Shown: positions 1-50,568 of the stretch, piece by piece
How positions within the stretch are numbered: the first letter of the stretch is position 1
How the letters are laid out: every line of letters begins with the position of its first letter
Origin: Oscillospiraceae bacterium
Lineage (GTDB): Bacteria; Bacillota; Clostridia; Oscillospirales; Oscillospiraceae
NCBI GenBank assembly: GCA_017439425.1
Contig: JAFSJE010000078.1
Coordinates: 1 to 50,568 of the forward strand
Reading direction: 5' to 3'
Length of the DNA stretch: 50,568 bases
Translations under genes and position numbers: made by a program
Notes under the pieces: model-generated
The model's database searches: none
What the model saw: the letters and a program-made list of their open reading frames with translations, nothing else
What the model was told of the DNA's origin: nothing

Positions 1-40
1 ACTTGTGTTCATGCCTCAGTTCCCATATTACTTTTGCTTT
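1..40 (-). CDS. IS3-family transposase OrfB, first codons only (truncated by window)
   Basis: In the -1 frame relative to orfA, the strand reads KAKVIWELRHEHK to the window edge with no stop. This matches the usual beginning of IS3-family OrfB, the DDE integrase part. The overlap at CAAAAG fits a programmed -1 frameshift on the A-run. Only 13 codons are visible, so the catalytic domain cannot be judged. Confidence 0.65.
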
Positions 41-378
41 CTCTCTTGCCGTACCCTCTCGGCAACCAAGGCATTCAATTTTTTTAGGTATGCATTTTCA
101 GCTCTCAGCCGCTGTACTTCCGCCAGAAGATCTTCTTCCACATCTGGCTTTAGCTTCTTCGGTGGACGCCCCTTACTCCCGCGTCCTCGACGCTCTACAT
201 ACAGGCCTTCCGGGCCATCCTCCAGATAGATCCGCTCCCATGACGCCACAAGATGATGATCCCTTACATTGAACTGCCGAGCCGCCTCGTGGTAACTCAG
301 CCTTGCTCTCATCATCGTTTCGACAACGTTTTGCTTGAATTCACCAGTGTATCTCTTGTTCGGTATTCCTTTCGGCAT
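28..378 (-). CDS. IS3-family transposase OrfA (helix-turn-helix and leucine-zipper protein)
   Basis: The 116-residue product has the layout of IS3-family OrfA: an N-terminal helix-turn-helix (about residues 10-55, with YHEAARQFNVRDHHLVASW) that would bind the terminal repeats, a basic linker (RRGRGSKGRPPKK), and a heptad-leucine zipper near the C terminus (EEDLLAEVQRLRAENAYLKK). The ATG at 378 is chosen over a GTG at 393 because GGGGTG lies about 7 bases ahead of it. The reading frame stops just after the AAAAG that precedes orfB, where IS3 elements make a -1 frameshift to form the OrfAB transposase. Confidence 0.88.
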   Translation of the reverse strand: MPKGIPNKRYTGEFKQNVVETMMRARLSYHEAARQFNVRDHHLVASWERIYLEDGPEGLYVERRGRGSKGRPPKKLKPDVEEDLLAEVQRLRAENAYLKKLNALVAERVRQERKQK

Positions 379-503
379 ATAACAACACCCCACTTGTTAG
401 TAGTATACCATACTTGTCTAACAAATGGGGTGCTGTTCACCTCACGGCTTTGGGGAATTTTTTTGCATTTTGCAGGGTCGGTGAGCGTGCCCGCCCGAGA
501 TAC

Positions 504-1631
504 TCACCCTATAACCGCGTTTGCGATTATAAACTCGGGCACCTTCGTCTGCATGAGGATATAGCGCTTGACGTAGCCCACGCCGAACACCTCAACGGCG
601 TTCTCATAACCGCCGGCGATAACATCCTCGTCGGTGACCTCAATATTCTCTATCTCAGCGATCGCCTGCGCGGATAGGTAATTCTTGCCCACGGACTCTA
701 CCGCGTGGGCGAGGTACTCCTCCTCAGTGGTGCCGATATACTGGCAGAAGGCGGCGAGGTCGACGCCGTAATTCTGCTCGACATTGAATCTCACATAGTC
801 CTCGACGTTCTTCTGAACGGACTCGGGGATCTCTGCAATTTCGCTCTGCTCGTAGATCGAGGAGATAAACTCGTTCTTGGCGTTTCTTACGACGTATTCC
901 TCGATTGCGGCGCTGAGCTCATCTGCGCTCTCGTATCCGAGCTTCGCCGCAACGGCGTCTGTTATTTCGCTCTCGGTGACAGTCCCGACGATGTAGTTTA
1001 TGGTGACGTTGAAGATCGCGTCCTTGCCGTTTAAGTCATCTCTGCCGTAATCTTCGGGGAAGGTGACCTCGATATCGAAGTTCTCGCCGGGCATATGGCC
1101 GATAAGCTGCTGGAGAAAATCGTCGATGTAATTCGTTACGCCGATGGTGACCTCGGCGCCCTGTCCCTGAGTGTTGCCGCCCGTAAACTCAACGCCGTCG
1201 ACAGAACCGACATAGTCGATGTTGATGGTGTCGCCGTCCTCGACCGCTCTGTCAGTAACCTCGACCCTCTCGCTGAGGGAGTTCAGCAGGCTCTCCACCT
1301 CCTGCGCGACCGCGTCCGGGTCGGCGGTGACGACGCTCGTCGGCGCGGAAATACCCTTGTACTCCGGGAGCGTTACGATATCGCTCGCCTTGACGCCGGC
1401 AAAACAGCCGTTCTCGCCGATTCCCTCGCTGAGGTAGGTGTAATCGGGCAGCGCGTTCTCATCTGCGCCGTCATTGGCGTCGACAGAGGGCGCGTCGTTA
1501 TTCTCGGAGGGTGCGGTTGTCTCAGTCTCGGGACTTGCCGGCGAGTCTGTGTTCTCAGCCGGACTATTGGTGCAGGCGGCGAGGGCGAATGCCATCACAA
1601 GCGCCAGCAGAAGTGAAATGTATCTTCTCAT
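504..1631 (-). CDS. Trigger-factor-like FKBP prolyl isomerase, secreted lipoprotein
   Basis: This 375-residue protein has the peptidyl-prolyl isomerase and C-terminal helical arms of trigger factor. In place of the ribosome-binding domain it carries a lipoprotein signal (MRRYISLLLALVMAFALAAC, lipidated Cys20) and a Ser/Thr/Glu/Asn-rich linker to about residue 65. The FKBP-like domain lies near residues 130-215 (GDTINIDYVGSVDGVEFTGG, then FPEDYGRDDLNGKDAIFNV). The remaining part is helical and acidic. The ATG at 1631 follows AAAGGTAAAGGG; a longer frame upstream has no such site. By domain content it should fold proteins outside the membrane, like PrsA, rather than on the ribosome. It is divergent from secA. 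The domain assignment is firm; the extracellular foldase role is inferred. Confidence 0.82.
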   Translation of the reverse strand: MRRYISLLLALVMAFALAACTNSPAENTDSPASPETETTAPSENNDAPSVDANDGADENALPDYTYLSEGIGENGCFAGVKASDIVTLPEYKGISAPTSVVTADPDAVAQEVESLLNSLSERVEVTDRAVEDGDTINIDYVGSVDGVEFTGGNTQGQGAEVTIGVTNYIDDFLQQLIGHMPGENFDIEVTFPEDYGRDDLNGKDAIFNVTINYIVGTVTESEITDAVAAKLGYESADELSAAIEEYVVRNAKNEFISSIYEQSEIAEIPESVQKNVEDYVRFNVEQNYGVDLAAFCQYIGTTEEEYLAHAVESVGKNYLSAQAIAEIENIEVTDEDVIAGGYENAVEVFGVGYVKRYILMQTKVPEFIIANAVIG

Positions 1632-1801
1632 TTTCCCTTTACCTTTCAAACAAAAGTGGCACAACTCTAACACACAAATATGAACAAATTGTGAACAAGC
1701 GCTCAATTTTTGGTAAACAACCGCGATTATCTCTTTTTTTCTCGCTTCTTTTGTGTTAGAATAAGCTGAATTTGTATGCAATAGCGAAAGGAACCTGCGT
1801 A

Positions 1802-4549
1802 ATGTCACTTTTTACAAAGATATTCGGCACCCGCTCCGAGCGGGAGGTTAAAAAATTAAATCCCATCGTTGATAAGATCGAGGCGCTCGAGGATGAGTAC
1901 CGCGCCCTGACGGACGCCCAGCTCAAGGCGAAGACCGCGGAGTTCAAAGCCCGCTATCAGAACGGCGAATCGCTTGACGATTTACTTCCCGAGGCGTTTG
2001 CGACAGTGCGCGAGGCCGGCGACAGAGTTCTCGGAATGCGCCACTTCCGCGTTCAGCTCATCGGCGGCATAGTTCTGCACCAGGGTCGCATCGCGGAGAT
2101 GAAGACCGGCGAGGGCAAGACCCTCGTCGCGACGCTTCCGGCGTACCTCAACGCCTTAACCGGCGAGGGCGTGCACATCGTGACAGTCAACGACTACCTC
2201 GCAAAGCGCGACAGTGAGTGGATGGGCAAGATATACCGCTTCCTCGGCCTCTCCGTCGGGCTTATAGTCCACGGCCTCACGAACGATGAGCGCCGCGCCG
2301 CCTACGCCGCCGACATCACCTACGGCACGAACAACGAGATAGGCTTCGACTATCTTCGTGACAACATGGCGCTCTACAAGAATCAGATGGTGCAGCGCGG
2401 ACACAAGTTCGCCATCGTGGACGAGGTCGACTCCATACTCATCGACGAGGCGCGCACCCCGCTCATAATCTCCGGCTCCGGCGATGAATCTACAGACCTC
2501 TACCGCCTTGCGGACGATTTTGTGCGCCGCCTGCGCAAGGTGGTGTACGCGACCACCGACGAAAAAGAGGATATGTCGGACGTGGACGCCGACTACATAG
2601 TCGACGAGAAGGCGCGCACCGCGACCCTCACGAGCCGCGGAATTGAGAAGGCTGAAAAGGCGTTCAACCTCGAAAACTACGCCGACATTGAAAACGCGAC
2701 CCTCACGCACCACATAAATCAGGCGCTCAAGGCGCACGGAATCATGAAGCTCGACGTCGACTACGTCGTCAAGGACGGCGAGATAATCATCGTCGACGAG
2801 TTCACGGGCCGTCTTATGTTCGGCCGCCGCTACTCCGAGGGTCTGCACCAGGCAATCGAGGCGAAGGAGGGCGTGGACGTTCAGCGCGAGAACAAGACCC
2901 TCGCCACCATAACCTTCCAGAATCTCTTCCGCCTCTACAACAAGCTCTCCGGCATGACCGGAACGGCGCTGACCGAGGAGGAGGAGTTTGCCGCCATCTA
3001 CAAGCTCGACATCGTCGAGATACCGACGAACAAGCCGCTCGCGCGTATTGACCGCCCCGACGTTGTCTACAAAAACGATATCGGCAAGAACCGCGCGGTC
3101 ATCGAGCAGATAAAAGCGTGCCACGAAAAGGGTCAGCCGGTGCTCGTCGGCACAGTTTCCATAGAAAAATCCGAGTATCTCTCCTCGCTCCTCAGGCGCG
3201 AGGGCATACCCCACACCGTTCTGAACGCCAAGCAGCACGAAAAAGAGGCTGAGATAATCGCGCAGGCGGGCAAATTCGGCGCGGTCACCATCTCCACCAA
3301 CATGGCGGGCCGCGGAACGGATATCGTTCTCGGCGGCAACGCTGAGTTTATGGCGCGCGCCGACCTCAAAAAAGCAGGCTACGAGGATGAGATAATCGCC
3401 GAGGCGACGGGCTTTGCCGATACGGACAATGAGGATATCCTCGCCGCCCGCGAGCTCTTCCAGGCGAGCCTCAAAAAATACTCCGAGGTCACAAAGGCTG
3501 AGGCTGAGCGCGTTATCGCCGCCGGCGGACTTTTCGTTCTCGGCACAGAGCGCCACGAGTCGCGCCGCATCGACAATCAGCTCCGTGGCCGCTCCGGCAG
3601 ACAGGGCGACCCCGGTGAAACTCGCTTCTACCTCGCGCTTACGGACGATATCATGCGCCTTTTCGGCGCCGAGCGCGTTATGAACATGATGGAATCCCTC
3701 GGCATCGACGAGGACACGCCCATCGACGCGAAGATACTCTCCGGCGCAATCGAAAACGCTCAGAAGAACGTCGAGAGCCGCAACTTCCAGAGCCGCAAGC
3801 GCGTTCTTGAATACGATGACGTTATGAACACTCAGCGTGAGGTCATCTACGCCCAGCGCAGAAGAGTGCTCGACGGCGAGGACATCCGCCCGAGCATCGA
3901 CGCCATGATATCGGACGTCATCGACGCCGCCGTGCGTGACGCGCATATCGACGGCGTTGTTGATAAAGCCGAGGCGGCAAAGCCGTTTATCGGGCTGTTC
4001 CTCACCTCGCCGGATGAGGTTTCCGGCACAAGCGACACGGAGATTGCTGATTCCCTCAAAGCCCGCGCCGAATCGGTCTACGCCGAGCGCGAGCGTGAGT
4101 TCGGCAATCTGCCCGGCACTGAAACCCCCGTTATGCGCGAGCTGGAGCGCGTTATACTTCTGCGCGTTGTGGACGAATACTGGATGGACAACATCGACGC
4201 AATGCACGATCTGAGGCAGGGCATAGTTCTCCGTGCCTACGCGCAGACTAACCCCGTTGACGAGTACAAGCGCGAGGGCTACGAGATGTTCGAGGCGATG
4301 ATAAACGGCATCAAGGAAGAGGTCGTCCGCCGCATCTTTACTGTCAGAGTCAAGAAAGAGGAAAAAATCGAGCGCAAGGCGGTCAGCAAGAACGCCGTCG
4401 CCGGAGGCGCCTCGGACGGCACCGTGAAGCGCCAGCCAGTCAAGGTTCGCAAGCCAGGCAGAAACGACCCCTGCCCCTGCGGCAAGTGGAAGCCGGACGG
4501 CTCAAGACCGATGAAATATAAAGAGTGCTGCGGCAGAAACGAGAAGTAA
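1802..4549 (+). CDS. secA: Preprotein translocase ATPase SecA
   Basis: SecA drives preproteins through SecYEG using ATP. The 915-residue product shows Walker [10 protein letters not shown] (about residues 100-108), the DEVD box at 207-210 followed by [15 protein letters not shown], the preprotein-crosslinking region, the second ATPase lobe with [14 protein letters not shown] and [12 protein letters not shown], and a C-terminal zinc motif. That last motif is unusual: CPC at 891-893 is followed by CC only at 909-910, with [11 protein letters not shown] inserted where most SecA proteins have a short GSGK-type link. The ATG at 1802 is preceded by GAAAGGA; an upstream in-frame ATG at 1772 has no ribosome site. 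pgeF starts on the base after its stop, so the two are co-translated. Confidence 0.97.
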
Positions 4550-5299
4550 ATGTACACCACCTCCCCGAATCTCACCTTCACCCACGCCTTTACCGACCGC
4601 CTCGGCGGCGTTTCCGAGGGCATTTTCGCCTCTCTGAACTTAGGCGAGCACCTCGGCGACGATGAAAAATGCGTGCGCGAGAACTACCGCCGCCTTTTTG
4701 AGGCGCTTGGAATCACAAAATTCGCCGTTGCGCACCAGATACACTCAAGCACCGTTCTGACGGTAACGAGTGCCGACGCCCACGAGCTTTACGCACCCAA
4801 CCCCTGCGCAGCCGACGGACTTGTGACGCGCGAAAAGGGTCTTGCCCTCATGGTAAAGACCGCCGACTGCGTACCGATACTATTAGAGGACGCAGAACAC
4901 GGCGTTATCGCCGCAGTCCACGCCGGCTGGCGAGGCACCGTGGCGGAAATAGTGAAAAACGCCGTAAGCTCTATGGTTTCTCTCGGCGCAAAGGGCGAAA
5001 ATATCCGCGCCGCCATCGGGCCTGCCATAGGCTATGAGTGCTTTCAGGTGGGCGAAGAGGTAACGGAGGCCCTCAGCTCCATAGGCTGCGGGAGCCGCTT
5101 TCGCCCGGACCCCGAAAACGAGGGCAAATTCTATGCCGACCTCAAGGGCGCAAACTGCGATATTCTTCTGAGAAGCGGCGTTCGCCCCGAAAATATCTGG
5201 ATTAGTCCCGTCTGCACCCGCTGTCAGCACGATAAATACTGGTCGCACCGCTATACTGACGGACACCGCGGCGTGCAGGCGAGTGTAATTATGATGTAA
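4550..5299 (+). CDS. pgeF: Peptidoglycan editing factor / purine nucleoside phosphorylase PgeF (YfiH, laccase-domain family)
   Basis: The 249-residue protein belongs to the YfiH/DUF152 family. Its members bind a metal through two histidines and a cysteine and have been reported as purine nucleoside phosphorylase/adenosine deaminase or as hydrolases that correct misplaced L-Ser in peptidoglycan precursors. The metal site is visible: H62/H65 in AHQIHSSTV, C107 in KTADCVPILLED, and H124 in HAGWRGTV. GPAIGYECFQVGEEV and CTRCQHDKYWSHR complete the family signature. The start codon is the base after the secA stop, with no separate ribosome site, so translation is probably coupled. The exact biological substrate here is unknown. 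Confidence 0.92.
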   Translation: MYTTSPNLTFTHAFTDRLGGVSEGIFASLNLGEHLGDDEKCVRENYRRLFEALGITKFAVAHQIHSSTVLTVTSADAHELYAPNPCAADGLVTREKGLALMVKTADCVPILLEDAEHGVIAAVHAGWRGTVAEIVKNAVSSMVSLGAKGENIRAAIGPAIGYECFQVGEEVTEALSSIGCGSRFRPDPENEGKFYADLKGANCDILLRSGVRPENIWISPVCTRCQHDKYWSHRYTDGHRGVQASVIMM

Positions 5300-5304
5300 C
5301 GCCT

Positions 5305-6903
5305 ATGAAAAATCACATTAAAAAACTGAATATCCTGCTCGCTCTCACCCTTCTTCTCACGGGCTGTACTGCGACGGGCGCGCCGGCGGAGCCCGTCGTC
5401 GAGGACGAGCCCGCGCCCGTCGAGGAGGCCGAGCCCGCGCCGGAGAAGAACACGGGCTACCACCTTGCCGACACGCTCTTCACGATAAACTACGATCCCG
5501 CCTCGACCCTCAGCCCGATCTACGGCACGAACAACTTCAACTGCGACATGATGAGCCTCATGTACGAGGGGCTCTACCGCCTCGGAGCGGACTTCACGCC
5601 CGAGCGCGTGCTCTGCGAGTCTGAGGAAACGGAGGACGGCGTGACGTGGTTTTTCCACATTAAGCGCGGCGTAGTGTTTCACGACGGCACCGAGCTCACG
5701 GCAAAGGACGTCGTCGACACAGTAAACTCCGCCGCCGGCGGCTCGAAGTACTCGACGCGCTACTCGAAGGTGCTGGCCATCAACGCCGCCGACGATTACA
5801 CCGTATCAGTGGTGCTCTCAAGCGCGAACTACGATTTTCCGCGCCTTATGGATCTGCCGATCGTGAAGAGCGGCACCCAGCGCGCGACCCCGCCCACCGG
5901 CACCGGGCCATACGTCTTTACCGAGGACGGCTATCTCGAGGCTTTCCCCCTGCACCGCGACTACAAGTCGCTCCCGACAGACCGCGTTTACTACTCAGAA
6001 AACGATCTCGGAAGCCTCACCCGCGCCTTCGCCTCGAAGGAGATCGACCTTCTGAACCGCGATACCACCGGCGTTGTCGGCCTTAACTTCCACGGCTTTT
6101 TCGAGACGCGCTACTACGACACCACGAATCTCATCTATATCGGCTTCAACGAGCGCACGGGCGCCGGCTCAGACCCCCTCGTGCGCAGGGCGATAGCGAA
6201 GATTTTTGACCGCGACAGCATCGTGAGCGAGGTCTACGGCCCCGCCGTGAGAAATGCTCCGCTCATTCTGTCCTCAGCCCTCGGCGAGTATGACAGCGCG
6301 TGGGAGGCCGGCACCGGCTACGATCCGCGCGGGTTTTACGACGTTATCTCCACCGCCATCGTCTACGACTGGGACAACGACGGCTATTGGGACAACTCCG
6401 CCGTCGCCGCCTCACTTGATATAAAGCTCATCGTGAACGACGACAACGATTACAAGATCGCCGTCGCGAAAAACCTCGCCTACGCGCTGGAGGCAAACGG
6501 CCTGCGCACGACTCTTCAGATCCTGCCGTACAATCAGTACGTCCGCGCGCTCGAGGGCGGCGACTTCTCACTCTACGTCGGCGAGGTGAAGCTCACGCCC
6601 GACTTCGACCTCACGAGCCTTCTCACCTACGGCGGCAGGATGAACTACGGAAATATCTCCGACCCGGAGTACAAAGCTCTCATCGCCGCATATCTCGGCT
6701 CCGAGGGCGAGGAGAAAAAAGAAAATGCCCGCCTTCTCTGCGCTCACGCCGCGGAAAAGGTTGACATAATCCCTGTATGCTATAAAAAATACGCCGTTCT
6801 GACGCATATAGGCGAGGTAACTAATCTCTCGCCGAGCGTTTCCGGCGTGTTTACGGATATTAAAAACTGGAAAATTGACTTGGGAGGCAGAGAAAATGAC
6901 TGA
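5305..6903 (+). CDS. ABC-type oligopeptide/nickel-like solute-binding lipoprotein (SBP family 5), orphan
   Basis: The 532-residue protein has a lipoprotein signal (ALTLLLTGC, Cys21), a Pro/Glu-rich spacer (about residues 26-47) and a family 5 extracellular solute-binding fold (PF00496 type): an early LSPIYGTNNFNCDMMSLMYEGLY segment, then VTWFFHIKRGVVFHDGTELTAKDVV, then VRRAIAKIFDRDSIV. An aspartate-rich loop, YDWDNDGYWDNS, lies near residue 355. Such proteins capture peptides, metals or similar ligands for an ABC importer, but no permease or ATPase gene is adjacent, so the ligand and partner transporter are unknown. It starts 5 bp after pgeF and overlaps cdd by 8 bp, suggesting one transcript secA-pgeF-SBP-cdd. 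Confidence 0.85.
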   Translation: MKNHIKKLNILLALTLLLTGCTATGAPAEPVVEDEPAPVEEAEPAPEKNTGYHLADTLFTINYDPASTLSPIYGTNNFNCDMMSLMYEGLYRLGADFTPERVLCESEETEDGVTWFFHIKRGVVFHDGTELTAKDVVDTVNSAAGGSKYSTRYSKVLAINAADDYTVSVVLSSANYDFPRLMDLPIVKSGTQRATPPTGTGPYVFTEDGYLEAFPLHRDYKSLPTDRVYYSENDLGSLTRAFASKEIDLLNRDTTGVVGLNFHGFFETRYYDTTNLIYIGFNERTGAGSDPLVRRAIAKIFDRDSIVSEVYGPAVRNAPLILSSALGEYDSAWEAGTGYDPRGFYDVISTAIVYDWDNDGYWDNSAVAASLDIKLIVNDDNDYKIAVAKNLAYALEANGLRTTLQILPYNQYVRALEGGDFSLYVGEVKLTPDFDLTSLLTYGGRMNYGNISDPEYKALIAAYLGSEGEEKKENARLLCAHAAEKVDIIPVCYKKYAVLTHIGEVTNLSPSVSGVFTDIKNWKIDLGGREND

Positions 6904-7285
6904 CCGTGAGCTTATTGAAATGGCGATTGCCGCCAGCGAAAACGCCTACGCGCCCTACTCAAATTACAAGGTCGGCGCCGCCGTCGAGTGCGCGAGCGGC
7001 AAGGTTTACAAGGGCTGCAACGTAGAAAACGCCGCCTATGGCGGAACGATATGCGCCGAGCGCAACGCCTACACGACGGCTGTGGCGAACGGCGAGAGGA
7101 AATTCAACCGCATCGCGGTCTACGCGAACGGCGAGGATTACTGCGTGCCGTGCGGGCAGTGCCGGCAGTTCATGGCGGAGTTCGGGCTCGACACGCTCGT
7201 GCTCTGCGTGCGCGGCGACGGTGAGTATGAAGCGCATCCCCTGCGCGAGATGCTTCCCTTCGCTTTCTCGAAGGAATATCTGTAA
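6896..7285 (+). CDS. cdd: Cytidine deaminase
   Basis: The 129-residue enzyme deaminates cytidine and deoxycytidine to uridines in pyrimidine salvage. It is the short, tetrameric, all-cysteine zinc form: the first zinc ligand and catalytic Glu are in CAERNAY, and the other two cysteines in PCGQCRQF. The substrate-binding NVENAAYGGT segment is intact. The ATG at 6896 has GGGAGG upstream and overlaps the preceding gene as ATGACTGA. A longer in-frame start at 6875 is not used because it lies inside that gene without a ribosome site. Confidence 0.95.
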   Translation: MTDRELIEMAIAASENAYAPYSNYKVGAAVECASGKVYKGCNVENAAYGGTICAERNAYTTAVANGERKFNRIAVYANGEDYCVPCGQCRQFMAEFGLDTLVLCVRGDGEYEAHPLREMLPFAFSKEYL

Positions 7286-7300
7286 TTTTGCAGCTTATAG

Positions 7301-7322
7301 GGGCGGGTCTTCATACCCGCCC
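7301..7322. terminator. Hairpin between convergent cdd and tatD
   Basis: GGGCGGGT, loop CTTCAT, ACCCGCCC form an 8-bp perfect stem in the 45-bp gap between two convergent genes. No T-run follows, so it is either a weak bidirectional terminator or one of the GGGCGGG-type palindromes that recur at gene ends in this window. Confidence 0.5.
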
Positions 7323-7330
7323 GCCGTTTA

Positions 7331-8092
7331 TCACTTTATCCCGAAAAACCTTTTGCCGTTTTCCATCGTGACCGCCGCGAACTCCTCCTCGCTCATGCCG
7401 CGCAGGGAGGCTATCTTCCGGCAGATATAGCGCACGTTGCGGCTGTCGTTGCGCGTTCCGCGCACCGGCTCCGGCGCCATGTAGGGGCTGTCGGTCTCGA
7501 TCATGATGCGGTCGAGCGGTATCTTCGGCGCGACCTCGACGGCGCGGCGCGCGTTTTTGAAAGTTACAACACCGGTAAACGAGATGCTCCAGCCGAGGTC
7601 GAGGATCGTTTTCGCCGTCTCCCACGAGCCGGAAAAGCAGTGCATCACCCCGCGCACGTCCGGGTACTCCGTGATTATGCCGAGCACATCCTGAGTCGCC
7701 TCGCGGTCGTGGACGATGACCGGCTTTCCTATCTCCCGCGCGAGAGCCATCTGCTCTCGGAACACCTTGTGCTGAAGCTCCTTTTCATCATAGGAATAGT
7801 GGTAGTCGAGCCCGATCTCGCCGACGGCGACGCATTTCGGGTGTCGGCACAGCCCGCGCACGTCGTCGAGGTAGCCGTCGTAGTAGGAATCGAGCTCGTT
7901 CGGGTGCAGACCAGCGGCATAATACACAAAATCGTATTTCTCAGCGATGTCGCGCGCGCTCCTCGCGCTCTCAACGTGGCTCGCGGGGTCGACTATGAGC
8001 GAAACGCCCGCCTCCCGCATCGCGCCGAGCACCTCGTCGCGGTCTGAATCGAAGGCGTGGTCGTCAAAATGTGCGTGAGTGTCAAAAAGCAT
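7331..8092 (-). CDS. tatD: TatD-family metal-dependent deoxyribonuclease
   Basis: The 253-residue protein has the TatD amidohydrolase barrel signatures: FDTHAHFDDHAF (metal ligands H6 and H8), GEIGLDYHYSYDEKELQHKVF, PVIVHDREATQDV, MHCFSGS and ETDSPYMAPEPVRGTRNDS. Family members are metal-dependent 3'-5' DNases or related hydrolases. The ATG at 8092 is preceded by AGGAGAAAG; an upstream ATG in the same frame lacks a ribosome site. It stands alone on the minus strand, convergent with cdd and divergent from secG. Confidence 0.93.
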   Translation of the reverse strand: MLFDTHAHFDDHAFDSDRDEVLGAMREAGVSLIVDPASHVESARSARDIAEKYDFVYYAAGLHPNELDSYYDGYLDDVRGLCRHPKCVAVGEIGLDYHYSYDEKELQHKVFREQMALAREIGKPVIVHDREATQDVLGIITEYPDVRGVMHCFSGSWETAKTILDLGWSISFTGVVTFKNARRAVEVAPKIPLDRIMIETDSPYMAPEPVRGTRNDSRNVRYICRKIASLRGMSEEEFAAVTMENGKRFFGIK

Positions 8093-8122
8093 GGCTTTCT
8101 CCTTAAAATCTTTAAAAAACTC

Positions 8123-8151
8123 TTGCAAAACGCGAAATTATGTGATATTAT
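8123..8151 (+). promoter_or_regulatory. Promoter of secG
   Basis: TTGCAA at 8123-8128 and TATTAT at 8146-8151 are separated by 17 bp, 77 bp ahead of the secG start. Confidence 0.65.
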
Positions 8152-8227
8152 CTATGCACTGTCTCTATGGGACAGCCTATTGTAACACAATTTTTCAAAA
8201 AATGCTACCAAAAAGGGGATATAAATA

Positions 8228-8479
8228 ATGCAGACAGTCGGCCTTATTCTTACAATCATCCAGTTCATCAGCGCGCTTGCGATCGTTGTCGTCGTGCTTT
8301 TCCAGTCCGGAAAGAGCGCCGGCCTCACCGGCTCCATCTTCGGCGGCTCAAACGATACCTTCCTCGCTAAGAACAAGGGCAAATCCCTTGACGCCACCCT
8401 CGCCAAGGCAACAAAGTGGCTCTCTCTTGTATTCGTTGTCCTCACTATGGTGCTGAACTTCAGCGTTTTCCAGGGCTGA
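8228..8479 (+). CDS. secG: Preprotein translocase subunit SecG
   Basis: The 83-residue protein has the two-helix SecG layout: a first membrane helix (about residues 3-25, ending VVVVLFQSGKSAGLTGSIFGGS, the conserved cytoplasmic loop) and a second helix (about 58-78, WLSLVFVVLTMVLNF). It assists SecYE during protein export and is encoded 3.7 kb from secA. It has its own promoter and a strong terminator directly after it, so it is monocistronic. Confidence 0.95.
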   Translation: MQTVGLILTIIQFISALAIVVVVLFQSGKSAGLTGSIFGGSNDTFLAKNKGKSLDATLAKATKWLSLVFVVLTMVLNFSVFQG

Positions 8480-8495
8480 GAAAAATAAATCTCAG

Positions 8496-8528
8496 GAGCC
8501 TTCCGGAGTGTCCGGAGGGCTCTTTTTT
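8496..8528 (+). terminator. Rho-independent terminator of secG
   Basis: GAGCCTTCCGGA, loop GTG, TCCGGAGGGCTC (12-bp stem with one G-U pair) are followed by TTTTTT. Confidence 0.9.
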
Positions 8529-8584
8529 GTATGTATTGCACAATTTTCGGGGGTATCCTTTGTGCGATTTGTTGAGTTTGGGTC

Positions 8585-8613
8585 TTACAAAAAGCGTTTT
8601 AAAGCGCTATAAT
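8585..8613 (+). promoter_or_regulatory. Strong sigma-A promoter of the 39-residue gene
   Basis: TTACAA at 8585-8590 and a consensus TATAAT at 8608-8613 are spaced 17 bp. Transcription should start near 8620, about 50 bases ahead of the small ORF. Confidence 0.8.
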
Positions 8614-8671
8614 ACAGCCATCCTCGAGAGAGAAAGACGAGGAAATACCCCGAGAAAGGAAGCGATTGTCC

Positions 8672-8791
8672 ATGAAGGATGAGCGCCGTGAAGAAGAGCT
8701 TTACGAGCTCGCCGGAGAAGAGACCAAGTTTTTCAATCATTTCCTTGAGAATAAGGAATACGTTCTCAACTCCGCAATGATCGACAGATAA
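8672..8791 (+). CDS. Small acidic protein of 39 residues, function unknown
   Basis: The ORF encodes a charged, Glu-rich peptide beginning MKDERREEELYELAGEETKF and ending in NSAMIDR, with no membrane segment or signal. The case for a real gene is its setting: a near-consensus promoter 60 bp upstream, AAAGGAAG about 10 bases before the ATG, and a strong terminator 53 bp after the stop, all within 290 bp. I do not recognise a family. The transcript could instead act mainly as a small RNA, but the good ribosome site favours translation. An antisense frame over 8585-8914 would read through both the promoter and terminator and is not credible. Confidence 0.6.
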   Translation: MKDERREEELYELAGEETKFFNHFLENKEYVLNSAMIDR

Positions 8792-8843
8792 AAGATCTGT
8801 CCGATAACACTTAAAAACAGGGTAACAGACCCTCATATAGAGT

Positions 8844-8875
8844 AAGGAACCGCTGAAAACGCGGTTCCTTTTTTT
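8844..8875 (+). terminator. Rho-independent terminator of the small-protein gene
   Basis: AAGGAACCGC, loop TGAAAAC, GCGGTTCCTT (10-bp perfect stem) run into a T-tract through 8875. Confidence 0.92.
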
Positions 8876-8925
8876 GTGCCCATACAGCGGGCGGGACTTG
8901 CCCCGTCCCTGCAATAATTATGCCA

Positions 8926-9594
8926 TTACGCGCAGAAGCGATGCTTTCCGATCACGACGATCAGCGGGCGCGACCAAATCCACTTGCTCGTCGCGGTGGC
9001 GGGGTTGAAGTAATAGATGGCGCCGCCGGAGGGATCCCAGCCGTTCATCGCGTCGCGCGCGGCGCGGTAGGCGGAGTCGGCAATCGGCTCGTTGAACTGC
9101 CCGTCGTCGATGCAGGAAAACGCGCCCTTCTGATATATCACGCCGGAGATGGAGTTCGGAAACGACGGGTGCTTAATGCGGTTGAGCACGACCGCGCCGA
9201 CCGCGACCTGCCCGGAGTACGGCTCGCCGCGCGCCTCGGCGGAGATGAGCCGCGCAAGGAGCGCAACGTCTGAGTCGCGCGAGGAGCTCGACGCGCCGGA
9301 GGAGATTCCCATCGCGGCGAGGGTGGCGTTTCCGGCAACGCCGTCGGCGGTGAGCCCGTTTTTGCGCTGGAAGAATTTGACGGCGTTCTCCGTGGCGGAG
9401 CCGTATATGCCGTCGACGGCGCCGGAGTAGTAGCCCCAGTTTTTGAGCTTCGTCTGAATGGTGCTGACCGCCTCGCCGGACGAGCCGCGGCGGTAGGTCG
9501 CCGCGTTCGATACGAGCGAAAACGCCGCGATGAGCGCGATATTGACCGCGAAGAGCGCAAAAAGCGCCAGAATCAGTTTTCTTCGTGAGTACAT
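8926..9594 (-). CDS. sleB: SleB-like spore cortex-lytic / cell wall hydrolase
   Basis: The 222-residue protein has an N-terminal signal anchor (about residues 5-28, KLILALFALFAVNIALIAAF), a PG_binding_1 domain (about 33-95, RGSSGEAVSTIQTKLKNWGYYSG through NGLTADGVAGNATLAAMG) and a Hydrolase_2 domain (about 108-222) with the catalytic-Glu region ARLISAEARGE and the late KWIWSRPLIVVIGKHRF. This is the architecture of SleB, the lytic transglycosylase that degrades spore cortex at germination; CwlJ lacks the binding domain. The ATG at 9594 is chosen because GGAGG precedes it by 6 bases. It lies 35 bp after the GerAC-like gene and probably shares its transcript. Confidence 0.88.
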   Translation of the reverse strand: MYSRRKLILALFALFAVNIALIAAFSLVSNAATYRRGSSGEAVSTIQTKLKNWGYYSGAVDGIYGSATENAVKFFQRKNGLTADGVAGNATLAAMGISSGASSSSRDSDVALLARLISAEARGEPYSGQVAVGAVVLNRIKHPSFPNSISGVIYQKGAFSCIDDGQFNEPIADSAYRAARDAMNGWDPSGGAIYYFNPATATSKWIWSRPLIVVIGKHRFCA

Positions 9595-9629
9595 AGCTGC
9601 CTCCATAAAATAATCCTTGTAGGGACGGT

Positions 9630-10193
9630 TCAAAACCTCTCCACACCGAGAGGGATAACGCTCCCGAACTGCTCTGCGACGGCAAAGATCCTGCCGCTGT
9701 CGCAAACCTCCGGCGCGCGGGTGACCTCGTCCTTCGCGCTCTTGTCCGCAAGGAACTCGAGGTCGGCGCTGACATCGCCCTCGCCCTCGCGTATTTTATC
9801 GAGAAGCGCCGCCGCGTCGTCGGCGCAGAACACGCACGCGCTCTCTTTAATCTCCGGGCCGTCACGCAGAAAAGTCTTCAGCTCGTCGAGGCGCTCGGCG
9901 CAGTAGCGCGTGTCGCAGAGGATATTCTTCGTATGCACGAAAATCGCGTCCTTGCCCTCGGGCAGGCTTTTGAGCTTTTCGACCGCGTCGGAAACGCTGT
10001 CGCCTTCCATCTGAAACACCAGCGGCACGTTGTCCTCGTCGCGCACGGCGGCGCAGGCGATGATTTTGACCCGTCCCTCCTTGAGGGTCACGCAGAGCGT
10101 TTCGATCGGCTCGAGATTCGTAAGCTCCCGCGCCTTGAGCGAGCAGGAGGAGAGCGAGAGCGCCAGAATTATCCACAACGCCGCCCTTTTCAT
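9630..10193 (-). CDS. Short GerAC-like spore germination lipoprotein
   Basis: The 187-residue protein starts with a lipoprotein signal (ALWIILALSLSSC, Cys17), followed by a mixed alpha/beta region with LTNLEPIETLCVTLKEGRVKI and SDAVEKLKSLPEGKDAIFVHTKNI, resembling the first domain of GerAC proteins. Complete GerAC subunits are about 350-400 residues, so the C-terminal domain is missing although the frame ends cleanly. Its ATG overlaps the stop of the GerAA-like gene as ATGA, and the cortex hydrolase gene follows, so a germination role is well supported by context. Family membership by sequence alone is moderate. Confidence 0.65.
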   Translation of the reverse strand: MKRAALWIILALSLSSCSLKARELTNLEPIETLCVTLKEGRVKIIACAAVRDEDNVPLVFQMEGDSVSDAVEKLKSLPEGKDAIFVHTKNILCDTRYCAERLDELKTFLRDGPEIKESACVFCADDAAALLDKIREGEGDVSADLEFLADKSAKDEVTRAPEVCDSGRIFAVAEQFGSVIPLGVERF

Positions 10194-11590
10194 ACTGTCG
10201 GATCCTCCTTCCGCTTGACTGTCATCGGAAGCCGCAGGAGCGCCCTCGCGGGATAGCGCGCAAGCGGCGAAATATAGCTCCTTCCGAAGCTTCTGAGCAT
10301 AATGAGGTGCGCCGCGATGAGCGCAAGGCCCGCTCCCAAGCCGTATAGCCCGAAAAACGCCGAGAGCGCCACGAGTCCGAGCCGCCCGAGCTTGACTGCA
10401 AGCTGAAGATCGCGGTTCGGCAGGGCGTACTGCGCGGTGGATGCGAGCGCGACGGTCACGACGATGATGGGGCTCACGATCTTCGCCTCGACTGCGCTCT
10501 GTCCGATGATGAGCGCGCCGATTATCGACACCGTCGGGCCGATCGGCCCCGGCATACGCAGTCCCGCCTCCTCCAGAAGATCCACCGCGACGAGCATTAT
10601 GAACACCTCAGCCGCCGTCGGAAACGGCACCTCAAGCTCGGCCTCTATCATGCTTTGCAGTATCCGCAGGGGAATGAGCGACTGGTGATAGAGTGCGAGG
10701 GCGAGGTAGATCGCCGGCAGGGTCAGCGATAAAAACAGAGCAAAATATCGAAAAAGCGTCATTAGCGAGGTCGCCGCAAAGTGCGCCGCCTCGTCCTCGG
10801 GCGCCTTCATGAGCTGCGGAAGCGAGGCGGGCGCGAGGTAGCCGAGGGGCAGAGTGTCAGCCAGCAGCCCGACCCGCCCCTCGAGGAGATTGAGGCAGAA
10901 TTTGTCGGCGCGCTCGGTGACGATGAGCTGCGGCAGCGGAGAAAGCGGACTGTCCGCGAGGCACTCCTCGATGACGGAGCTTGTGATGACCCCCTCGACC
11001 CGCAGGTTTTCAGCTCTCCGCATCATCTCATCGACAAGCGCTGAGGGCGTGAAGCCCTCTATCCACGCGATGACGAGGGTACACTCCGCGCGCGAGCCGA
11101 CGGTAATTGCGCGCAGGCGCAGGTCGGCAGTCTTTACGCGGCGGCGCAGGAGGGCGCAGTTCGTTTGCAGGCACTCTGTGAACGCCTCGCGCGAGCCCTT
11201 GAGCACCTTTTCATCCTTCGGGTCGGCGACGGCGCGCTTGTCGGGGCTTCTCAGCTCCGCGGCGACGGCGGCGCCGAAAGAGGGCAGGTAGACGAGCGCG
11301 AAGCCGGAGAGGAGCTTATCCGCCGCGCCGTCAACGTCGGAGCAGACCTCGGCGTTCAGCCCGCAGAGGCTTGCCATGACCGCCTCGGGCGAGTAGTCGC
11401 CGAGAGTGCGCATCGGGTCGCCGAGCGGTTCGATAACGAGCCGGCCCGCCGCCTCGGAGGAGACGAGCGAGTCGATGTAAATGAGCGCCGCTGCGTTCTC
11501 GGCGCGGCCGCCGAGGCGAAGAGGGCGGCGCATGAGGTCGCAGGTGCCGCCGAACTTATTTTCGAGCTCGAAAAGGGTAAACAATCGCAT
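10190..11590 (-). CDS. GerA-family spore germination receptor subunit (GerAA type)
   Basis: The 466-residue protein has the GerAA plan: a soluble N-terminal part (about residues 1-235, with ENAAALIYIDSLVSSE and LLEGRVGLLADTLPLGYLAPA) and a C-terminal membrane region of several helices. The membrane part includes IYLALALYHQSLIPLRILQSM, then LEVPFPTAAEVFIMLVAVDLLEEAGLRMPGPIG and GALIIGQSAVEAKIVSPIIVVTVA, all typical of GerA receptors that sense nutrients in the spore inner membrane. ATG at 11590 follows an in-frame GTG; no strong ribosome site is visible. The usual permease-like GerAB gene is absent from this operon, which is unusual. Confidence 0.88.
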   Translation of the reverse strand: MRLFTLFELENKFGGTCDLMRRPLRLGGRAENAAALIYIDSLVSSEAAGRLVIEPLGDPMRTLGDYSPEAVMASLCGLNAEVCSDVDGAADKLLSGFALVYLPSFGAAVAAELRSPDKRAVADPKDEKVLKGSREAFTECLQTNCALLRRRVKTADLRLRAITVGSRAECTLVIAWIEGFTPSALVDEMMRRAENLRVEGVITSSVIEECLADSPLSPLPQLIVTERADKFCLNLLEGRVGLLADTLPLGYLAPASLPQLMKAPEDEAAHFAATSLMTLFRYFALFLSLTLPAIYLALALYHQSLIPLRILQSMIEAELEVPFPTAAEVFIMLVAVDLLEEAGLRMPGPIGPTVSIIGALIIGQSAVEAKIVSPIIVVTVALASTAQYALPNRDLQLAVKLGRLGLVALSAFFGLYGLGAGLALIAAHLIMLRSFGRSYISPLARYPARALLRLPMTVKRKEDPTV

Positions 11591-11661
11591 CACCGTGGGG
11601 TATTTTACCCGCCGGGCGGGGATTTATTCTTATGGCGGCGAAGCCGCCGTTTCCTCTTCAA

Positions 11662-12006
11662 TTCTCTCTCTTTGCGGCTTGCAAAGAGAGAGAAGAAGCA
11701 AGAGAGAGAAAAAAGCCAAAGGGGGATTTCGATTTCCCCCTTTGGAAACCCCTTAAAACGACACAAAAGGGGCTTGCCCCTTTTGGAAAACCCCTCTTGG
11801 TGCTTCCTGCGCAAAGCGTGGTGAGGTATGTAGAAGCAGGCAGTAAGACAAAGTATGCAGTAAGCGGCTAAGCGTGTTAGATGCTTCGCCTTTTAGACGA
11901 AGGACACCACGCAAATCGGCGCACCTCAGTGTGATGGTCACCGCCAAAAGCCTCTTATCTCTCTCTTGGTTCCGTTCTCTCTCTTTCTTGCGAGAAAGAG
12001 AGAGAA
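11662..12006 (+). repeat. Dispersed hairpin-ended repeat, copy A (345 bp)
   Basis: The copy begins with a 14-bp perfect hairpin (TTCTCTCTCTTTGC / GCAAAGAGAGAGAA, 11662-11694) and ends with another (TTCTCTCTCTTTCT / AGAAAGAGAGAGAA, 11975-12006). The core contains two further hairpins: CCAAAGGGGGA...TCCCCCTTTGG and CAAAAGGGGC TT GCCCCTTTTG. Related core sequence appears at 33330, 35673, 44816, 47950 and 50331. It fills most of the 506-bp gap between the GerAA-like gene and typA. Reading frames inside it are low-complexity and not conserved as proteins. Confidence 0.9.
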
Positions 12007-12054
12007 TGAACACCCTTGGCAGGTTGGTCAACCGCAGCATAAAAACCTGACGAG

Positions 12055-12092
12055 TATAAAAATATCCCCAAAGTCAGCTGACTTTGGGGATA
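12055..12092 (-). terminator. Rho-independent terminator of typA
   Basis: 12063-12092 is a 30-bp perfect palindrome (TATCCCCAAAGTCAG / CTGACTTTGGGGATA), followed on the minus strand by TTTTTA. The same CCCCAAAGTC/GACTTTGGGG stem terminates thrS. Confidence 0.88.
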
Positions 12093-12096
12093 ACTG

Positions 12097-13923
12097 TTAT
12101 GCGTTCTTGTTGCCCTTAAGGGCTTTCATTCTGAGTGCGTGGTCGAGGATAGCCTTTCTTATCCTCAGGCTCTGGGGCGTTACCTCGAGAAGCTCATCGT
12201 CGGCGAGGAACTCAAGGCACTGCTCAAGGCTCATTATCCTCGGCGGAACGAGCCTCAGCGCCTCGTCGGAACCGGCGGCACGCATATTCGTAAGCTGCTT
12301 TTTCTTGCAGACGTTGACGGTTATATCCTCCGCCTTCGGGCATTCGCCGACGACCATTCCGCCATAGACGGGAACGCCGGGGGATACGAACATAACGCCT
12401 CTGTCCTGAACGCCGAAGATGCCGTAGGCAACAGCCTCGCCGGTCTCGCTTGCGACGAGTGAGCCGGTCTTGCGGCGAGACAGCTCGCCCTTGTACTTCT
12501 CGTACTTCTCAAAAACAGAGGACATGATGCCCTCGCCCTTTGTATCGGTGAGGAATTCGTTGCGGTAGCCGAAAAGTCCGCGGCTCGGAACGAAGAAGGT
12601 GAGCTTCATGCGGTTTCCGACGGGGGTCATCTCGATAAACTCGCCCTTGCGGTTTGAGAGCTTTTCGATAACCGAGCCGACAGCGTCCTCGGGAACATCG
12701 ATCACAACACGCTCGATTGGCTCGCACTTGACTCCGTCGATCTCGCGCATAAGCACGCGCGGGGGGCTTACTGCGAACTCATAGCCTTCTCTGCGCATGG
12801 TCTCGATAAGAATACTGAGGTGCATTTCGCCGCGGCCTGCAACGTTGAAGCTGTGGTCAGACCCCTCGACCTCGCTGACCTTGAGGGAAACGTCCTTCAT
12901 GGTCTCACGGAAAAGTCTGTCGCGGATGTTGCGGCTTGTTACGTACTTGCCCTCCTTGCCGGCAAAGGGAGAATCGTTGACGGAGAAGGTCATCTCCATG
13001 GTCGGAGCGGAGATTTTGAGGAAGGGCAGAGGCTCGGGAGCGTCCACGGCGCAAATCGTATCGCCGATGGAGATATCCGAAATGCCGGAAAGAGCGATGA
13101 TATTGCCGGAGGAAGACTCTGTCACAGGCACCTTGTTAAGTCCCTGGAATTCGTAAATTGAAACCGCCTTCGCCTTTTTCTGCATACCCTCATCGTGCCA
13201 GTTCGTGACGACGATCTCCTGGTTCTGGCGTATAACTCCGCGCTCGATGCGGCCGATTGCGATTCTGCCGACGTAGTCGTTATAGTCGAGCGAGCTGACC
13301 AGCATCTGAAGCGGCGCCTCATCATCGCAGGAGGGAGCGGGAATGTAGTTGAGGATCGTATCGAAAAGGGGCTTCAGGTCTGTTCCCTCGACGTCCGGCG
13401 CATAGGAGGCGGTACCCTTTCTGCCGGAGCAGAAGAGCATGGGGCTGTCGAGCTGCTCATCGGTGCAGCCAAGCTCCAGAAGAAGCTCAAGGCACTCGTC
13501 AACGACCTCTAAGACGCGCTGGTCGGGTCTGTCGATCTTGTTGAGCACCACGATAACTCTGTGGCCAAGCTCCAGCGCCTTGCTGAGAACGAATCTCGTC
13601 TGGGGCATGGGGCCCTCGGCGGCGTCCACGAGGAGAATAACGCCGTTTACCATTTTGAGTATGCGCTCGACCTCGCCGCCGAAGTCGGCGTGGCCCGGGG
13701 TATCGACGATGTTTATCTTTGTATCGCCGTACTGTATAGCTGTGTTCTTAGCCAGAATCGTAATTCCGCGCTCGCGCTCGAGGTCGCCGGAGTCCATAAC
13801 TCTGTCGGCAACTGCCTGATTATCGCGGAATACGCCGCCCTGCTTGAGCATTTCGTCGACGAGGGTGGTTTTGCCGTGGTCGACGTGGGCGATTATCGCA
13901 ACGTTCCTTATGTTCTTTTCCAT
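12097..13923 (-). CDS. typA: Ribosome-associated GTPase TypA/BipA
   Basis: The 608-residue protein is a translational GTPase of the EF-G/LepA group that binds the ribosome and assists assembly and stress growth. It shows the P loop AHVDHGKTTLVDEML (about residues 12-26), switch II DTPGHADFGGEVER, NKIDRPDQR, the EF-Tu domain 2 region (SSLDYNDYVGRIAIGRIERG) and a BipA-specific C-terminal half ending with a basic tail. Length matches the family. It has its own strong terminator. A 161-bp inverted-repeat structure lies immediately upstream of its start. Confidence 0.97.
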   Translation of the reverse strand: MEKNIRNVAIIAHVDHGKTTLVDEMLKQGGVFRDNQAVADRVMDSGDLERERGITILAKNTAIQYGDTKINIVDTPGHADFGGEVERILKMVNGVILLVDAAEGPMPQTRFVLSKALELGHRVIVVLNKIDRPDQRVLEVVDECLELLLELGCTDEQLDSPMLFCSGRKGTASYAPDVEGTDLKPLFDTILNYIPAPSCDDEAPLQMLVSSLDYNDYVGRIAIGRIERGVIRQNQEIVVTNWHDEGMQKKAKAVSIYEFQGLNKVPVTESSSGNIIALSGISDISIGDTICAVDAPEPLPFLKISAPTMEMTFSVNDSPFAGKEGKYVTSRNIRDRLFRETMKDVSLKVSEVEGSDHSFNVAGRGEMHLSILIETMRREGYEFAVSPPRVLMREIDGVKCEPIERVVIDVPEDAVGSVIEKLSNRKGEFIEMTPVGNRMKLTFFVPSRGLFGYRNEFLTDTKGEGIMSSVFEKYEKYKGELSRRKTGSLVASETGEAVAYGIFGVQDRGVMFVSPGVPVYGGMVVGECPKAEDITVNVCKKKQLTNMRAAGSDEALRLVPPRIMSLEQCLEFLADDELLEVTPQSLRIRKAILDHALRMKALKGNKNA

Positions 13924-13954
13924 AGTTTCACTTCCGAAATACTAATTGCATTTT

Positions 13955-14115
13955 ATACTAATCCCTGATTAAAAGCTTTAACCGAGCGCGCAGAATTTTT
14001 TGCGTCATACAAGGCGTCCGGAGCAGATAATACTTTGTGTATTATCAAGCCGGATAACGAAGTATGACGCGAAAAGGGCAAGCGCGAATTGAAGATTTTG
14101 ATCAGGGGTTAGTAT
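13955..14115. repeat. 161-bp structured inverted repeat upstream of typA
   Basis: The ends are 20-bp inverted repeats with two mismatches: ATACTAATCCCTGATTAAAA (13955-13974) and TTTTGATCAGGGGTTAGTAT (14096-14115). Nested inside are GCGTCATAC/GTATGACGC and GATAATAC/GTATTATC, so the whole segment can fold into one long hairpin. It lies 31 bp ahead of the typA ATG, between typA and the divergent NUDIX gene. It has no coding potential. It may be a MITE or a structured typA leader. The rest of the 295-bp gap holds only the NUDIX promoter. Confidence 0.75.
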
Positions 14116-14167
14116 TACAATAACCGATTGATTATACATAGAAAATCGCGAAAATGCAAGCCGATAA

Positions 14168-14196
14168 TTGCAATTTTCCACTCTGCATAGTATAAT
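14168..14196 (+). promoter_or_regulatory. Promoter of the NUDIX gene
   Basis: TTGCAA at 14168-14173 and TATAAT at 14191-14196, 17-bp spacing, 23 bp ahead of the start codon. Confidence 0.75.
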
Positions 14197-14218
14197 TCCC
14201 GCATAAGGAGTTGATTTT

Positions 14219-14758
14219 ATGTCATTTTATGAAAAAACCCTCACGCGAGAGGATAAATTTATCGGAAAAATCTTCACCGCGCACCGCGACACAGTCGAGC
14301 TGGACGACGGCACCACCGCATTCCGCGAGATAGTCGATCACCACGGCGGCGTGGGCATCGTCGCCATCGACGAGGGCGGCAATGTTCTGCTCGTGCGCCA
14401 GTACCGCTATGCCTACGCGAAGGAGCTTGTCGAGATTCCGGCGGGAAAGCTCGAGCCGGGCGAGGATCCCATCGAGGCGGCAGGGCGAGAGCTCAGCGAG
14501 GAGACGGGATATTCCGCGGGAAGCCTCATATCCCTCGGCATCGACTACCCGACCCCCGGCTACGTCGGCGAAATAATCCACATCTACCTCGCTACCGACC
14601 TGCGCGCCGGCGAGCAGCACCTCGACAAGGGCGAATTTCTATCTTACGAGCGCCTTCCCTTTGACGAGGCGGTCGAAATGTGCCTCAGGGGCGAAATAAA
14701 CGATTCAAAGACCGTTATGGGCATTCTGAGAGCGAAGAGAGTGCTCGCAAATGACTGA
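14219..14758 (+). CDS. NUDIX hydrolase, ADP-ribose pyrophosphatase type
   Basis: The 179-residue enzyme carries a perfect NUDIX box, GKLEPGEDPIEAAGREL then SEETGY (GX5EX7REUXEEXGU), near residues 79-101. Length and the segments VDHHGGVGIVAIDEGGNVLLVRQYRYA and EIPAGKLEPGE match ADP-ribose pyrophosphatases (NudF/YqkG), which cleave ADP-ribose to AMP and ribose-5-phosphate. ATAAGGAG stands ahead of the ATG. Its end overlaps the next gene by 8 bp (ATGACTGA). Substrate is inferred from overall similarity. Confidence 0.9.
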   Translation: MSFYEKTLTREDKFIGKIFTAHRDTVELDDGTTAFREIVDHHGGVGIVAIDEGGNVLLVRQYRYAYAKELVEIPAGKLEPGEDPIEAAGRELSEETGYSAGSLISLGIDYPTPGYVGEIIHIYLATDLRAGEQHLDKGEFLSYERLPFDEAVEMCLRGEINDSKTVMGILRAKRVLAND

Positions 14759-16465
14759 AAAGCGCAGTCCGAGCCGCGTTTTTGCCGCGATAAGCGCCGC
14801 TCTTCTTTTCTCGCTTCTCTTTTCCCTCGCCCTCATAACGACCCGAAGCGCCGACGATTTCTGGTACTCTACGTTTCTCGACGGCGGCGTTTCAGCCTGG
14901 CTCCGCAATCTTGGGGAGCACTATGAAATTTTTAACGGGCGCACGCTCGTCCACGCCCTTGCGACCCTCGTTCTGCACTTCGGAAATGCTGCCTTCGCGC
15001 TCTCTGTGCTCATCTGCACCGCTGTCATCTGCGTCTCGGCAGGAAAAAACAGACTGTTTTCCGCCGTGCTCATACCCGGTCTGCTTCTCATCATGCCGCG
15101 CCCGATGGCGGTGGAGGGAATGCTCTGGAGCTCTGCGTTTTTCAACTACTTCTTTCCCTCTGCGCTGGCGCTCGCGCTCATTTCCGTCTCGCTCTCCGCT
15201 GAGAAGAGGGCGGGCTGTGCCCTCGCTGTCATACTCGCTCTCGCCTCCGGCGCGACGACTGAGCAGACCGGGCTTTCCGTATGCGCGCTCTTTGCGCTTC
15301 TCGCTCTTGCGGCGATTTTCAGGCGAGGCCGCGCCGCGCTGTCTGTCGGCGTGCTTATCGCCGCGGCAGCCGGCGCCGCGACGATTTTTCTCTCCCCCGC
15401 TACGATGAACCGCGCCGGAATTGAAACGAGCGCGCCGCTTATCGGGCGCGTTTCTGACGCTCTCGCGGTTCAGCTCGATCTTTTGCAGGCAAGCCTTGGT
15501 ATGGCGGCGCTGATGCTCACAGTTCCCGCGCTCATTTCATTAAAAATACGCAAAGCGCGCGTTCTTATACCCTCGTGCGCGGCATGCCTTTGCCTCATTT
15601 TCGCGCTCGTTTTCCGCATTCCGGCGCTTTTGGGCGCGTATATCGCCCTCGCGCTGTGCCTCGGCGCGATACTTATATTCTCCGGCGAGCAAAAAACCGG
15701 CGCCGTCCTCTTTTTCGGCGCCTGCACCCTCGCCGTTATGCTCGTTACCCAGTCAAACGCCGCGCGAACGCTCGTTCCGGCGTATATTGCCCTCGCCGCT
15801 CTCGCCGCTGAGCTTCTCGGCTCGTTTCCGAAAAGGGCGCGCCTTGCCGTAATGACAGCGCTTCTCCTTCTCGTCGGCGTAAAGGCGTGGCGCAACGCGC
15901 CGGGGTATATACACAACGCCGAAATCGAGGCGATGAACGCCCGCTCCGCCGAAAGCTCGCATAAGACGGGCGAAATGCTCTACTGCATGGACTACGACCC
16001 CGGCTACACCCACACAAAGCCGTATAACGACGGATATTTCTGCGAAAAATACCGCGACTCCGCCCACCTTGACGCGAGCACCCGGCTGTATTTTTACAGC
16101 GAGAGCCTTCCCGTCGTCTATGCCTCCGGAGAGAGGTGCTCCTCGCCCGCGATACGCGATGCTTCCGGCGCGTGGCTTCTGCCCCTGCGCGATATCGTCG
16201 AAAGTGCGGCGGCGAGGTCGAGTGGCGCGCCGGCGCGGGGACTGTCGTCTCTCTCGATGGCCGCGAGTACGTCCTGCGCTACGCTGACGGCGGCTATTAC
16301 ATCGCCTGCGGCGGCGCCGAGAGCTTCTATCCCGCCTCTCCCGCGGTCGCGCACTACTGTGCCTGCCTTCCGGCGGAGGCGTTCGCCTCGATGGGCTTCG
16401 AGGTCAGGGCGGACGAATCAGGCGAGATAACAGTTAACTGTGCGCAAAACAATAATTTGTCTTGA
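14751..16465 (+). pseudogene. Polytopic membrane protein (DUF6056-like) with C-terminal copper-amine-oxidase-like domain, frameshifted
   Basis: The first part (to about residue 480) has many hydrophobic helices and an N-terminal SADDFWYSTFLDGG...YEIFNGRTLVHAL signature like DUF6056-type membrane proteins. The end of the frame resembles a copper amine oxidase N-terminal domain (GAWLLPLRDIVES), but the frame then turns into Ser/Ala/Arg-rich sequence. In the -1 frame the same domain continues naturally from about 16204: CGGEVEWRAGAGTVVSLDGR and on to a stop at 16465. A one-base loss near 16201-16210 (GTCGAAAGTGCGGCGG) would explain this. It may be a true mutation, or a sequencing error that would restore a protein of about 571 residues. 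Family assignment is moderate. Confidence 0.7.
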
Positions 16466-16490
16466 TAAAAAACTAACGCTATGCTATAAT
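16462..16490 (+). promoter_or_regulatory. Promoter of eno
   Basis: TTGATA at 16462-16467 and consensus TATAAT at 16485-16490 with 17-bp spacing. It overlaps the end of the preceding frameshifted gene by a few bases. Confidence 0.85.
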
Positions 16491-16506
16491 AAATCAGTTC
16501 AAATAA

Positions 16507-17829
<1,323 letters not shown>

Positions 17830-17849
17830 CCTGAAACAGCTGAATCCCG

Positions 17850-17886
17850 CACCCTCCGGAGAATATCCGGGGGGTGTTGTTTTTTT
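17850..17886 (+). terminator. Rho-independent terminator of eno
   Basis: CACCCTCCGGA, loop GAATA, TCCGGGGGGTG (11-bp stem with one G-U pair) then TTGTTTTTTT. Confidence 0.88.
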
Positions 17887-17983
17887 GTACATTCTGACGA
17901 TGAAATGTGCAGCAGCGTAAAAACTATGTACAAATAATCCTTAAAACCTTAGATTTTTTGTGATTTTTTCGTATAAAAGTACA

Positions 17984-18011
17984 TTGATTTTGGTAAAAAT
18001 AGGTCTATAAT
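17984..18011 (+). promoter_or_regulatory. Promoter of the DUF6465 gene
   Basis: TTGATT at 17984-17989 and TATAAT at 18006-18011 with 16-bp spacing in an A/T-rich stretch. Confidence 0.75.
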
Positions 18012-18070
18012 AGACTATGCAGAAAAAAGATACTGCCCCACAAATAAAAATATTACAAGGAGAAACAATC

Positions 18071-18541
18071 ATGGCTGAAACCAAGAAGACTGCTCCTGAG
18101 ACTAACGACGTCGTTAAGGAGACCGCCGCTAAGGTTGAGACCGCGGCGAAGGAAGTAAAGAAGACCGCTGAGAAGAAGGTCGCCGAGACCAAGAAGGCTG
18201 TCGAGAAGGTCGCCGCCGACACCAAGAAGGCTGCCGACAAGGCTGTCGCAGAGACCAAGAAGGCCGCTGCCGAGACCAAAAAGACCGTCGAGAAGAAGGT
18301 CGCCGAGACCAAGAAGGCTGTCGAGAAGAAGGTCAGTGAGAAGAAGGTCGCCGTCAAGGAGAACGTTTACGTTCAGTTCATGGGCGCCGAGGTCAGCACC
18401 GCGGATCTCGTCAAGGCCGCTGTTGAGGACTACAAGGCAAACAATAAGGATGCCGTCAAGACCGTAGACCTCTACGTCAAGCCCGAGGAGCGCACCGCCT
18501 ACTACGTCGTAAACGGCGTCGAGGGCAAGGTCAGCTTCTGA
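18071..18541 (+). CDS. Histone-H1-like lysine/alanine repeat protein with C-terminal DUF6465 domain
   Basis: The 156-residue protein has two parts. Residues 1 to about 98 are a long charged helix built from imperfect repeats of the type KKVAETKKAVEK, like bacterial H1-type nucleoid proteins. Residues about 98-156 (NVYVQFMGAEVSTADLVKAA to GVEGKVSF) form the compact beta domain called DUF6465, found in Clostridia. AAGGAG precedes the ATG at 18071. The gene has its own promoter and terminator. The helix could bind DNA as a nucleoid protein; the role of the C-terminal domain is unknown. The domain call is good; function is inference. Confidence 0.8.
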   Translation: MAETKKTAPETNDVVKETAAKVETAAKEVKKTAEKKVAETKKAVEKVAADTKKAADKAVAETKKAAAETKKTVEKKVAETKKAVEKKVSEKKVAVKENVYVQFMGAEVSTADLVKAAVEDYKANNKDAVKTVDLYVKPEERTAYYVVNGVEGKVSF

Positions 18542-18556
18542 GAAGCGAAAAAGTTA

Positions 18557-18586
18557 AGCCGCGTCTTATGGCGCGGCTCTTTTTTT
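18557..18586 (+). terminator. Rho-independent terminator of the DUF6465 gene
   Basis: AGCCGCG and CGCGGCT pair around TCTTATGG, followed by seven Ts (18580-18586). Confidence 0.88.
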
Positions 18587-18598
18587 GCCTGAAATCTA

Positions 18599-18627
18599 TT
18601 GTGAACTCCGCTTTTGTGTGCTATAAT
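18599..18627 (+). promoter_or_regulatory. Original ychF promoter, stranded by element insertion
   Basis: TTGTGA at 18599-18604 and TATAAT at 18622-18627 with 17-bp spacing. It is followed by AAAGGAG and an ATG at 18660 whose first 16 bases equal the ychF start 12.8 kb downstream. It is therefore the ancestral ychF promoter and leader. Confidence 0.8.
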
Positions 18628-18658
18628 GGTATGATTGAACACGCAAAGGAGCTATTAT

Positions 18659-18675
18659 TATGAAACTCGGTATCG
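18659..18675 (+). repeat. attL core of the integrated element
   Basis: The 17-bp direct repeat TATGAAACTCGGTATCG recurs at 31494-31510, next to the integrase gene. It covers the start codon and first five codons of ychF. The sequences diverge right after it (GAATTTAACC here, TAGGACTGCC there). Confidence 0.9.
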
Positions 18676-18683
18676 GAATTTAA
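18660..18683 (+). pseudogene. Severed 5' end of ychF (seven codons, then stop)
   Basis: ATGAAACTCGGTATCG is identical to the first 16 bases of ychF at 31495. At this end the frame continues with element sequence as MKLGIGI and stops at 18683. It keeps the original ribosome site (AAAGGAG) and promoter but no gene. It is direct evidence that the element entered ychF. Confidence 0.85.
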
Positions 18684-18803
18684 CCCCAAAAATCAATAAG
18701 TCCTTATAAGTCGATAAAGGTCTATAAAGCCTTATATTACAAGGGCTGCCGAGCTTGCCGATTTTCATATAAGTCCATATATCCCCATGTATTCCAATGT
18801 CAG

Positions 18804-18824
18804 AATGGCGTAAAAATGGCGTAG
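18804..18824 (+). promoter_or_regulatory. Left arm-type integrase site pair
   Basis: AATGGCGTAA and AATGGCGTAG occur 11 bp apart. The same pair, same orientation and spacing, is at 31420-31440 beside attR, and one copy lies in the int promoter. The flanking 18676-18800 also contains several TATAAGTC/TAAAG-type short repeats, possibly more arm sites. Otherwise no gene is seen in 18684-18925. Confidence 0.65.
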
Positions 18825-18876
18825 ATTATTTCAAGAGCCCAATACAACGAAAAACCCAAATTGAAAAGTGCATTTC

Positions 18877-18907
18877 AAAGCCCCGAGCAGCTATGCCCGG
18901 GGCTTTT
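18877..18907. terminator. Terminator hairpin inside the left end of the element
   Basis: AAAGCCCCG and CGGGGCTTT form a 9-bp stem, followed on the + strand by TTTTCTT. On this strand it would stop transcripts from the stranded ychF promoter; on the other it could end the XRE gene at 18926. Confidence 0.75.
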
Positions 18908-18925
18908 CTTATCTATCAAAGCTTG

Positions 18926-19177
18926 TCAGCTCTTTTCCGGATTGAATTTCAGCAGCATATAAGGTTCTATTCCAAGAACGGTGGAAATATTGAATATCAC
19001 CTCTAGCGAGGTCGGGCGCAGCATATTCGGCGCTTCGATTCCCGCCATATGCTGACGGCTTATGCCTATTCTGTCCGCAAGCTGCTCCTGCGTCAATCCC
19101 TTTCGCTTTCGGTAATACGCAATGGCGTACCCAAGCTCAAGGTATCGCTCGCTGTTGTCAAACGAAGCGTTACGCAT
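18926..19177 (-). CDS. XRE-family helix-turn-helix regulator
   Basis: The 83-residue protein is almost entirely one XRE/Cro-C1 domain: YLELGYAIAYYRKRKGLTQE, then QLADRIGISRQHMAGIEAPN, then LEVIFNISTVLGIEPYMLL. The start is uncertain: ATG at 19177 is listed, but GTG codons at 19186 or 19195 sit nearer an AAGGGG site. It is divergent from the SLH surface-protein gene, whose promoter lies in the shared gap, so it may control that gene. No operator was clearly recognised. Confidence 0.82.
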   Translation of the reverse strand: MRNASFDNSERYLELGYAIAYYRKRKGLTQEQLADRIGISRQHMAGIEAPNMLRPTSLEVIFNISTVLGIEPYMLLKFNPEKS

Positions 19178-19255
19178 CCTCGACACTGTTATCACACCCC
19201 TTTTAACTATTTTAGCCAAGAAATCAAAATAATTAAATTTGATGTAAATTATCGT

Positions 19256-19284
19256 TTGACATATATAGAGCGACAATATATAAT
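19256..19284 (+). promoter_or_regulatory. Consensus promoter of the SLH surface-protein gene
   Basis: TTGACA at 19256-19261 and TATAAT at 19279-19284, both perfect, with 17-bp spacing. The leader of about 100 bases has two AAAGGAG-type sites; the second, 19377-19383, serves the ATG at 19391. Confidence 0.9.
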
Positions 19285-19390
19285 TTATAAGTGTAAATCG
19301 TTAATTATACAGTATCAAAAATTATATTAAAGGAGGTAAATTGCGTTAAAGCTTCTCGCATTTCCGAAATATCTTAAAGGAGAGTAAAAA

Positions 19391-22300
19391 ATGAATCGCA
19401 AAAGAGTTTTATCGATTATTCTTTGTTTTGTAATGGTCTTGGCACTCGTTCCTCCGCTTGCCGTAAATGCAAGTGCGGATAATCTTCCGGACGGGCTGTA
19501 TTTCCACGATGTTTACTGGGACAAAACAACTGGCGAGCGCGTTGTTGATGAAGCATATCAAAGCAACGAAATACAGATGGCAGTTGGCAGCAGGCTTTTC
19601 GCTGAATTCGTTTACATTGAAAACGGCGAGGAATCACAGGTTAATTTTGACGACCTTGCTGTTGATAACTGCGTAAAGGAAGTCATACGCAGCAATGGTC
19701 AAGAAGAAAATACTATTGCATTTAATAACCCTGGCAAAGCTGCAATCTCCTATAATAACTTTACTATAACTATTACCGTCGTGTTGCCTGATTTTGGCTT
19801 CTATACGAAGCCCGAAGCAAGCGAGGAAAATTATATCTCCGAGCTGAGATATAACGGAACTAACGGAACAGTTTATTTTGTTCCTCGTGAGAAAAGCTGG
19901 AATATAACAAGTGCTGATTTTCGTGGCAGTAGTGTTATAGTAGATGAAAGCGGAAAATATGCAACAGTTACTATTACAGACGTATCAGTAAATCAAATCA
20001 CCGGTCGCTATACAGCTAATTACGGTAATGGAAATGACTTTGGACGTAACACAAACGGCATTTCCATCGTCGACGTCACACCAGGACTTAAATGGCGCTG
20101 GACATCCTGGGACGAGGAAACTCAGTCCTATATGCCGGGCAGCGACAGCAACGTTAACAATTCCATAAACGGTCAAATTAACAACGGCCGGTTTGGCGAG
20201 CTTGTTTATTTTGACGGCGAGAAATATGAGAATGTCACCGCCGATAAGGTAACGGTCGATAATCCCGATATAGCAACCGTATCGGCGTATACTGCGCAGC
20301 CGGAATTCACTGACCTAGACTTTTTAAACTTCGGCGAGACGAATATTTCTTACACTGCAGACGGCAAGGAATATAAGCTCCACGTCAACGTCGGACTGCC
20401 CACCTTCGGCTTCTATTCAGAGCCGGAGGCAAGTGAGGAAAACTATATCTCCGAGCTGAGATATAACGGAACAAACGGCACGGTTTATCTTGTACCGTTA
20501 AACGACAGCTATCTTATCACCGACGCCGTTATTTACAGCGGCAACGACGCTGAGCTTGAAATCGTTGACGGCAAATATGTCAAAGTAACAGTCGATGATA
20601 TTACAAGCTCTTGGCTTAGAGTTCGCGTTTCCTATAATTCTGACTATTTTTCCACTGTAATACTAAATCTCGTCGACGTCACACCAGGACTTAAATGGCG
20701 CTGGACATCTTGGGATGAGGAAACACAGTCCTTTATACCAGGCAGTGACAGCAACGTTAACAATTCCATAAACGGCCATATGTCCAGCGGCTGGTCTGGC
20801 GAGCTTGTTTACTTTGACGGTGAGAATTATGAGAACGTCACCGCAGATAAGGTAACGGTCGATAATCCGGATATTGTAACCGTCTCTGCGGAAGCCGAGC
20901 AGCCGGAATTCACTGTCCTGCGCTTTACCGATTTCGGCGAAACAGATTTAATCTACAATGGCAATAAGCTCCACGTCACCGTCGGGCTGCCTGTTTACGG
21001 CTTCTATGCCAAACCGGAGGCAAGCGAGGAAAATTATATCTCCAAGCTGACATATAACGGTACAAACGGAACAGTTTATCTTGTCCCAATAAACGACAGT
21101 TATGTTATAACCGATGTTGGTTTTGATAGTGGCAGCGACGCAGACCTTGAAATTGTAGACGGCAAATATGTAAAGGTAACCTTCGAGGACATTACAACCC
21201 CTTGGTGCTTTATTCGCATCTACTCTAATTTTGGCTATACCACAGTAAAGCTTAATCTTGCAGACGCCACGCCGGGGCTGGTTAGTCGTTCACTTAAGTA
21301 TAACGAAGAAACAGATTCTCTTGAGCCAAATCTGGAAGATGAAGCGACAAAGGTTACCGAGATAAGCGCACCCATCGGGTGGAACCTACATAATGATATT
21401 CTCTGGCTTGATGAGAACGGCGAGCTTACTCACATTTCAGCTTCCGAGTTCACAAAGAGCGGCGACTATTTCTCGCTCAGTGAAACCGAAAACGGCGTTA
21501 CTGTAATTCACTTTGAAAACTTCGGTCACGGCGGCTACATCAGCTATAACGGAAACAAAATAGCAATTGATACTATGCTGCCCTTTTTCGGCTTCTACAG
21601 CGCTCCGCAAAAAACCGAGGCAAACTATATTTCTGATAGCCGCCAGCGCTCTGGCTATGATAGCGGGGAAAATATCTCTTTTGACTATCTCCCGAAGGAT
21701 TATCTCAATTCAAGCGACAACAAGGTCTATTTCTATGCCGACGATGAGATAGTCGATGGCAGCGTAAAGTGTGACAACGAGAACATTACCGCAACTCTCG
21801 CTGTTGACCGCGACGGCGCCCAGTACATCGAAATCGCAGTTGACCCCGCGCTCGAAGCAAGCACCTCCGCAAATGTACGCTATGTCATCAAAAACTACAG
21901 AGGCGAGGAAACACGCGAGGCGCACGTCGACTTCCGTTACACCGGCCGCGTTTTTGACTGGTCTCCCGCAGATTACGACGAGAAGACCAACACGGCAAAG
22001 CTCCGCACCGACCCCACTTGGTACAGCTACGAGAACACCCGCTACTTTTCTAACGGAGCTACCATGATTTGGGGTATCGCCTATAAGGGCAAGCTTATCA
22101 ACGATGCAGCTCTCCTTAAATTCAGTGACAATCTCGACGTTGAAGACCTTGGCGGCGGCTTCTACAAGATGGTACTTAACGGCTGGGATTTTGCAAGCAT
22201 TGAGTATCTCGGCAATGATAAGGGCAAGACGATTACCATCGGAAATCAGCTTCCCTATATGGGTACTTACAAATCTATCAATGGATTTGACCCCAAGAGC

Positions 22301-24193
22301 CCCAGCCATATCGGCGACGAAGCGGCGCTCAAGGAAAGCTACATTCCCGGTATTCCGAAGCTGACTGAGCTTACTGATGATACGTTCTACTTTCTTCCGA
22401 TTTTCAGAACCGTTACCGCCGCGTCCACCGAGAGCAAAGCCGCAGCTGTCACGCTCCAGAACGGAATCGTCACGGTCAAGGTCAACAAATCTGAGCTTAC
22501 AGATTATGAAACCGTAATTCCTATAGATTATACTTATACCGCAGGCGAATCGGAGTATGCCTCTCATATGGATGTACCCGTAATCAACGATATAGCCGTT
22601 CAGATGACAGCAAATGTTGATACATCGAGCGAGATAAATCCTGATGTATATACCGGCGAGCAGAAAGAGCTTGCCCAAAACGTGGTTAACGCCATAGCCT
22701 CTGTCAGCGCCAGCGTTGACACAGAAAAGGCTGCCGAAGCTAACGAGGCTTTAGCCGGACAAGCAAATGAAATCGCAGAAGATACCGGAAACGAGCTTTC
22801 AAACGTCGACGAGGTCAAGGTTGAGGTCGCGCTCAGTGTAAAGGCAACCGAATTTGACCCCGAGAGCGGAAAGCTGACTCTTGATATTACCCCGACCGTA
22901 ACCTATACCTATACTGAAAACGTCGAGGGCAGCGACGATAAGACAGCGAGCAACGTTGTTCCGAACGCGACTGAAACTCCGGCTCCGATAACCATTTCCA
23001 TTACACTGCCGGATTCACTCACTCCAAAGGCAATTCGCCATATCCACGGTGAGGAAGCGAATCAGGTCATCTCCTATATCCCCGTAACAGTCGTTGACAA
23101 TGGCAACGGAACTATTACCGTAAGCTGGGAGCAGGATAAATTCAGCACCGTCGAGATACTCTCTGACGTTGCCGCTATCAACTTTATGCATGCAAATGGT
23201 GAGGTTGAAGCCGTAATCTTTACTGAGGAGGATATTGGAAAGTCCCTTGTCTCCGATACAAAAAACGGCTATACCTTTAAGGGCTGGACTATCGGTGATA
23301 ACACCTATACGACGCTTACACAGAATCTTTACGATGCGTTGAAGGCGTCTAAGACCGCTCTTGACGCAACCCCGGTGTTTACCGCAAATCCGCTTCCAGA
23401 AGATGTTGTGACACCGGTCGTTGTTCCCACTAGCTCTGCGCCCTATGCAATTACAGTCGAGACTGTCGAGAACGGTAAAATTTCCGTAAGCGATGAGAGT
23501 GCCGCTAAGGACGATACTGTGACCGTCACCGTAACGCCCAATGAGGGATATATCCTTGATACAATCACCTGCGACGGAGCCGAGCTCACAAAGGTTAGCG
23601 ATACGGAATATACCTTTACAATGCCCGGTAAAGCTGTTGCTATAAAGGCGACGTTTAAGAAGGCATTGATATTCTCCGATGTTGAAGCCGGAAGCTATTA
23701 TGAAAAGGCTGTTGAATGGGCTGTAGAAAATGGCATCACTAAAGGAACAAGTGAAACTACCTTTATGCCGAACGGAGACTGCACTCGCGCTCAGGCTGTC
23801 ACTTTCCTGTGGCGCGCCCTCAACTGCCCCGAGCCTTCGGCAAAGGCTTCTGAATTTGCCGACGTGACTGACGAAAACGCATTCTATTACAAGGCTGTCC
23901 TCTGGGCGGCTGAGAACGACATTACGCTCGGCATAGGCGATGGAACATTCGGAGTTGATTATACCGTGACCCGCGGTCAGATGGTAACCTTCATGATGAG
24001 AGCAATGAAGGGCAAGACCGAAAAAGTCGAAAGCTTTGCAGATATTGCGCCTGAGAGCTTCTATGCAGAAGCTGCCGCATGGGCAAAGGAGAGCGGCATA
24101 TCCGACGGCATCGGCAATAATAAATTTGGCGGCGAGCAAAATTGCCTCAGAGCTCAGATTGTTACAATGCTGTACAGATATTTTGTGAAATAA
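19391..24193 (+). CDS. Large secreted repeat protein anchored by three S-layer homology domains
   Basis: The 1600-residue protein has a signal peptide (MNRKRVLSIILCFVMVLALV to about NASA at 29). About four imperfect units of near 200 residues follow, each with a GFYxxPEASEENYIS-type motif and TPGLKWRWTSWDEETQS-type motif. Neighbouring units repeat at DNA level with periods of 603 and 588 bp. A middle region (about 1075-1330) is less repetitive. Then comes a bacterial-repeat-like domain (ENGKISVSDESAAKDDTVTV, about 1350-1420) and three SLH domains (about 1427-1600, IFSDVEAGSYYEKAVEWAVE onward) that should bind pyruvylated wall polymers. The middle units may be adhesive, but the ligand is unknown. 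It is cargo of the integrated element and lowers the local GC. Confidence 0.88.
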   Translation: MNRKRVLSIILCFVMVLALVPPLAVNASADNLPDGLYFHDVYWDKTTGERVVDEAYQSNEIQMAVGSRLFAEFVYIENGEESQVNFDDLAVDNCVKEVIRSNGQEENTIAFNNPGKAAISYNNFTITITVVLPDFGFYTKPEASEENYISELRYNGTNGTVYFVPREKSWNITSADFRGSSVIVDESGKYATVTITDVSVNQITGRYTANYGNGNDFGRNTNGISIVDVTPGLKWRWTSWDEETQSYMPGSDSNVNNSINGQINNGRFGELVYFDGEKYENVTADKVTVDNPDIATVSAYTAQPEFTDLDFLNFGETNISYTADGKEYKLHVNVGLPTFGFYSEPEASEENYISELRYNGTNGTVYLVPLNDSYLITDAVIYSGNDAELEIVDGKYVKVTVDDITSSWLRVRVSYNSDYFSTVILNLVDVTPGLKWRWTSWDEETQSFIPGSDSNVNNSINGHMSSGWSGELVYFDGENYENVTADKVTVDNPDIVTVSAEAEQPEFTVLRFTDFGETDLIYNGNKLHVTVGLPVYGFYAKPEASEENYISKLTYNGTNGTVYLVPINDSYVITDVGFDSGSDADLEIVDGKYVKVTFEDITTPWCFIRIYSNFGYTTVKLNLADATPGLVSRSLKYNEETDSLEPNLEDEATKVTEISAPIGWNLHNDILWLDENGELTHISASEFTKSGDYFSLSETENGVTVIHFENFGHGGYISYNGNKIAIDTMLPFFGFYSAPQKTEANYISDSRQRSGYDSGENISFDYLPKDYLNSSDNKVYFYADDEIVDGSVKCDNENITATLAVDRDGAQYIEIAVDPALEASTSANVRYVIKNYRGEETREAHVDFRYTGRVFDWSPADYDEKTNTAKLRTDPTWYSYENTRYFSNGATMIWGIAYKGKLINDAALLKFSDNLDVEDLGGGFYKMVLNGWDFASIEYLGNDKGKTITIGNQLPYMGTYKSINGFDPKSPSHIGDEAALKESYIPGIPKLTELTDDTFYFLPIFRTVTAASTESKAAAVTLQNGIVTVKVNKSELTDYETVIPIDYTYTAGESEYASHMDVPVINDIAVQMTANVDTSSEINPDVYTGEQKELAQNVVNAIASVSASVDTEKAAEANEALAGQANEIAEDTGNELSNVDEVKVEVALSVKATEFDPESGKLTLDITPTVTYTYTENVEGSDDKTASNVVPNATETPAPITISITLPDSLTPKAIRHIHGEEANQVISYIPVTVVDNGNGTITVSWEQDKFSTVEILSDVAAINFMHANGEVEAVIFTEEDIGKSLVSDTKNGYTFKGWTIGDNTYTTLTQNLYDALKASKTALDATPVFTANPLPEDVVTPVVVPTSSAPYAITVETVENGKISVSDESAAKDDTVTVTVTPNEGYILDTITCDGAELTKVSDTEYTFTMPGKAVAIKATFKKALIFSDVEAGSYYEKAVEWAVENGITKGTSETTFMPNGDCTRAQAVTFLWRALNCPEPSAKASEFADVTDENAFYYKAVLWAAENDITLGIGDGTFGVDYTVTRGQMVTFMMRAMKGKTEKVESFADIAPESFYAEAAAWAKESGISDGIGNNKFGGEQNCLRAQIVTMLYRYFVK

Positions 24194-24221
24194 TTTTTTG
24201 AAAAGTACATTTCAACACAAA

Positions 24222-24256
24222 TACCCGGAGCGCGATCGCGCTCCGGGTACTCTTTA
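24222..24256 (+). terminator. Terminator of the SLH surface-protein gene
   Basis: 24222-24249 is a 28-bp perfect palindrome (TACCCGGAGCGCGA / TCGCGCTCCGGGTA), followed by CTCTTTA. Confidence 0.8.
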
Positions 24257-24288
24257 TGCTCGACAATTTGCTCATGGAAACCATTATC

Positions 24289-24319
24289 AAAAACGCCCGG
24301 GGCAATTAAGCCTCGGGCG
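24289..24319 (-). terminator. Terminator overlapping the stop codon of the small Spo0E-like gene
   Basis: On the minus strand CGCCCGAGGC, loop TTAATT, GCCCCGGGCG (10-bp stem with one G-U) is followed by TTTTT. The TAA stop codon at 24308-24306 lies in the loop, so the gene and its terminator overlap. Confidence 0.8.
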
Positions 24320-24548
24320 CCTCGTTTTTCAAAATCTCGTCTCTCATTTCAAGATGCTGCTGCTCAAGATTATCCCATTTTTCTTTCAGCTCCTTGTATT
24401 CCTCGAGTGCTTTCAAAACCCTTTCGTCAGTGTACGGAACACCGCTGTCCACAAGCTCCTTTAACTTCGCTCTTGCTGCTTCGACCTCAACGCCGATACT
24501 GTAAAGTCTGGCACCGGACATAATTAGCAGCTCTTTATCTATGCTCAT
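24306..24548 (-). CDS. Small coiled-coil protein, weakly Spo0E-like
   Basis: The 80-residue protein is two predicted helices: residues about 5-34 (KELLIMSGARLYSIGVEVEA) and about 42-75 (DERVLKALEEYKELKEKW). Size and spacing recall Spo0E-type aspartyl-phosphate phosphatases, which dephosphorylate Spo0A, but the SQxLD signature is not present, so this is tentative. The ATG at 24548 follows AAGGAG by 8 bases. It is divergent from the XRE gene at 24706, and three operator-like palindromes lie between them. Confidence 0.6.
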   Translation of the reverse strand: MSIDKELLIMSGARLYSIGVEVEAARAKLKELVDSGVPYTDERVLKALEEYKELKEKWDNLEQQHLEMRDEILKNEAPEA

Positions 24549-24570
24549 TCTGCTCACTCCTTATCTGTAT

Positions 24571-24684
24571 AACCCGTTTTCGGGTAACTGCTATTCTATA
24601 AAAATTTCCATTTAATGTCAACCCGTATTCGGGTAATTTCCTATCTCAATACAGTTATCATTATAATAACCCGTAAATGGGTAA
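24571..24684. promoter_or_regulatory. Three evenly spaced palindromic operators (AACCCGT-N3-CGGGTAA type)
   Basis: AACCCGTTTTCGGGTAA (24571-24587), AACCCGTATTCGGGTAA (24620-24636) and AACCCGTAAATGGGTAA (24668-24684) start 49 and 48 bp apart in the divergent gap. They are the likely binding sites of the XRE protein encoded at 24706, controlling both genes. Confidence 0.82.
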
Positions 24685-24705
24685 TTATTTGATAGGTGTG
24701 AGATT

Positions 24706-24945
24706 ATGGATTACTCAGATATTTATATTCGGAGAATTAAAAAGCTCTGCGCTGAACGCGGAATCGCTATAAACAAGCTTGCGACAATGAGCGACGTCAA
24801 GCAATCAACGCTTGACAACATCGTGAGAGGTCTGACCAAGAATCCGCGTGTAATGACGCTGCACAAAATCGCGCTTGCGTTTGGCATGACGCTATCAGAG
24901 TTTCTTGACTTTGACGAGCTTAACGATTATTCTTTTGACGATTGA
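24706..24945 (+). CDS. XRE-family helix-turn-helix regulator
   Basis: The 79-residue protein is a single Cro/C1 domain: IYIRRIKKLCAERGIAINKL, ATMSDVKQSTLDNIVRGLTK, then HKIALAFGMTLSEFLDFDEL. It lacks any sensor or dimerisation extension. The divergent gap in front of it holds three copies of a palindrome, suggesting self-regulation together with the small Spo0E-like gene. A terminator follows. Confidence 0.88.
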   Translation: MDYSDIYIRRIKKLCAERGIAINKLATMSDVKQSTLDNIVRGLTKNPRVMTLHKIALAFGMTLSEFLDFDELNDYSFDD

Positions 24946-24966
24946 TTGAAAGTGTATATTCAAAAT

Positions 24967-24997
24967 GCCCGAGGCTTAACCGCCCCGGGCTTTCTTT
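24967..24997 (+). terminator. Terminator after the XRE gene, convergent with the SprT-like gene
   Basis: GCCCGAGGC, loop TTAACC, GCCCCGGGC (one mismatch) followed by TTTCTTT. It is nearly the same hairpin as the one at 24289-24319. Confidence 0.75.
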
Positions 24998-25640
24998 ATA
25001 CCTCGACCATCTGCTCCATACAGTCCATGCACATTATCCGAATCGTTTTTGTCGCTCTCACGCTGTTACCGCAGCAGGGGCAAATCAGCTTTCTTGTGCT
25101 GCTCGGCTTTGGCGTTACTGTCGTCGTGCCTCCCGCCGTACCCTTGCCGCCGATGCCCCGCGCCATATAGCCGTCCTCGCGGTTCATATGTATCTCCGTC
25201 CAGCCCTGTTTGATGATGTAATCAATAAGCGCCTCTGTCGGCTCTGTGATGCTCCATCCGATGCGCGGGTCATAGCTGATGCTCAGGTCGCGTTCCTCGG
25301 CAGCCTCCTTAAACCGCTTGTTGTGATACGTACCGCCTCTACTACAATCCTGAATTCCGTGCTGAAGGTTCAGGAGGTGGCACATCTCGTGGAGCAGTGT
25401 CGAAACGACACTAGATATGGGTCTGTCAAGCGTTCCGGCGCCTATGTTCAACTCGTGACGCTGCTCTCCGTCCGCTCTGCTCCAAGCCTTAGCAACGGTA
25501 ACGTGACCGTATGCCCTCGGTGTGCTCTGGATGGTGATGATAGGTTCCTCAAGTTCATTGTCGAAATAGTCGCGGTTGAGAGTGCGGAAAATCTTCTCCA
25601 AATAGCCCGCTGTTCTGCTCGTTTTGATTGTTTCCTTCAT
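24996..25640 (-). CDS. SprT-like zinc metalloprotease
   Basis: The 214-residue protein has a SprT-like domain with the HEMCH zinc/catalytic motif (VVSTLLHEMCHLLNLQHG, about residues 79-96) and a later HNKRFKEAAEERDL segment. It ends in a zinc ribbon (CPCC...CMDC, about 185-210). SprT-like proteases in eukaryotes digest DNA-crosslinked proteins; bacterial ones on mobile elements have no settled role. A linker near residue 170 is Gly/Thr-rich (GKGTAGGTTT). ATG at 25640 is preferred over one 5 codons earlier because GGAGGG lies just ahead of it. The 177 bp between this gene and the repressor upstream show no further gene. Confidence 0.85.
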   Translation of the reverse strand: MKETIKTSRTAGYLEKIFRTLNRDYFDNELEEPIITIQSTPRAYGHVTVAKAWSRADGEQRHELNIGAGTLDRPISSVVSTLLHEMCHLLNLQHGIQDCSRGGTYHNKRFKEAAEERDLSISYDPRIGWSITEPTEALIDYIIKQGWTEIHMNREDGYMARGIGGKGTAGGTTTVTPKPSSTRKLICPCCGNSVRATKTIRIMCMDCMEQMVEV

Positions 25641-25817
25641 GGTTTTGCCCTCCATAATCAAAGATGGTGTCAACGCCTTGCGTCGTCGTCGACGCCCTTG
25701 ATTACAGAAAAACGCCCCCTCTGCCGCCGTCAAGACTGGCTCTCAGCCACTCGCGCGAAAAATCTTGGAACAAGAATTTTCCGGTCTTGCACGGCATTAG
25801 GCAGCGGGGGTGTATTA

Positions 25818-26423
25818 TTAAAATTTTAAATCTTCTTCCTTTTCTTCTTCCAATATCACAACTCTACCATATCCATATCTTGCGTTTTTTGCTGATGGAG
25901 ATAGCTCTATCGGAGTCTCAGCCGTCTTGAGCTCTGCGATTTTTTCTTTTAACCATTTATCGCTTGCCGAAATCTCATCTTCAACAAATTTTTCCGGAAA
26001 CAATTCTTTCGCTTGCCCGTATTTATCCTGATACGAGTTTCTATCTTGAATAGCTCGCGTGACGTTGCTCTCCGGCAGCTCGATTCTTGTTCCGTCTGCA
26101 TTAAAGCTGCCCGCTAATAACTGCTCCACAACAATCGTAAGAACGCTAAGGACTTCACCAGCATTCCAGTCATCCATATTCTTAACATACTTGCTCCGAC
26201 CACAAAGCTCGTCTAATGACATATGTAAGTAATCAGCTATAATAACAGCAGATGACAATGTCGGTTCTCTCATATCATCGCAGTCTCTATATCTGGCAAG
26301 GTTCACACCGGTTTTTTCTTTTATTCTATTTCTGGTTATTTTCCTATCTTTTAGTGTTTCTTCAAGATTCTTAGCAAATTTTTTGCTGATTATTTCTTTT
26401 TTTGAGACATTCGTTGTATCCAC
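25818..26423 (-). CDS. Putative repressor with N-terminal helix-turn-helix
   Basis: The 201-residue protein begins with a helix-turn-helix region (LEETLKDRKITRNRIKEKTG, then ARYRDCDDMREPTLSSAVII and MSLDELCGRSKYV), followed by a C-terminal part of about 110 residues with no recognised fold and an acidic tail (EEEKEEDLKF). GTG at 26423 is chosen as start because AAAGGA lies 9 bases ahead; the open frame extends to a TTG at 26477 without a site. It is transcribed away from the rep-transfer module by a mirror-image promoter, the arrangement of a phage-type or ICE-type master repressor. Confidence 0.78.
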   Translation of the reverse strand: MDTTNVSKKEIISKKFAKNLEETLKDRKITRNRIKEKTGVNLARYRDCDDMREPTLSSAVIIADYLHMSLDELCGRSKYVKNMDDWNAGEVLSVLTIVVEQLLAGSFNADGTRIELPESNVTRAIQDRNSYQDKYGQAKELFPEKFVEDEISASDKWLKEKIAELKTAETPIELSPSAKNARYGYGRVVILEEEKEEDLKF

Positions 26424-26567
26424 GCTATCACATCCTTTGTTCACAAAAAGTTCATAATTTTTATGATTATTCGTCAAAAAGCAACAATTAGAAAAGCTTA
26501 ATTTGCTTATTTTGAAAAGTTTTACGGCGTATTTTCATGTTTTACGCTCAACCTTTTGCTGTTTAGC

Positions 26568-26596
26568 ATTATAGCACCATATATTTTTATTGTCAA
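26568..26596 (-). promoter_or_regulatory. Promoter of the repressor gene
   Basis: On the minus strand TTGACA (26596-26591), 17 bp, TATAAT (26573-26568): both boxes are consensus. The sequence TTGACAATAAAAATA...GTGCTATAAT almost copies the divergent promoter 30 bp away. Confidence 0.88.
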
Positions 26597-26625
26597 GTGG
26601 CATAGTTCTATATTTTTCTCGCTTT

Positions 26626-26655
26626 TTGACAATACAAATAAAGATGTGCTATCAT
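26626..26655 (+). promoter_or_regulatory. Promoter of the rep-transfer module
   Basis: TTGACA at 26626-26631, 18 bp, TATCAT at 26650-26655. It contains TTGACAATACAAATA and GTGCTATCAT, matching the opposing repressor promoter but with a longer spacer and weaker -10, so it should be the weaker of the two. Confidence 0.82.
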
Positions 26656-26706
26656 TTTGTCAGATGAGCTGGCCAGCGCATCAAAAAAATATAAGGAGGC
26701 CATAAA

Positions 26707-27054
26707 ATGGCTAATGATTTAACAATATCTGACGTTGTCATCGACGTCCCCAAGACTCTTGGCCGCAATGTGCTTGCGGTCGCCAGCGAACCCTCGCGTG
26801 AGTATATTGACGGTAAGCCCAGCGACACAATCAGCGCATATCGCTACACCCTTGTCCTTGCCGATAAGGCCTATAAGGCTATAACTGTCAAGGTTCCAGG
26901 TACCGAGCATATCGAAATCGCGCCCGGCGAAGTCGTTCCCGTTTTTGTTGAAGGTCTTACTATCAGACCATATATCTCAAACTCCGGTTCTCGTCCAAGT
27001 ATTATGCTTTCAGCTACCGCAAACTCTGTCCGTAAGGCGGACAATAAGGGTTAA
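26707..27054 (+). CDS. YdcP/DUF961-like protein of conjugative-element replication module
   Basis: The 115-residue protein has REYIDGKPSDTISAYRYTLV, VKVPGTEHIEIAPGEVVPVF and a final basic tail. This pattern, a short beta-rich protein with REYxDG and xYRYTV-type motifs right before rep and FtsK-like genes, matches the YdcP (DUF961) proteins that occupy the same place in Tn916 (orf22/orf23) and ICEBs1. Their role is not settled. AAGGAGG precedes the ATG by 7 bases. Identification rests on motif resemblance plus position, so it is moderate. Confidence 0.65.
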   Translation: MANDLTISDVVIDVPKTLGRNVLAVASEPSREYIDGKPSDTISAYRYTLVLADKAYKAITVKVPGTEHIEIAPGEVVPVFVEGLTIRPYISNSGSRPSIMLSATANSVRKADNKG

Positions 27055-27213
27055 TCCGGCGTTGATGGTATATGGCTGCCGATCAACGGCGGCCATATAC
27101 CTTCTGAATCGGTGTAATCGGTGTAAATACCGGATTAACCCTTTGATTCTCTATACGCGCGCGGCCTCTGGCTGCGTCCAAAGGCCGCGCGCAAAAGTGT
27201 AATAGGTGTAATT
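27055..27213 (+). other. Candidate replication/nicking origin upstream of rep
   Basis: This 159-bp gap has a 15-bp-stem hairpin (GGTATATGGCTGCCG / CGGCGGCCATATACC, 27067-27101), two tandem GGTGTAA repeats (27111-27126), an 11-bp GC-only-type hairpin (GCGCGCGGCCT / AGGCCGCGCGC, 27157-27192), and two more GTGTAA repeats (27197-27211) that overlap the rep ribosome site. Hairpins plus iterons beside an HUH Rep gene are what a rolling-circle origin looks like. The nick site itself cannot be identified. Confidence 0.55.
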
Positions 27214-28377
27214 ATGAATAATCGAAAGAAACAATGCGAAATCATACTCTATATCGAGGACGGTTTCACTCAAGAATCAATCATTGCCGAGATAAAAAAG
27301 CGCAGTGTCGATAAATATTGCATCGCTTGTCACGATAAGGATACAAAAAGTGATGGCACTCCGGATAAGCCGCATTATCATGTATATCTACATTTTGCAA
27401 ATGGTGCATCTTGGCCGCTTGATGCAGTTGCCAAATGGTTTGGATGCGGCGAACACCTTGTGTCTCCCATAAATGCAGATAAATACGGCAACGGGAAAAA
27501 AGCAATGTATAACGTAATTCGTTACTACACTCATTGCGATTTTCCTAACAAGGCTCAATACGACGCTAGCACTTTTGTATCTAATTTTGATGTTAATAAA
27601 TTTCTTGCAGAAAATGCTATTAGTTTCTCATCTAAAGTTGTCCTTACAGACAAGCTTGACGTTATATTAGGCATGTGTGCTAATGGCAAAATAACTAAAG
27701 TTAACCTATATGAATATATGACCCCTGAGTTTTTCTCCAAGTATAAAACAAGAATAGACGCTGTTATGGGCGATTATCACAATTCGATATATTTCGGTGA
27801 GAATGGATATAACAGAGAGCTTACTGCAATATATGCTTTCGGAAAGCCTGGCAGTGGGAAAACTACCCTAAGCAAACTATATTGCGAACAACTTGAAAAG
27901 CTCTATTATGTTTCTTCGCCGGGTCGCAACTACGGAGACGAGTATAGGGGCGAACCCATGATAATAATGGATGATATAAGAGCAGAAGATATTCCGTTTG
28001 TAGAACTCATAAAGCTTGTTGAGCCTCACACAAATTCAGCACTTAAGGCCCGAAACAAGAACAAAATCAATATGTCTGATACGGTTTTCTTAACGTCAAT
28101 ATTCAGCCCAAAAGAATTTATAAAATCATACCATCTTGTCAATGAAGACCCTAACCAGTTCTATCGTCGCCTTTCGGCGGTATGGGAAGTAACGAGAGAG
28201 TATATATTCATCTACACTATATCCGACGACGGAGTATTAACTTTGAAGGAGACTGTTCCTAATCCAGTACCTAATTATTTAAAGACTCTGCCTCCAAAAG
28301 AAGATACTATAGCTACTTCTGTCGGGGTGCTAAATGCAGTTGCTGCCAAATATTCGCACAAGGAGGACACACAATGA
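27214..28377 (+). CDS. Rolling-circle Rep: HUH endonuclease fused to CRESS-type SF3 helicase
   Basis: The 387-residue protein starts with a Rep_2-type HUH nuclease: motif I CIACHDKD (36-43), metal motif KPHYHVYLHF (H54, H56), and RYYTHCDFPNKAQY (103-116), which includes candidate catalytic tyrosines. After a linker, an ATPase follows: Walker A GKPGSGKTT (210-218), Walker B MIIMDD (249-254) preceded by YGDEYRGEP, and a motif C-like segment VFLTS (291-295). This domain pair is the plan of CRESS-DNA virus Reps and of the bacterial plasmid Reps thought to be related to them, rather than of pMV158 RepB, which lacks this helicase. It should nick and unwind the excised circle, and perhaps act as relaxase. 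Its stop overlaps the next gene as ATGA. Confidence 0.87.
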   Translation: MNNRKKQCEIILYIEDGFTQESIIAEIKKRSVDKYCIACHDKDTKSDGTPDKPHYHVYLHFANGASWPLDAVAKWFGCGEHLVSPINADKYGNGKKAMYNVIRYYTHCDFPNKAQYDASTFVSNFDVNKFLAENAISFSSKVVLTDKLDVILGMCANGKITKVNLYEYMTPEFFSKYKTRIDAVMGDYHNSIYFGENGYNRELTAIYAFGKPGSGKTTLSKLYCEQLEKLYYVSSPGRNYGDEYRGEPMIIMDDIRAEDIPFVELIKLVEPHTNSALKARNKNKINMSDTVFLTSIFSPKEFIKSYHLVNEDPNQFYRRLSAVWEVTREYIFIYTISDDGVLTLKETVPNPVPNYLKTLPPKEDTIATSVGVLNAVAAKYSHKEDTQ

Positions 28378-28625
28378 TAATAACAGCTAAGACTAACAGT
28401 CTCGTCTACATCGAGAGCGGCTATTTCGACGAGGGGGATGACCTCTCCCTCGCCATCGACCACATTGAGGAATTATACCCTAGAGCGCGTAAAAGAGTTA
28501 TAATCGCGCCGAACAAGTGGTACACAGCCAGCCTCGCTGAGTATCTTATCAGCCATTACAACGCCGAGATTACATATACCTGTCCTCACGGTACTATCAT
28601 CGAGTGGGGCGGTTCGAATGGATAA
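28374..28625 (+). CDS. Conserved-position 83-residue protein of unknown function
   Basis: The small acidic protein (MIITAKTNSLVYIESGYFDE to GTIIEWGGSNG) has mixed alpha/beta character, one Cys, and no signal or membrane segment. It is locked between rep (4-bp ATGA overlap) and the FtsK-like gene (8-bp overlap), with AAGGAGG 7 bases ahead of its start, so it is certainly translated with them. I do not recognise a family. The alternation of hydrophobic strands with an ELYPRARKRVIIAPNKWY segment suggests a small nucleotide- or DNA-handling partner, but that is a guess. Confidence 0.75.
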   Translation: MIITAKTNSLVYIESGYFDEGDDLSLAIDHIEELYPRARKRVIIAPNKWYTASLAEYLISHYNAEITYTCPHGTIIEWGGSNG

Positions 28626-29910
28626 AGACTCTCTGCGTACCCAAACGCTTGCTCTGTATCATCTACGAGTCTTCTGGCAAGGTATAAAAAGCATCCTTGC
28701 CAAACCCGTAAGGGTGCTAATTGTTCCGTTTGCTTTACTGGCAGCAATATTATTTCGCCTTTTATGGATTGCTGCATCTCCTGAAATTATTCGCCCCATA
28801 GTCTCAGATATTACAATCCCAATAATAATAATTTCAGCAGCATTCTCTGTCTATGTTCTGGGTGCTCAAAAAAGGAGCTTAGATATTTACAAAGATATGC
28901 TCCGCGCCGGGATAGTCAACTCAGCCGGAGAAGCGCCGCTGCTGATTGCACGTTCTAAAGCTAACGACGTTGAAACGCTGACCTTTTTGGTCACCGGCAT
29001 ACCGCTTGACGTATGGCGCGATAATCAAGCAGCCATTGAAACAGCCCTCAACCTTACCATCGGTACGATACGCGAAAGCAGCGACAAGCGCACAATCACT
29101 ATCGAAGCTGTCAGCCCATCTGTCGCCTTTGCCGATACAATACCTTTCACAACGGAAATGTTGCCTGACAGAGACACGGTGTTTGCACTTGGCGAGACTA
29201 TCACTCGCCAGCCCGTGACAATCGACTTCAACTCTATCCCTCATGCCCTTATCGGTGGTGCAACCGGAAGCGGAAAAAGTACGCAGCTCCGACTGCTCAT
29301 TCACCAAGCCGTCCTGCACGGCGCAGACGTATATCTCGTTGACCTCAAAGGGCTTGATTTTATAGATATACAGCAAATTCAGCTTGTTACAGAAATTGAA
29401 AATGCACTTTCAACTATTCAAACTGTCGAAAATGAAATGTATGCTCGCCTCAATGACTTCCGCGCGCACGGTGCAAAGGACTACCGCGACTATTGTCTCA
29501 AAGCCGACCCGAGAAAATATAAACGCATTTTTCTTATTATAGATGAAATTAGTATGCTCCTCGACCACGGGACAAGCAAGGAAGCAAAAGCCCGGTCAAC
29601 AGAGGCGGCTGACAGCCTCGCGGCTATCGCGCGTCAAGGTCGCGCTGTTGCGGTCTACCTTATTTTGTCAACGCAGCGTCCCGACGCTGCAAGCCTCCCC
29701 GGAAGCATAAAAAGCAACATAAACTGCCGTATCTGCGGCTCAGCAGACGCCACGCTCAGCACTATCGTCCTCGGTGACGGGCGTGCAAACGACCTTCCGA
29801 AAGACCAACCGGGAATTTTTTTATACTCGGATGGCAAAGAGGACTCTATATATAAAGGATACATATTATCAAACACTATCGAAAGGAGTGAAAATCTTGA
29901 CAAACGATAA
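28618..29910 (+). CDS. FtsK/SpoIIIE-type DNA translocase (TcpA/TraB-like coupling pump)
   Basis: The 430-residue protein has two N-terminal membrane helices (about residues 33-52 and 61-81), a small domain (about 85-200) and an FtsK-type motor. The motor shows Walker A GGATGSGKST (213-222), VYLVDLKGLDF, Walker B IFLIIDEI (304-311) and LSTQRPDAASLPGSIK. Similar proteins are the coupling protein in Tn916 (Orf21) and pCW3 (TcpA), and the sole transfer pump (TraB) in Streptomyces elements. It lacks the gamma DNA-orienting domain of FtsK. With no other transfer gene in the element, it is either a TraB-like pump or a coupling protein for a helper system. Confidence 0.9.
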   Translation: MDKDSLRTQTLALYHLRVFWQGIKSILAKPVRVLIVPFALLAAILFRLLWIAASPEIIRPIVSDITIPIIIISAAFSVYVLGAQKRSLDIYKDMLRAGIVNSAGEAPLLIARSKANDVETLTFLVTGIPLDVWRDNQAAIETALNLTIGTIRESSDKRTITIEAVSPSVAFADTIPFTTEMLPDRDTVFALGETITRQPVTIDFNSIPHALIGGATGSGKSTQLRLLIHQAVLHGADVYLVDLKGLDFIDIQQIQLVTEIENALSTIQTVENEMYARLNDFRAHGAKDYRDYCLKADPRKYKRIFLIIDEISMLLDHGTSKEAKARSTEAADSLAAIARQGRAVAVYLILSTQRPDAASLPGSIKSNINCRICGSADATLSTIVLGDGRANDLPKDQPGIFLYSDGKEDSIYKGYILSNTIERSENLDKR

Positions 29911-30103
29911 ATACTATGTCCCTATAGAAAATAAGTGTAATCTTTCAATTCCAGAGGCAACGGCTTATTTCAATATTGGGAAGAACAAAATAAGTAAACT
30001 CCTCAAAGCCCCTAACTGCCCATTTCTTCTCAAGGTCGGGGCAAAGCAGCTCGTCAAACGCAAAGAATTTGAGGAATTTATCAGCAATCACACCGAAATT
30101 TGA
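29897..30103 (+). CDS. xis: Excisionase (Tn916 Xis-like)
   Basis: The 68-residue protein has the winged-helix plan of Tn916 Xis: CNLSIPEATAYFNIGKNKIS, then KAPNCPFLLKVGAKQLVKRK and EFEEFI. It would bend att DNA and steer the integrase toward excision. A TTG start at 29897 is chosen because GAAAGGAG lies about 8 bases ahead and the homologous region starts there; the open frame extends further upstream inside the FtsK-like gene without a site. It overlaps that gene by 14 bp. Confidence 0.85.
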   Translation: MTNDKYYVPIENKCNLSIPEATAYFNIGKNKISKLLKAPNCPFLLKVGAKQLVKRKEFEEFISNHTEI

Positions 30104-30132
30104 TTATTTTACATAGAAAAATAAAATGAAAC

Positions 30133-30161
30133 TTGTGAGAATGGCGTAAATATGATATAAT
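30133..30161 (+). promoter_or_regulatory. Promoter of int with an embedded arm-type site
   Basis: TTGTGA at 30133-30138 and TATAAT at 30156-30161 with 17-bp spacing. The spacer contains AATGGCGTAAA (30140-30150), the same word found in pairs at both ends of the element, so Int could repress its own gene by binding here. Confidence 0.75.
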
Positions 30162-30202
30162 TATTTAGTTGTATTGGGCTCATTCTTAGGAAGGAGCTTA
30201 AT

Positions 30203-31429
30203 ATGGGTAAAAATATAAAGGGAAGAAAGCTTGGAAAGGGGCTTTCTCAACGCAAGGACGGAAGATTTTCCGCAAGGTTTGTCACAAAAACCGGTAAAAG
30301 GGTGGAGAAGTATTTTTCTACCCTTCAAGAAGCGCGTGACTGGCTCGAGGATGCAAAATATGAGGATAAGCACTCCGTGATGATTCCTTTTCAGACTGTT
30401 GCAGACAACATTCTTTCTCAGGATTCTGCGGTGCTTGCTTTCAGAGAAATGACGGTTGACCAGTGGTACGATTACTGGAAAAACAATCTCTTAACTCACC
30501 TTGCTCCTAATTCCATCCGCAACAAAAACGAACGCTACACAATGAACATCAAGCCCGTTATCGGAAATATGCGTATTATAGACGTTAAGCCGATGGATTG
30601 TATCAGGGTTCTGAACGGTATGTACGACACTTATAAAGGCTCTACAATAAAACAGACATATATAACGATGGGCGCGATGTTCAAGGCAGCAAGGATGAAC
30701 GGTGTTATCCAGAAGCACCCTATGGACGGTGTTCGGTACAAGAGCGATGTAAAGGCAAAAAGCGAGATACATTTTCTGACCGTGGACGAACAGCGCAAGT
30801 TTTTAGAGACTGCCAAGCGTTCACACAATTTCCGTCAGTATGCTCTAATCCTTGAGACAGGCTTGAGAACCGGAGAGCTAATCGGCTTGACTTGGGATGA
30901 TATTGACTTTGAAAACCGCACTTTGACCGTCAGAAAGACCCTTGAGTATCGCTATAAGCAGACGGAATGGAGAGCCGGGCCTCCAAAGACTATTTCAAGC
31001 TACCGTACTATTCCGCTGACAGACAAGGCAATGGAGCTTCTAAAAGAGCTCTATTCCGAGAGAGACAGCAGAAAGCTTTCTGAGGATTTATCAAAGACGC
31101 TCTATTATATGGACAGACTGACGGGAACGAAAAAGCCTCTCGTTATGAAAGACCTTGTGTTTATCAACTTCCGTACCGGAATGCCAAGCAAAAACAGCAG
31201 CTATGACACACACCTCTACAAGCTGTGCGATGAAGCCGGAATTGAACGCTTTTGTATGCACGCGCTCAGACACACCTACGCCACAAGAGCCATTGAGCGT
31301 GGCGTAAATCCAAAGGCGCTGCAAATGCTTTTAGGGCATTCTTCCCTCCAGACAACTATGGATACATACGTCCATGTGACCGACGACTCAAAGCGGTCTG
31401 CTGTGGAGCAATTTCAAAAAATGGCGTAG
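30203..31429 (+). CDS. int: Tyrosine-recombinase integrase (Tn916 Int family)
   Basis: The 408-residue protein has a small N-terminal arm-binding domain (about residues 8-55, GRFSARFVTKTGKRVEKYFS), a core-binding domain (about 84-180) and a catalytic domain. The catalytic set is complete: R222 (TGLRTGELIGL), K262-region, H353 and R356 (HALRHTYATRA), H379 (LLGHSS) and Y389 (TMDTYVHV). GGAAGGAGC precedes the ATG. Its stop codon overlaps the first right-hand arm site, and attR is 65 bp further on, so the protein should be active and integrates at the ychF start. Confidence 0.96.
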   Translation: MGKNIKGRKLGKGLSQRKDGRFSARFVTKTGKRVEKYFSTLQEARDWLEDAKYEDKHSVMIPFQTVADNILSQDSAVLAFREMTVDQWYDYWKNNLLTHLAPNSIRNKNERYTMNIKPVIGNMRIIDVKPMDCIRVLNGMYDTYKGSTIKQTYITMGAMFKAARMNGVIQKHPMDGVRYKSDVKAKSEIHFLTVDEQRKFLETAKRSHNFRQYALILETGLRTGELIGLTWDDIDFENRTLTVRKTLEYRYKQTEWRAGPPKTISSYRTIPLTDKAMELLKELYSERDSRKLSEDLSKTLYYMDRLTGTKKPLVMKDLVFINFRTGMPSKNSSYDTHLYKLCDEAGIERFCMHALRHTYATRAIERGVNPKALQMLLGHSSLQTTMDTYVHVTDDSKRSAVEQFQKMA

Positions 31430-31440
31430 AAATGGCGTAA
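31420..31440 (+). promoter_or_regulatory. Right arm-type integrase site pair
   Basis: AATGGCGTAG and AATGGCGTAA, 11 bp apart, mirror the left-end pair at 18804-18824. The first overlaps the int stop codon. Confidence 0.65.
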
Positions 31441-31493
31441 AAGCCATCTTCAAAACGCTTGAAACCCTTGAAAATAAAGGAGATATGAGAACA

Positions 31494-31510
31494 TATGAAA
31501 CTCGGTATCG
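31494..31510 (+). repeat. attR core, at the rebuilt ychF start
   Basis: TATGAAACTCGGTATCG, identical to 18659-18675. It contains the start codon of the intact ychF copy. Confidence 0.9.
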
Positions 31511-32589
31511 TAGGACTGCCGAACGTCGGCAAGTCCACGCTTTTTAACGCTATCACAAACGCCGGCGCGGAGAGCGCCAACTACCCATTCTGCACCATTG
31601 AGCCGAATGTCGGCGTTGTCGCCGTGCCGGACAGCCGTCTTGACTGGCTCGCCGACTTCTACAAGCCGAAGAAAAAGACCCCGGCGGTCATCGAATTTGT
31701 GGACATCGCGGGACTTGTAAAGGGTGCGTCAAAGGGCGAGGGACTTGGCAACAAGTTCCTTGAGAACATCCGCCGCACGGACGCGATAGTTCACGTTGTG
31801 CGCTGCTTTGACGATGAGAACGTCATCCACGTTGAGGGCAGCACCGACCCCATCCGCGACATCGACATCATCGACCTTGAGCTTATCATGGCTGACATGG
31901 AGATGGTGGAGCGCCGCATCGACAAGGCGTCGAAGGCCGCAAAATCCGGCGACAAGAAGATGCGCCACGAGGTCGAGGTCTTCGAGGCTCTGAAGGCTCA
32001 CCTTGACGAGGGCAAGCCCGCCCGCAGCTTCGAGGCGAGCGAGGACGATCTCGAGCTTGTCGCAACGAGCGATCTTCTGACCCTCAAGCCCGTTATCTAC
32101 GCCGCCAACACCGACGAAGCCGGCATTTCCGACCTCGAGGGCAACAAATACTATCAGGCGGTGCTTGCGAGAGCGAACGAAGAGGGCGCGCAGGTGCTTC
32201 CCATCTGCGCCAAGACGGAGCAGGAGCTGACCGAGCTTTCCGACGAGGAAAAGGAGATGTTCCTCGAGGAGCTCGGGCTGAAGGAATCGGGTCTTGACAG
32301 GCTTGTAAAATGCTCCTACACGCTTCTCGGTCTTATTTCCTTCCTCACTGCCGGCGCCGACGAGTGCCGCGCGTGGACTATCCGCCGCGGAACGAAGGCT
32401 CCTCAGGCGGCAGGCAAGATACACTCCGACTTTGAGCGCGGCTTTATCCGCGCTGAGATCGTCGCCTTTGAGGATCTCAAGGCGTGCGGCACGATGGTCG
32501 CCGCGAAGGAAAAGGGACTTGTCCGCTCTGAGGGCAAGGAATACGTTATGCAGGACGGCGACGTGACCCTCTTCCGCTTCAACGTATGA
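31495..32589 (+). CDS. ychF: Redox-responsive P-loop ATPase YchF (Obg family)
   Basis: The 364-residue protein has G1 GLPNVGKST (7-15), a G3-like DIAGLVKGASKGEGLGNKFL, the YchF-specific NTDE where GTPases have NKxD (hence ATP preference), a helical insert, and a C-terminal TGS domain (RRGTKAPQAAGKIHSDFERG to DGDVTLFRFNV). It is intact, but everything upstream of its ATG belongs to the integrated element: AAAGGAG sits 13-18 bases ahead, and the nearest clear promoter is that of int. Its expression may therefore depend on the element. It ends overlapping the next gene as ATGA. Confidence 0.97.
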   Translation: MKLGIVGLPNVGKSTLFNAITNAGAESANYPFCTIEPNVGVVAVPDSRLDWLADFYKPKKKTPAVIEFVDIAGLVKGASKGEGLGNKFLENIRRTDAIVHVVRCFDDENVIHVEGSTDPIRDIDIIDLELIMADMEMVERRIDKASKAAKSGDKKMRHEVEVFEALKAHLDEGKPARSFEASEDDLELVATSDLLTLKPVIYAANTDEAGISDLEGNKYYQAVLARANEEGAQVLPICAKTEQELTELSDEEKEMFLEELGLKESGLDRLVKCSYTLLGLISFLTAGADECRAWTIRRGTKAPQAAGKIHSDFERGFIRAEIVAFEDLKACGTMVAAKEKGLVRSEGKEYVMQDGDVTLFRFNV

Positions 32590-33293
32590 GAAAGCGCATA
32601 GAGCTTATCGACACATGGCGCGGTCTTGCCGTGTTTTTAATGGTCATCCACCACTTTTTCTACGATCTCTGCGCCTTCGCGGGCGCACCGTGGTGGCTCT
32701 TCACAAATCCGGTTTTTGACCTTCTGCACTACGTTTTCGCCGGCTCGTTTATATTTCTCTCGGGCGTTTCGAGCCGTTTTTCGCGCTCTAATCTCAAGCG
32801 CGGCGCGATCTGCTTCGGCATCGCGATGGTAATGACCGTTGTGACGACGTTTATGGGTATGCCGATACGCTTCGGCGTTCTGCACCTGCTCGGCACCTGC
32901 ATGCTGATCTACGGCGTCGCGGGAAAGGCGCTCGACAATCTCATTCCGCACATTTTTCAGCCCGTTATCTACGCAATTCTCGGGATAATCAGCGCGCTCG
33001 CGCTCAGAATAGACATCGGCGAGGCGGCGCATTTTCTCTTTCCGTTCGGCTGGACCTACCCCGGCTTCTCGTCCTCGGACTGGTTTCCGCTCTTTCCGTG
33101 GATGTTCGTGTTCCTCGTGGGAACGGCGGCGGGGTGGTACATCGCTGAGGGCAAAGCGCCCGGGTGGTTTTACGATTGGAAGGGCGTTCCGGCGCTCTCG
33201 TGGCTCGGTAAGCGGGCGCTCATCGTCTACGTTATCCATCAGCCGGTGCTGTACGGCATCACGATGGGGATTGTGTATATACTCTCTTTATAA
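32586..33293 (+). CDS. Membrane protein of the heparan-alpha-glucosaminide N-acetyltransferase / DUF1624 family
   Basis: The 235-residue protein starts MRKRIELIDTWRGLAVFLMV, followed by IHHFFYDLCAF, the signature of DUF1624/HGSNAT-catalytic and related acyltransferase-type membrane proteins, and has about six or seven hydrophobic helices (for example FAGSFIFLSGVSSRF, MLIYGVAGKALDNL, WMFVFLVGTAAGWYI). The family is thought to pass acyl groups across the membrane to sugars; the substrate here is unknown. The ATGA overlap with ychF shows they are translated together, so its expression too depends on the rebuilt upstream region. Confidence 0.82.
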   Translation: MRKRIELIDTWRGLAVFLMVIHHFFYDLCAFAGAPWWLFTNPVFDLLHYVFAGSFIFLSGVSSRFSRSNLKRGAICFGIAMVMTVVTTFMGMPIRFGVLHLLGTCMLIYGVAGKALDNLIPHIFQPVIYAILGIISALALRIDIGEAAHFLFPFGWTYPGFSSSDWFPLFPWMFVFLVGTAAGWYIAEGKAPGWFYDWKGVPALSWLGKRALIVYVIHQPVLYGITMGIVYILSL

Positions 33294-33329
33294 GATTTTT
33301 CTATGGGCAGCTGCCCACAGTTCTGTTCA

Positions 33330-33677
33330 TTCTCTCTCTTTTTTGGGAAAAAGAGAGAGAACAGAACCAAGAGAGAGACAAAAACCCCAAAGGGGGATTT
33401 CGATTTCCCCCTTTGGAAACCCCTTGAAACGACACAAAAGGGGCTTGCCCCTTTTGGAATACCCCTCTTGGTGCTTCCTGCGCAAAGCGTGGTGAGGTAT
33501 GTAGAAGCAGGCAGATAGATTCAGTACGCAGTAAGCGGCTAAGCGTATTAGAAGCTTCGCGTATTAGATAAAGGACACCGCGCAAAACGGCGCACCTCAG
33601 TGTGATGGTCACCGCCAAAAGCCTCTTATCTCTCTTTTGGTTCTGTTTTCTCTCTTTCTCGCAAGAAAGAGAGAAAA
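33330..33677 (+). repeat. Dispersed hairpin-ended repeat, copy B (348 bp)
   Basis: Same orientation as copy A. Left hairpin TTCTCTCTCTTTTT / AAAAAGAGAGAGAA (33330-33361), right hairpin TTTTCTCTCTTTCT / AGAAAGAGAGAAAA (33646-33677). Left and right ends are inverted copies for about 50 bp, including CAGAACCAAGAGAGAGA on the left. Both sides are flanked by GTTCATT/AATGAAC. It fills the gap between the DUF1624 gene and thrS, together with an ATGGCGCA/TGCGCCAT hairpin at 33688-33707. Confidence 0.9.
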
Positions 33678-33726
33678 TGAACAGAGAAATGGCGCATTTG
33701 TGCGCCATACAAAACCAACGCATCAA

Positions 33727-33755
33727 TTGACAATTATACAATTCTATGCTATTCT
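33727..33755 (+). promoter_or_regulatory. Promoter of thrS
   Basis: Consensus TTGACA at 33727-33732 and TATTCT at 33750-33755, 17-bp spacing. The leader is only about 35 bases, so there is no room for a T-box riboswitch. Confidence 0.82.
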
Positions 33756-33795
33756 GTACTTTACGAAATTAAACGCCCTATGGAGGTTTCACAAT

Positions 33796-35577
33796 ATGGA
33801 CGATTTTGAATTCAGCTTTGAAAATCCCGAGTATCGCCACCGCTATTGGCACTCCTGCAGCCACATCATGGCTCAGGCGATAAAGCGCCTCTGGCCGGAG
33901 GTAAAGCTCGCCATCGGCCCCGCCATCGACGAGGGCTGGTACTACGATATCTTCGCGCCCTTCGCCTTCACCCCCGACGATATGGAGAAGATCGAGGGCG
34001 AGATGCGCAAAATCTGCAAGGAAAAGCTTAAAATTGAGCGCTTTGAGCTTCCTCGCGCCGAGGCTCTCGAGCTTATGAAGGACGAGCCCTTCAAGATTGA
34101 GCTTATAAACGACCTTCCCGAGGGCGAGGTCATCAGCTTCTACAAGCAGGGCGAGTTCACCGACCTCTGCGCCGGCCCGCACCTCGATTCCACCGGCAGA
34201 GTAAAGGGCAACGCCATCAAGCTCCTCGCCTGCAACGCATCCTACTGGCGCGGCGACGCTTCGAGAGAGTCCCTCCAGCGCATTTACGGCATCGCATTCC
34301 CGAAGAAGGAGGAGACTGACGCCTACCTCCGGAAGCTCGAGGAAGCCAAGATGCGCGACCACCGCAAAATCGGCAAGGAAATGCAGCTCTTTATGACTGA
34401 CGACCTCGTCGGCCGCGGACTTCCCATGTTCCTCCCGAAGGGCTACGCCGTATGGCAGCAGCTTGAGAACTATATCCGCGAGAAGGAACGTCTTCTCGGC
34501 TATCAGCACGTTATGACCCCCTGCGTCGGAACGGTCGACCTCTACAAGACAAGCGGTCACTGGGAGCACTACAAGGACAATATGTTCCCCGCCATGGAGG
34601 TTGACGAGGAGACCTACGTTCTCCGCCCCATGAACTGCCCCCACCACATGCGTATCTACGCAAATCAGCCCCACTCCTACCGCAATCTGCCCGTGCGTAT
34701 CGGCGAGATCGCCCACGATTTCCGTTACGAGGCCTCCGGTACCCTCAAGGGCATCGAGCGCGGTCGTCACTTCTGCCAGAATGACGCCCACCTCTTCGTA
34801 ACTCCGGAGCAGATAAAGGACGAGGTATCGAAGGTCTGCGACCTCATCTTCGACACCTACAAGGATTTCGGCATCACCGATTACCGCTGCGTGCTTTCGC
34901 TGCGCGACCCGGCGGATAAGAAGAAATACCATCAGGACGATGAGATGTGGAACACCGCCGAGGCGGCGCTTCGTGAGGTCCTCGTTGAGCTTGGCATCGA
35001 GTTTACCGAGGAGATAGGCGAGGCGGCGTTCTACGGCCCGAAGCTCGATGTTAACGTCAAGCCCGCAGTCGGCGCTGAGTACACCCTCTCCACCTGCCAG
35101 CTCGACTTCTGCCTGCCGGCGAAGTTCGACCTTAAGTATATCGACCGTGACGGCGTTGAGAAGACCCCGGTCGTTCTCCACCGCGCTATCCTCGGCTCTC
35201 TCGACCGCTTCATGGCGTATCTCATTGAGGAGACCATGGGTCAGTTCCCGACGTGGCTCGCGCCCGTTCAGGTCAAGGTGCTGACCATCACCGACAGAGT
35301 TAACGATTTTGCCGACTCCATTGCAACTGAGCTTAACACTCTCGGACTTCGTGCCGAGGCTGACCTCAGAAATGAGAAGATCGGCTACAAGATCCGCGAG
35401 GCTCAGAGCCAGAAGGTGCCTTATATGCTCGTCATCGGCGACAAGGAGGCAGAAAACGGCGAGGTAAGTGTCCGCAACCGCGCCGGAAAGACCGTCAACA
35501 TGCCGAAGGATGAGTTCATCGCAAAGCTTATGGACGAGGTCAAGACCAAGTCCCGCACTCTCACCATCGGCGAGTAA
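33796..35577 (+). CDS. thrS: Threonyl-tRNA synthetase, form lacking the TGS domain
   Basis: The 593-residue enzyme has the editing-type second domain (HRYWHSCSHIMAQAIKRLWP, later CAGPHLDSTGRV), the class II catalytic core with RPMNCPHHM (zinc/threonine site) and FCQNDAHLFVTPEQI, motif 3 LHRAILGSLDRFMAYLIEE, and the anticodon-binding domain (VKVLTITDRVNDFADSIATE). Most bacterial ThrRS begin with a TGS domain of about 60 residues. Here the ATG at 33796, preceded by TGGAGG, puts the protein directly at the second domain, and the sequence upstream is repeat B, so the TGS is truly absent. Editing residues look intact. It has its own promoter and terminator. Confidence 0.95.
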   Translation: MDDFEFSFENPEYRHRYWHSCSHIMAQAIKRLWPEVKLAIGPAIDEGWYYDIFAPFAFTPDDMEKIEGEMRKICKEKLKIERFELPRAEALELMKDEPFKIELINDLPEGEVISFYKQGEFTDLCAGPHLDSTGRVKGNAIKLLACNASYWRGDASRESLQRIYGIAFPKKEETDAYLRKLEEAKMRDHRKIGKEMQLFMTDDLVGRGLPMFLPKGYAVWQQLENYIREKERLLGYQHVMTPCVGTVDLYKTSGHWEHYKDNMFPAMEVDEETYVLRPMNCPHHMRIYANQPHSYRNLPVRIGEIAHDFRYEASGTLKGIERGRHFCQNDAHLFVTPEQIKDEVSKVCDLIFDTYKDFGITDYRCVLSLRDPADKKKYHQDDEMWNTAEAALREVLVELGIEFTEEIGEAAFYGPKLDVNVKPAVGAEYTLSTCQLDFCLPAKFDLKYIDRDGVEKTPVVLHRAILGSLDRFMAYLIEETMGQFPTWLAPVQVKVLTITDRVNDFADSIATELNTLGLRAEADLRNEKIGYKIREAQSQKVPYMLVIGDKEAENGEVSVRNRAGKTVNMPKDEFIAKLMDEVKTKSRTLTIGE

Positions 35578-35592
35578 GTTATTAAAAAGTTT

Positions 35593-35627
35593 TCCCCAAA
35601 GTCGCAAGACTTTGGGGATTATTTTAT
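35593..35627 (+). terminator. Rho-independent terminator of thrS
   Basis: TCCCCAAAGTC, loop GCAA, GACTTTGGGGA followed by TTATTTTAT. The stem repeats that of the typA terminator. Confidence 0.85.
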
Positions 35628-35672
35628 ATGTTCGTTAAGATTGGCGGTTGACCAACCTGCCAAGGGTGTTCA

Positions 35673-36019
35673 TTTTCTCTCTTTCTCGCAAGAAAGAGAG
35701 AAAACAGAACCAAAAGAGAGATAAGAGGCTTTTGGCGGTGACCATCACACTGAGGTGCGCCGTTTTGCGCGGAGTCCTTTATCTAATACGCGAAGCGTCT
35801 AACACGCTTAGCCGCTTACTGCATACTTTGTCTTACTGCTTGCTCCTACGCTCCTCACCGCGCTTTGCGCAGGAAGCACTAAGAGGGGTATTCCAAAAGG
35901 GGCAAGCCCCTTTTGTGTCGTTTCAAGGGGTTTCCAAAGGGGGAAATCGAAATCCCCCTTTGGCTTGTTTCTCTCTCTTGGTTCCGTTCTCTCTCTTTCT
36001 CAGCGAGAAAGAGAGAGAA
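35673..36019 (-). repeat. Dispersed hairpin-ended repeat, copy C (347 bp, inverted)
   Basis: Opposite orientation to A and B. Left hairpin 35673-35704 (TTTTCTCTCTTTCT / AGAAAGAGAGAAAA), right hairpin 35987-36019 (TTCTCTCTCTTTCTC / GAGAAAGAGAGAGAA). Outside its left end lies GCGGTTGACCAACCTGCC then AAGGGTGTTCATT, identical to the flank of copy A next to typA. It fills the thrS-DUF711 gap; a GC hairpin, AGGGCGGC/GCCGCCCT, at 36034-36054 lies beyond the right end. Confidence 0.9.
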
Positions 36020-36059
36020 TGAACAAAGAAGCAGGGCGGCAATGCGCCGCCCTGAAAAG

Positions 36060-37409
36060 CTAATTCCTCAAGCTATGCAGCGGAGCAGGTATCCTGCCCG
36101 CTCTGGCGATAAACTCCGCCGGGGAGTTGGCGTTCACCGGCATTATGGGCGCTGTGCCGAGGAGGCCGCCGAAGTCCACTCTCTCGCCCACACCCTTGCC
36201 CGGTACGGGGATAACGCGCACGGCGGTGGTCTTATTATTCACCATGCCGATTGCCGCCTCGTCCGCAATAATGCCGCTTATCTGCGCAGCAGTAGTATCG
36301 CCGGGAACGGCTATCATATCAAGGCCCACCGAGCAGACGCAGGTCATAGCCTCTAATTTTTCAATAGTCAGGCGCCCGCTTTCCGCCGCTCTTATCATGC
36401 CGGCGTCCTCACTCACGGGAATGAAGGCGCCGGAGAGACCGCCAACGTTTGAGGAAGCCATAACGCCGCCCTTTTTGACGGCGTCGTTAAGAAGCGCCAG
36501 CGCCGCAGTCGTGCCGGGTGCGCCCACACTTTCAAGTCCCATCTCCTCCAGAATATCCGCAACGGAATCGCCTATCGCCGGAGTCGGCGCAAGGGATAAA
36601 TCGACTATCCCGAACGGCACACCCAGGCGCTTACTTGCCTCCTGAGCGACAAGCTCGCCCATGCGGGTGATTCTGAACGCCGTCTTTTTGACAGTCTCCG
36701 CCACCACGTTGAGGGGCTGACCCCTGACCGCCTTCAGCGCGCTTGACACCACTCCGGGACCGGAAACGCCGACGTTTATGCAGCACTCCGGCTCGCCGAC
36801 GCCGTGGAAGGCGCCCGCCATAAAGGGGTTATCCTCGACTGCGTTGCAGAACACAACGAGCTTTGCGCAGGCCATGCCGCCGCTTCTTTCGGCGGCTGTT
36901 TTTATGGTCTCGCCCATCATTTTAACGGCGTCCATATTTATTCCGGCTCTCGTTGAGCCGACGTTCACGCTGGAGCAGACGAGGTCAGTCGTGCTGAGCG
37001 CCTCGGGAATGGAGGCGATGAGCCTTCTGTCGCCGGAGGTAAAGCCCTTCTGCACAAGCGCCGAGAAGCCGCCGAGGAAGTTAACGCCCACCTCCTTAGC
37101 CGCTCTGTCGAGGGTGCGGGCAAAGATTGCGAAATCCTCGGTTTTTGCGCTCTCGCAGGCGATCGCGACGGGGGTGACGGAAATGCGCTTATTTACGATG
37201 GGAATACCGAACTCACGCTCGATATCCTCGCCGGTTCTGACGAGATTTCGGGCGGTTTTTGTGATTTTATCGTAGATTTTATCGCAGCACACCTTCGGGT
37301 CATCGGAGGCGCAGTCCCGTATCGAGATGCCCATGGTGACGGTTCGCACATCGAGATGCTGATGGGACAGCATATCGATGGTCTGCATTATTTCGGATTG
37401 GGTTATCAT
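36060..37409 (-). CDS. DUF711 / UPF0210 family protein (PFL family)
   Basis: The 449-residue protein matches the UPF0210 (DUF711) family throughout: [85 protein letters not shown] and [20 protein letters not shown]. Structures in the family resemble glycyl-radical/pyruvate-formate-lyase barrels but lack the radical motif, and no reaction is established. ATG at 37409 follows GAGGTGGG. The ACT-domain gene ends 10 bp upstream. DUF711 and this ACT protein are neighbours in many Firmicutes, so they probably act together. Confidence 0.93.
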
Positions 37410-37419
37410 TGCGCCCACC

Positions 37420-37689
37420 TCAGATCCTGTGCATTGCCTCGAAGATATCCTCTCGCTGGATGCGGATATCGAGGCTCTTTTTTTCGCCCTCGGCGCGGAG
37501 CTTATCGGACAGCTCCGCAAAGGAGATCCTGCACTCCGCCGTGTCGACTATCATTATCATCGTAAAATAATCCTGTAGAACAGTCTGGCTGATATCGAGA
37601 ATATTAACTCCCTCGGCGGCGAGTATGGCGCACACCGAGGCGATTATGCCGACTGTATCCTTGCCGATTACGGTAACTATGCTGCGCAT
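37420..37689 (-). CDS. ACT-domain regulatory protein (UPF0237)
   Basis: The 89-residue protein is one ACT domain ([20 protein letters not shown], then [18 protein letters not shown]) with a short helical tail ending FEAMHRI. ACT domains bind amino acids or similar small ligands, and this stand-alone form is the constant partner of DUF711. It lies between the HD phosphohydrolase and DUF711 genes with gaps of 18 and 10 bp, so the three form one minus-strand operon. Confidence 0.92.
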
Positions 37690-37707
37690 TTTTGTTCCTC
37701 CTTATGT

Positions 37708-38271
37708 TTACAGCTTCAGTTCATCGAGGGTAAGGCTGAACGCGCCGATGAAATTATCGAGAAAATAGTCTGTCTCCGGAATCCCCATCGCGCGAAGCTT
37801 ACTGAGCGTGCTGTCCGCGGCGGACTTGAACTCATCGTTGCCGCATTTGAGCTCCTCGAGGCACTTGATATACGCCGAAAGCTTGTCAGCGGCCTTTACA
37901 AGCTCGCTTTCGCCCGAGAGAAGGGAATCATACTCCCCCTGCATATCCTCCGGCAGAGCGCCGACGAGCGTTCTCACAGCGCCCTTCTCAATCTCGCGGT
38001 AGGCTCTTATCATATTCCCGTCGTGGTACTTCACCGGGGTCGGCATATCGCCTGTAATTATCTCAGGCGCGTCGTGAAAAAGTGCGCGGGCGGCGAGAGC
38101 CTCCGGCGAGCAGGGCTTATTGAATACGTCGCGGCGTATTACGCCCAGCGCGTGGGCAAGGACGGCGACCATATAGCTGTGCTCCATTACGTTTTCGCGC
38201 TCACTGTTTCGCATGAGCGCCCAGCGGTCTATGTATTTGAGCCTTGATATAAGGGCATAGAACGGGTACAT
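37708..38271 (-). CDS. HD-domain 5'-deoxynucleotidase (YfbR-like)
   Basis: The 187-residue protein has the YfbR-type HD pattern: NVMEHSYMVAVLAHAL (first His), ALFHDAPEIITGDMPTPVKY (HD pair), and a distal VKAADKLSAYIKCLEEL aspartate. YfbR removes phosphate from deoxynucleoside 5'-monophosphates. ATG at 38271 follows GAGGTGATT; a GTG three codons earlier is less likely. Its promoter region is shared with divergent dnaA. Confidence 0.88.
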   Translation of the reverse strand: MYPFYALISRLKYIDRWALMRNSERENVMEHSYMVAVLAHALGVIRRDVFNKPCSPEALAARALFHDAPEIITGDMPTPVKYHDGNMIRAYREIEKGAVRTLVGALPEDMQGEYDSLLSGESELVKAADKLSAYIKCLEELKCGNDEFKSAADSTLSKLRAMGIPETDYFLDNFIGAFSLTLDELKL

Positions 38272-38358
38272 AATAATCACCTCTCTGTTTTCCCGCTAAT
38301 ATTACCACCTAAAGCGCTCAGTGTAAAGAATTTTTCGTATTTTCTAATGTATATTACC

Positions 38359-38387
38359 TTGCTAAAACAGCGGTTTTGTGGTATAAT
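38359..38387 (+). promoter_or_regulatory. Promoter of dnaA
   Basis: TTGCTA at 38359-38364 and TATAAT at 38382-38387 with 17-bp spacing; a second TATAAT-like box follows at 38391. The start codon is about 50 bp further on. No clear DnaA-box cluster was seen in this gap. Confidence 0.75.
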
Positions 38388-38435
38388 TACTATAATATGC
38401 GCGATTATTAACCTATCCCCGAAAGGAGCTAATAT

Positions 38436-39743
38436 ATGAACTCAAAAGAGGATGTCTGGAATGCCGTTCTGAGCCTTCTCGGCAGGAGCATTTCAGCCGT
38501 CGCAATAGATACATGGTTCCGCGAGTGCAAGGTCTCCACGGTCACCGACAGCTGTCTTTACATCGACGCACCCTCTGAATTTATAGAGAGCGTTATCGTA
38601 AAGCGTTTTTCACAGAACCTTGCGGACGCTCTGCACGAGCTCTTCGGCGAGGATTACCGCTACGTCATTTCCTACGACGTCGAGCCGGAGCCCATCGACC
38701 CGAAGGTCACGCCCGATGAGGACGGGCATACATATTCCTTCAAAAACTTCGTAGTCGGCCCCTCCAACCGCTTTGCCTACGCCGCCTCGATGGCGGTAGC
38801 CGAGGAGCAGACGAAAAACTACAATCCGCTGTTTATCTACGGCGACAGCGGCCTCGGAAAGACGCACCTGCTCTACGCTATAAAAAACGAGCTGAGGCGC
38901 CGCCATCCGACATATTCCATCGCCCTCGCCCGCGGCGCGGACTTCATGAACGAGCTTGTGAGCGCTATTCAGACCGGCAAAAATATGGAGTTTCGCGAGA
39001 AATACCGCAAGGCGGACGTGCTGCTCATCGACGATATTCAGATCATCGCCGGCAAGGCGAGCACCGAGGAGGAGGTTTTCCAGACCTTCAACACCCTCCA
39101 CGAGGCGGGAAAGCAGATAGTTTTCACCTCCGATAGACCGCCTTCTGAGATGACTCTCCTCGCCGACAGACTGAAAACCCGCTTTGAATCCGGACTCCTC
39201 GCCGACATCCAGGCGCCGGACTTTGAAACGAGAATGGCGATAGTCAAGAACAAGGGCAGTCAGCTCGGCGTTGCGATACCGGACGACGTCGCGCGCTTCA
39301 TAGCTGAGAAGATGACCTCGAACGTGCGTCAGCTTGAGGGCGCAGTCAAGAAGATAAAAGCTCAGCAGGAGCTCGATCCGAATCTTGATCTCAGTCTTTC
39401 GAGCATTGAGGACGTGCTCGGCCCGCTCTTCAAGGGCAAGGGCGCCTTCGTTCCGACGAGCGACGATATAATTGAGGAGACGGCAAAATACTTCTCAGTT
39501 CCCGTAAGCGAGCTGAAGGGCAAGAGCCGCACGAAAAACGTAACGCTCGCGCGCCAGGTCGCGATGTACCTGCTCAGAACGCTGACGAGCCGCACTCAGC
39601 AGGAGATAGGCGAGATCTTCGACCGCGACCACACGACGGTAATATCCTCGCTCAACAAGGTCGTGGCGCTTTTAAGCCAGTCGCCGGACTTCAACCGGAC
39701 TCTTAAGGACATCACGGCGAACATCAATTCAAGAGGCGTATAA
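38436..39743 (+). CDS. dnaA: Chromosomal replication initiator DnaA
   Basis: The 435-residue initiator has an N-terminal helicase-loading domain (to about residue 80), a short linker, AAA+ ATPase with YTFKNFVVGPSNRFAYAASM-type entry (SFKNFVVGPSNRFAYAA), Walker A GDSGLGKTHL, Walker B VLLIDDIQ, and arginine-finger region. It ends with the DNA-binding domain signature FDRDHTTVISSLNKV. Length is usual for Firmicutes. GAAAGGAG precedes the ATG. It heads the replication block; the following intergenic gap is the probable origin. Confidence 0.98.
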   Translation: MNSKEDVWNAVLSLLGRSISAVAIDTWFRECKVSTVTDSCLYIDAPSEFIESVIVKRFSQNLADALHELFGEDYRYVISYDVEPEPIDPKVTPDEDGHTYSFKNFVVGPSNRFAYAASMAVAEEQTKNYNPLFIYGDSGLGKTHLLYAIKNELRRRHPTYSIALARGADFMNELVSAIQTGKNMEFREKYRKADVLLIDDIQIIAGKASTEEEVFQTFNTLHEAGKQIVFTSDRPPSEMTLLADRLKTRFESGLLADIQAPDFETRMAIVKNKGSQLGVAIPDDVARFIAEKMTSNVRQLEGAVKKIKAQQELDPNLDLSLSSIEDVLGPLFKGKGAFVPTSDDIIEETAKYFSVPVSELKGKSRTKNVTLARQVAMYLLRTLTSRTQQEIGEIFDRDHTTVISSLNKVVALLSQSPDFNRTLKDITANINSRGV

Positions 39744-39981
39744 TCCACAAATTAACAAGGGCGTTTGTTCCTTGATTGTTGGAAAAAGTGGAAAATAAAT
39801 TCATTGTGTAGAAAACTCAAAAATTTTCCACAAAGTTTGAAATTCAAAAATCCTTTCAATTAAAGGCTTTGCGGCGTTTTCCACCAAAAAGCGCCCCTAT
39901 AACTATTACAACTGTTTAAACACATATATCTTTCTATTATATATGCTTTTTTCGTTTGTTTTTTATTTTCAGGAGGACATT
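39744..39981 (+). other. Candidate oriC (dnaA-dnaN intergenic region)
   Basis: The 238-bp A/T-rich gap carries DnaA-box-like 9-mers: TAATCCACA (39741-39749), ATTTTCCAC on the minus strand near 39788-39796, TTTTCCACA (39824-39832) and TTTTCCACC (39877-39885), each one or two bases from TTATCCACA. A very A/T-rich stretch (about 39915-39970, with ATATATC and ATTATATATGC) could be the unwinding element. No protein is encoded. The dnaN ribosome site AGGAGG ends it. Confidence 0.65.
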
Positions 39982-41097
39982 ATGAAATTTTCATGTGAGA
40001 AAGCCCTTCTTGCGGCGGCAGTAAACACAGCCTCGCGCGCAGCAGCGGCTAAGAGCGCGGTTTCGAGCCTTGAGGGACTTCTTATCGAGGCGCTCGACGG
40101 CGTTACGGTTACGGGCTACGATCTTAAAATAGGCATCCGCTCCTCGCTTCCGGCTGACGTCAGTGAGATGGGCTCTGTCGTTCTCAACTGCAAGCTCTTC
40201 GGCGACATCATCCGCAAGCTGCCGGACGATATCGTGACTGTCGAGGTCGACGGCAACACCTTCGCCGCCGAGATAAGCTGCGGTATGAGCCGCTTTAAAA
40301 TCATGGGCATGAGCTCCGGCGACTATCCCGACCTGCCGGACGTCAAGAGCCAGAACTATCTCAGAATCAAGGAAAAGGACATCCGCGAGATCATCGGCGA
40401 GACTATCTTCGCCGTCAGCGATAACGAGGCGCGTCCCATTCACACCGGCGCGCTCTTTGAGGTAGACGGAACGAGCCTCACCGTTGTTGCGGTCGACGGT
40501 TACCGCCTTGCCCTCAGAAAGGGTACGCTCACCGAGAACAAGATAATCGACAAGAGCTTTGTCGTGCCCGGCTCCTGCCTTAATGAGGCTGAGAGAATAG
40601 CCGGCGACAGCGACGAGGATATTAAGCTCACAGTCGGTATGAAGCACATAATGTTCACCATCGGAAGAACTGAGCTTATCTCGCGCAGACTTGAGGGCGA
40701 GTTCCTCAATTACAGGAATTCTATTCCGAAGGACTCTAAATATTCCCTCACCGTCGAGCGCCGCGAGCTTATAAACGCAATCGAGCGCGTCAGCCTCATC
40801 ATCAGCGATAAGTTCAAGAGTCCGGTGCGCTGCCGCTTCGGCGACGGCGTTGCGCGCGTTTCGACCCAGACTACCCTCGGAAACGCTGCCGACGAGTGCC
40901 GCATAGAGGGCGACGGAGAGGGCATCGAGATCGGCTTCAACAACCGCTACATCCTCGAGGCACTGAGAGCCGCGCCCGCCGATAAGGTCGTTGTGAAGCT
41001 CAACACCTCCGTCGCGCCGTGCATCATCGTGCCGGCGAGCGGAGACAGCTTTCTGTATATGATTCTTCCCGTGAGGATGCGCACAAATGAGAATTAA
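39982..41097 (+). CDS. dnaN: DNA polymerase III beta subunit (sliding clamp)
   Basis: The 371-residue clamp has the three-fold repeat layout: MKFSCEKALLAAAVNTASRA, then SGDYPDLPDV in domain 1-2, and the C-terminal NNRYILEALRAAPADKVVVK and a PSGD-type end (PASGDSFLYMILPVRM). It encircles DNA and tethers the polymerase. The ATG at 39982 has AGGAGG just ahead; the frame extends upstream without a site. Its stop overlaps the S4-protein gene by 11 bp. Confidence 0.97.
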   Translation: MKFSCEKALLAAAVNTASRAAAAKSAVSSLEGLLIEALDGVTVTGYDLKIGIRSSLPADVSEMGSVVLNCKLFGDIIRKLPDDIVTVEVDGNTFAAEISCGMSRFKIMGMSSGDYPDLPDVKSQNYLRIKEKDIREIIGETIFAVSDNEARPIHTGALFEVDGTSLTVVAVDGYRLALRKGTLTENKIIDKSFVVPGSCLNEAERIAGDSDEDIKLTVGMKHIMFTIGRTELISRRLEGEFLNYRNSIPKDSKYSLTVERRELINAIERVSLIISDKFKSPVRCRFGDGVARVSTQTTLGNAADECRIEGDGEGIEIGFNNRYILEALRAAPADKVVVKLNTSVAPCIIVPASGDSFLYMILPVRMRTNEN

Positions 41098-41320
41098 GGC
41101 AAAGGTAGTAAAGCCCGAGGAGATTCCCATCTCCACGGATTTCATAAAGCTCGACCAGCTTCTGAAATTCTCTAATATAGTTGAATCCGGCGGCATGGCA
41201 AAGGAGCTCATCGAGGCGGGCGAGGTCAGCGTAAACGGCGAAAAGTGCCTTATGCGCGGCAAAAAGCTCAGAGCGGGCGATACCGTTATCTGTGCCGGCA
41301 GGGCAGTCAAGGTAGTATGA
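41087..41320 (+). CDS. yaaA: S4-domain RNA-binding protein YaaA (RlbA)
   Basis: The 77-residue protein is a small S4-fold RNA binder: ISTDFIKLDQLLKFSNIVES, GGMAKELIEAGEVSVNGEKC and LRAGDTVICAGRAVKV. In Firmicutes this gene is almost always between dnaN and recF, as here. It overlaps dnaN by 11 bp and recF by 4 bp (ATGA), so all three are translationally coupled. Its target RNA is unknown. Confidence 0.93.
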   Translation: MRIKAKVVKPEEIPISTDFIKLDQLLKFSNIVESGGMAKELIEAGEVSVNGEKCLMRGKKLRAGDTVICAGRAVKVV

Positions 41321-42420
41321 GGCTCGATTCACTCGAACTTGAGGGCTTTCGCAACTACGCTCTTTCCTCTTGTGAGTTTATCCCCGGCGTTAACGTGCTT
41401 ATCGGCGACAATGCGCAGGGAAAGACGAATCTGCTCGAGGCGGTTTATCTTATTGCGACGGGCAGGAGCTTCCGCACGCGCTTTGACAGGGATATGATAG
41501 GCTTCGAGCGAGATTTTGCGCGGATTTCCGCCTCCGGTGTCAGCGACGGGCGCGAAAAAAGGGCTGAAATAATCCTCAAAAGAGCCGGCAGGCGCGCGAT
41601 GAGCGTTAACGACGTGAAGCTAAAGACCGCGTCCGAGCTTTCAGATAGCTATTCGGCGGTGCTGTTCTGCCCTGAAGATTTAGGGCTGATCCGCGAGGGC
41701 GCTTCGATAAGGCGGCGGCTTATGGATAACTGCATAAGTCAGCTTCGCCCGAGATACGCTGAGATTCTCAATTCCTACACCCGCGCCTACGAGCATAAGA
41801 CCCGCATTCTGCGCGACAGTGAGGAGATGCCGGCGCTTCTCAATATGCTCGATGAGTATGATTACGAGCTGGCAAGGCTCTCCGCTGAGCTTATCAGCTA
41901 CCGGGCGAGGTTTATAGCCTCCCTCTATCCCGAGGCGGCGAAGATACACGCCGACTTTTCCGGCGGCGAGGAGCTTTCAATAGAATACAAAACCGTCAGC
42001 ACTGTCACAGACCCCATGAAGAGCGCAAAGGATATTTTTCCGGAGGTCATGCGCCATCAGGAGAGTCACAGAGCGGCGGAGCGTGCGAGTAAGCTTTGTC
42101 TTACTGGCGCCCATAAGGACGATTTAGTTATTAAAATCAACGGCGCTGACGCCAGAAGCTTTGCTTCTCAGGGTCAGGCGAGAACTGCGGCGCTCTCTAT
42201 AAAGCTTGCGGAGCGTGAGATACACTTCCGCTCCCGGGGGGAATACCCCATACTTTTGCTTGACGATGTGCTGAGCGAGCTTGACCCGGGCAGACAGAGC
42301 TTTATTCTGAACCGGATAGGCGACGGTCAGGTTTTCATCACCTGCTGTGAGGATGACGGAATCATCGCAGACCGCACCGGAGGCAGAGTTCTGCGAGTCA
42401 AGGGCGGGGAGATAGGATAA
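41317..42420 (+). CDS. recF: DNA replication and repair protein RecF
   Basis: The 367-residue SMC-like ATPase loads RecA at gapped DNA. It has Walker A GDNAQGKTNLLEA (about 34-46), LFCPEDLGLIREGASIRRR, the signature SFASQGQARTAALSIKLAE and Walker B PILLLDDVLSELD. The start ATG at 41317 overlaps the S4 gene stop and gives the usual N terminus MRLDSLELEGFRNY. A GC-rich double palindrome lies just after the stop. Confidence 0.96.
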   Translation: MRLDSLELEGFRNYALSSCEFIPGVNVLIGDNAQGKTNLLEAVYLIATGRSFRTRFDRDMIGFERDFARISASGVSDGREKRAEIILKRAGRRAMSVNDVKLKTASELSDSYSAVLFCPEDLGLIREGASIRRRLMDNCISQLRPRYAEILNSYTRAYEHKTRILRDSEEMPALLNMLDEYDYELARLSAELISYRARFIASLYPEAAKIHADFSGGEELSIEYKTVSTVTDPMKSAKDIFPEVMRHQESHRAAERASKLCLTGAHKDDLVIKINGADARSFASQGQARTAALSIKLAEREIHFRSRGEYPILLLDDVLSELDPGRQSFILNRIGDGQVFITCCEDDGIIADRTGGRVLRVKGGEIG

Positions 42421-42432
42421 TAAACTTCCGTA

Positions 42433-42483
42433 GTGCGGGGGCTTGCCCCCGCTGATCTGCATGGCGGGGGCAAGCCCCCGCAC
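42433..42483. repeat. Double GGGGGC palindrome after recF (REP/BIME-like)
   Basis: GTGCGGGGGCTTGCCCCCGC (42433-42452) and GCGGGGGCAAGCCCCCGCAC (42464-42483) are inverted copies of each other, and each is itself a hairpin with an 8-bp stem. There is no T-run. Related GGGCAAGCCC-type words occur inside the dispersed repeats A-D and near 8888. Confidence 0.85.
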
Positions 42484-42523
42484 CACGGGACACTGAAACA
42501 GGGAACCAAAAAGGAGAAATTTT

Positions 42524-42769
42524 ATGTACCTCTATCTCGGCGGAAATATACTGATCCACGAGGAGGATATCGTCGGAATTTTCGACCTTGACAATACCTC
42601 CTGGGGCAAATGGACGAGAAGGCTTCTCAGCGAAGCGGAAAAGGAGGGGAGGATCGTCAATTCCTCGAATGATCTGCCCCGCTCCTTCGTTCTGTCGAGA
42701 AGCGGACTTGTATATCTCAGCGTTCTCAGTACGGAAACGCTCAGACAGAGAGTAGGGGCAGTTGTATAA
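42524..42769 (+). CDS. remB: RemB-like extracellular matrix regulator (DUF370)
   Basis: The 81-residue protein starts MYLYLGGNILIHEEDIVGIF and keeps FDLDNTSW and the later SRSGLVYLSVLSTETLRQR, typical of the DUF370/RemB branch found between recF and gyrB in Firmicutes. The paralogue RemA of Bacillus activates matrix and osmoprotection genes by binding DNA; the role of RemB is less clear. AAGGAG stands ahead of the ATG. Confidence 0.9.
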   Translation: MYLYLGGNILIHEEDIVGIFDLDNTSWGKWTRRLLSEAEKEGRIVNSSNDLPRSFVLSRSGLVYLSVLSTETLRQRVGAVV

Positions 42770-42796
42770 CAGAATTTTAGCATTTAGGAGAAGAAA

Positions 42797-44755
42797 ATGA
42801 CACCTGAAACGGAAATAATGGAGAATACCGGCATTACGCAAAAGGTGACTGCGGATTATGACGCAAGTCAGATTCAGGTCCTGGAGGGACTTGAGGCAGT
42901 TCGTAAAAGACCGGGTATGTATATAGGCTCGACCTCTTCCTCGGGACTTCACCACCTCGTTTACGAAATTGTGGATAACTCCATCGATGAGGCGCTTGCC
43001 GGCTACTGCACCGATATCTCGGTGACGATCAATCCCGGCAACACGATTACCGTAACGGATAACGGACGGGGAATACCCGTCGACATTCAGGAGCAGACGG
43101 GAAAAAGCGCCCTTGAGGTGGTCTTTACGGTCCTCCACGCCGGCGGAAAGTTCGGAGGCGGCGGCTACAAGGTCTCCGGCGGTCTCCACGGCGTCGGCGC
43201 AAGCGTTGTAAACGCTCTTTCTGAATGGCTCGAGGTGCAGGTACACAAGGGCGGCAAGATATATGAGATGAAGTTTGCCCGCGGCGCAATTACAAGTCCC
43301 ATAACCGTTGTCGGCACAACTGACCGCACCGGCACCACAGTTACCTTCAAGCCCGACCCCGAGATGTTCGACGATACGGTCTACGATTATGAAATCCTCC
43401 ATAAGCGTATGCGTGAGCAGGCATTTCTGAATGCGGGACTGCGCATTTCCATTGCCGATGACCGTGACGCGGAGAATCCCCAGAGCGACGTGATGCACTA
43501 CGAGGGCGGTATCCGTGAATATGTGGACTATCTGAACCAGAACAAGGCGCCCATAGGCGACGTTATCTATATGTCCGGCGGCAGAGACGATTCCGTTGCG
43601 GAAATAGCAATGCAGTATAACGACGGCTACAACGAAATGCTCGTCTCCTTCGCAAACAACATCCACACCCCAGAGGGCGGAATGCACGAAACCGGCTTCA
43701 AAACCGCTCTTACAAGAGTTCTGAACGCTTACGGCGTGAAGTTCAATCTCTTAAAGGGCGAGGAGCGCCTCAGCGGCGACGATTGCCGAGAGGGTCTGAG
43801 TGCCGTAATCTCCGTAAAGCTTACGAACGCCCAGTTCGAGGGTCAGACGAAGCAGAAGCTCGGCAACAGCGAAATTCGCACCCTCGTTGACAGTATCGTT
43901 GACGAGCAGCTTGAAATTTACCTTGAGGAGAACCCGGCCGTTGCGAAGTCTATCATCGAAAAGGGCATGATGGCGTCGAGAGCCCGTGAGGCGGCGAGAA
44001 AGGCCCGCGAGAGCGTAAGACGAAAGACCGGTCTTGAGTCCGGTCAGATGCCGGATAAGCTGCAGGACTGCAACGAGCGCGACCCGGGACTGTGCGAGAT
44101 TTACATCGTCGAGGGAGATTCCGCTGCCGGAAGCGCAATTCAGGGCAGAGATTCGAGATTTCAGGCTATCCTTGCCATGTGGGGCAAGATGCTGAACGTT
44201 GAAAAGGCGCGCGCCGACAAAATCTACGGCAACGATAAGCTCTATCCGCTCATCGTCGCCCTCGGAGCGGGAATCGGCGAGGAGTTCAACATCGAAAAGC
44301 TCCGCTACCACAAAATAATCATCATGGCGGATGCCGATGTGGACGGAAGCCACATCCGCACACTGCTGCTCACCTTCTTCTTCCGCTATATGCGGCCCCT
44401 TATTGAGAACGGCTACGTCTACTCCGCCGTTCCGCCGCTCTATAAGCTCACGCGAGGCAAAACTCAGCGTGTTGCCTATTCCGACGCTGAGCGCGATAAG
44501 ATCTCCGCAGAGCTGCGCGGCGATAACCCCAATGCGAAGATAGACATCAGCCGCTATAAAGGTCTCGGTGAGATGGACCCCCACGAGCTGTGGGAGACCA
44601 CAATGGACCCGGAAAAGCGTACCCTGCGCCGCATAACGCTTGACGACGCGGTGCTTGCAGACCAGATTTTCAATGTGCTCATGGGCGAGGACGTTGAGCC
44701 GCGCCGTGAATGGATCGAGCAGAACGCCCGATACGTTGTAAATCTGGATATTTGA
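42797..44755 (+). CDS. gyrB: DNA gyrase subunit B
   Basis: The 652-residue ATPase subunit has [14 protein letters not shown], the GHKL motifs [20 protein letters not shown] and [18 protein letters not shown], then the TOPRIM domain with [20 protein letters not shown] and [17 protein letters not shown], and ends YVVNLDI. Length is that of Firmicute GyrB (no E. coli insert). AGGAGAAG precedes the ATG. Normally gyrA follows at once; here a 593-bp gap with repeat D separates them. Confidence 0.98.
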
Positions 44756-44815
44756 TACTTATTGCTTCACATTAAGCAGTTGTGCGGTGGTCATCCCACC
44801 GCGCTGAGGTGTTCA

Positions 44816-45269
44816 TTCTCTCTCTTTCTCGCAAGAAAGAGAGAGAACGGAACCAAGAGAGAGACAAGAGGCTTTTGGCGGTGAACGTAAGACTTGACGC
44901 GCCGATTTGCGCGGTGTCCTTTGTCTGATACGCTAAGCGGCGAACGTCGCTTAGCCGCTTACTGTATACTTTGTCTTACTGCCTGCTCCTACGCTCCTCA
45001 CCGCGCTTTGCGCCGGAGGCAGTAAGAGGGGTATTCCAAAAGGGGCAAGCCCCTTTTGCGTCGTTTCAAGGGGTTTCCAAAGGGGGGCTTTAGGGGTCCC
45101 CAAAATGACTTGCATTTTTGGGGAGAGGAGGCACAGCGGAATGAATGAGCTTTGCCGCGCCCTTCAGCGGCGAAGCGAACGATATGGAGCTTGTGCCGAC
45201 GACAATCCCCCTTTGGGTCGTTTCTCTCTCTTGCTTCTTCTCTCTCTTTGCGACTGCAAAGAGAGAGAA
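44816..45269 (-). repeat. Dispersed hairpin-ended repeat, copy D (454 bp, inverted, with internal insertion)
   Basis: Left hairpin 44816-44847 (TTCTCTCTCTTTCT / AGAAAGAGAGAGAA), right hairpin 45238-45269 (TTCTCTCTCTTTGC / GCAAAGAGAGAGAA). About 110 extra bases (near 45090-45205) replace the middle of the GGGGGATTTC hairpin and include a CCCCAAAAATG-type inverted repeat. The core part next to the left end (44882-44900) also differs from other copies. The left flank, GCTTCACATTAAGCA to GGTGTTCATT, is shared with copy E. It fills the gyrB-gyrA gap, with an ATGGCGGC/GCCGCCAT hairpin at 45280-45299. Confidence 0.88.
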
Positions 45270-45348
45270 CTGAAGAGAACATGGCGGCAGCGCCGCCATA
45301 CTCCATTCGAGAGAGAATGAACGGAAAAAACAATTATTGAGGTAGATT

Positions 45349-47862
45349 ATGGCACATAACAGAGATTACAAGCCGGAGGACATTGCCTTTCCGGATCAAG
45401 TTATAACAGAATCAGAGCTTGTGCGTGAGATGCAGACGAGCTACATCGACTATGCCATGAGCGTTATCGTCGGCAGAGCTCTGCCCGATGTGCGTGACGG
45501 TCTGAAGCCCGTTCACCGCCGCATTCTCTATTCGATGTACGAGGGTAACCTCACCCACTCAAACCCATATAAAAAGTGCGCCACCGCAGTCGGTGACGTG
45601 CTCGGTCACTACCACCCCCACGGCGACGCCTCCGTTTACGATGCCCTCGTCCGTCTTGCCCAGGACTTCTCCATGCGCGCGCCGCTCATCGACGGACACG
45701 GCAATTTCGGCTCCGTCGACGGCGACCCACCTGCGGCTTACCGTTACACCGAGGCGCGTATGAGCCGCATTGCGGACGAAATGCTCCGCGACATCGACAA
45801 GGAAACGGTCGACTGGGACCCCAACTTTGACGAGACCCGCAAGGAGCCTCGTGTGCTTCCCAGCCGCTTCCCGAATCTTCTTGTCAACGGCTCCTCCGGT
45901 ATCGCCGTCGGTATGGCGACGAATATTCCGCCTCACAATCTCCGTGAGACCATAAACGCCTGTATTTGCCTCCTTGAAAACCCGGAGGCGACTGTTTCTG
46001 ACCTTATGCAGCACATCTCCGGTCCGGATTTCCCGACACGCGGCATAATCATGGGCAGAAGCGGCATCCGTCAGGCTTATGAGACCGGCAAGGGCAGAGT
46101 TATCATGCGCGCCCGCACCGAATTTGAGGAGTACGGCCGTGAACACCGCACCCGCATAATCGTAACGGAGCTGCCCTATCAGGTCAACAAGCGCCAGCTT
46201 CTCAAGGCTATCGCCGACCAGGTCAAGGATAAGCGCCTCGAAGGCATTTCCGACCTGCGTGACGAGTCTGACCGCAACGGTATGCGTATGGTCATCGAGC
46301 TTAAGCGCGACGCAAATCCGCAGGTCGTGCTGAATAAGCTCTTTACACAGACGGCGCTTCAATCGAGCTTCGGCATCACCATGCTGGCGCTCACGGAAAA
46401 CCAGACCCAGCCGAAGATATTTAACCTCAAGCACATGCTTGAGGAGTACCTCGCATTCCAGGAGGACGTGCTCACCCGGCGCACGAAATATGACCTCCGC
46501 AAGGCGCAGGAGAGAGCGCACCTATTAGAGGGCTTGCTCATCGCTCAGGACAACATCGACGAGGTAATCCATATAATCCGCACCAGCTACGACGACGCTA
46601 AGGAAAACCTCATGAAGCGCTTTAATCTCGACGATGTTCAGGCGCAGGCGATACTCGATATGCGCCTCAAGGCTCTTCAGGGTCTTGACAGAGAAAAGCT
46701 CCAGGCTGAGTATGACGAAATTGAGAAGAAAATCGAATATTTCAAAGAACTGCTCGCCGACCCCGAGAAGCTCAAGGGCGTTCTCAAGGATGAGCTGACC
46801 GAAATCGGAAATAAGTACGGCGAGGATAGGCGCACCGAGATCCAGGACGTTGCCGATGAAATCGACCTTGAAGACCTCATCGACGAGGAAAAATGCGTAT
46901 TCACGCTCACCCACAGCGGCTATATCAAGCGTGTTCCGGCGAGTGAGTACCGGGCTCAGGGCCGCGGCGGCAAGGGCATCAAGGCTATGGCGACGAAGGA
47001 GGACGATTATGTGGAGACTGTGTTCACCGCCTCCACCCACGATTTCCTCATGTTCTTCACCTCCACCGGCAAGGTCTACCGCAAGAAGGGCTACAACGTG
47101 CCGGAGGCAAACCGCGCCTCAAAGGGTACGAACATCGTGAACATTCTGCCGCTTGAGCCGGGCGAGAAGGTCACGACGATGATACACACCCGCCTTGAAA
47201 ACGAAAATCTCTCGCTCACGATGGTGACAAAGAACGGCACAGCGAAGCGAATCGAGGCAGTGCAGTTCAAAAACGTCCGTCAGAACGGCATCCGCGCGCT
47301 CACGCTCGACGAGGGCGACGAGCTTATCTCCGTCTGCGAGACCGAGGGTAACAGCAACATCCTGATTGCGACCCGCGACGGCATGGCGATATGCTTTGAC
47401 GAGAACGATGTCCGCAGTATGGGCAGAACTGCCGCCGGAGTGCGCGGAATCCGCCTCCGTGAGGGCGACTATGTCATCGGCGCCGTCACCGCACCTGCTG
47501 ACGGCATGCTCCTCACAGTTACCGAGAACGGCTACGGCAAGCGCACGCCGATTTCTGAGTATGTCCGCGGAGCGGACGGAACTCCGGCGCACCGCGGCGG
47601 ACTTGGCGTAAAGAACTACAACGTGACCGAAAAGACCGGCAAAATCGCCGGAATCAAGATAGCCTCGGAGGATAAGGATATCCTTATGATTTCCGACGAC
47701 GGCACTATGATACGCACCGGCGTGGATTCTGTCAGCATTCTCGGCAGAAGCACGCAGGGCGTGCGCCTCATGCGCCTCGGCGAGGGCAGTAAGGTCATCA
47801 GCGTAACGCTGACCGATAAGGAAGAGGAGAGCGACGCTCCTTCTGAGGTTCAGGCTGAGTAA
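45349..47862 (+). CDS. gyrA: DNA gyrase subunit A
   Basis: The 837-residue subunit has the breakage-reunion domain ([31 protein letters not shown], catalytic Tyr in [11 protein letters not shown]), a long coiled-coil/gate region, and a C-terminal six-bladed DNA-wrapping domain with the GyrA box QGRGGKG that separates gyrase from topoisomerase IV. In the quinolone region it reads [18 protein letters not shown], so the position of E. coli Ser83 is alanine while Asp87 is kept. The acidic C-terminal tail ([14 protein letters not shown]) is usual. GAGGTAG precedes the ATG. Confidence 0.98.
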
Positions 47863-47949
47863 TTGTATGGCGCACAAATGCGCCCTGTCGTCTTATTGCT
47901 TCACATTAAGCAATTGTGCGGTGGTCATCCCACCGCGCTGAGGTGTTCA

Positions 47950-48172
47950 TTCTCTCTCTTTCTCGCAAGAAAGAGAGAGAACGGAACCAAGAGAGAGACA
48001 AGAGGCTTTTGGCGGTGACCATCACACTGAGGTGCGCCGATTTGCGCGGTGTCCTTTGTCTGATACGCGAAGCGGCGAACGTCGCTTAGCCGCTTACTGC
48101 ATACTTTGTCTTACTGCCTGCTCCTACGCTCCTCACCGCGCTTTGCCGCAGTAACGAGGGGTATTCCAAAAG
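47950..48172 (-). repeat. Dispersed hairpin-ended repeat, copy E (left half, truncated)
   Basis: Left hairpin 47950-47981 and the first part of the core match copy D and C closely, including GAACGGAACCAAGAGAGAGA and the flank from GCTTCACATTAAGCA to GGTGTTCATT. The sequence breaks off after GGGGTATTCCAAAAG near 48172, losing the two GGGG hairpins and the right end. It occupies most of the gyrA-rnhA gap; rnhA begins 28 bp later. Confidence 0.88.
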
Positions 48173-48199
48173 CTTGTGCGCCCATAAAAGGATTTTCTT

Positions 48200-48634
48200 A
48201 TGAACAATGTAACCATCTACACCGACGGTGCCTGCTCCGGCAATCCCGGTCCCGGCGGCTGGGCGGCGGTGCTCATCGCCGGCGAGCACAAAAGGGAGCT
48301 TTCCGGCGGCGAAAACCCCACAACCAACAACCGTATGGAGCTCTGTGCCGTCATCGAGGCTCTCTCGGCGCTGAAAAAGCGGTGCTCTGTTGAGCTTTTT
48401 ACCGACAGCCAGTACATCGAAAAGGCGATAAACGAGGGCTGGCTCGAAAATTGGAAGAAAAAGGGCTGGAAGCGCAAGGGCGGCGAGGTCAAGAACATCG
48501 ACCTCTGGAAAAGGCTCGACGCGCTTTTATCAGAACACGAAGTGCGCTTCAACTGGGTCAAGGGTCACGCCGACAACGAGTTTAACAACCGGTGTGATTC
48601 TCTTGCCGTTATGGAACGAGAAAAGTTTGAATAA
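48200..48634 (+). CDS. rnhA: Ribonuclease HI
   Basis: The 144-residue enzyme cuts RNA in RNA-DNA hybrids. The four catalytic acids are in place: D9 ([15 protein letters not shown]), E47 ([12 protein letters not shown]), D69 ([12 protein letters not shown]) and D133 (NNRCDSLAV), with the basic handle [15 protein letters not shown] and [10 protein letters not shown]. It lacks an N-terminal hybrid-binding domain. It lies 18 bp upstream of dapA, so they may be cotranscribed. Its own promoter, if any, would lie in repeat E. Confidence 0.96.
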
Positions 48635-48652
48635 CCCCAAGGAGGAATCCCT

Positions 48653-49537
48653 ATGAAAAAGCCCGTATTTACCGGAATCGGAACTGCCATGGTCACACCT
48701 ATGACCGAAAAGGGCGTGGATTTTGCCGCCTTCGAGCGCCTTATCGAGCGCCAGATAGAGGGCGGAGTCGACGCGCTGATAATCTGCGCCACCACCGGCG
48801 AGGCTCCAACGCTCTCCGACGAGGAGCATATCGAGTGCGTGCGCTTTGCGGTGAAAACCGCCGCCGGCAGACTGCCCATCGTCGCCGGTACCGGCTCTAA
48901 CTACACCGACCACGCCGTCGAGATGAGCATTAAGGCGCGGGACGTGGGCGCTGACGCCCTTCTCTGCGTCACGCCGTACTACAATAAATGCACTCAGCGC
49001 GGCCTTGTCGAGAGCTACACCAAAATCGCCGGCGCGACCGAGCTTCCCGTCATCGTCTACAACGTGCCGGGCCGCACAGGGGTTGACATAAAACCGGCAA
49101 CCTACGCCGAGCTGGCAAAGGTATCCAACATCTGCGGCATAAAAGAGGCGAACGGCAACATCTCCTCCGTTGCGGACACTCAGGCGAGAACGAATTTTGA
49201 GCTTCCCATTTACTCCGGCAACGATGACCAGATCGTGCCGATTCTCTCTCTCGGCGGCGTTGGCTGTATCTCGGTGCTCTCGAACGTTATCCCCGCCGAG
49301 ACCCGCGAGATCTGCACGCGCTGGTTTAACGGCGACGTGAAGGGCGCCTGCGAGCTTCAGGTCAGATACAAGCCCCTCATCGACGCGCTTTTCTGCGAGG
49401 TCAATCCGATACCTGCAAAGGCGGCGCTGGCTGAGTTGGGACTTTGCTCCGATTACGCCCGTCTGCCCCTCACCAAAATGGAGCCGGAGAACCGCGCAAG
49501 ACTTGTTCGAGCCATGAAGGAGGTCGGAATCCTTTGA
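48653..49537 (+). CDS. dapA: 4-hydroxy-tetrahydrodipicolinate synthase
   Basis: The 294-residue aldolase condenses pyruvate and aspartate semialdehyde, the first committed step to diaminopimelate, lysine and spore dipicolinate. The Schiff-base Lys164 (CGIKEANGN), Tyr136 (IVYNVPGRTG) and the CATTGEAPTLSDEEH substrate loop are present. AAGGAGG precedes the ATG. Its stop overlaps the start of dapB. Confidence 0.97.
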   Translation: MKKPVFTGIGTAMVTPMTEKGVDFAAFERLIERQIEGGVDALIICATTGEAPTLSDEEHIECVRFAVKTAAGRLPIVAGTGSNYTDHAVEMSIKARDVGADALLCVTPYYNKCTQRGLVESYTKIAGATELPVIVYNVPGRTGVDIKPATYAELAKVSNICGIKEANGNISSVADTQARTNFELPIYSGNDDQIVPILSLGGVGCISVLSNVIPAETREICTRWFNGDVKGACELQVRYKPLIDALFCEVNPIPAKAALAELGLCSDYARLPLTKMEPENRARLVRAMKEVGIL

Positions 49538-50259
49538 AAATAATCGTAAACGGCGCCATGGGTCACATGGGAACGATCCTTTGCAACCTCGTCGGCTCCT
49601 CCGATAAGCATACTCTCGCCGCAGGGGTCGATCCGAACGGCGAGGGACTCATACTGCGCGATATAAACGATTTCACCGGGCTTGCCGATATGGTGATCGA
49701 TTTCAGCCACCACACGGCGGTAGTGCCGATGCTTAATTGGTGCGTTCAGCACAAAATGCCGGTCGTAGTCTGCACGACGGGTCACACTGAGGACGAGAAG
49801 GCGGCGATTTTTGAAGCGGCGAAGACCATTCCGGTGTTCTATTCCGCGAATATGTCGGTCGGCATAGCGCTTCTCTGCCAGATGGCGAAGAAGGCGGCGG
49901 CGGTTTTCCCGGACGCGGACGTTGAGATAATCGAGCGCCACCACAACCGCAAGCTGGACGCGCCGAGCGGCACGGCTCTGCTCCTCGCAAACGCCGTCAA
50001 GGAATCAAGACCCGGGGCGAATATCGTCTGCGGCAGAAGCGGCATGATGAAGCGCGAGAAGAACGATATCAGCATCGCATCTCTGCGCATGGGCAATCTG
50101 CCCGGCACCCACGAGGTCATAATCACCACCGCAACGCAGTCGATAACCCTCGGCCATGAGGTCTATGACCGCGCGCTGTTCGCAGAGGGTGCGATCTCCG
50201 CGGCGGAGTTTCTGCTCGGCAAGAGCGCGGGACTTTATGATATGAAGTCGATTATATGA
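49534..50259 (+). CDS. dapB: 4-hydroxy-tetrahydrodipicolinate reductase
   Basis: The 241-residue enzyme performs the NAD(P)H reduction after DapA. It begins with the nucleotide-binding motif KIIVNGAMGHMG, and has FSHHTAVVPML, TTGHTEDEK, the catalytic EIIERHHNRKLDAPSGTALL and IHSLRMGN-type segment (IASLRMGNLPGTHEV). The start is a TTG at 49534 that overlaps the dapA stop (TTGA), with AGGAGG 10 bases ahead; any later ATG would break the nucleotide-binding motif. It is shorter than E. coli DapB but in range for Firmicutes. Confidence 0.95.
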   Translation: MKIIVNGAMGHMGTILCNLVGSSDKHTLAAGVDPNGEGLILRDINDFTGLADMVIDFSHHTAVVPMLNWCVQHKMPVVVCTTGHTEDEKAAIFEAAKTIPVFYSANMSVGIALLCQMAKKAAAVFPDADVEIIERHHNRKLDAPSGTALLLANAVKESRPGANIVCGRSGMMKREKNDISIASLRMGNLPGTHEVIITTATQSITLGHEVYDRALFAEGAISAAEFLLGKSAGLYDMKSII

Positions 50260-50262
50260 TTT

Positions 50263-50287
50263 ATGGCGCCCTCGGGCGCCATTTTTC
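50263..50287 (+). terminator. Terminator of dapB
   Basis: ATGGCGCC, loop CCTC-type, GGCGCCAT followed by TTTTTC. Similar ATGGCG/CGCCAT hairpins lie next to copies A, B and D of the dispersed repeat. Confidence 0.8.
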
Positions 50288-50330
50288 TTCAATGGTGCTG
50301 CTTGTGTACGGAGACCCGCCCCTACAAGTA

Positions 50331-50430
50331 TCTGTCGCAAAGCGCGGCGAGGTATGTAGGAGTATGCACCGAAAAATATTTCGGCAGTAAGCGGCTAAGC
50401 GTGTTAGACGCTTCGCGTATCAGACAAAGG
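50331..50430 (+). repeat. Dispersed repeat, fragment F, interrupted by an insertion sequence
   Basis: CGCAAAGCGCGGCGAGGTAT, GCAGTAAGCGGCTAAGCGTG and CGCGTATCAGACAAAGG match the core of copies A and B in the same orientation. The left hairpin end is absent. At 50430 the match stops in the middle of the core, and insertion-sequence-like DNA starts. Confidence 0.75.
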
Positions 50431-50568
50431 GGGACGCGGACGAATTCTTGGACCAAAATACTAAAAGGATGGTATCAAGATGTATTCATATGAAGATCGA
50501 ATTCGCGCGATTCAACTCTATGAGAAATACGGAAAGCGCGCATCCGCTGTCATTCGCGAGTTGGGATA
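50431..50568 (+). mobile_element. Second IS3-family-type insertion sequence, left end only
   Basis: Sequence beginning GGGACGCGGACGAATTCTTG interrupts repeat F and leads within 50 bp to a transposase-like gene at the window edge. The exact inverted repeat cannot be fixed without the other end. It differs from the element at 1-439. Confidence 0.6.
50480..50568 (+). CDS. IS3-family transposase OrfA-like protein, N terminus only (truncated by window)
   Basis: The 29 visible codons read MYSYEDRIRAIQLYEKYGKR then ASAVIRELG, the first part of a transposase helix-turn-helix seen in many clostridial IS3-family OrfA proteins. ATGGTATCAAG precedes the ATG without a strong ribosome site. The rest lies outside the window. 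Confidence 0.65.
   Translation, partial: MYSYEDRIRAIQLYEKYGKRASAVIRELG

Follow-up and report, generated by a model that had tools for sequence, protein, structure and literature searches.

The window analysed here, the whole stretch of 50,568 nucleotides from an Oscillospiraceae bacterium (contig JAFSJE010000078.1), contains an element of 12.8 kb (18659-31510) that sits at the start codon of ychF. It is bounded by a 17-bp direct repeat, TATGAAACTCGGTATCG, whose copies at 18659 and 31494 are both exact. Its genes and features are the following:

18659-18675, + strand: attL core, left copy of the 17-bp repeat
18806-18823, + strand: two tandem TGGCGTA words 11 bp apart at the left end, candidate integrase arm sites
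18926-19276, - strand: small HTH_3 regulator (domain match)
19391-24193, + strand: cargo gene for a surface protein of 1600 aa that carries SLH domains and a B-repeat of InlB type (domain match)
24306-24557, - strand: 83-aa protein without a Pfam family (Pfam scan)
24706-24945, + strand: HTH_26/HTH_3 regulator (Pfam)
24996-25733, - strand: SprT-like metallopeptidase with HEMCH motif (Pfam and motif)
25818-26477, - strand: RstR-like/XRE repressor candidate, transcribed away from the transfer operon (NF041951, phrog_8)
26707-27054, + strand: 115-aa protein without an assigned family, conserved first gene of the cassette
27046-27192, + strand: candidate origin of replication/transfer, a nested inverted repeat (z -8.68)
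27214-28377, + strand: Rep with HUH and SF3 helicase domains (PF01719, 1e-9, and PF00910, 1e-8, both above cut-off)
28374-28625, + strand: orf83, no assigned family
28618-29910, + strand: TcpA-type coupling protein, an FtsK/SpoIIIE ATPase (Pfam PF01580, 2e-20; PDB matches; tree)
29897-30103, + strand: Tn916-type Xis with a predicted TTG start (Pfam PF09035, 7e-21; PHROGs)
30142-30148, + strand: single TGGCGTA word 5' of int, candidate arm site
30203-31429, + strand: tyrosine integrase (Pfam PF00589, 6e-33; PHROGs)
31422-31439, + strand: two tandem TGGCGTA words 11 bp apart at the right end, candidate integrase arm sites
31494-31510, + strand: attR core, right copy of the repeat, spanning the ychF start codon

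The ychF gene occupies 31495-32589 and its leader is now element-derived; the native leader and start codon are kept on the attL side, where the short frame then stops at TAA. In two genus mates (L105 in genome G252 and L106 in G181) the ychF site is uninterrupted and the left flank runs directly into ychF, with 95% and 92% identity, respectively, across the full 776-base query. The other 27 of the 29 ychF loci compared, some of them truncated by contig ends, gave no match to the left flank. The two empty sites show that the 17-bp repeats are the true insertion boundary. The Int/Xis pair is intact by sequence.

Between 26707 and 31429 lies an intact cassette of 4.7 kb with every gene on the + strand, in the order small protein, Rep, orf83, FtsK-like protein, Xis, Int. 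An earlier note on this DNA had described just such a single module, together with 17-bp att repeats, a complete tyrosine integrase, a Tn916-like Xis, a two-domain Rep and an FtsK-type translocase with two membrane helices; the domain matches listed above, the empty ychF sites and hydropathy (segments at residues 23-41 and 57-75 of the translocase) bear out all of these. Its label of YdcP-like for the 115-aa protein, in contrast, could not be confirmed. Neither this protein nor four relatives match the YdcP/HelP (DUF961) family PF06125 (147 and 113 bits for true YdcPs), and a direct hhalign comparison with the YdcP profile gave a probability of 1.9%. Nothing was found for it in Pfam, NCBIfam or PHROGs, its best PDB match (E 0.059) is not meaningful and its AlphaFold model is weak (mean pLDDT 53.6); the model of orf83 has a mean pLDDT of 52.2.

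We also considered the SLH protein as a hallmark of such elements. Of the 20 loci with this pump, the window included, five carry a homologue of it. Since 15 of 18 genomes are rich in SLH domain matches (48-149 per genome), a recurrence of this cargo above background is not demonstrated and we rejected it as a hallmark. Homologues of the SprT-like protein were found at L037 (45%) and L175 (44%). The repressor candidate scores 31.8 bits with NF041951, under the cut-off of 80, and the divergent XRE and SprT pair may form an on/off switch of the element.

The Rep protein carries the motifs HYH (at 54), YYTH (at 104), Walker A (at 210) and Walker B (at 249). Just upstream of its gene, the double-hairpin region 27046-27192, with the second hairpin at 27157-27192, is a candidate origin of replication or transfer, judging from its structure. 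RGTGTAAW words are found at 27111, 27120, 27196 and 27205, and there are 12 of them in the whole window, both strands counted. A circovirus/nanovirus-type origin hairpin, NANTATTAC, was observed in 16 of 31 Rep loci, L080 and L164 among them, as counted with a post hoc pattern that was at first TANTATTAC and was loosened after L081, L083 and L165 had been viewed. The window does not contain this hairpin and has its own strong double hairpin instead.

By sequence comparison, the pump is a member of the TcpA coupling-protein family. Over residues 100-412 it matches PDB entries 6o1w/6o1x/6o1z ("DNA translocase coupling protein") with 158 bits (E ~3e-45), the next chain scoring 63 bits and FtsK 48 bits. 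Its best plasmid matches are Enterocloster bolteae plasmids; in the one opened, TcpA adjoins TcpD, TcpE and a VirB4-type ATPase. In a tree, the pump forms a clade with this tcp-locus TcpA (support 96/90, 6 of 29 rows), off the Tra/TraB branch, which is represented by a single, long-branched Tra yardstick. When all 20 pumps were added, clade support was 91/82 (21 of 42 rows), which leaves the group short of firm support and does not fix the position of the window pump itself; both trees are long-branched, and two joins of long branches were flagged.

Loci with this pump were then compared. The gene 5' of the pump, sometimes with one small ORF between, is Rep in 16 of the 20 loci, MobT (PF02486) in two and neither in two, so that this slot holds varied relaxase candidates (PF01719-helicase, PF02407-helicase, MobT). 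The reverse order, TcpA upstream of Rep, is seen in seven loci with a Tn916-type pump. End repeats were detected at L037 (47 bp), L166 (18 bp), L168 (17 bp) and L165 (12 bp), those of L165, L166 and L168 having a common core. Candidate repeats were noted at L082 (17 bp) and L085 (14 bp). No end repeat longer than 13 bp was found at L039, L078, L080, L083, L088, L171-L174 and L176; the scan left out L036, L164, L167, L169, L170, L175, L177 and L178. Close relatives were not found by single-protein scans of viral_contigs and genome_contigs. Among 34 genomes of the genus, only the window's own gave a pump match above 76.1 bits, matches up to that score being taken for chromosomal FtsK. A weak, broken pump match was noted in G267 (L044).

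The element was also claimed to lack secretion genes. A tblastn search with E. bolteae Tcp, Tn916 and pCF10 proteins, whose sensitivity is good for VirB4 and weak for VirB6 and VirB8, indeed detected none in it. The further check that had been proposed, for VirB4/VirB6-type genes beside relatives, gave the same answer: a VirB4 gene was found in none of the 20 loci with this pump, the window included, and no VirB6 either, though the VirB6 search is weak. A VirB4-type gene was likewise found neither in the window's own genome nor in 12 others, which together cover 5 of the 18 genomes with this pump, so that no helper is in sight.

Since the element has its own candidate relaxase and pump and no detected channel genes, it most likely rides the mating channel of another element. 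We put at roughly 85% the probability that it is an integrative and mobilizable element (IME) using a helper's channel. It has its own integrase, defined ends, a PF01719 and PF00910 relaxase candidate and a TcpA-type pump; the usual IME order, with tcpA upstream of the relaxase gene, is replaced by Rep followed by TcpA, but order is not definitional. To judge from its genes, it fits best as a variant within the published streptococcal IME class that combines such a relaxase candidate with TcpA. In another IME, an initiator of the Rep_trans family has been demonstrated to act as the relaxase (PMC7563843). Points against this reading are the missing helper, the Rep loci without TcpA, the departure from the published gene order and the limited support in the larger tree. 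Of the two options weighed in the earlier note, gene anatomy thus favours the mobilizable element with Rep as relaxase, while the Firmicute AICE falls with the assignment of the pump to the TcpA family. By setting AICEs against Firmicute ICEs that have secretion genes, the note passed over TcpA-encoding IMEs, already described in streptococci.

Such an IME would be excised as a circle by Int/Xis. Rep would nick one strand in the hairpin-rich region at 27.05-27.19 kb, and its own SF3 helicase would unwind the nicked DNA; rolling-circle copying and transfer would both rely on these steps. The single strand, still bound by Rep, would then be docked by TcpA at the mating channel of a conjugative element residing in the cell; our guess is an element with a pCW3/E. 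bolteae-like tcp system. The recipient would recopy the strand, and integration would take place at ychF.

A different reading is that of an integrated rolling-circle plasmid of the pCRESS type, which excises and replicates, uses TcpA for segregation or keeps it as a vestige, and spreads by other routes. The window Rep is 27-30% identical to phytoplasma plasmid Reps, and integrated elements with such Reps have been published (PMC6668415). Moreover, a TcpA-like pump lies near Rep in 11 of the 22 Rep places fetched from the first Rep searches and is missing from the other 11 (L038, L040-L043, L045, L046, L077, L079, L084, L087), several of which are on short contigs. These 22 comprise 10 from one search and 12, in 11 genomes, from a class-level profile search that matched 238 of 391 genomes, largely by short P-loop matches, and from which places down to E 1.2e-12 were fetched and weaker ones left out. 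As called, the Reps of L036 and L037 lack their N-terminus (contig end and upstream stop, respectively). With half of the 22 places lacking a pump, Rep often occurs alone and may have no role beyond replication. Against this stands the intact TcpA beside Rep in 16 loci with this pump and in seven with the Tn916-type pump, and beside MobT in two, and we regard the plasmid reading as very improbable.

An autonomous AICE-like element, whose FtsK-like protein would by itself move double-stranded circles from cell to cell, is also very improbable. Int/Xis, Rep and one FtsK-family protein without T4SS are indeed the gene set of actinomycete AICEs (PMC3218068), and the missing VirB4-type gene in the element and its genome would agree with it. 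The pump also resembles, to some degree, pIJ101 Tra (57 bits) and NF041214 plasmid_TraB (27.9 bits, cut-off 800). AICE Tra/TraB proteins carry a C-terminal DNA-binding domain. Binding of clt is described in PMC3218068. In the pIJ101 Tra yardstick, 329 residues follow from Walker A on and a MarR_2-type match is found at 594-631 (24.6 bits, just under the Pfam cut-off of 27), whereas the window pump has 214 residues from that motif on and no Pfam match to a helix-turn-helix or C-terminal DNA-binding domain. Rep differs as well: of the replication proteins listed for AICEs in PMC3218068 (RepSA, RepAM, Prim-Pol), the RepAM and Prim-Pol types do not apply because PF12307 and PF09250 are absent. We reject the AICE reading on account of pump family, a different FtsK branch from Tra, and domain content.

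That the element is what is left of a phage or a filamentous prophage is extremely improbable: the RstR-like repressor, a 42-bit match of the pump to a terminase-labelled PHROG (165 bits for an FtsK-labelled one) and the short ATPase adjoining a related Rep in L084, which to judge from its N-terminal sequence may be Zot-like, are set against the lack of any coat protein among eight window proteins scanned against PHROGs and two single-protein viral_contigs scans that gave no locus, such scans finding close relatives only.

Returning to the mobilizable element, a wider proposal can be offered tentatively, and we hold it to be possible rather than probable. CRESS-type Reps might be the relaxases of a bacterial family of mobilizable elements, each nicking a NANTATTAC hairpin of circovirus/nanovirus-like kind next to its gene and handing the strand to a TcpA pump. 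One lineage, with a pCW3-type pump, would dock on tcp plasmids. The window would belong to the family but have another kind of origin, the double hairpin, and perhaps a switch made up of XRE and the SprT protease. For the families considered here, a plasmid- or virus-type initiator doubling as conjugative relaxase is still a proposal in the literature consulted, and the origin hairpins are concrete candidate nick sites for this question.

Comparison with known systems corrects the attractive reading of a Firmicute AICE. With pCRESS integrated plasmids (Kazlauskas 2019, PMC6668415) the element shares an HUH and SF3 helicase Rep and site-specific integration; the Rep motif YYTH is close to the Y-L-x-H of the pCRESS YLxH supergroup, to which this Rep may belong. 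The main text of that paper has zero mentions of FtsK, integrase, mobiliz or nonanucleotide. Like the ICEs Tn916 and ICEBs1, it has a Tn916-type Xis, a TcpA-class pump and a rolling-circle-type initiator, but it has neither MobT nor a detected VirB4, its first protein does not match DUF961 and its pump is on another branch. The coupling protein belongs to the same group as that of the pCW3-type tcp locus on E. bolteae plasmid NZ_CP069521, which in addition has TcpD, TcpE, a VirB4-type ATPase and a MOBM relaxase (PLSDB typing), none of them found in the element. Streptococcal IMEs of class Rel_PF01719-PF00910 with TcpA (Coluzzi 2017, PMC5357655) have in common with it the Rep_2 and helicase relaxase candidate, TcpA-type pump, Xis, tyrosine Int, compact size and lack of channel genes. 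There TcpA lies upstream of the relaxase, whereas here Rep comes before TcpA, insertion is at the start codon of ychF, the cargo is an SLH surface protein and the pump clusters with a protein from a tcp locus, in a tree built without the published streptococcal TcpAs. These differences suggest that TcpA-carrying IMEs come in a second arrangement, with a tcp-locus-like pump and varied relaxase candidates in one slot.

The window is one entire contig (50.6 kb) of a 2.3-Mb draft genome in 89 contigs. The 17-bp att repeats described in the earlier note are exact copies at 18659 and 31494, and uninterrupted sites exist in two genus mates, where the left flank is 95% (L105) and 92% (L106) identical across the entire 776-base query, continuing into ychF, with an enolase gene farther upstream (enolase and YchF named via NCBIfam). 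The left flank had no match in the remaining 27 of 29 ychF loci compared. Repeat and uninterrupted sites therefore place the element at 18659-31510 and its entry point at the ychF start codon. The native ychF leader stayed behind at the left end, and the element's leader now precedes ychF. The insertion at 31494-31510 thus swaps the ychF leader, and ychF expression is possibly element-dependent.

Features of the element, left to right where coordinates or order are given
18806/18817, near left end: paired TGGCGTA words, 11 bp apart, candidate integrase arm sites (11 such words in window, both strands counted)
19391-24193, left of cassette: surface protein with SLH and InlB repeat
left of cassette: small regulators
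left of cassette, divergent from it: SprT-like metallopeptidase
left of cassette, divergent from it: RstR/XRE-like repressor candidate
cassette, + strand: 115-aa protein
cassette, + strand: Rep, 387 aa, PF01719 + PF00910
cassette, + strand: orf83
cassette, + strand: FtsK-like pump, 430 aa, PF01580
cassette, + strand: Xis, PF09035
cassette, + strand: Int, PF00589
31422/31433, near right end: paired TGGCGTA words, 11 bp apart, candidate integrase arm sites

Pfam thus confirmed the integrase, Xis, two-domain Rep and FtsK-type translocase named earlier, all on the + strand; Rep has HYH, YYTH, Walker A and Walker B motifs. The SprT-like metalloprotease and adjoining XRE-type repressor candidate (24996-26477) diverge from the transfer operon, as do SprT-like genes at L037:8710-9240 and L175:14007-14729, an arrangement that resembles an ImmR/ImmA switch or DNA-protein crosslink repair. 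Large SLH/InlB-repeat surface proteins lie between end repeats both here and at L168:13621-17721.

The pump matched the solved structures 6o1w, 6o1x and 6o1z at 158 bits over residues 100-412; these chains, named 'DNA translocase coupling protein', we take to be pCW3 TcpA. The next chain (cell division FtsK/SpoIIIE) reached 63 bits and FtsK 48 bits. The pump's best plasmid matches were on E. bolteae plasmids (31-32% identity, 80% covered), and in the one opened the match is adjoined by TcpD, TcpE and a VirB4-type ATPase (PF12846, 240 bits). A tree of 29 ATPase domains united the window with L036, L037, L080, L083 and E. bolteae TcpA in one clade (96/90), grouped seven other pumps with Tn916 Orf21 (98/94) and placed pIJ101 Tra apart from both. 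In a larger tree of 42 rows, including all 20 window-type pumps described below, the window-type group stood at 91/82, below firm support and with the window's position inside it not fixed, the Tn916 group at 99/93, and L177 and L178 with E. bolteae TcpA at 96/92. Since the pump assignment is mainly based on the solved-structure match, it is unaffected by this weaker tree. L177 and L178, although nearest E. bolteae TcpA, have no upstream Rep or MobT.

From Walker A onward the window pump has 214 residues, Tn916 Orf21 231 and E. bolteae TcpA 272. pIJ101 Tra, which sits on another branch than the window pump, counts 329 residues in this part; its MarR_2 match spans 594-631 and scores 24.6 bits, below the cut-off of 27. 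TcpA-like structure matches, tree grouping and the short C-terminal part therefore argue against an AICE (as defined in the available text of PMC3218068), and this option of the earlier note was not borne out.

A profile search for the pump in 394 genomes of the order found 17 sites, spread over 15 genomes, that scored at least 212 bits: 14 reached 457 or higher and three lay at 212-269. The remaining matches listed, at most 156 bits and mostly inside long frames, were taken for chromosomal FtsK. Together with L036, L037 and L080 these make 20 type A loci (window-type pump, window included) in 18 genomes. By tblastn, Rep lies upstream of TcpA in 16, adjoining or with one small ORF between; MobT (PF02486) occupies its slot in two, and L177 and L178 have neither. 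Pfam, run on the Reps of six relatives, found PF02407 + PF00910 in L080 and L166, PF02407 only in L164, PF01719 + PF00910 in L039, and PF00910 only in L036 and L037. In seven more loci (type B) the TcpA is of the Tn916 type and Rep lies downstream of it. Both types contain integrases that share 74-84% identity with the L080 one, so there has been exchange of modules. Against a tight Rep-TcpA link count 11 of the 22 Rep places first fetched, which are without TcpA as annotated. End repeats were found at L037, L165, L166 and L168.

Several relatives show further features. A type III restriction-modification pair lies between the end repeats at L165:12784-18089 and L166:1339-6392. At L083:779-6577 a Cas9 gene, with ORFs in a putative cas1/cas2-like arrangement after it, stands beside a Rep-TcpA cassette with serine recombinase. 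In L081, L082, L085, L086 and L088 a short ORF (235-284 aa) encodes the Tn916-type TcpA ATPase and another, separate one of ~190-260 aa stands ahead of it, which suggests a split pump.

The search for secretion genes beside relatives, proposed earlier, found no VirB4, VirB6 or VirB8 by tblastn in the 20 type A loci, fetched as stretches of 4-20 kb of which several stop at contig ends; gauged by E. bolteae against Tn916, the search is sensitive for VirB4 (5e-90), while its power for VirB6 and VirB8 is low (6e-4 and 0.97). A VirD4-like gene ~5 kb from TcpA in L173 probably belongs to a neighbouring ICE. A helper was sought in 13 draft genomes (its own, four other type A, seven type B, one with Rep only), covering 5 of the 18 type A genomes. 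The E. bolteae VirB4 query matched none of the 13, a set that included no positive genome, so that the comparison of E. bolteae with Tn916 above serves as control. PF12846 exceeded its cut-off of 27.5 in three, the best single match being 28.6 bits (30.3 with neighbours, G172), whereas true VirB4s score 240 and 539; thus no helper was seen in these genomes. Mobilizable elements can reside without one.

At the Reps of many relatives we detected a circovirus/nanovirus-type nonanucleotide hairpin (loop NANTATTAC, stem of at least 9 pairs, -400 to +150 from Rep match start). It is present at 16 of 31 Rep loci: 10/16 type A and 4/7 type B, plus 2/8 others (L080, L083, L164-L167, L169, L170, L172, L174; L078, L081, L082, L085, L084, L087), the loop being TANTATTAC in 12; L088 has TAGTATTAC on a shorter stem. 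It is absent at the Reps of the window, L037, L168 and L039, among others; the scan covered scant upstream sequence for L036, L171, L173, L079 and L040 and left out L045, L046 and L077. Elsewhere, over 971,637 nt, the same scan gave a single such hairpin, in L086 between TcpA and Rep, on the strand of both and 741 nt from the Rep match; the pattern was picked after hairpins had been seen, and loci that are related do not count independently. PMC7826260 (available text) lists TAGTATTAC and AAGTATTAC as cognate origins of a nanovirus and porcine circovirus 2. Such Reps in bacterial elements are described in PMC6668415 and PMC8780604, whose available text has no NANTATTAC-type origins; nor did the literature searched, supplements aside, appear to describe them.

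The window has a candidate origin of its own at 27040-27216, where a nested inverted repeat is joined by a second hairpin and by RGTGTAAW words; the region folds far better than shuffles, at z -8.68 (DNA parameters; 0/200 shuffles as good). With RNA parameters, upstream regions of 13 Reps gave z < -4 in seven and 0.2-0.7 in six, Rep start being match start only for several loci.

With Rep beside a TcpA-type pump in the window and no secretion gene found in the 20 type A loci, we favour the other option of the earlier note: the window element would be a mobilizable element, with a probability of about 0.85 as read from sequence. Mechanistic steps beyond integration we infer. In the available text of the sources cited here, the relaxase of one IME was shown to be a Rep_trans initiator (PMC7563843), helpers with TcpA were proposed (PMC5704250), and 15 of 144 streptococcal IMEs have PF01719 + PF00910 relaxase candidates, four of them with TcpA (PMC5357655); ychF is not mentioned in that of PMC5357655 or PMC5704250. 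Mobilizable elements of this kind are thus known, and what differs here is arrangement and pump lineage: in the streptococcal IMEs, as far as the available text of PMC5357655 goes, tcpA is upstream of the relaxase gene, whereas in the window Rep precedes the FtsK-like pump.
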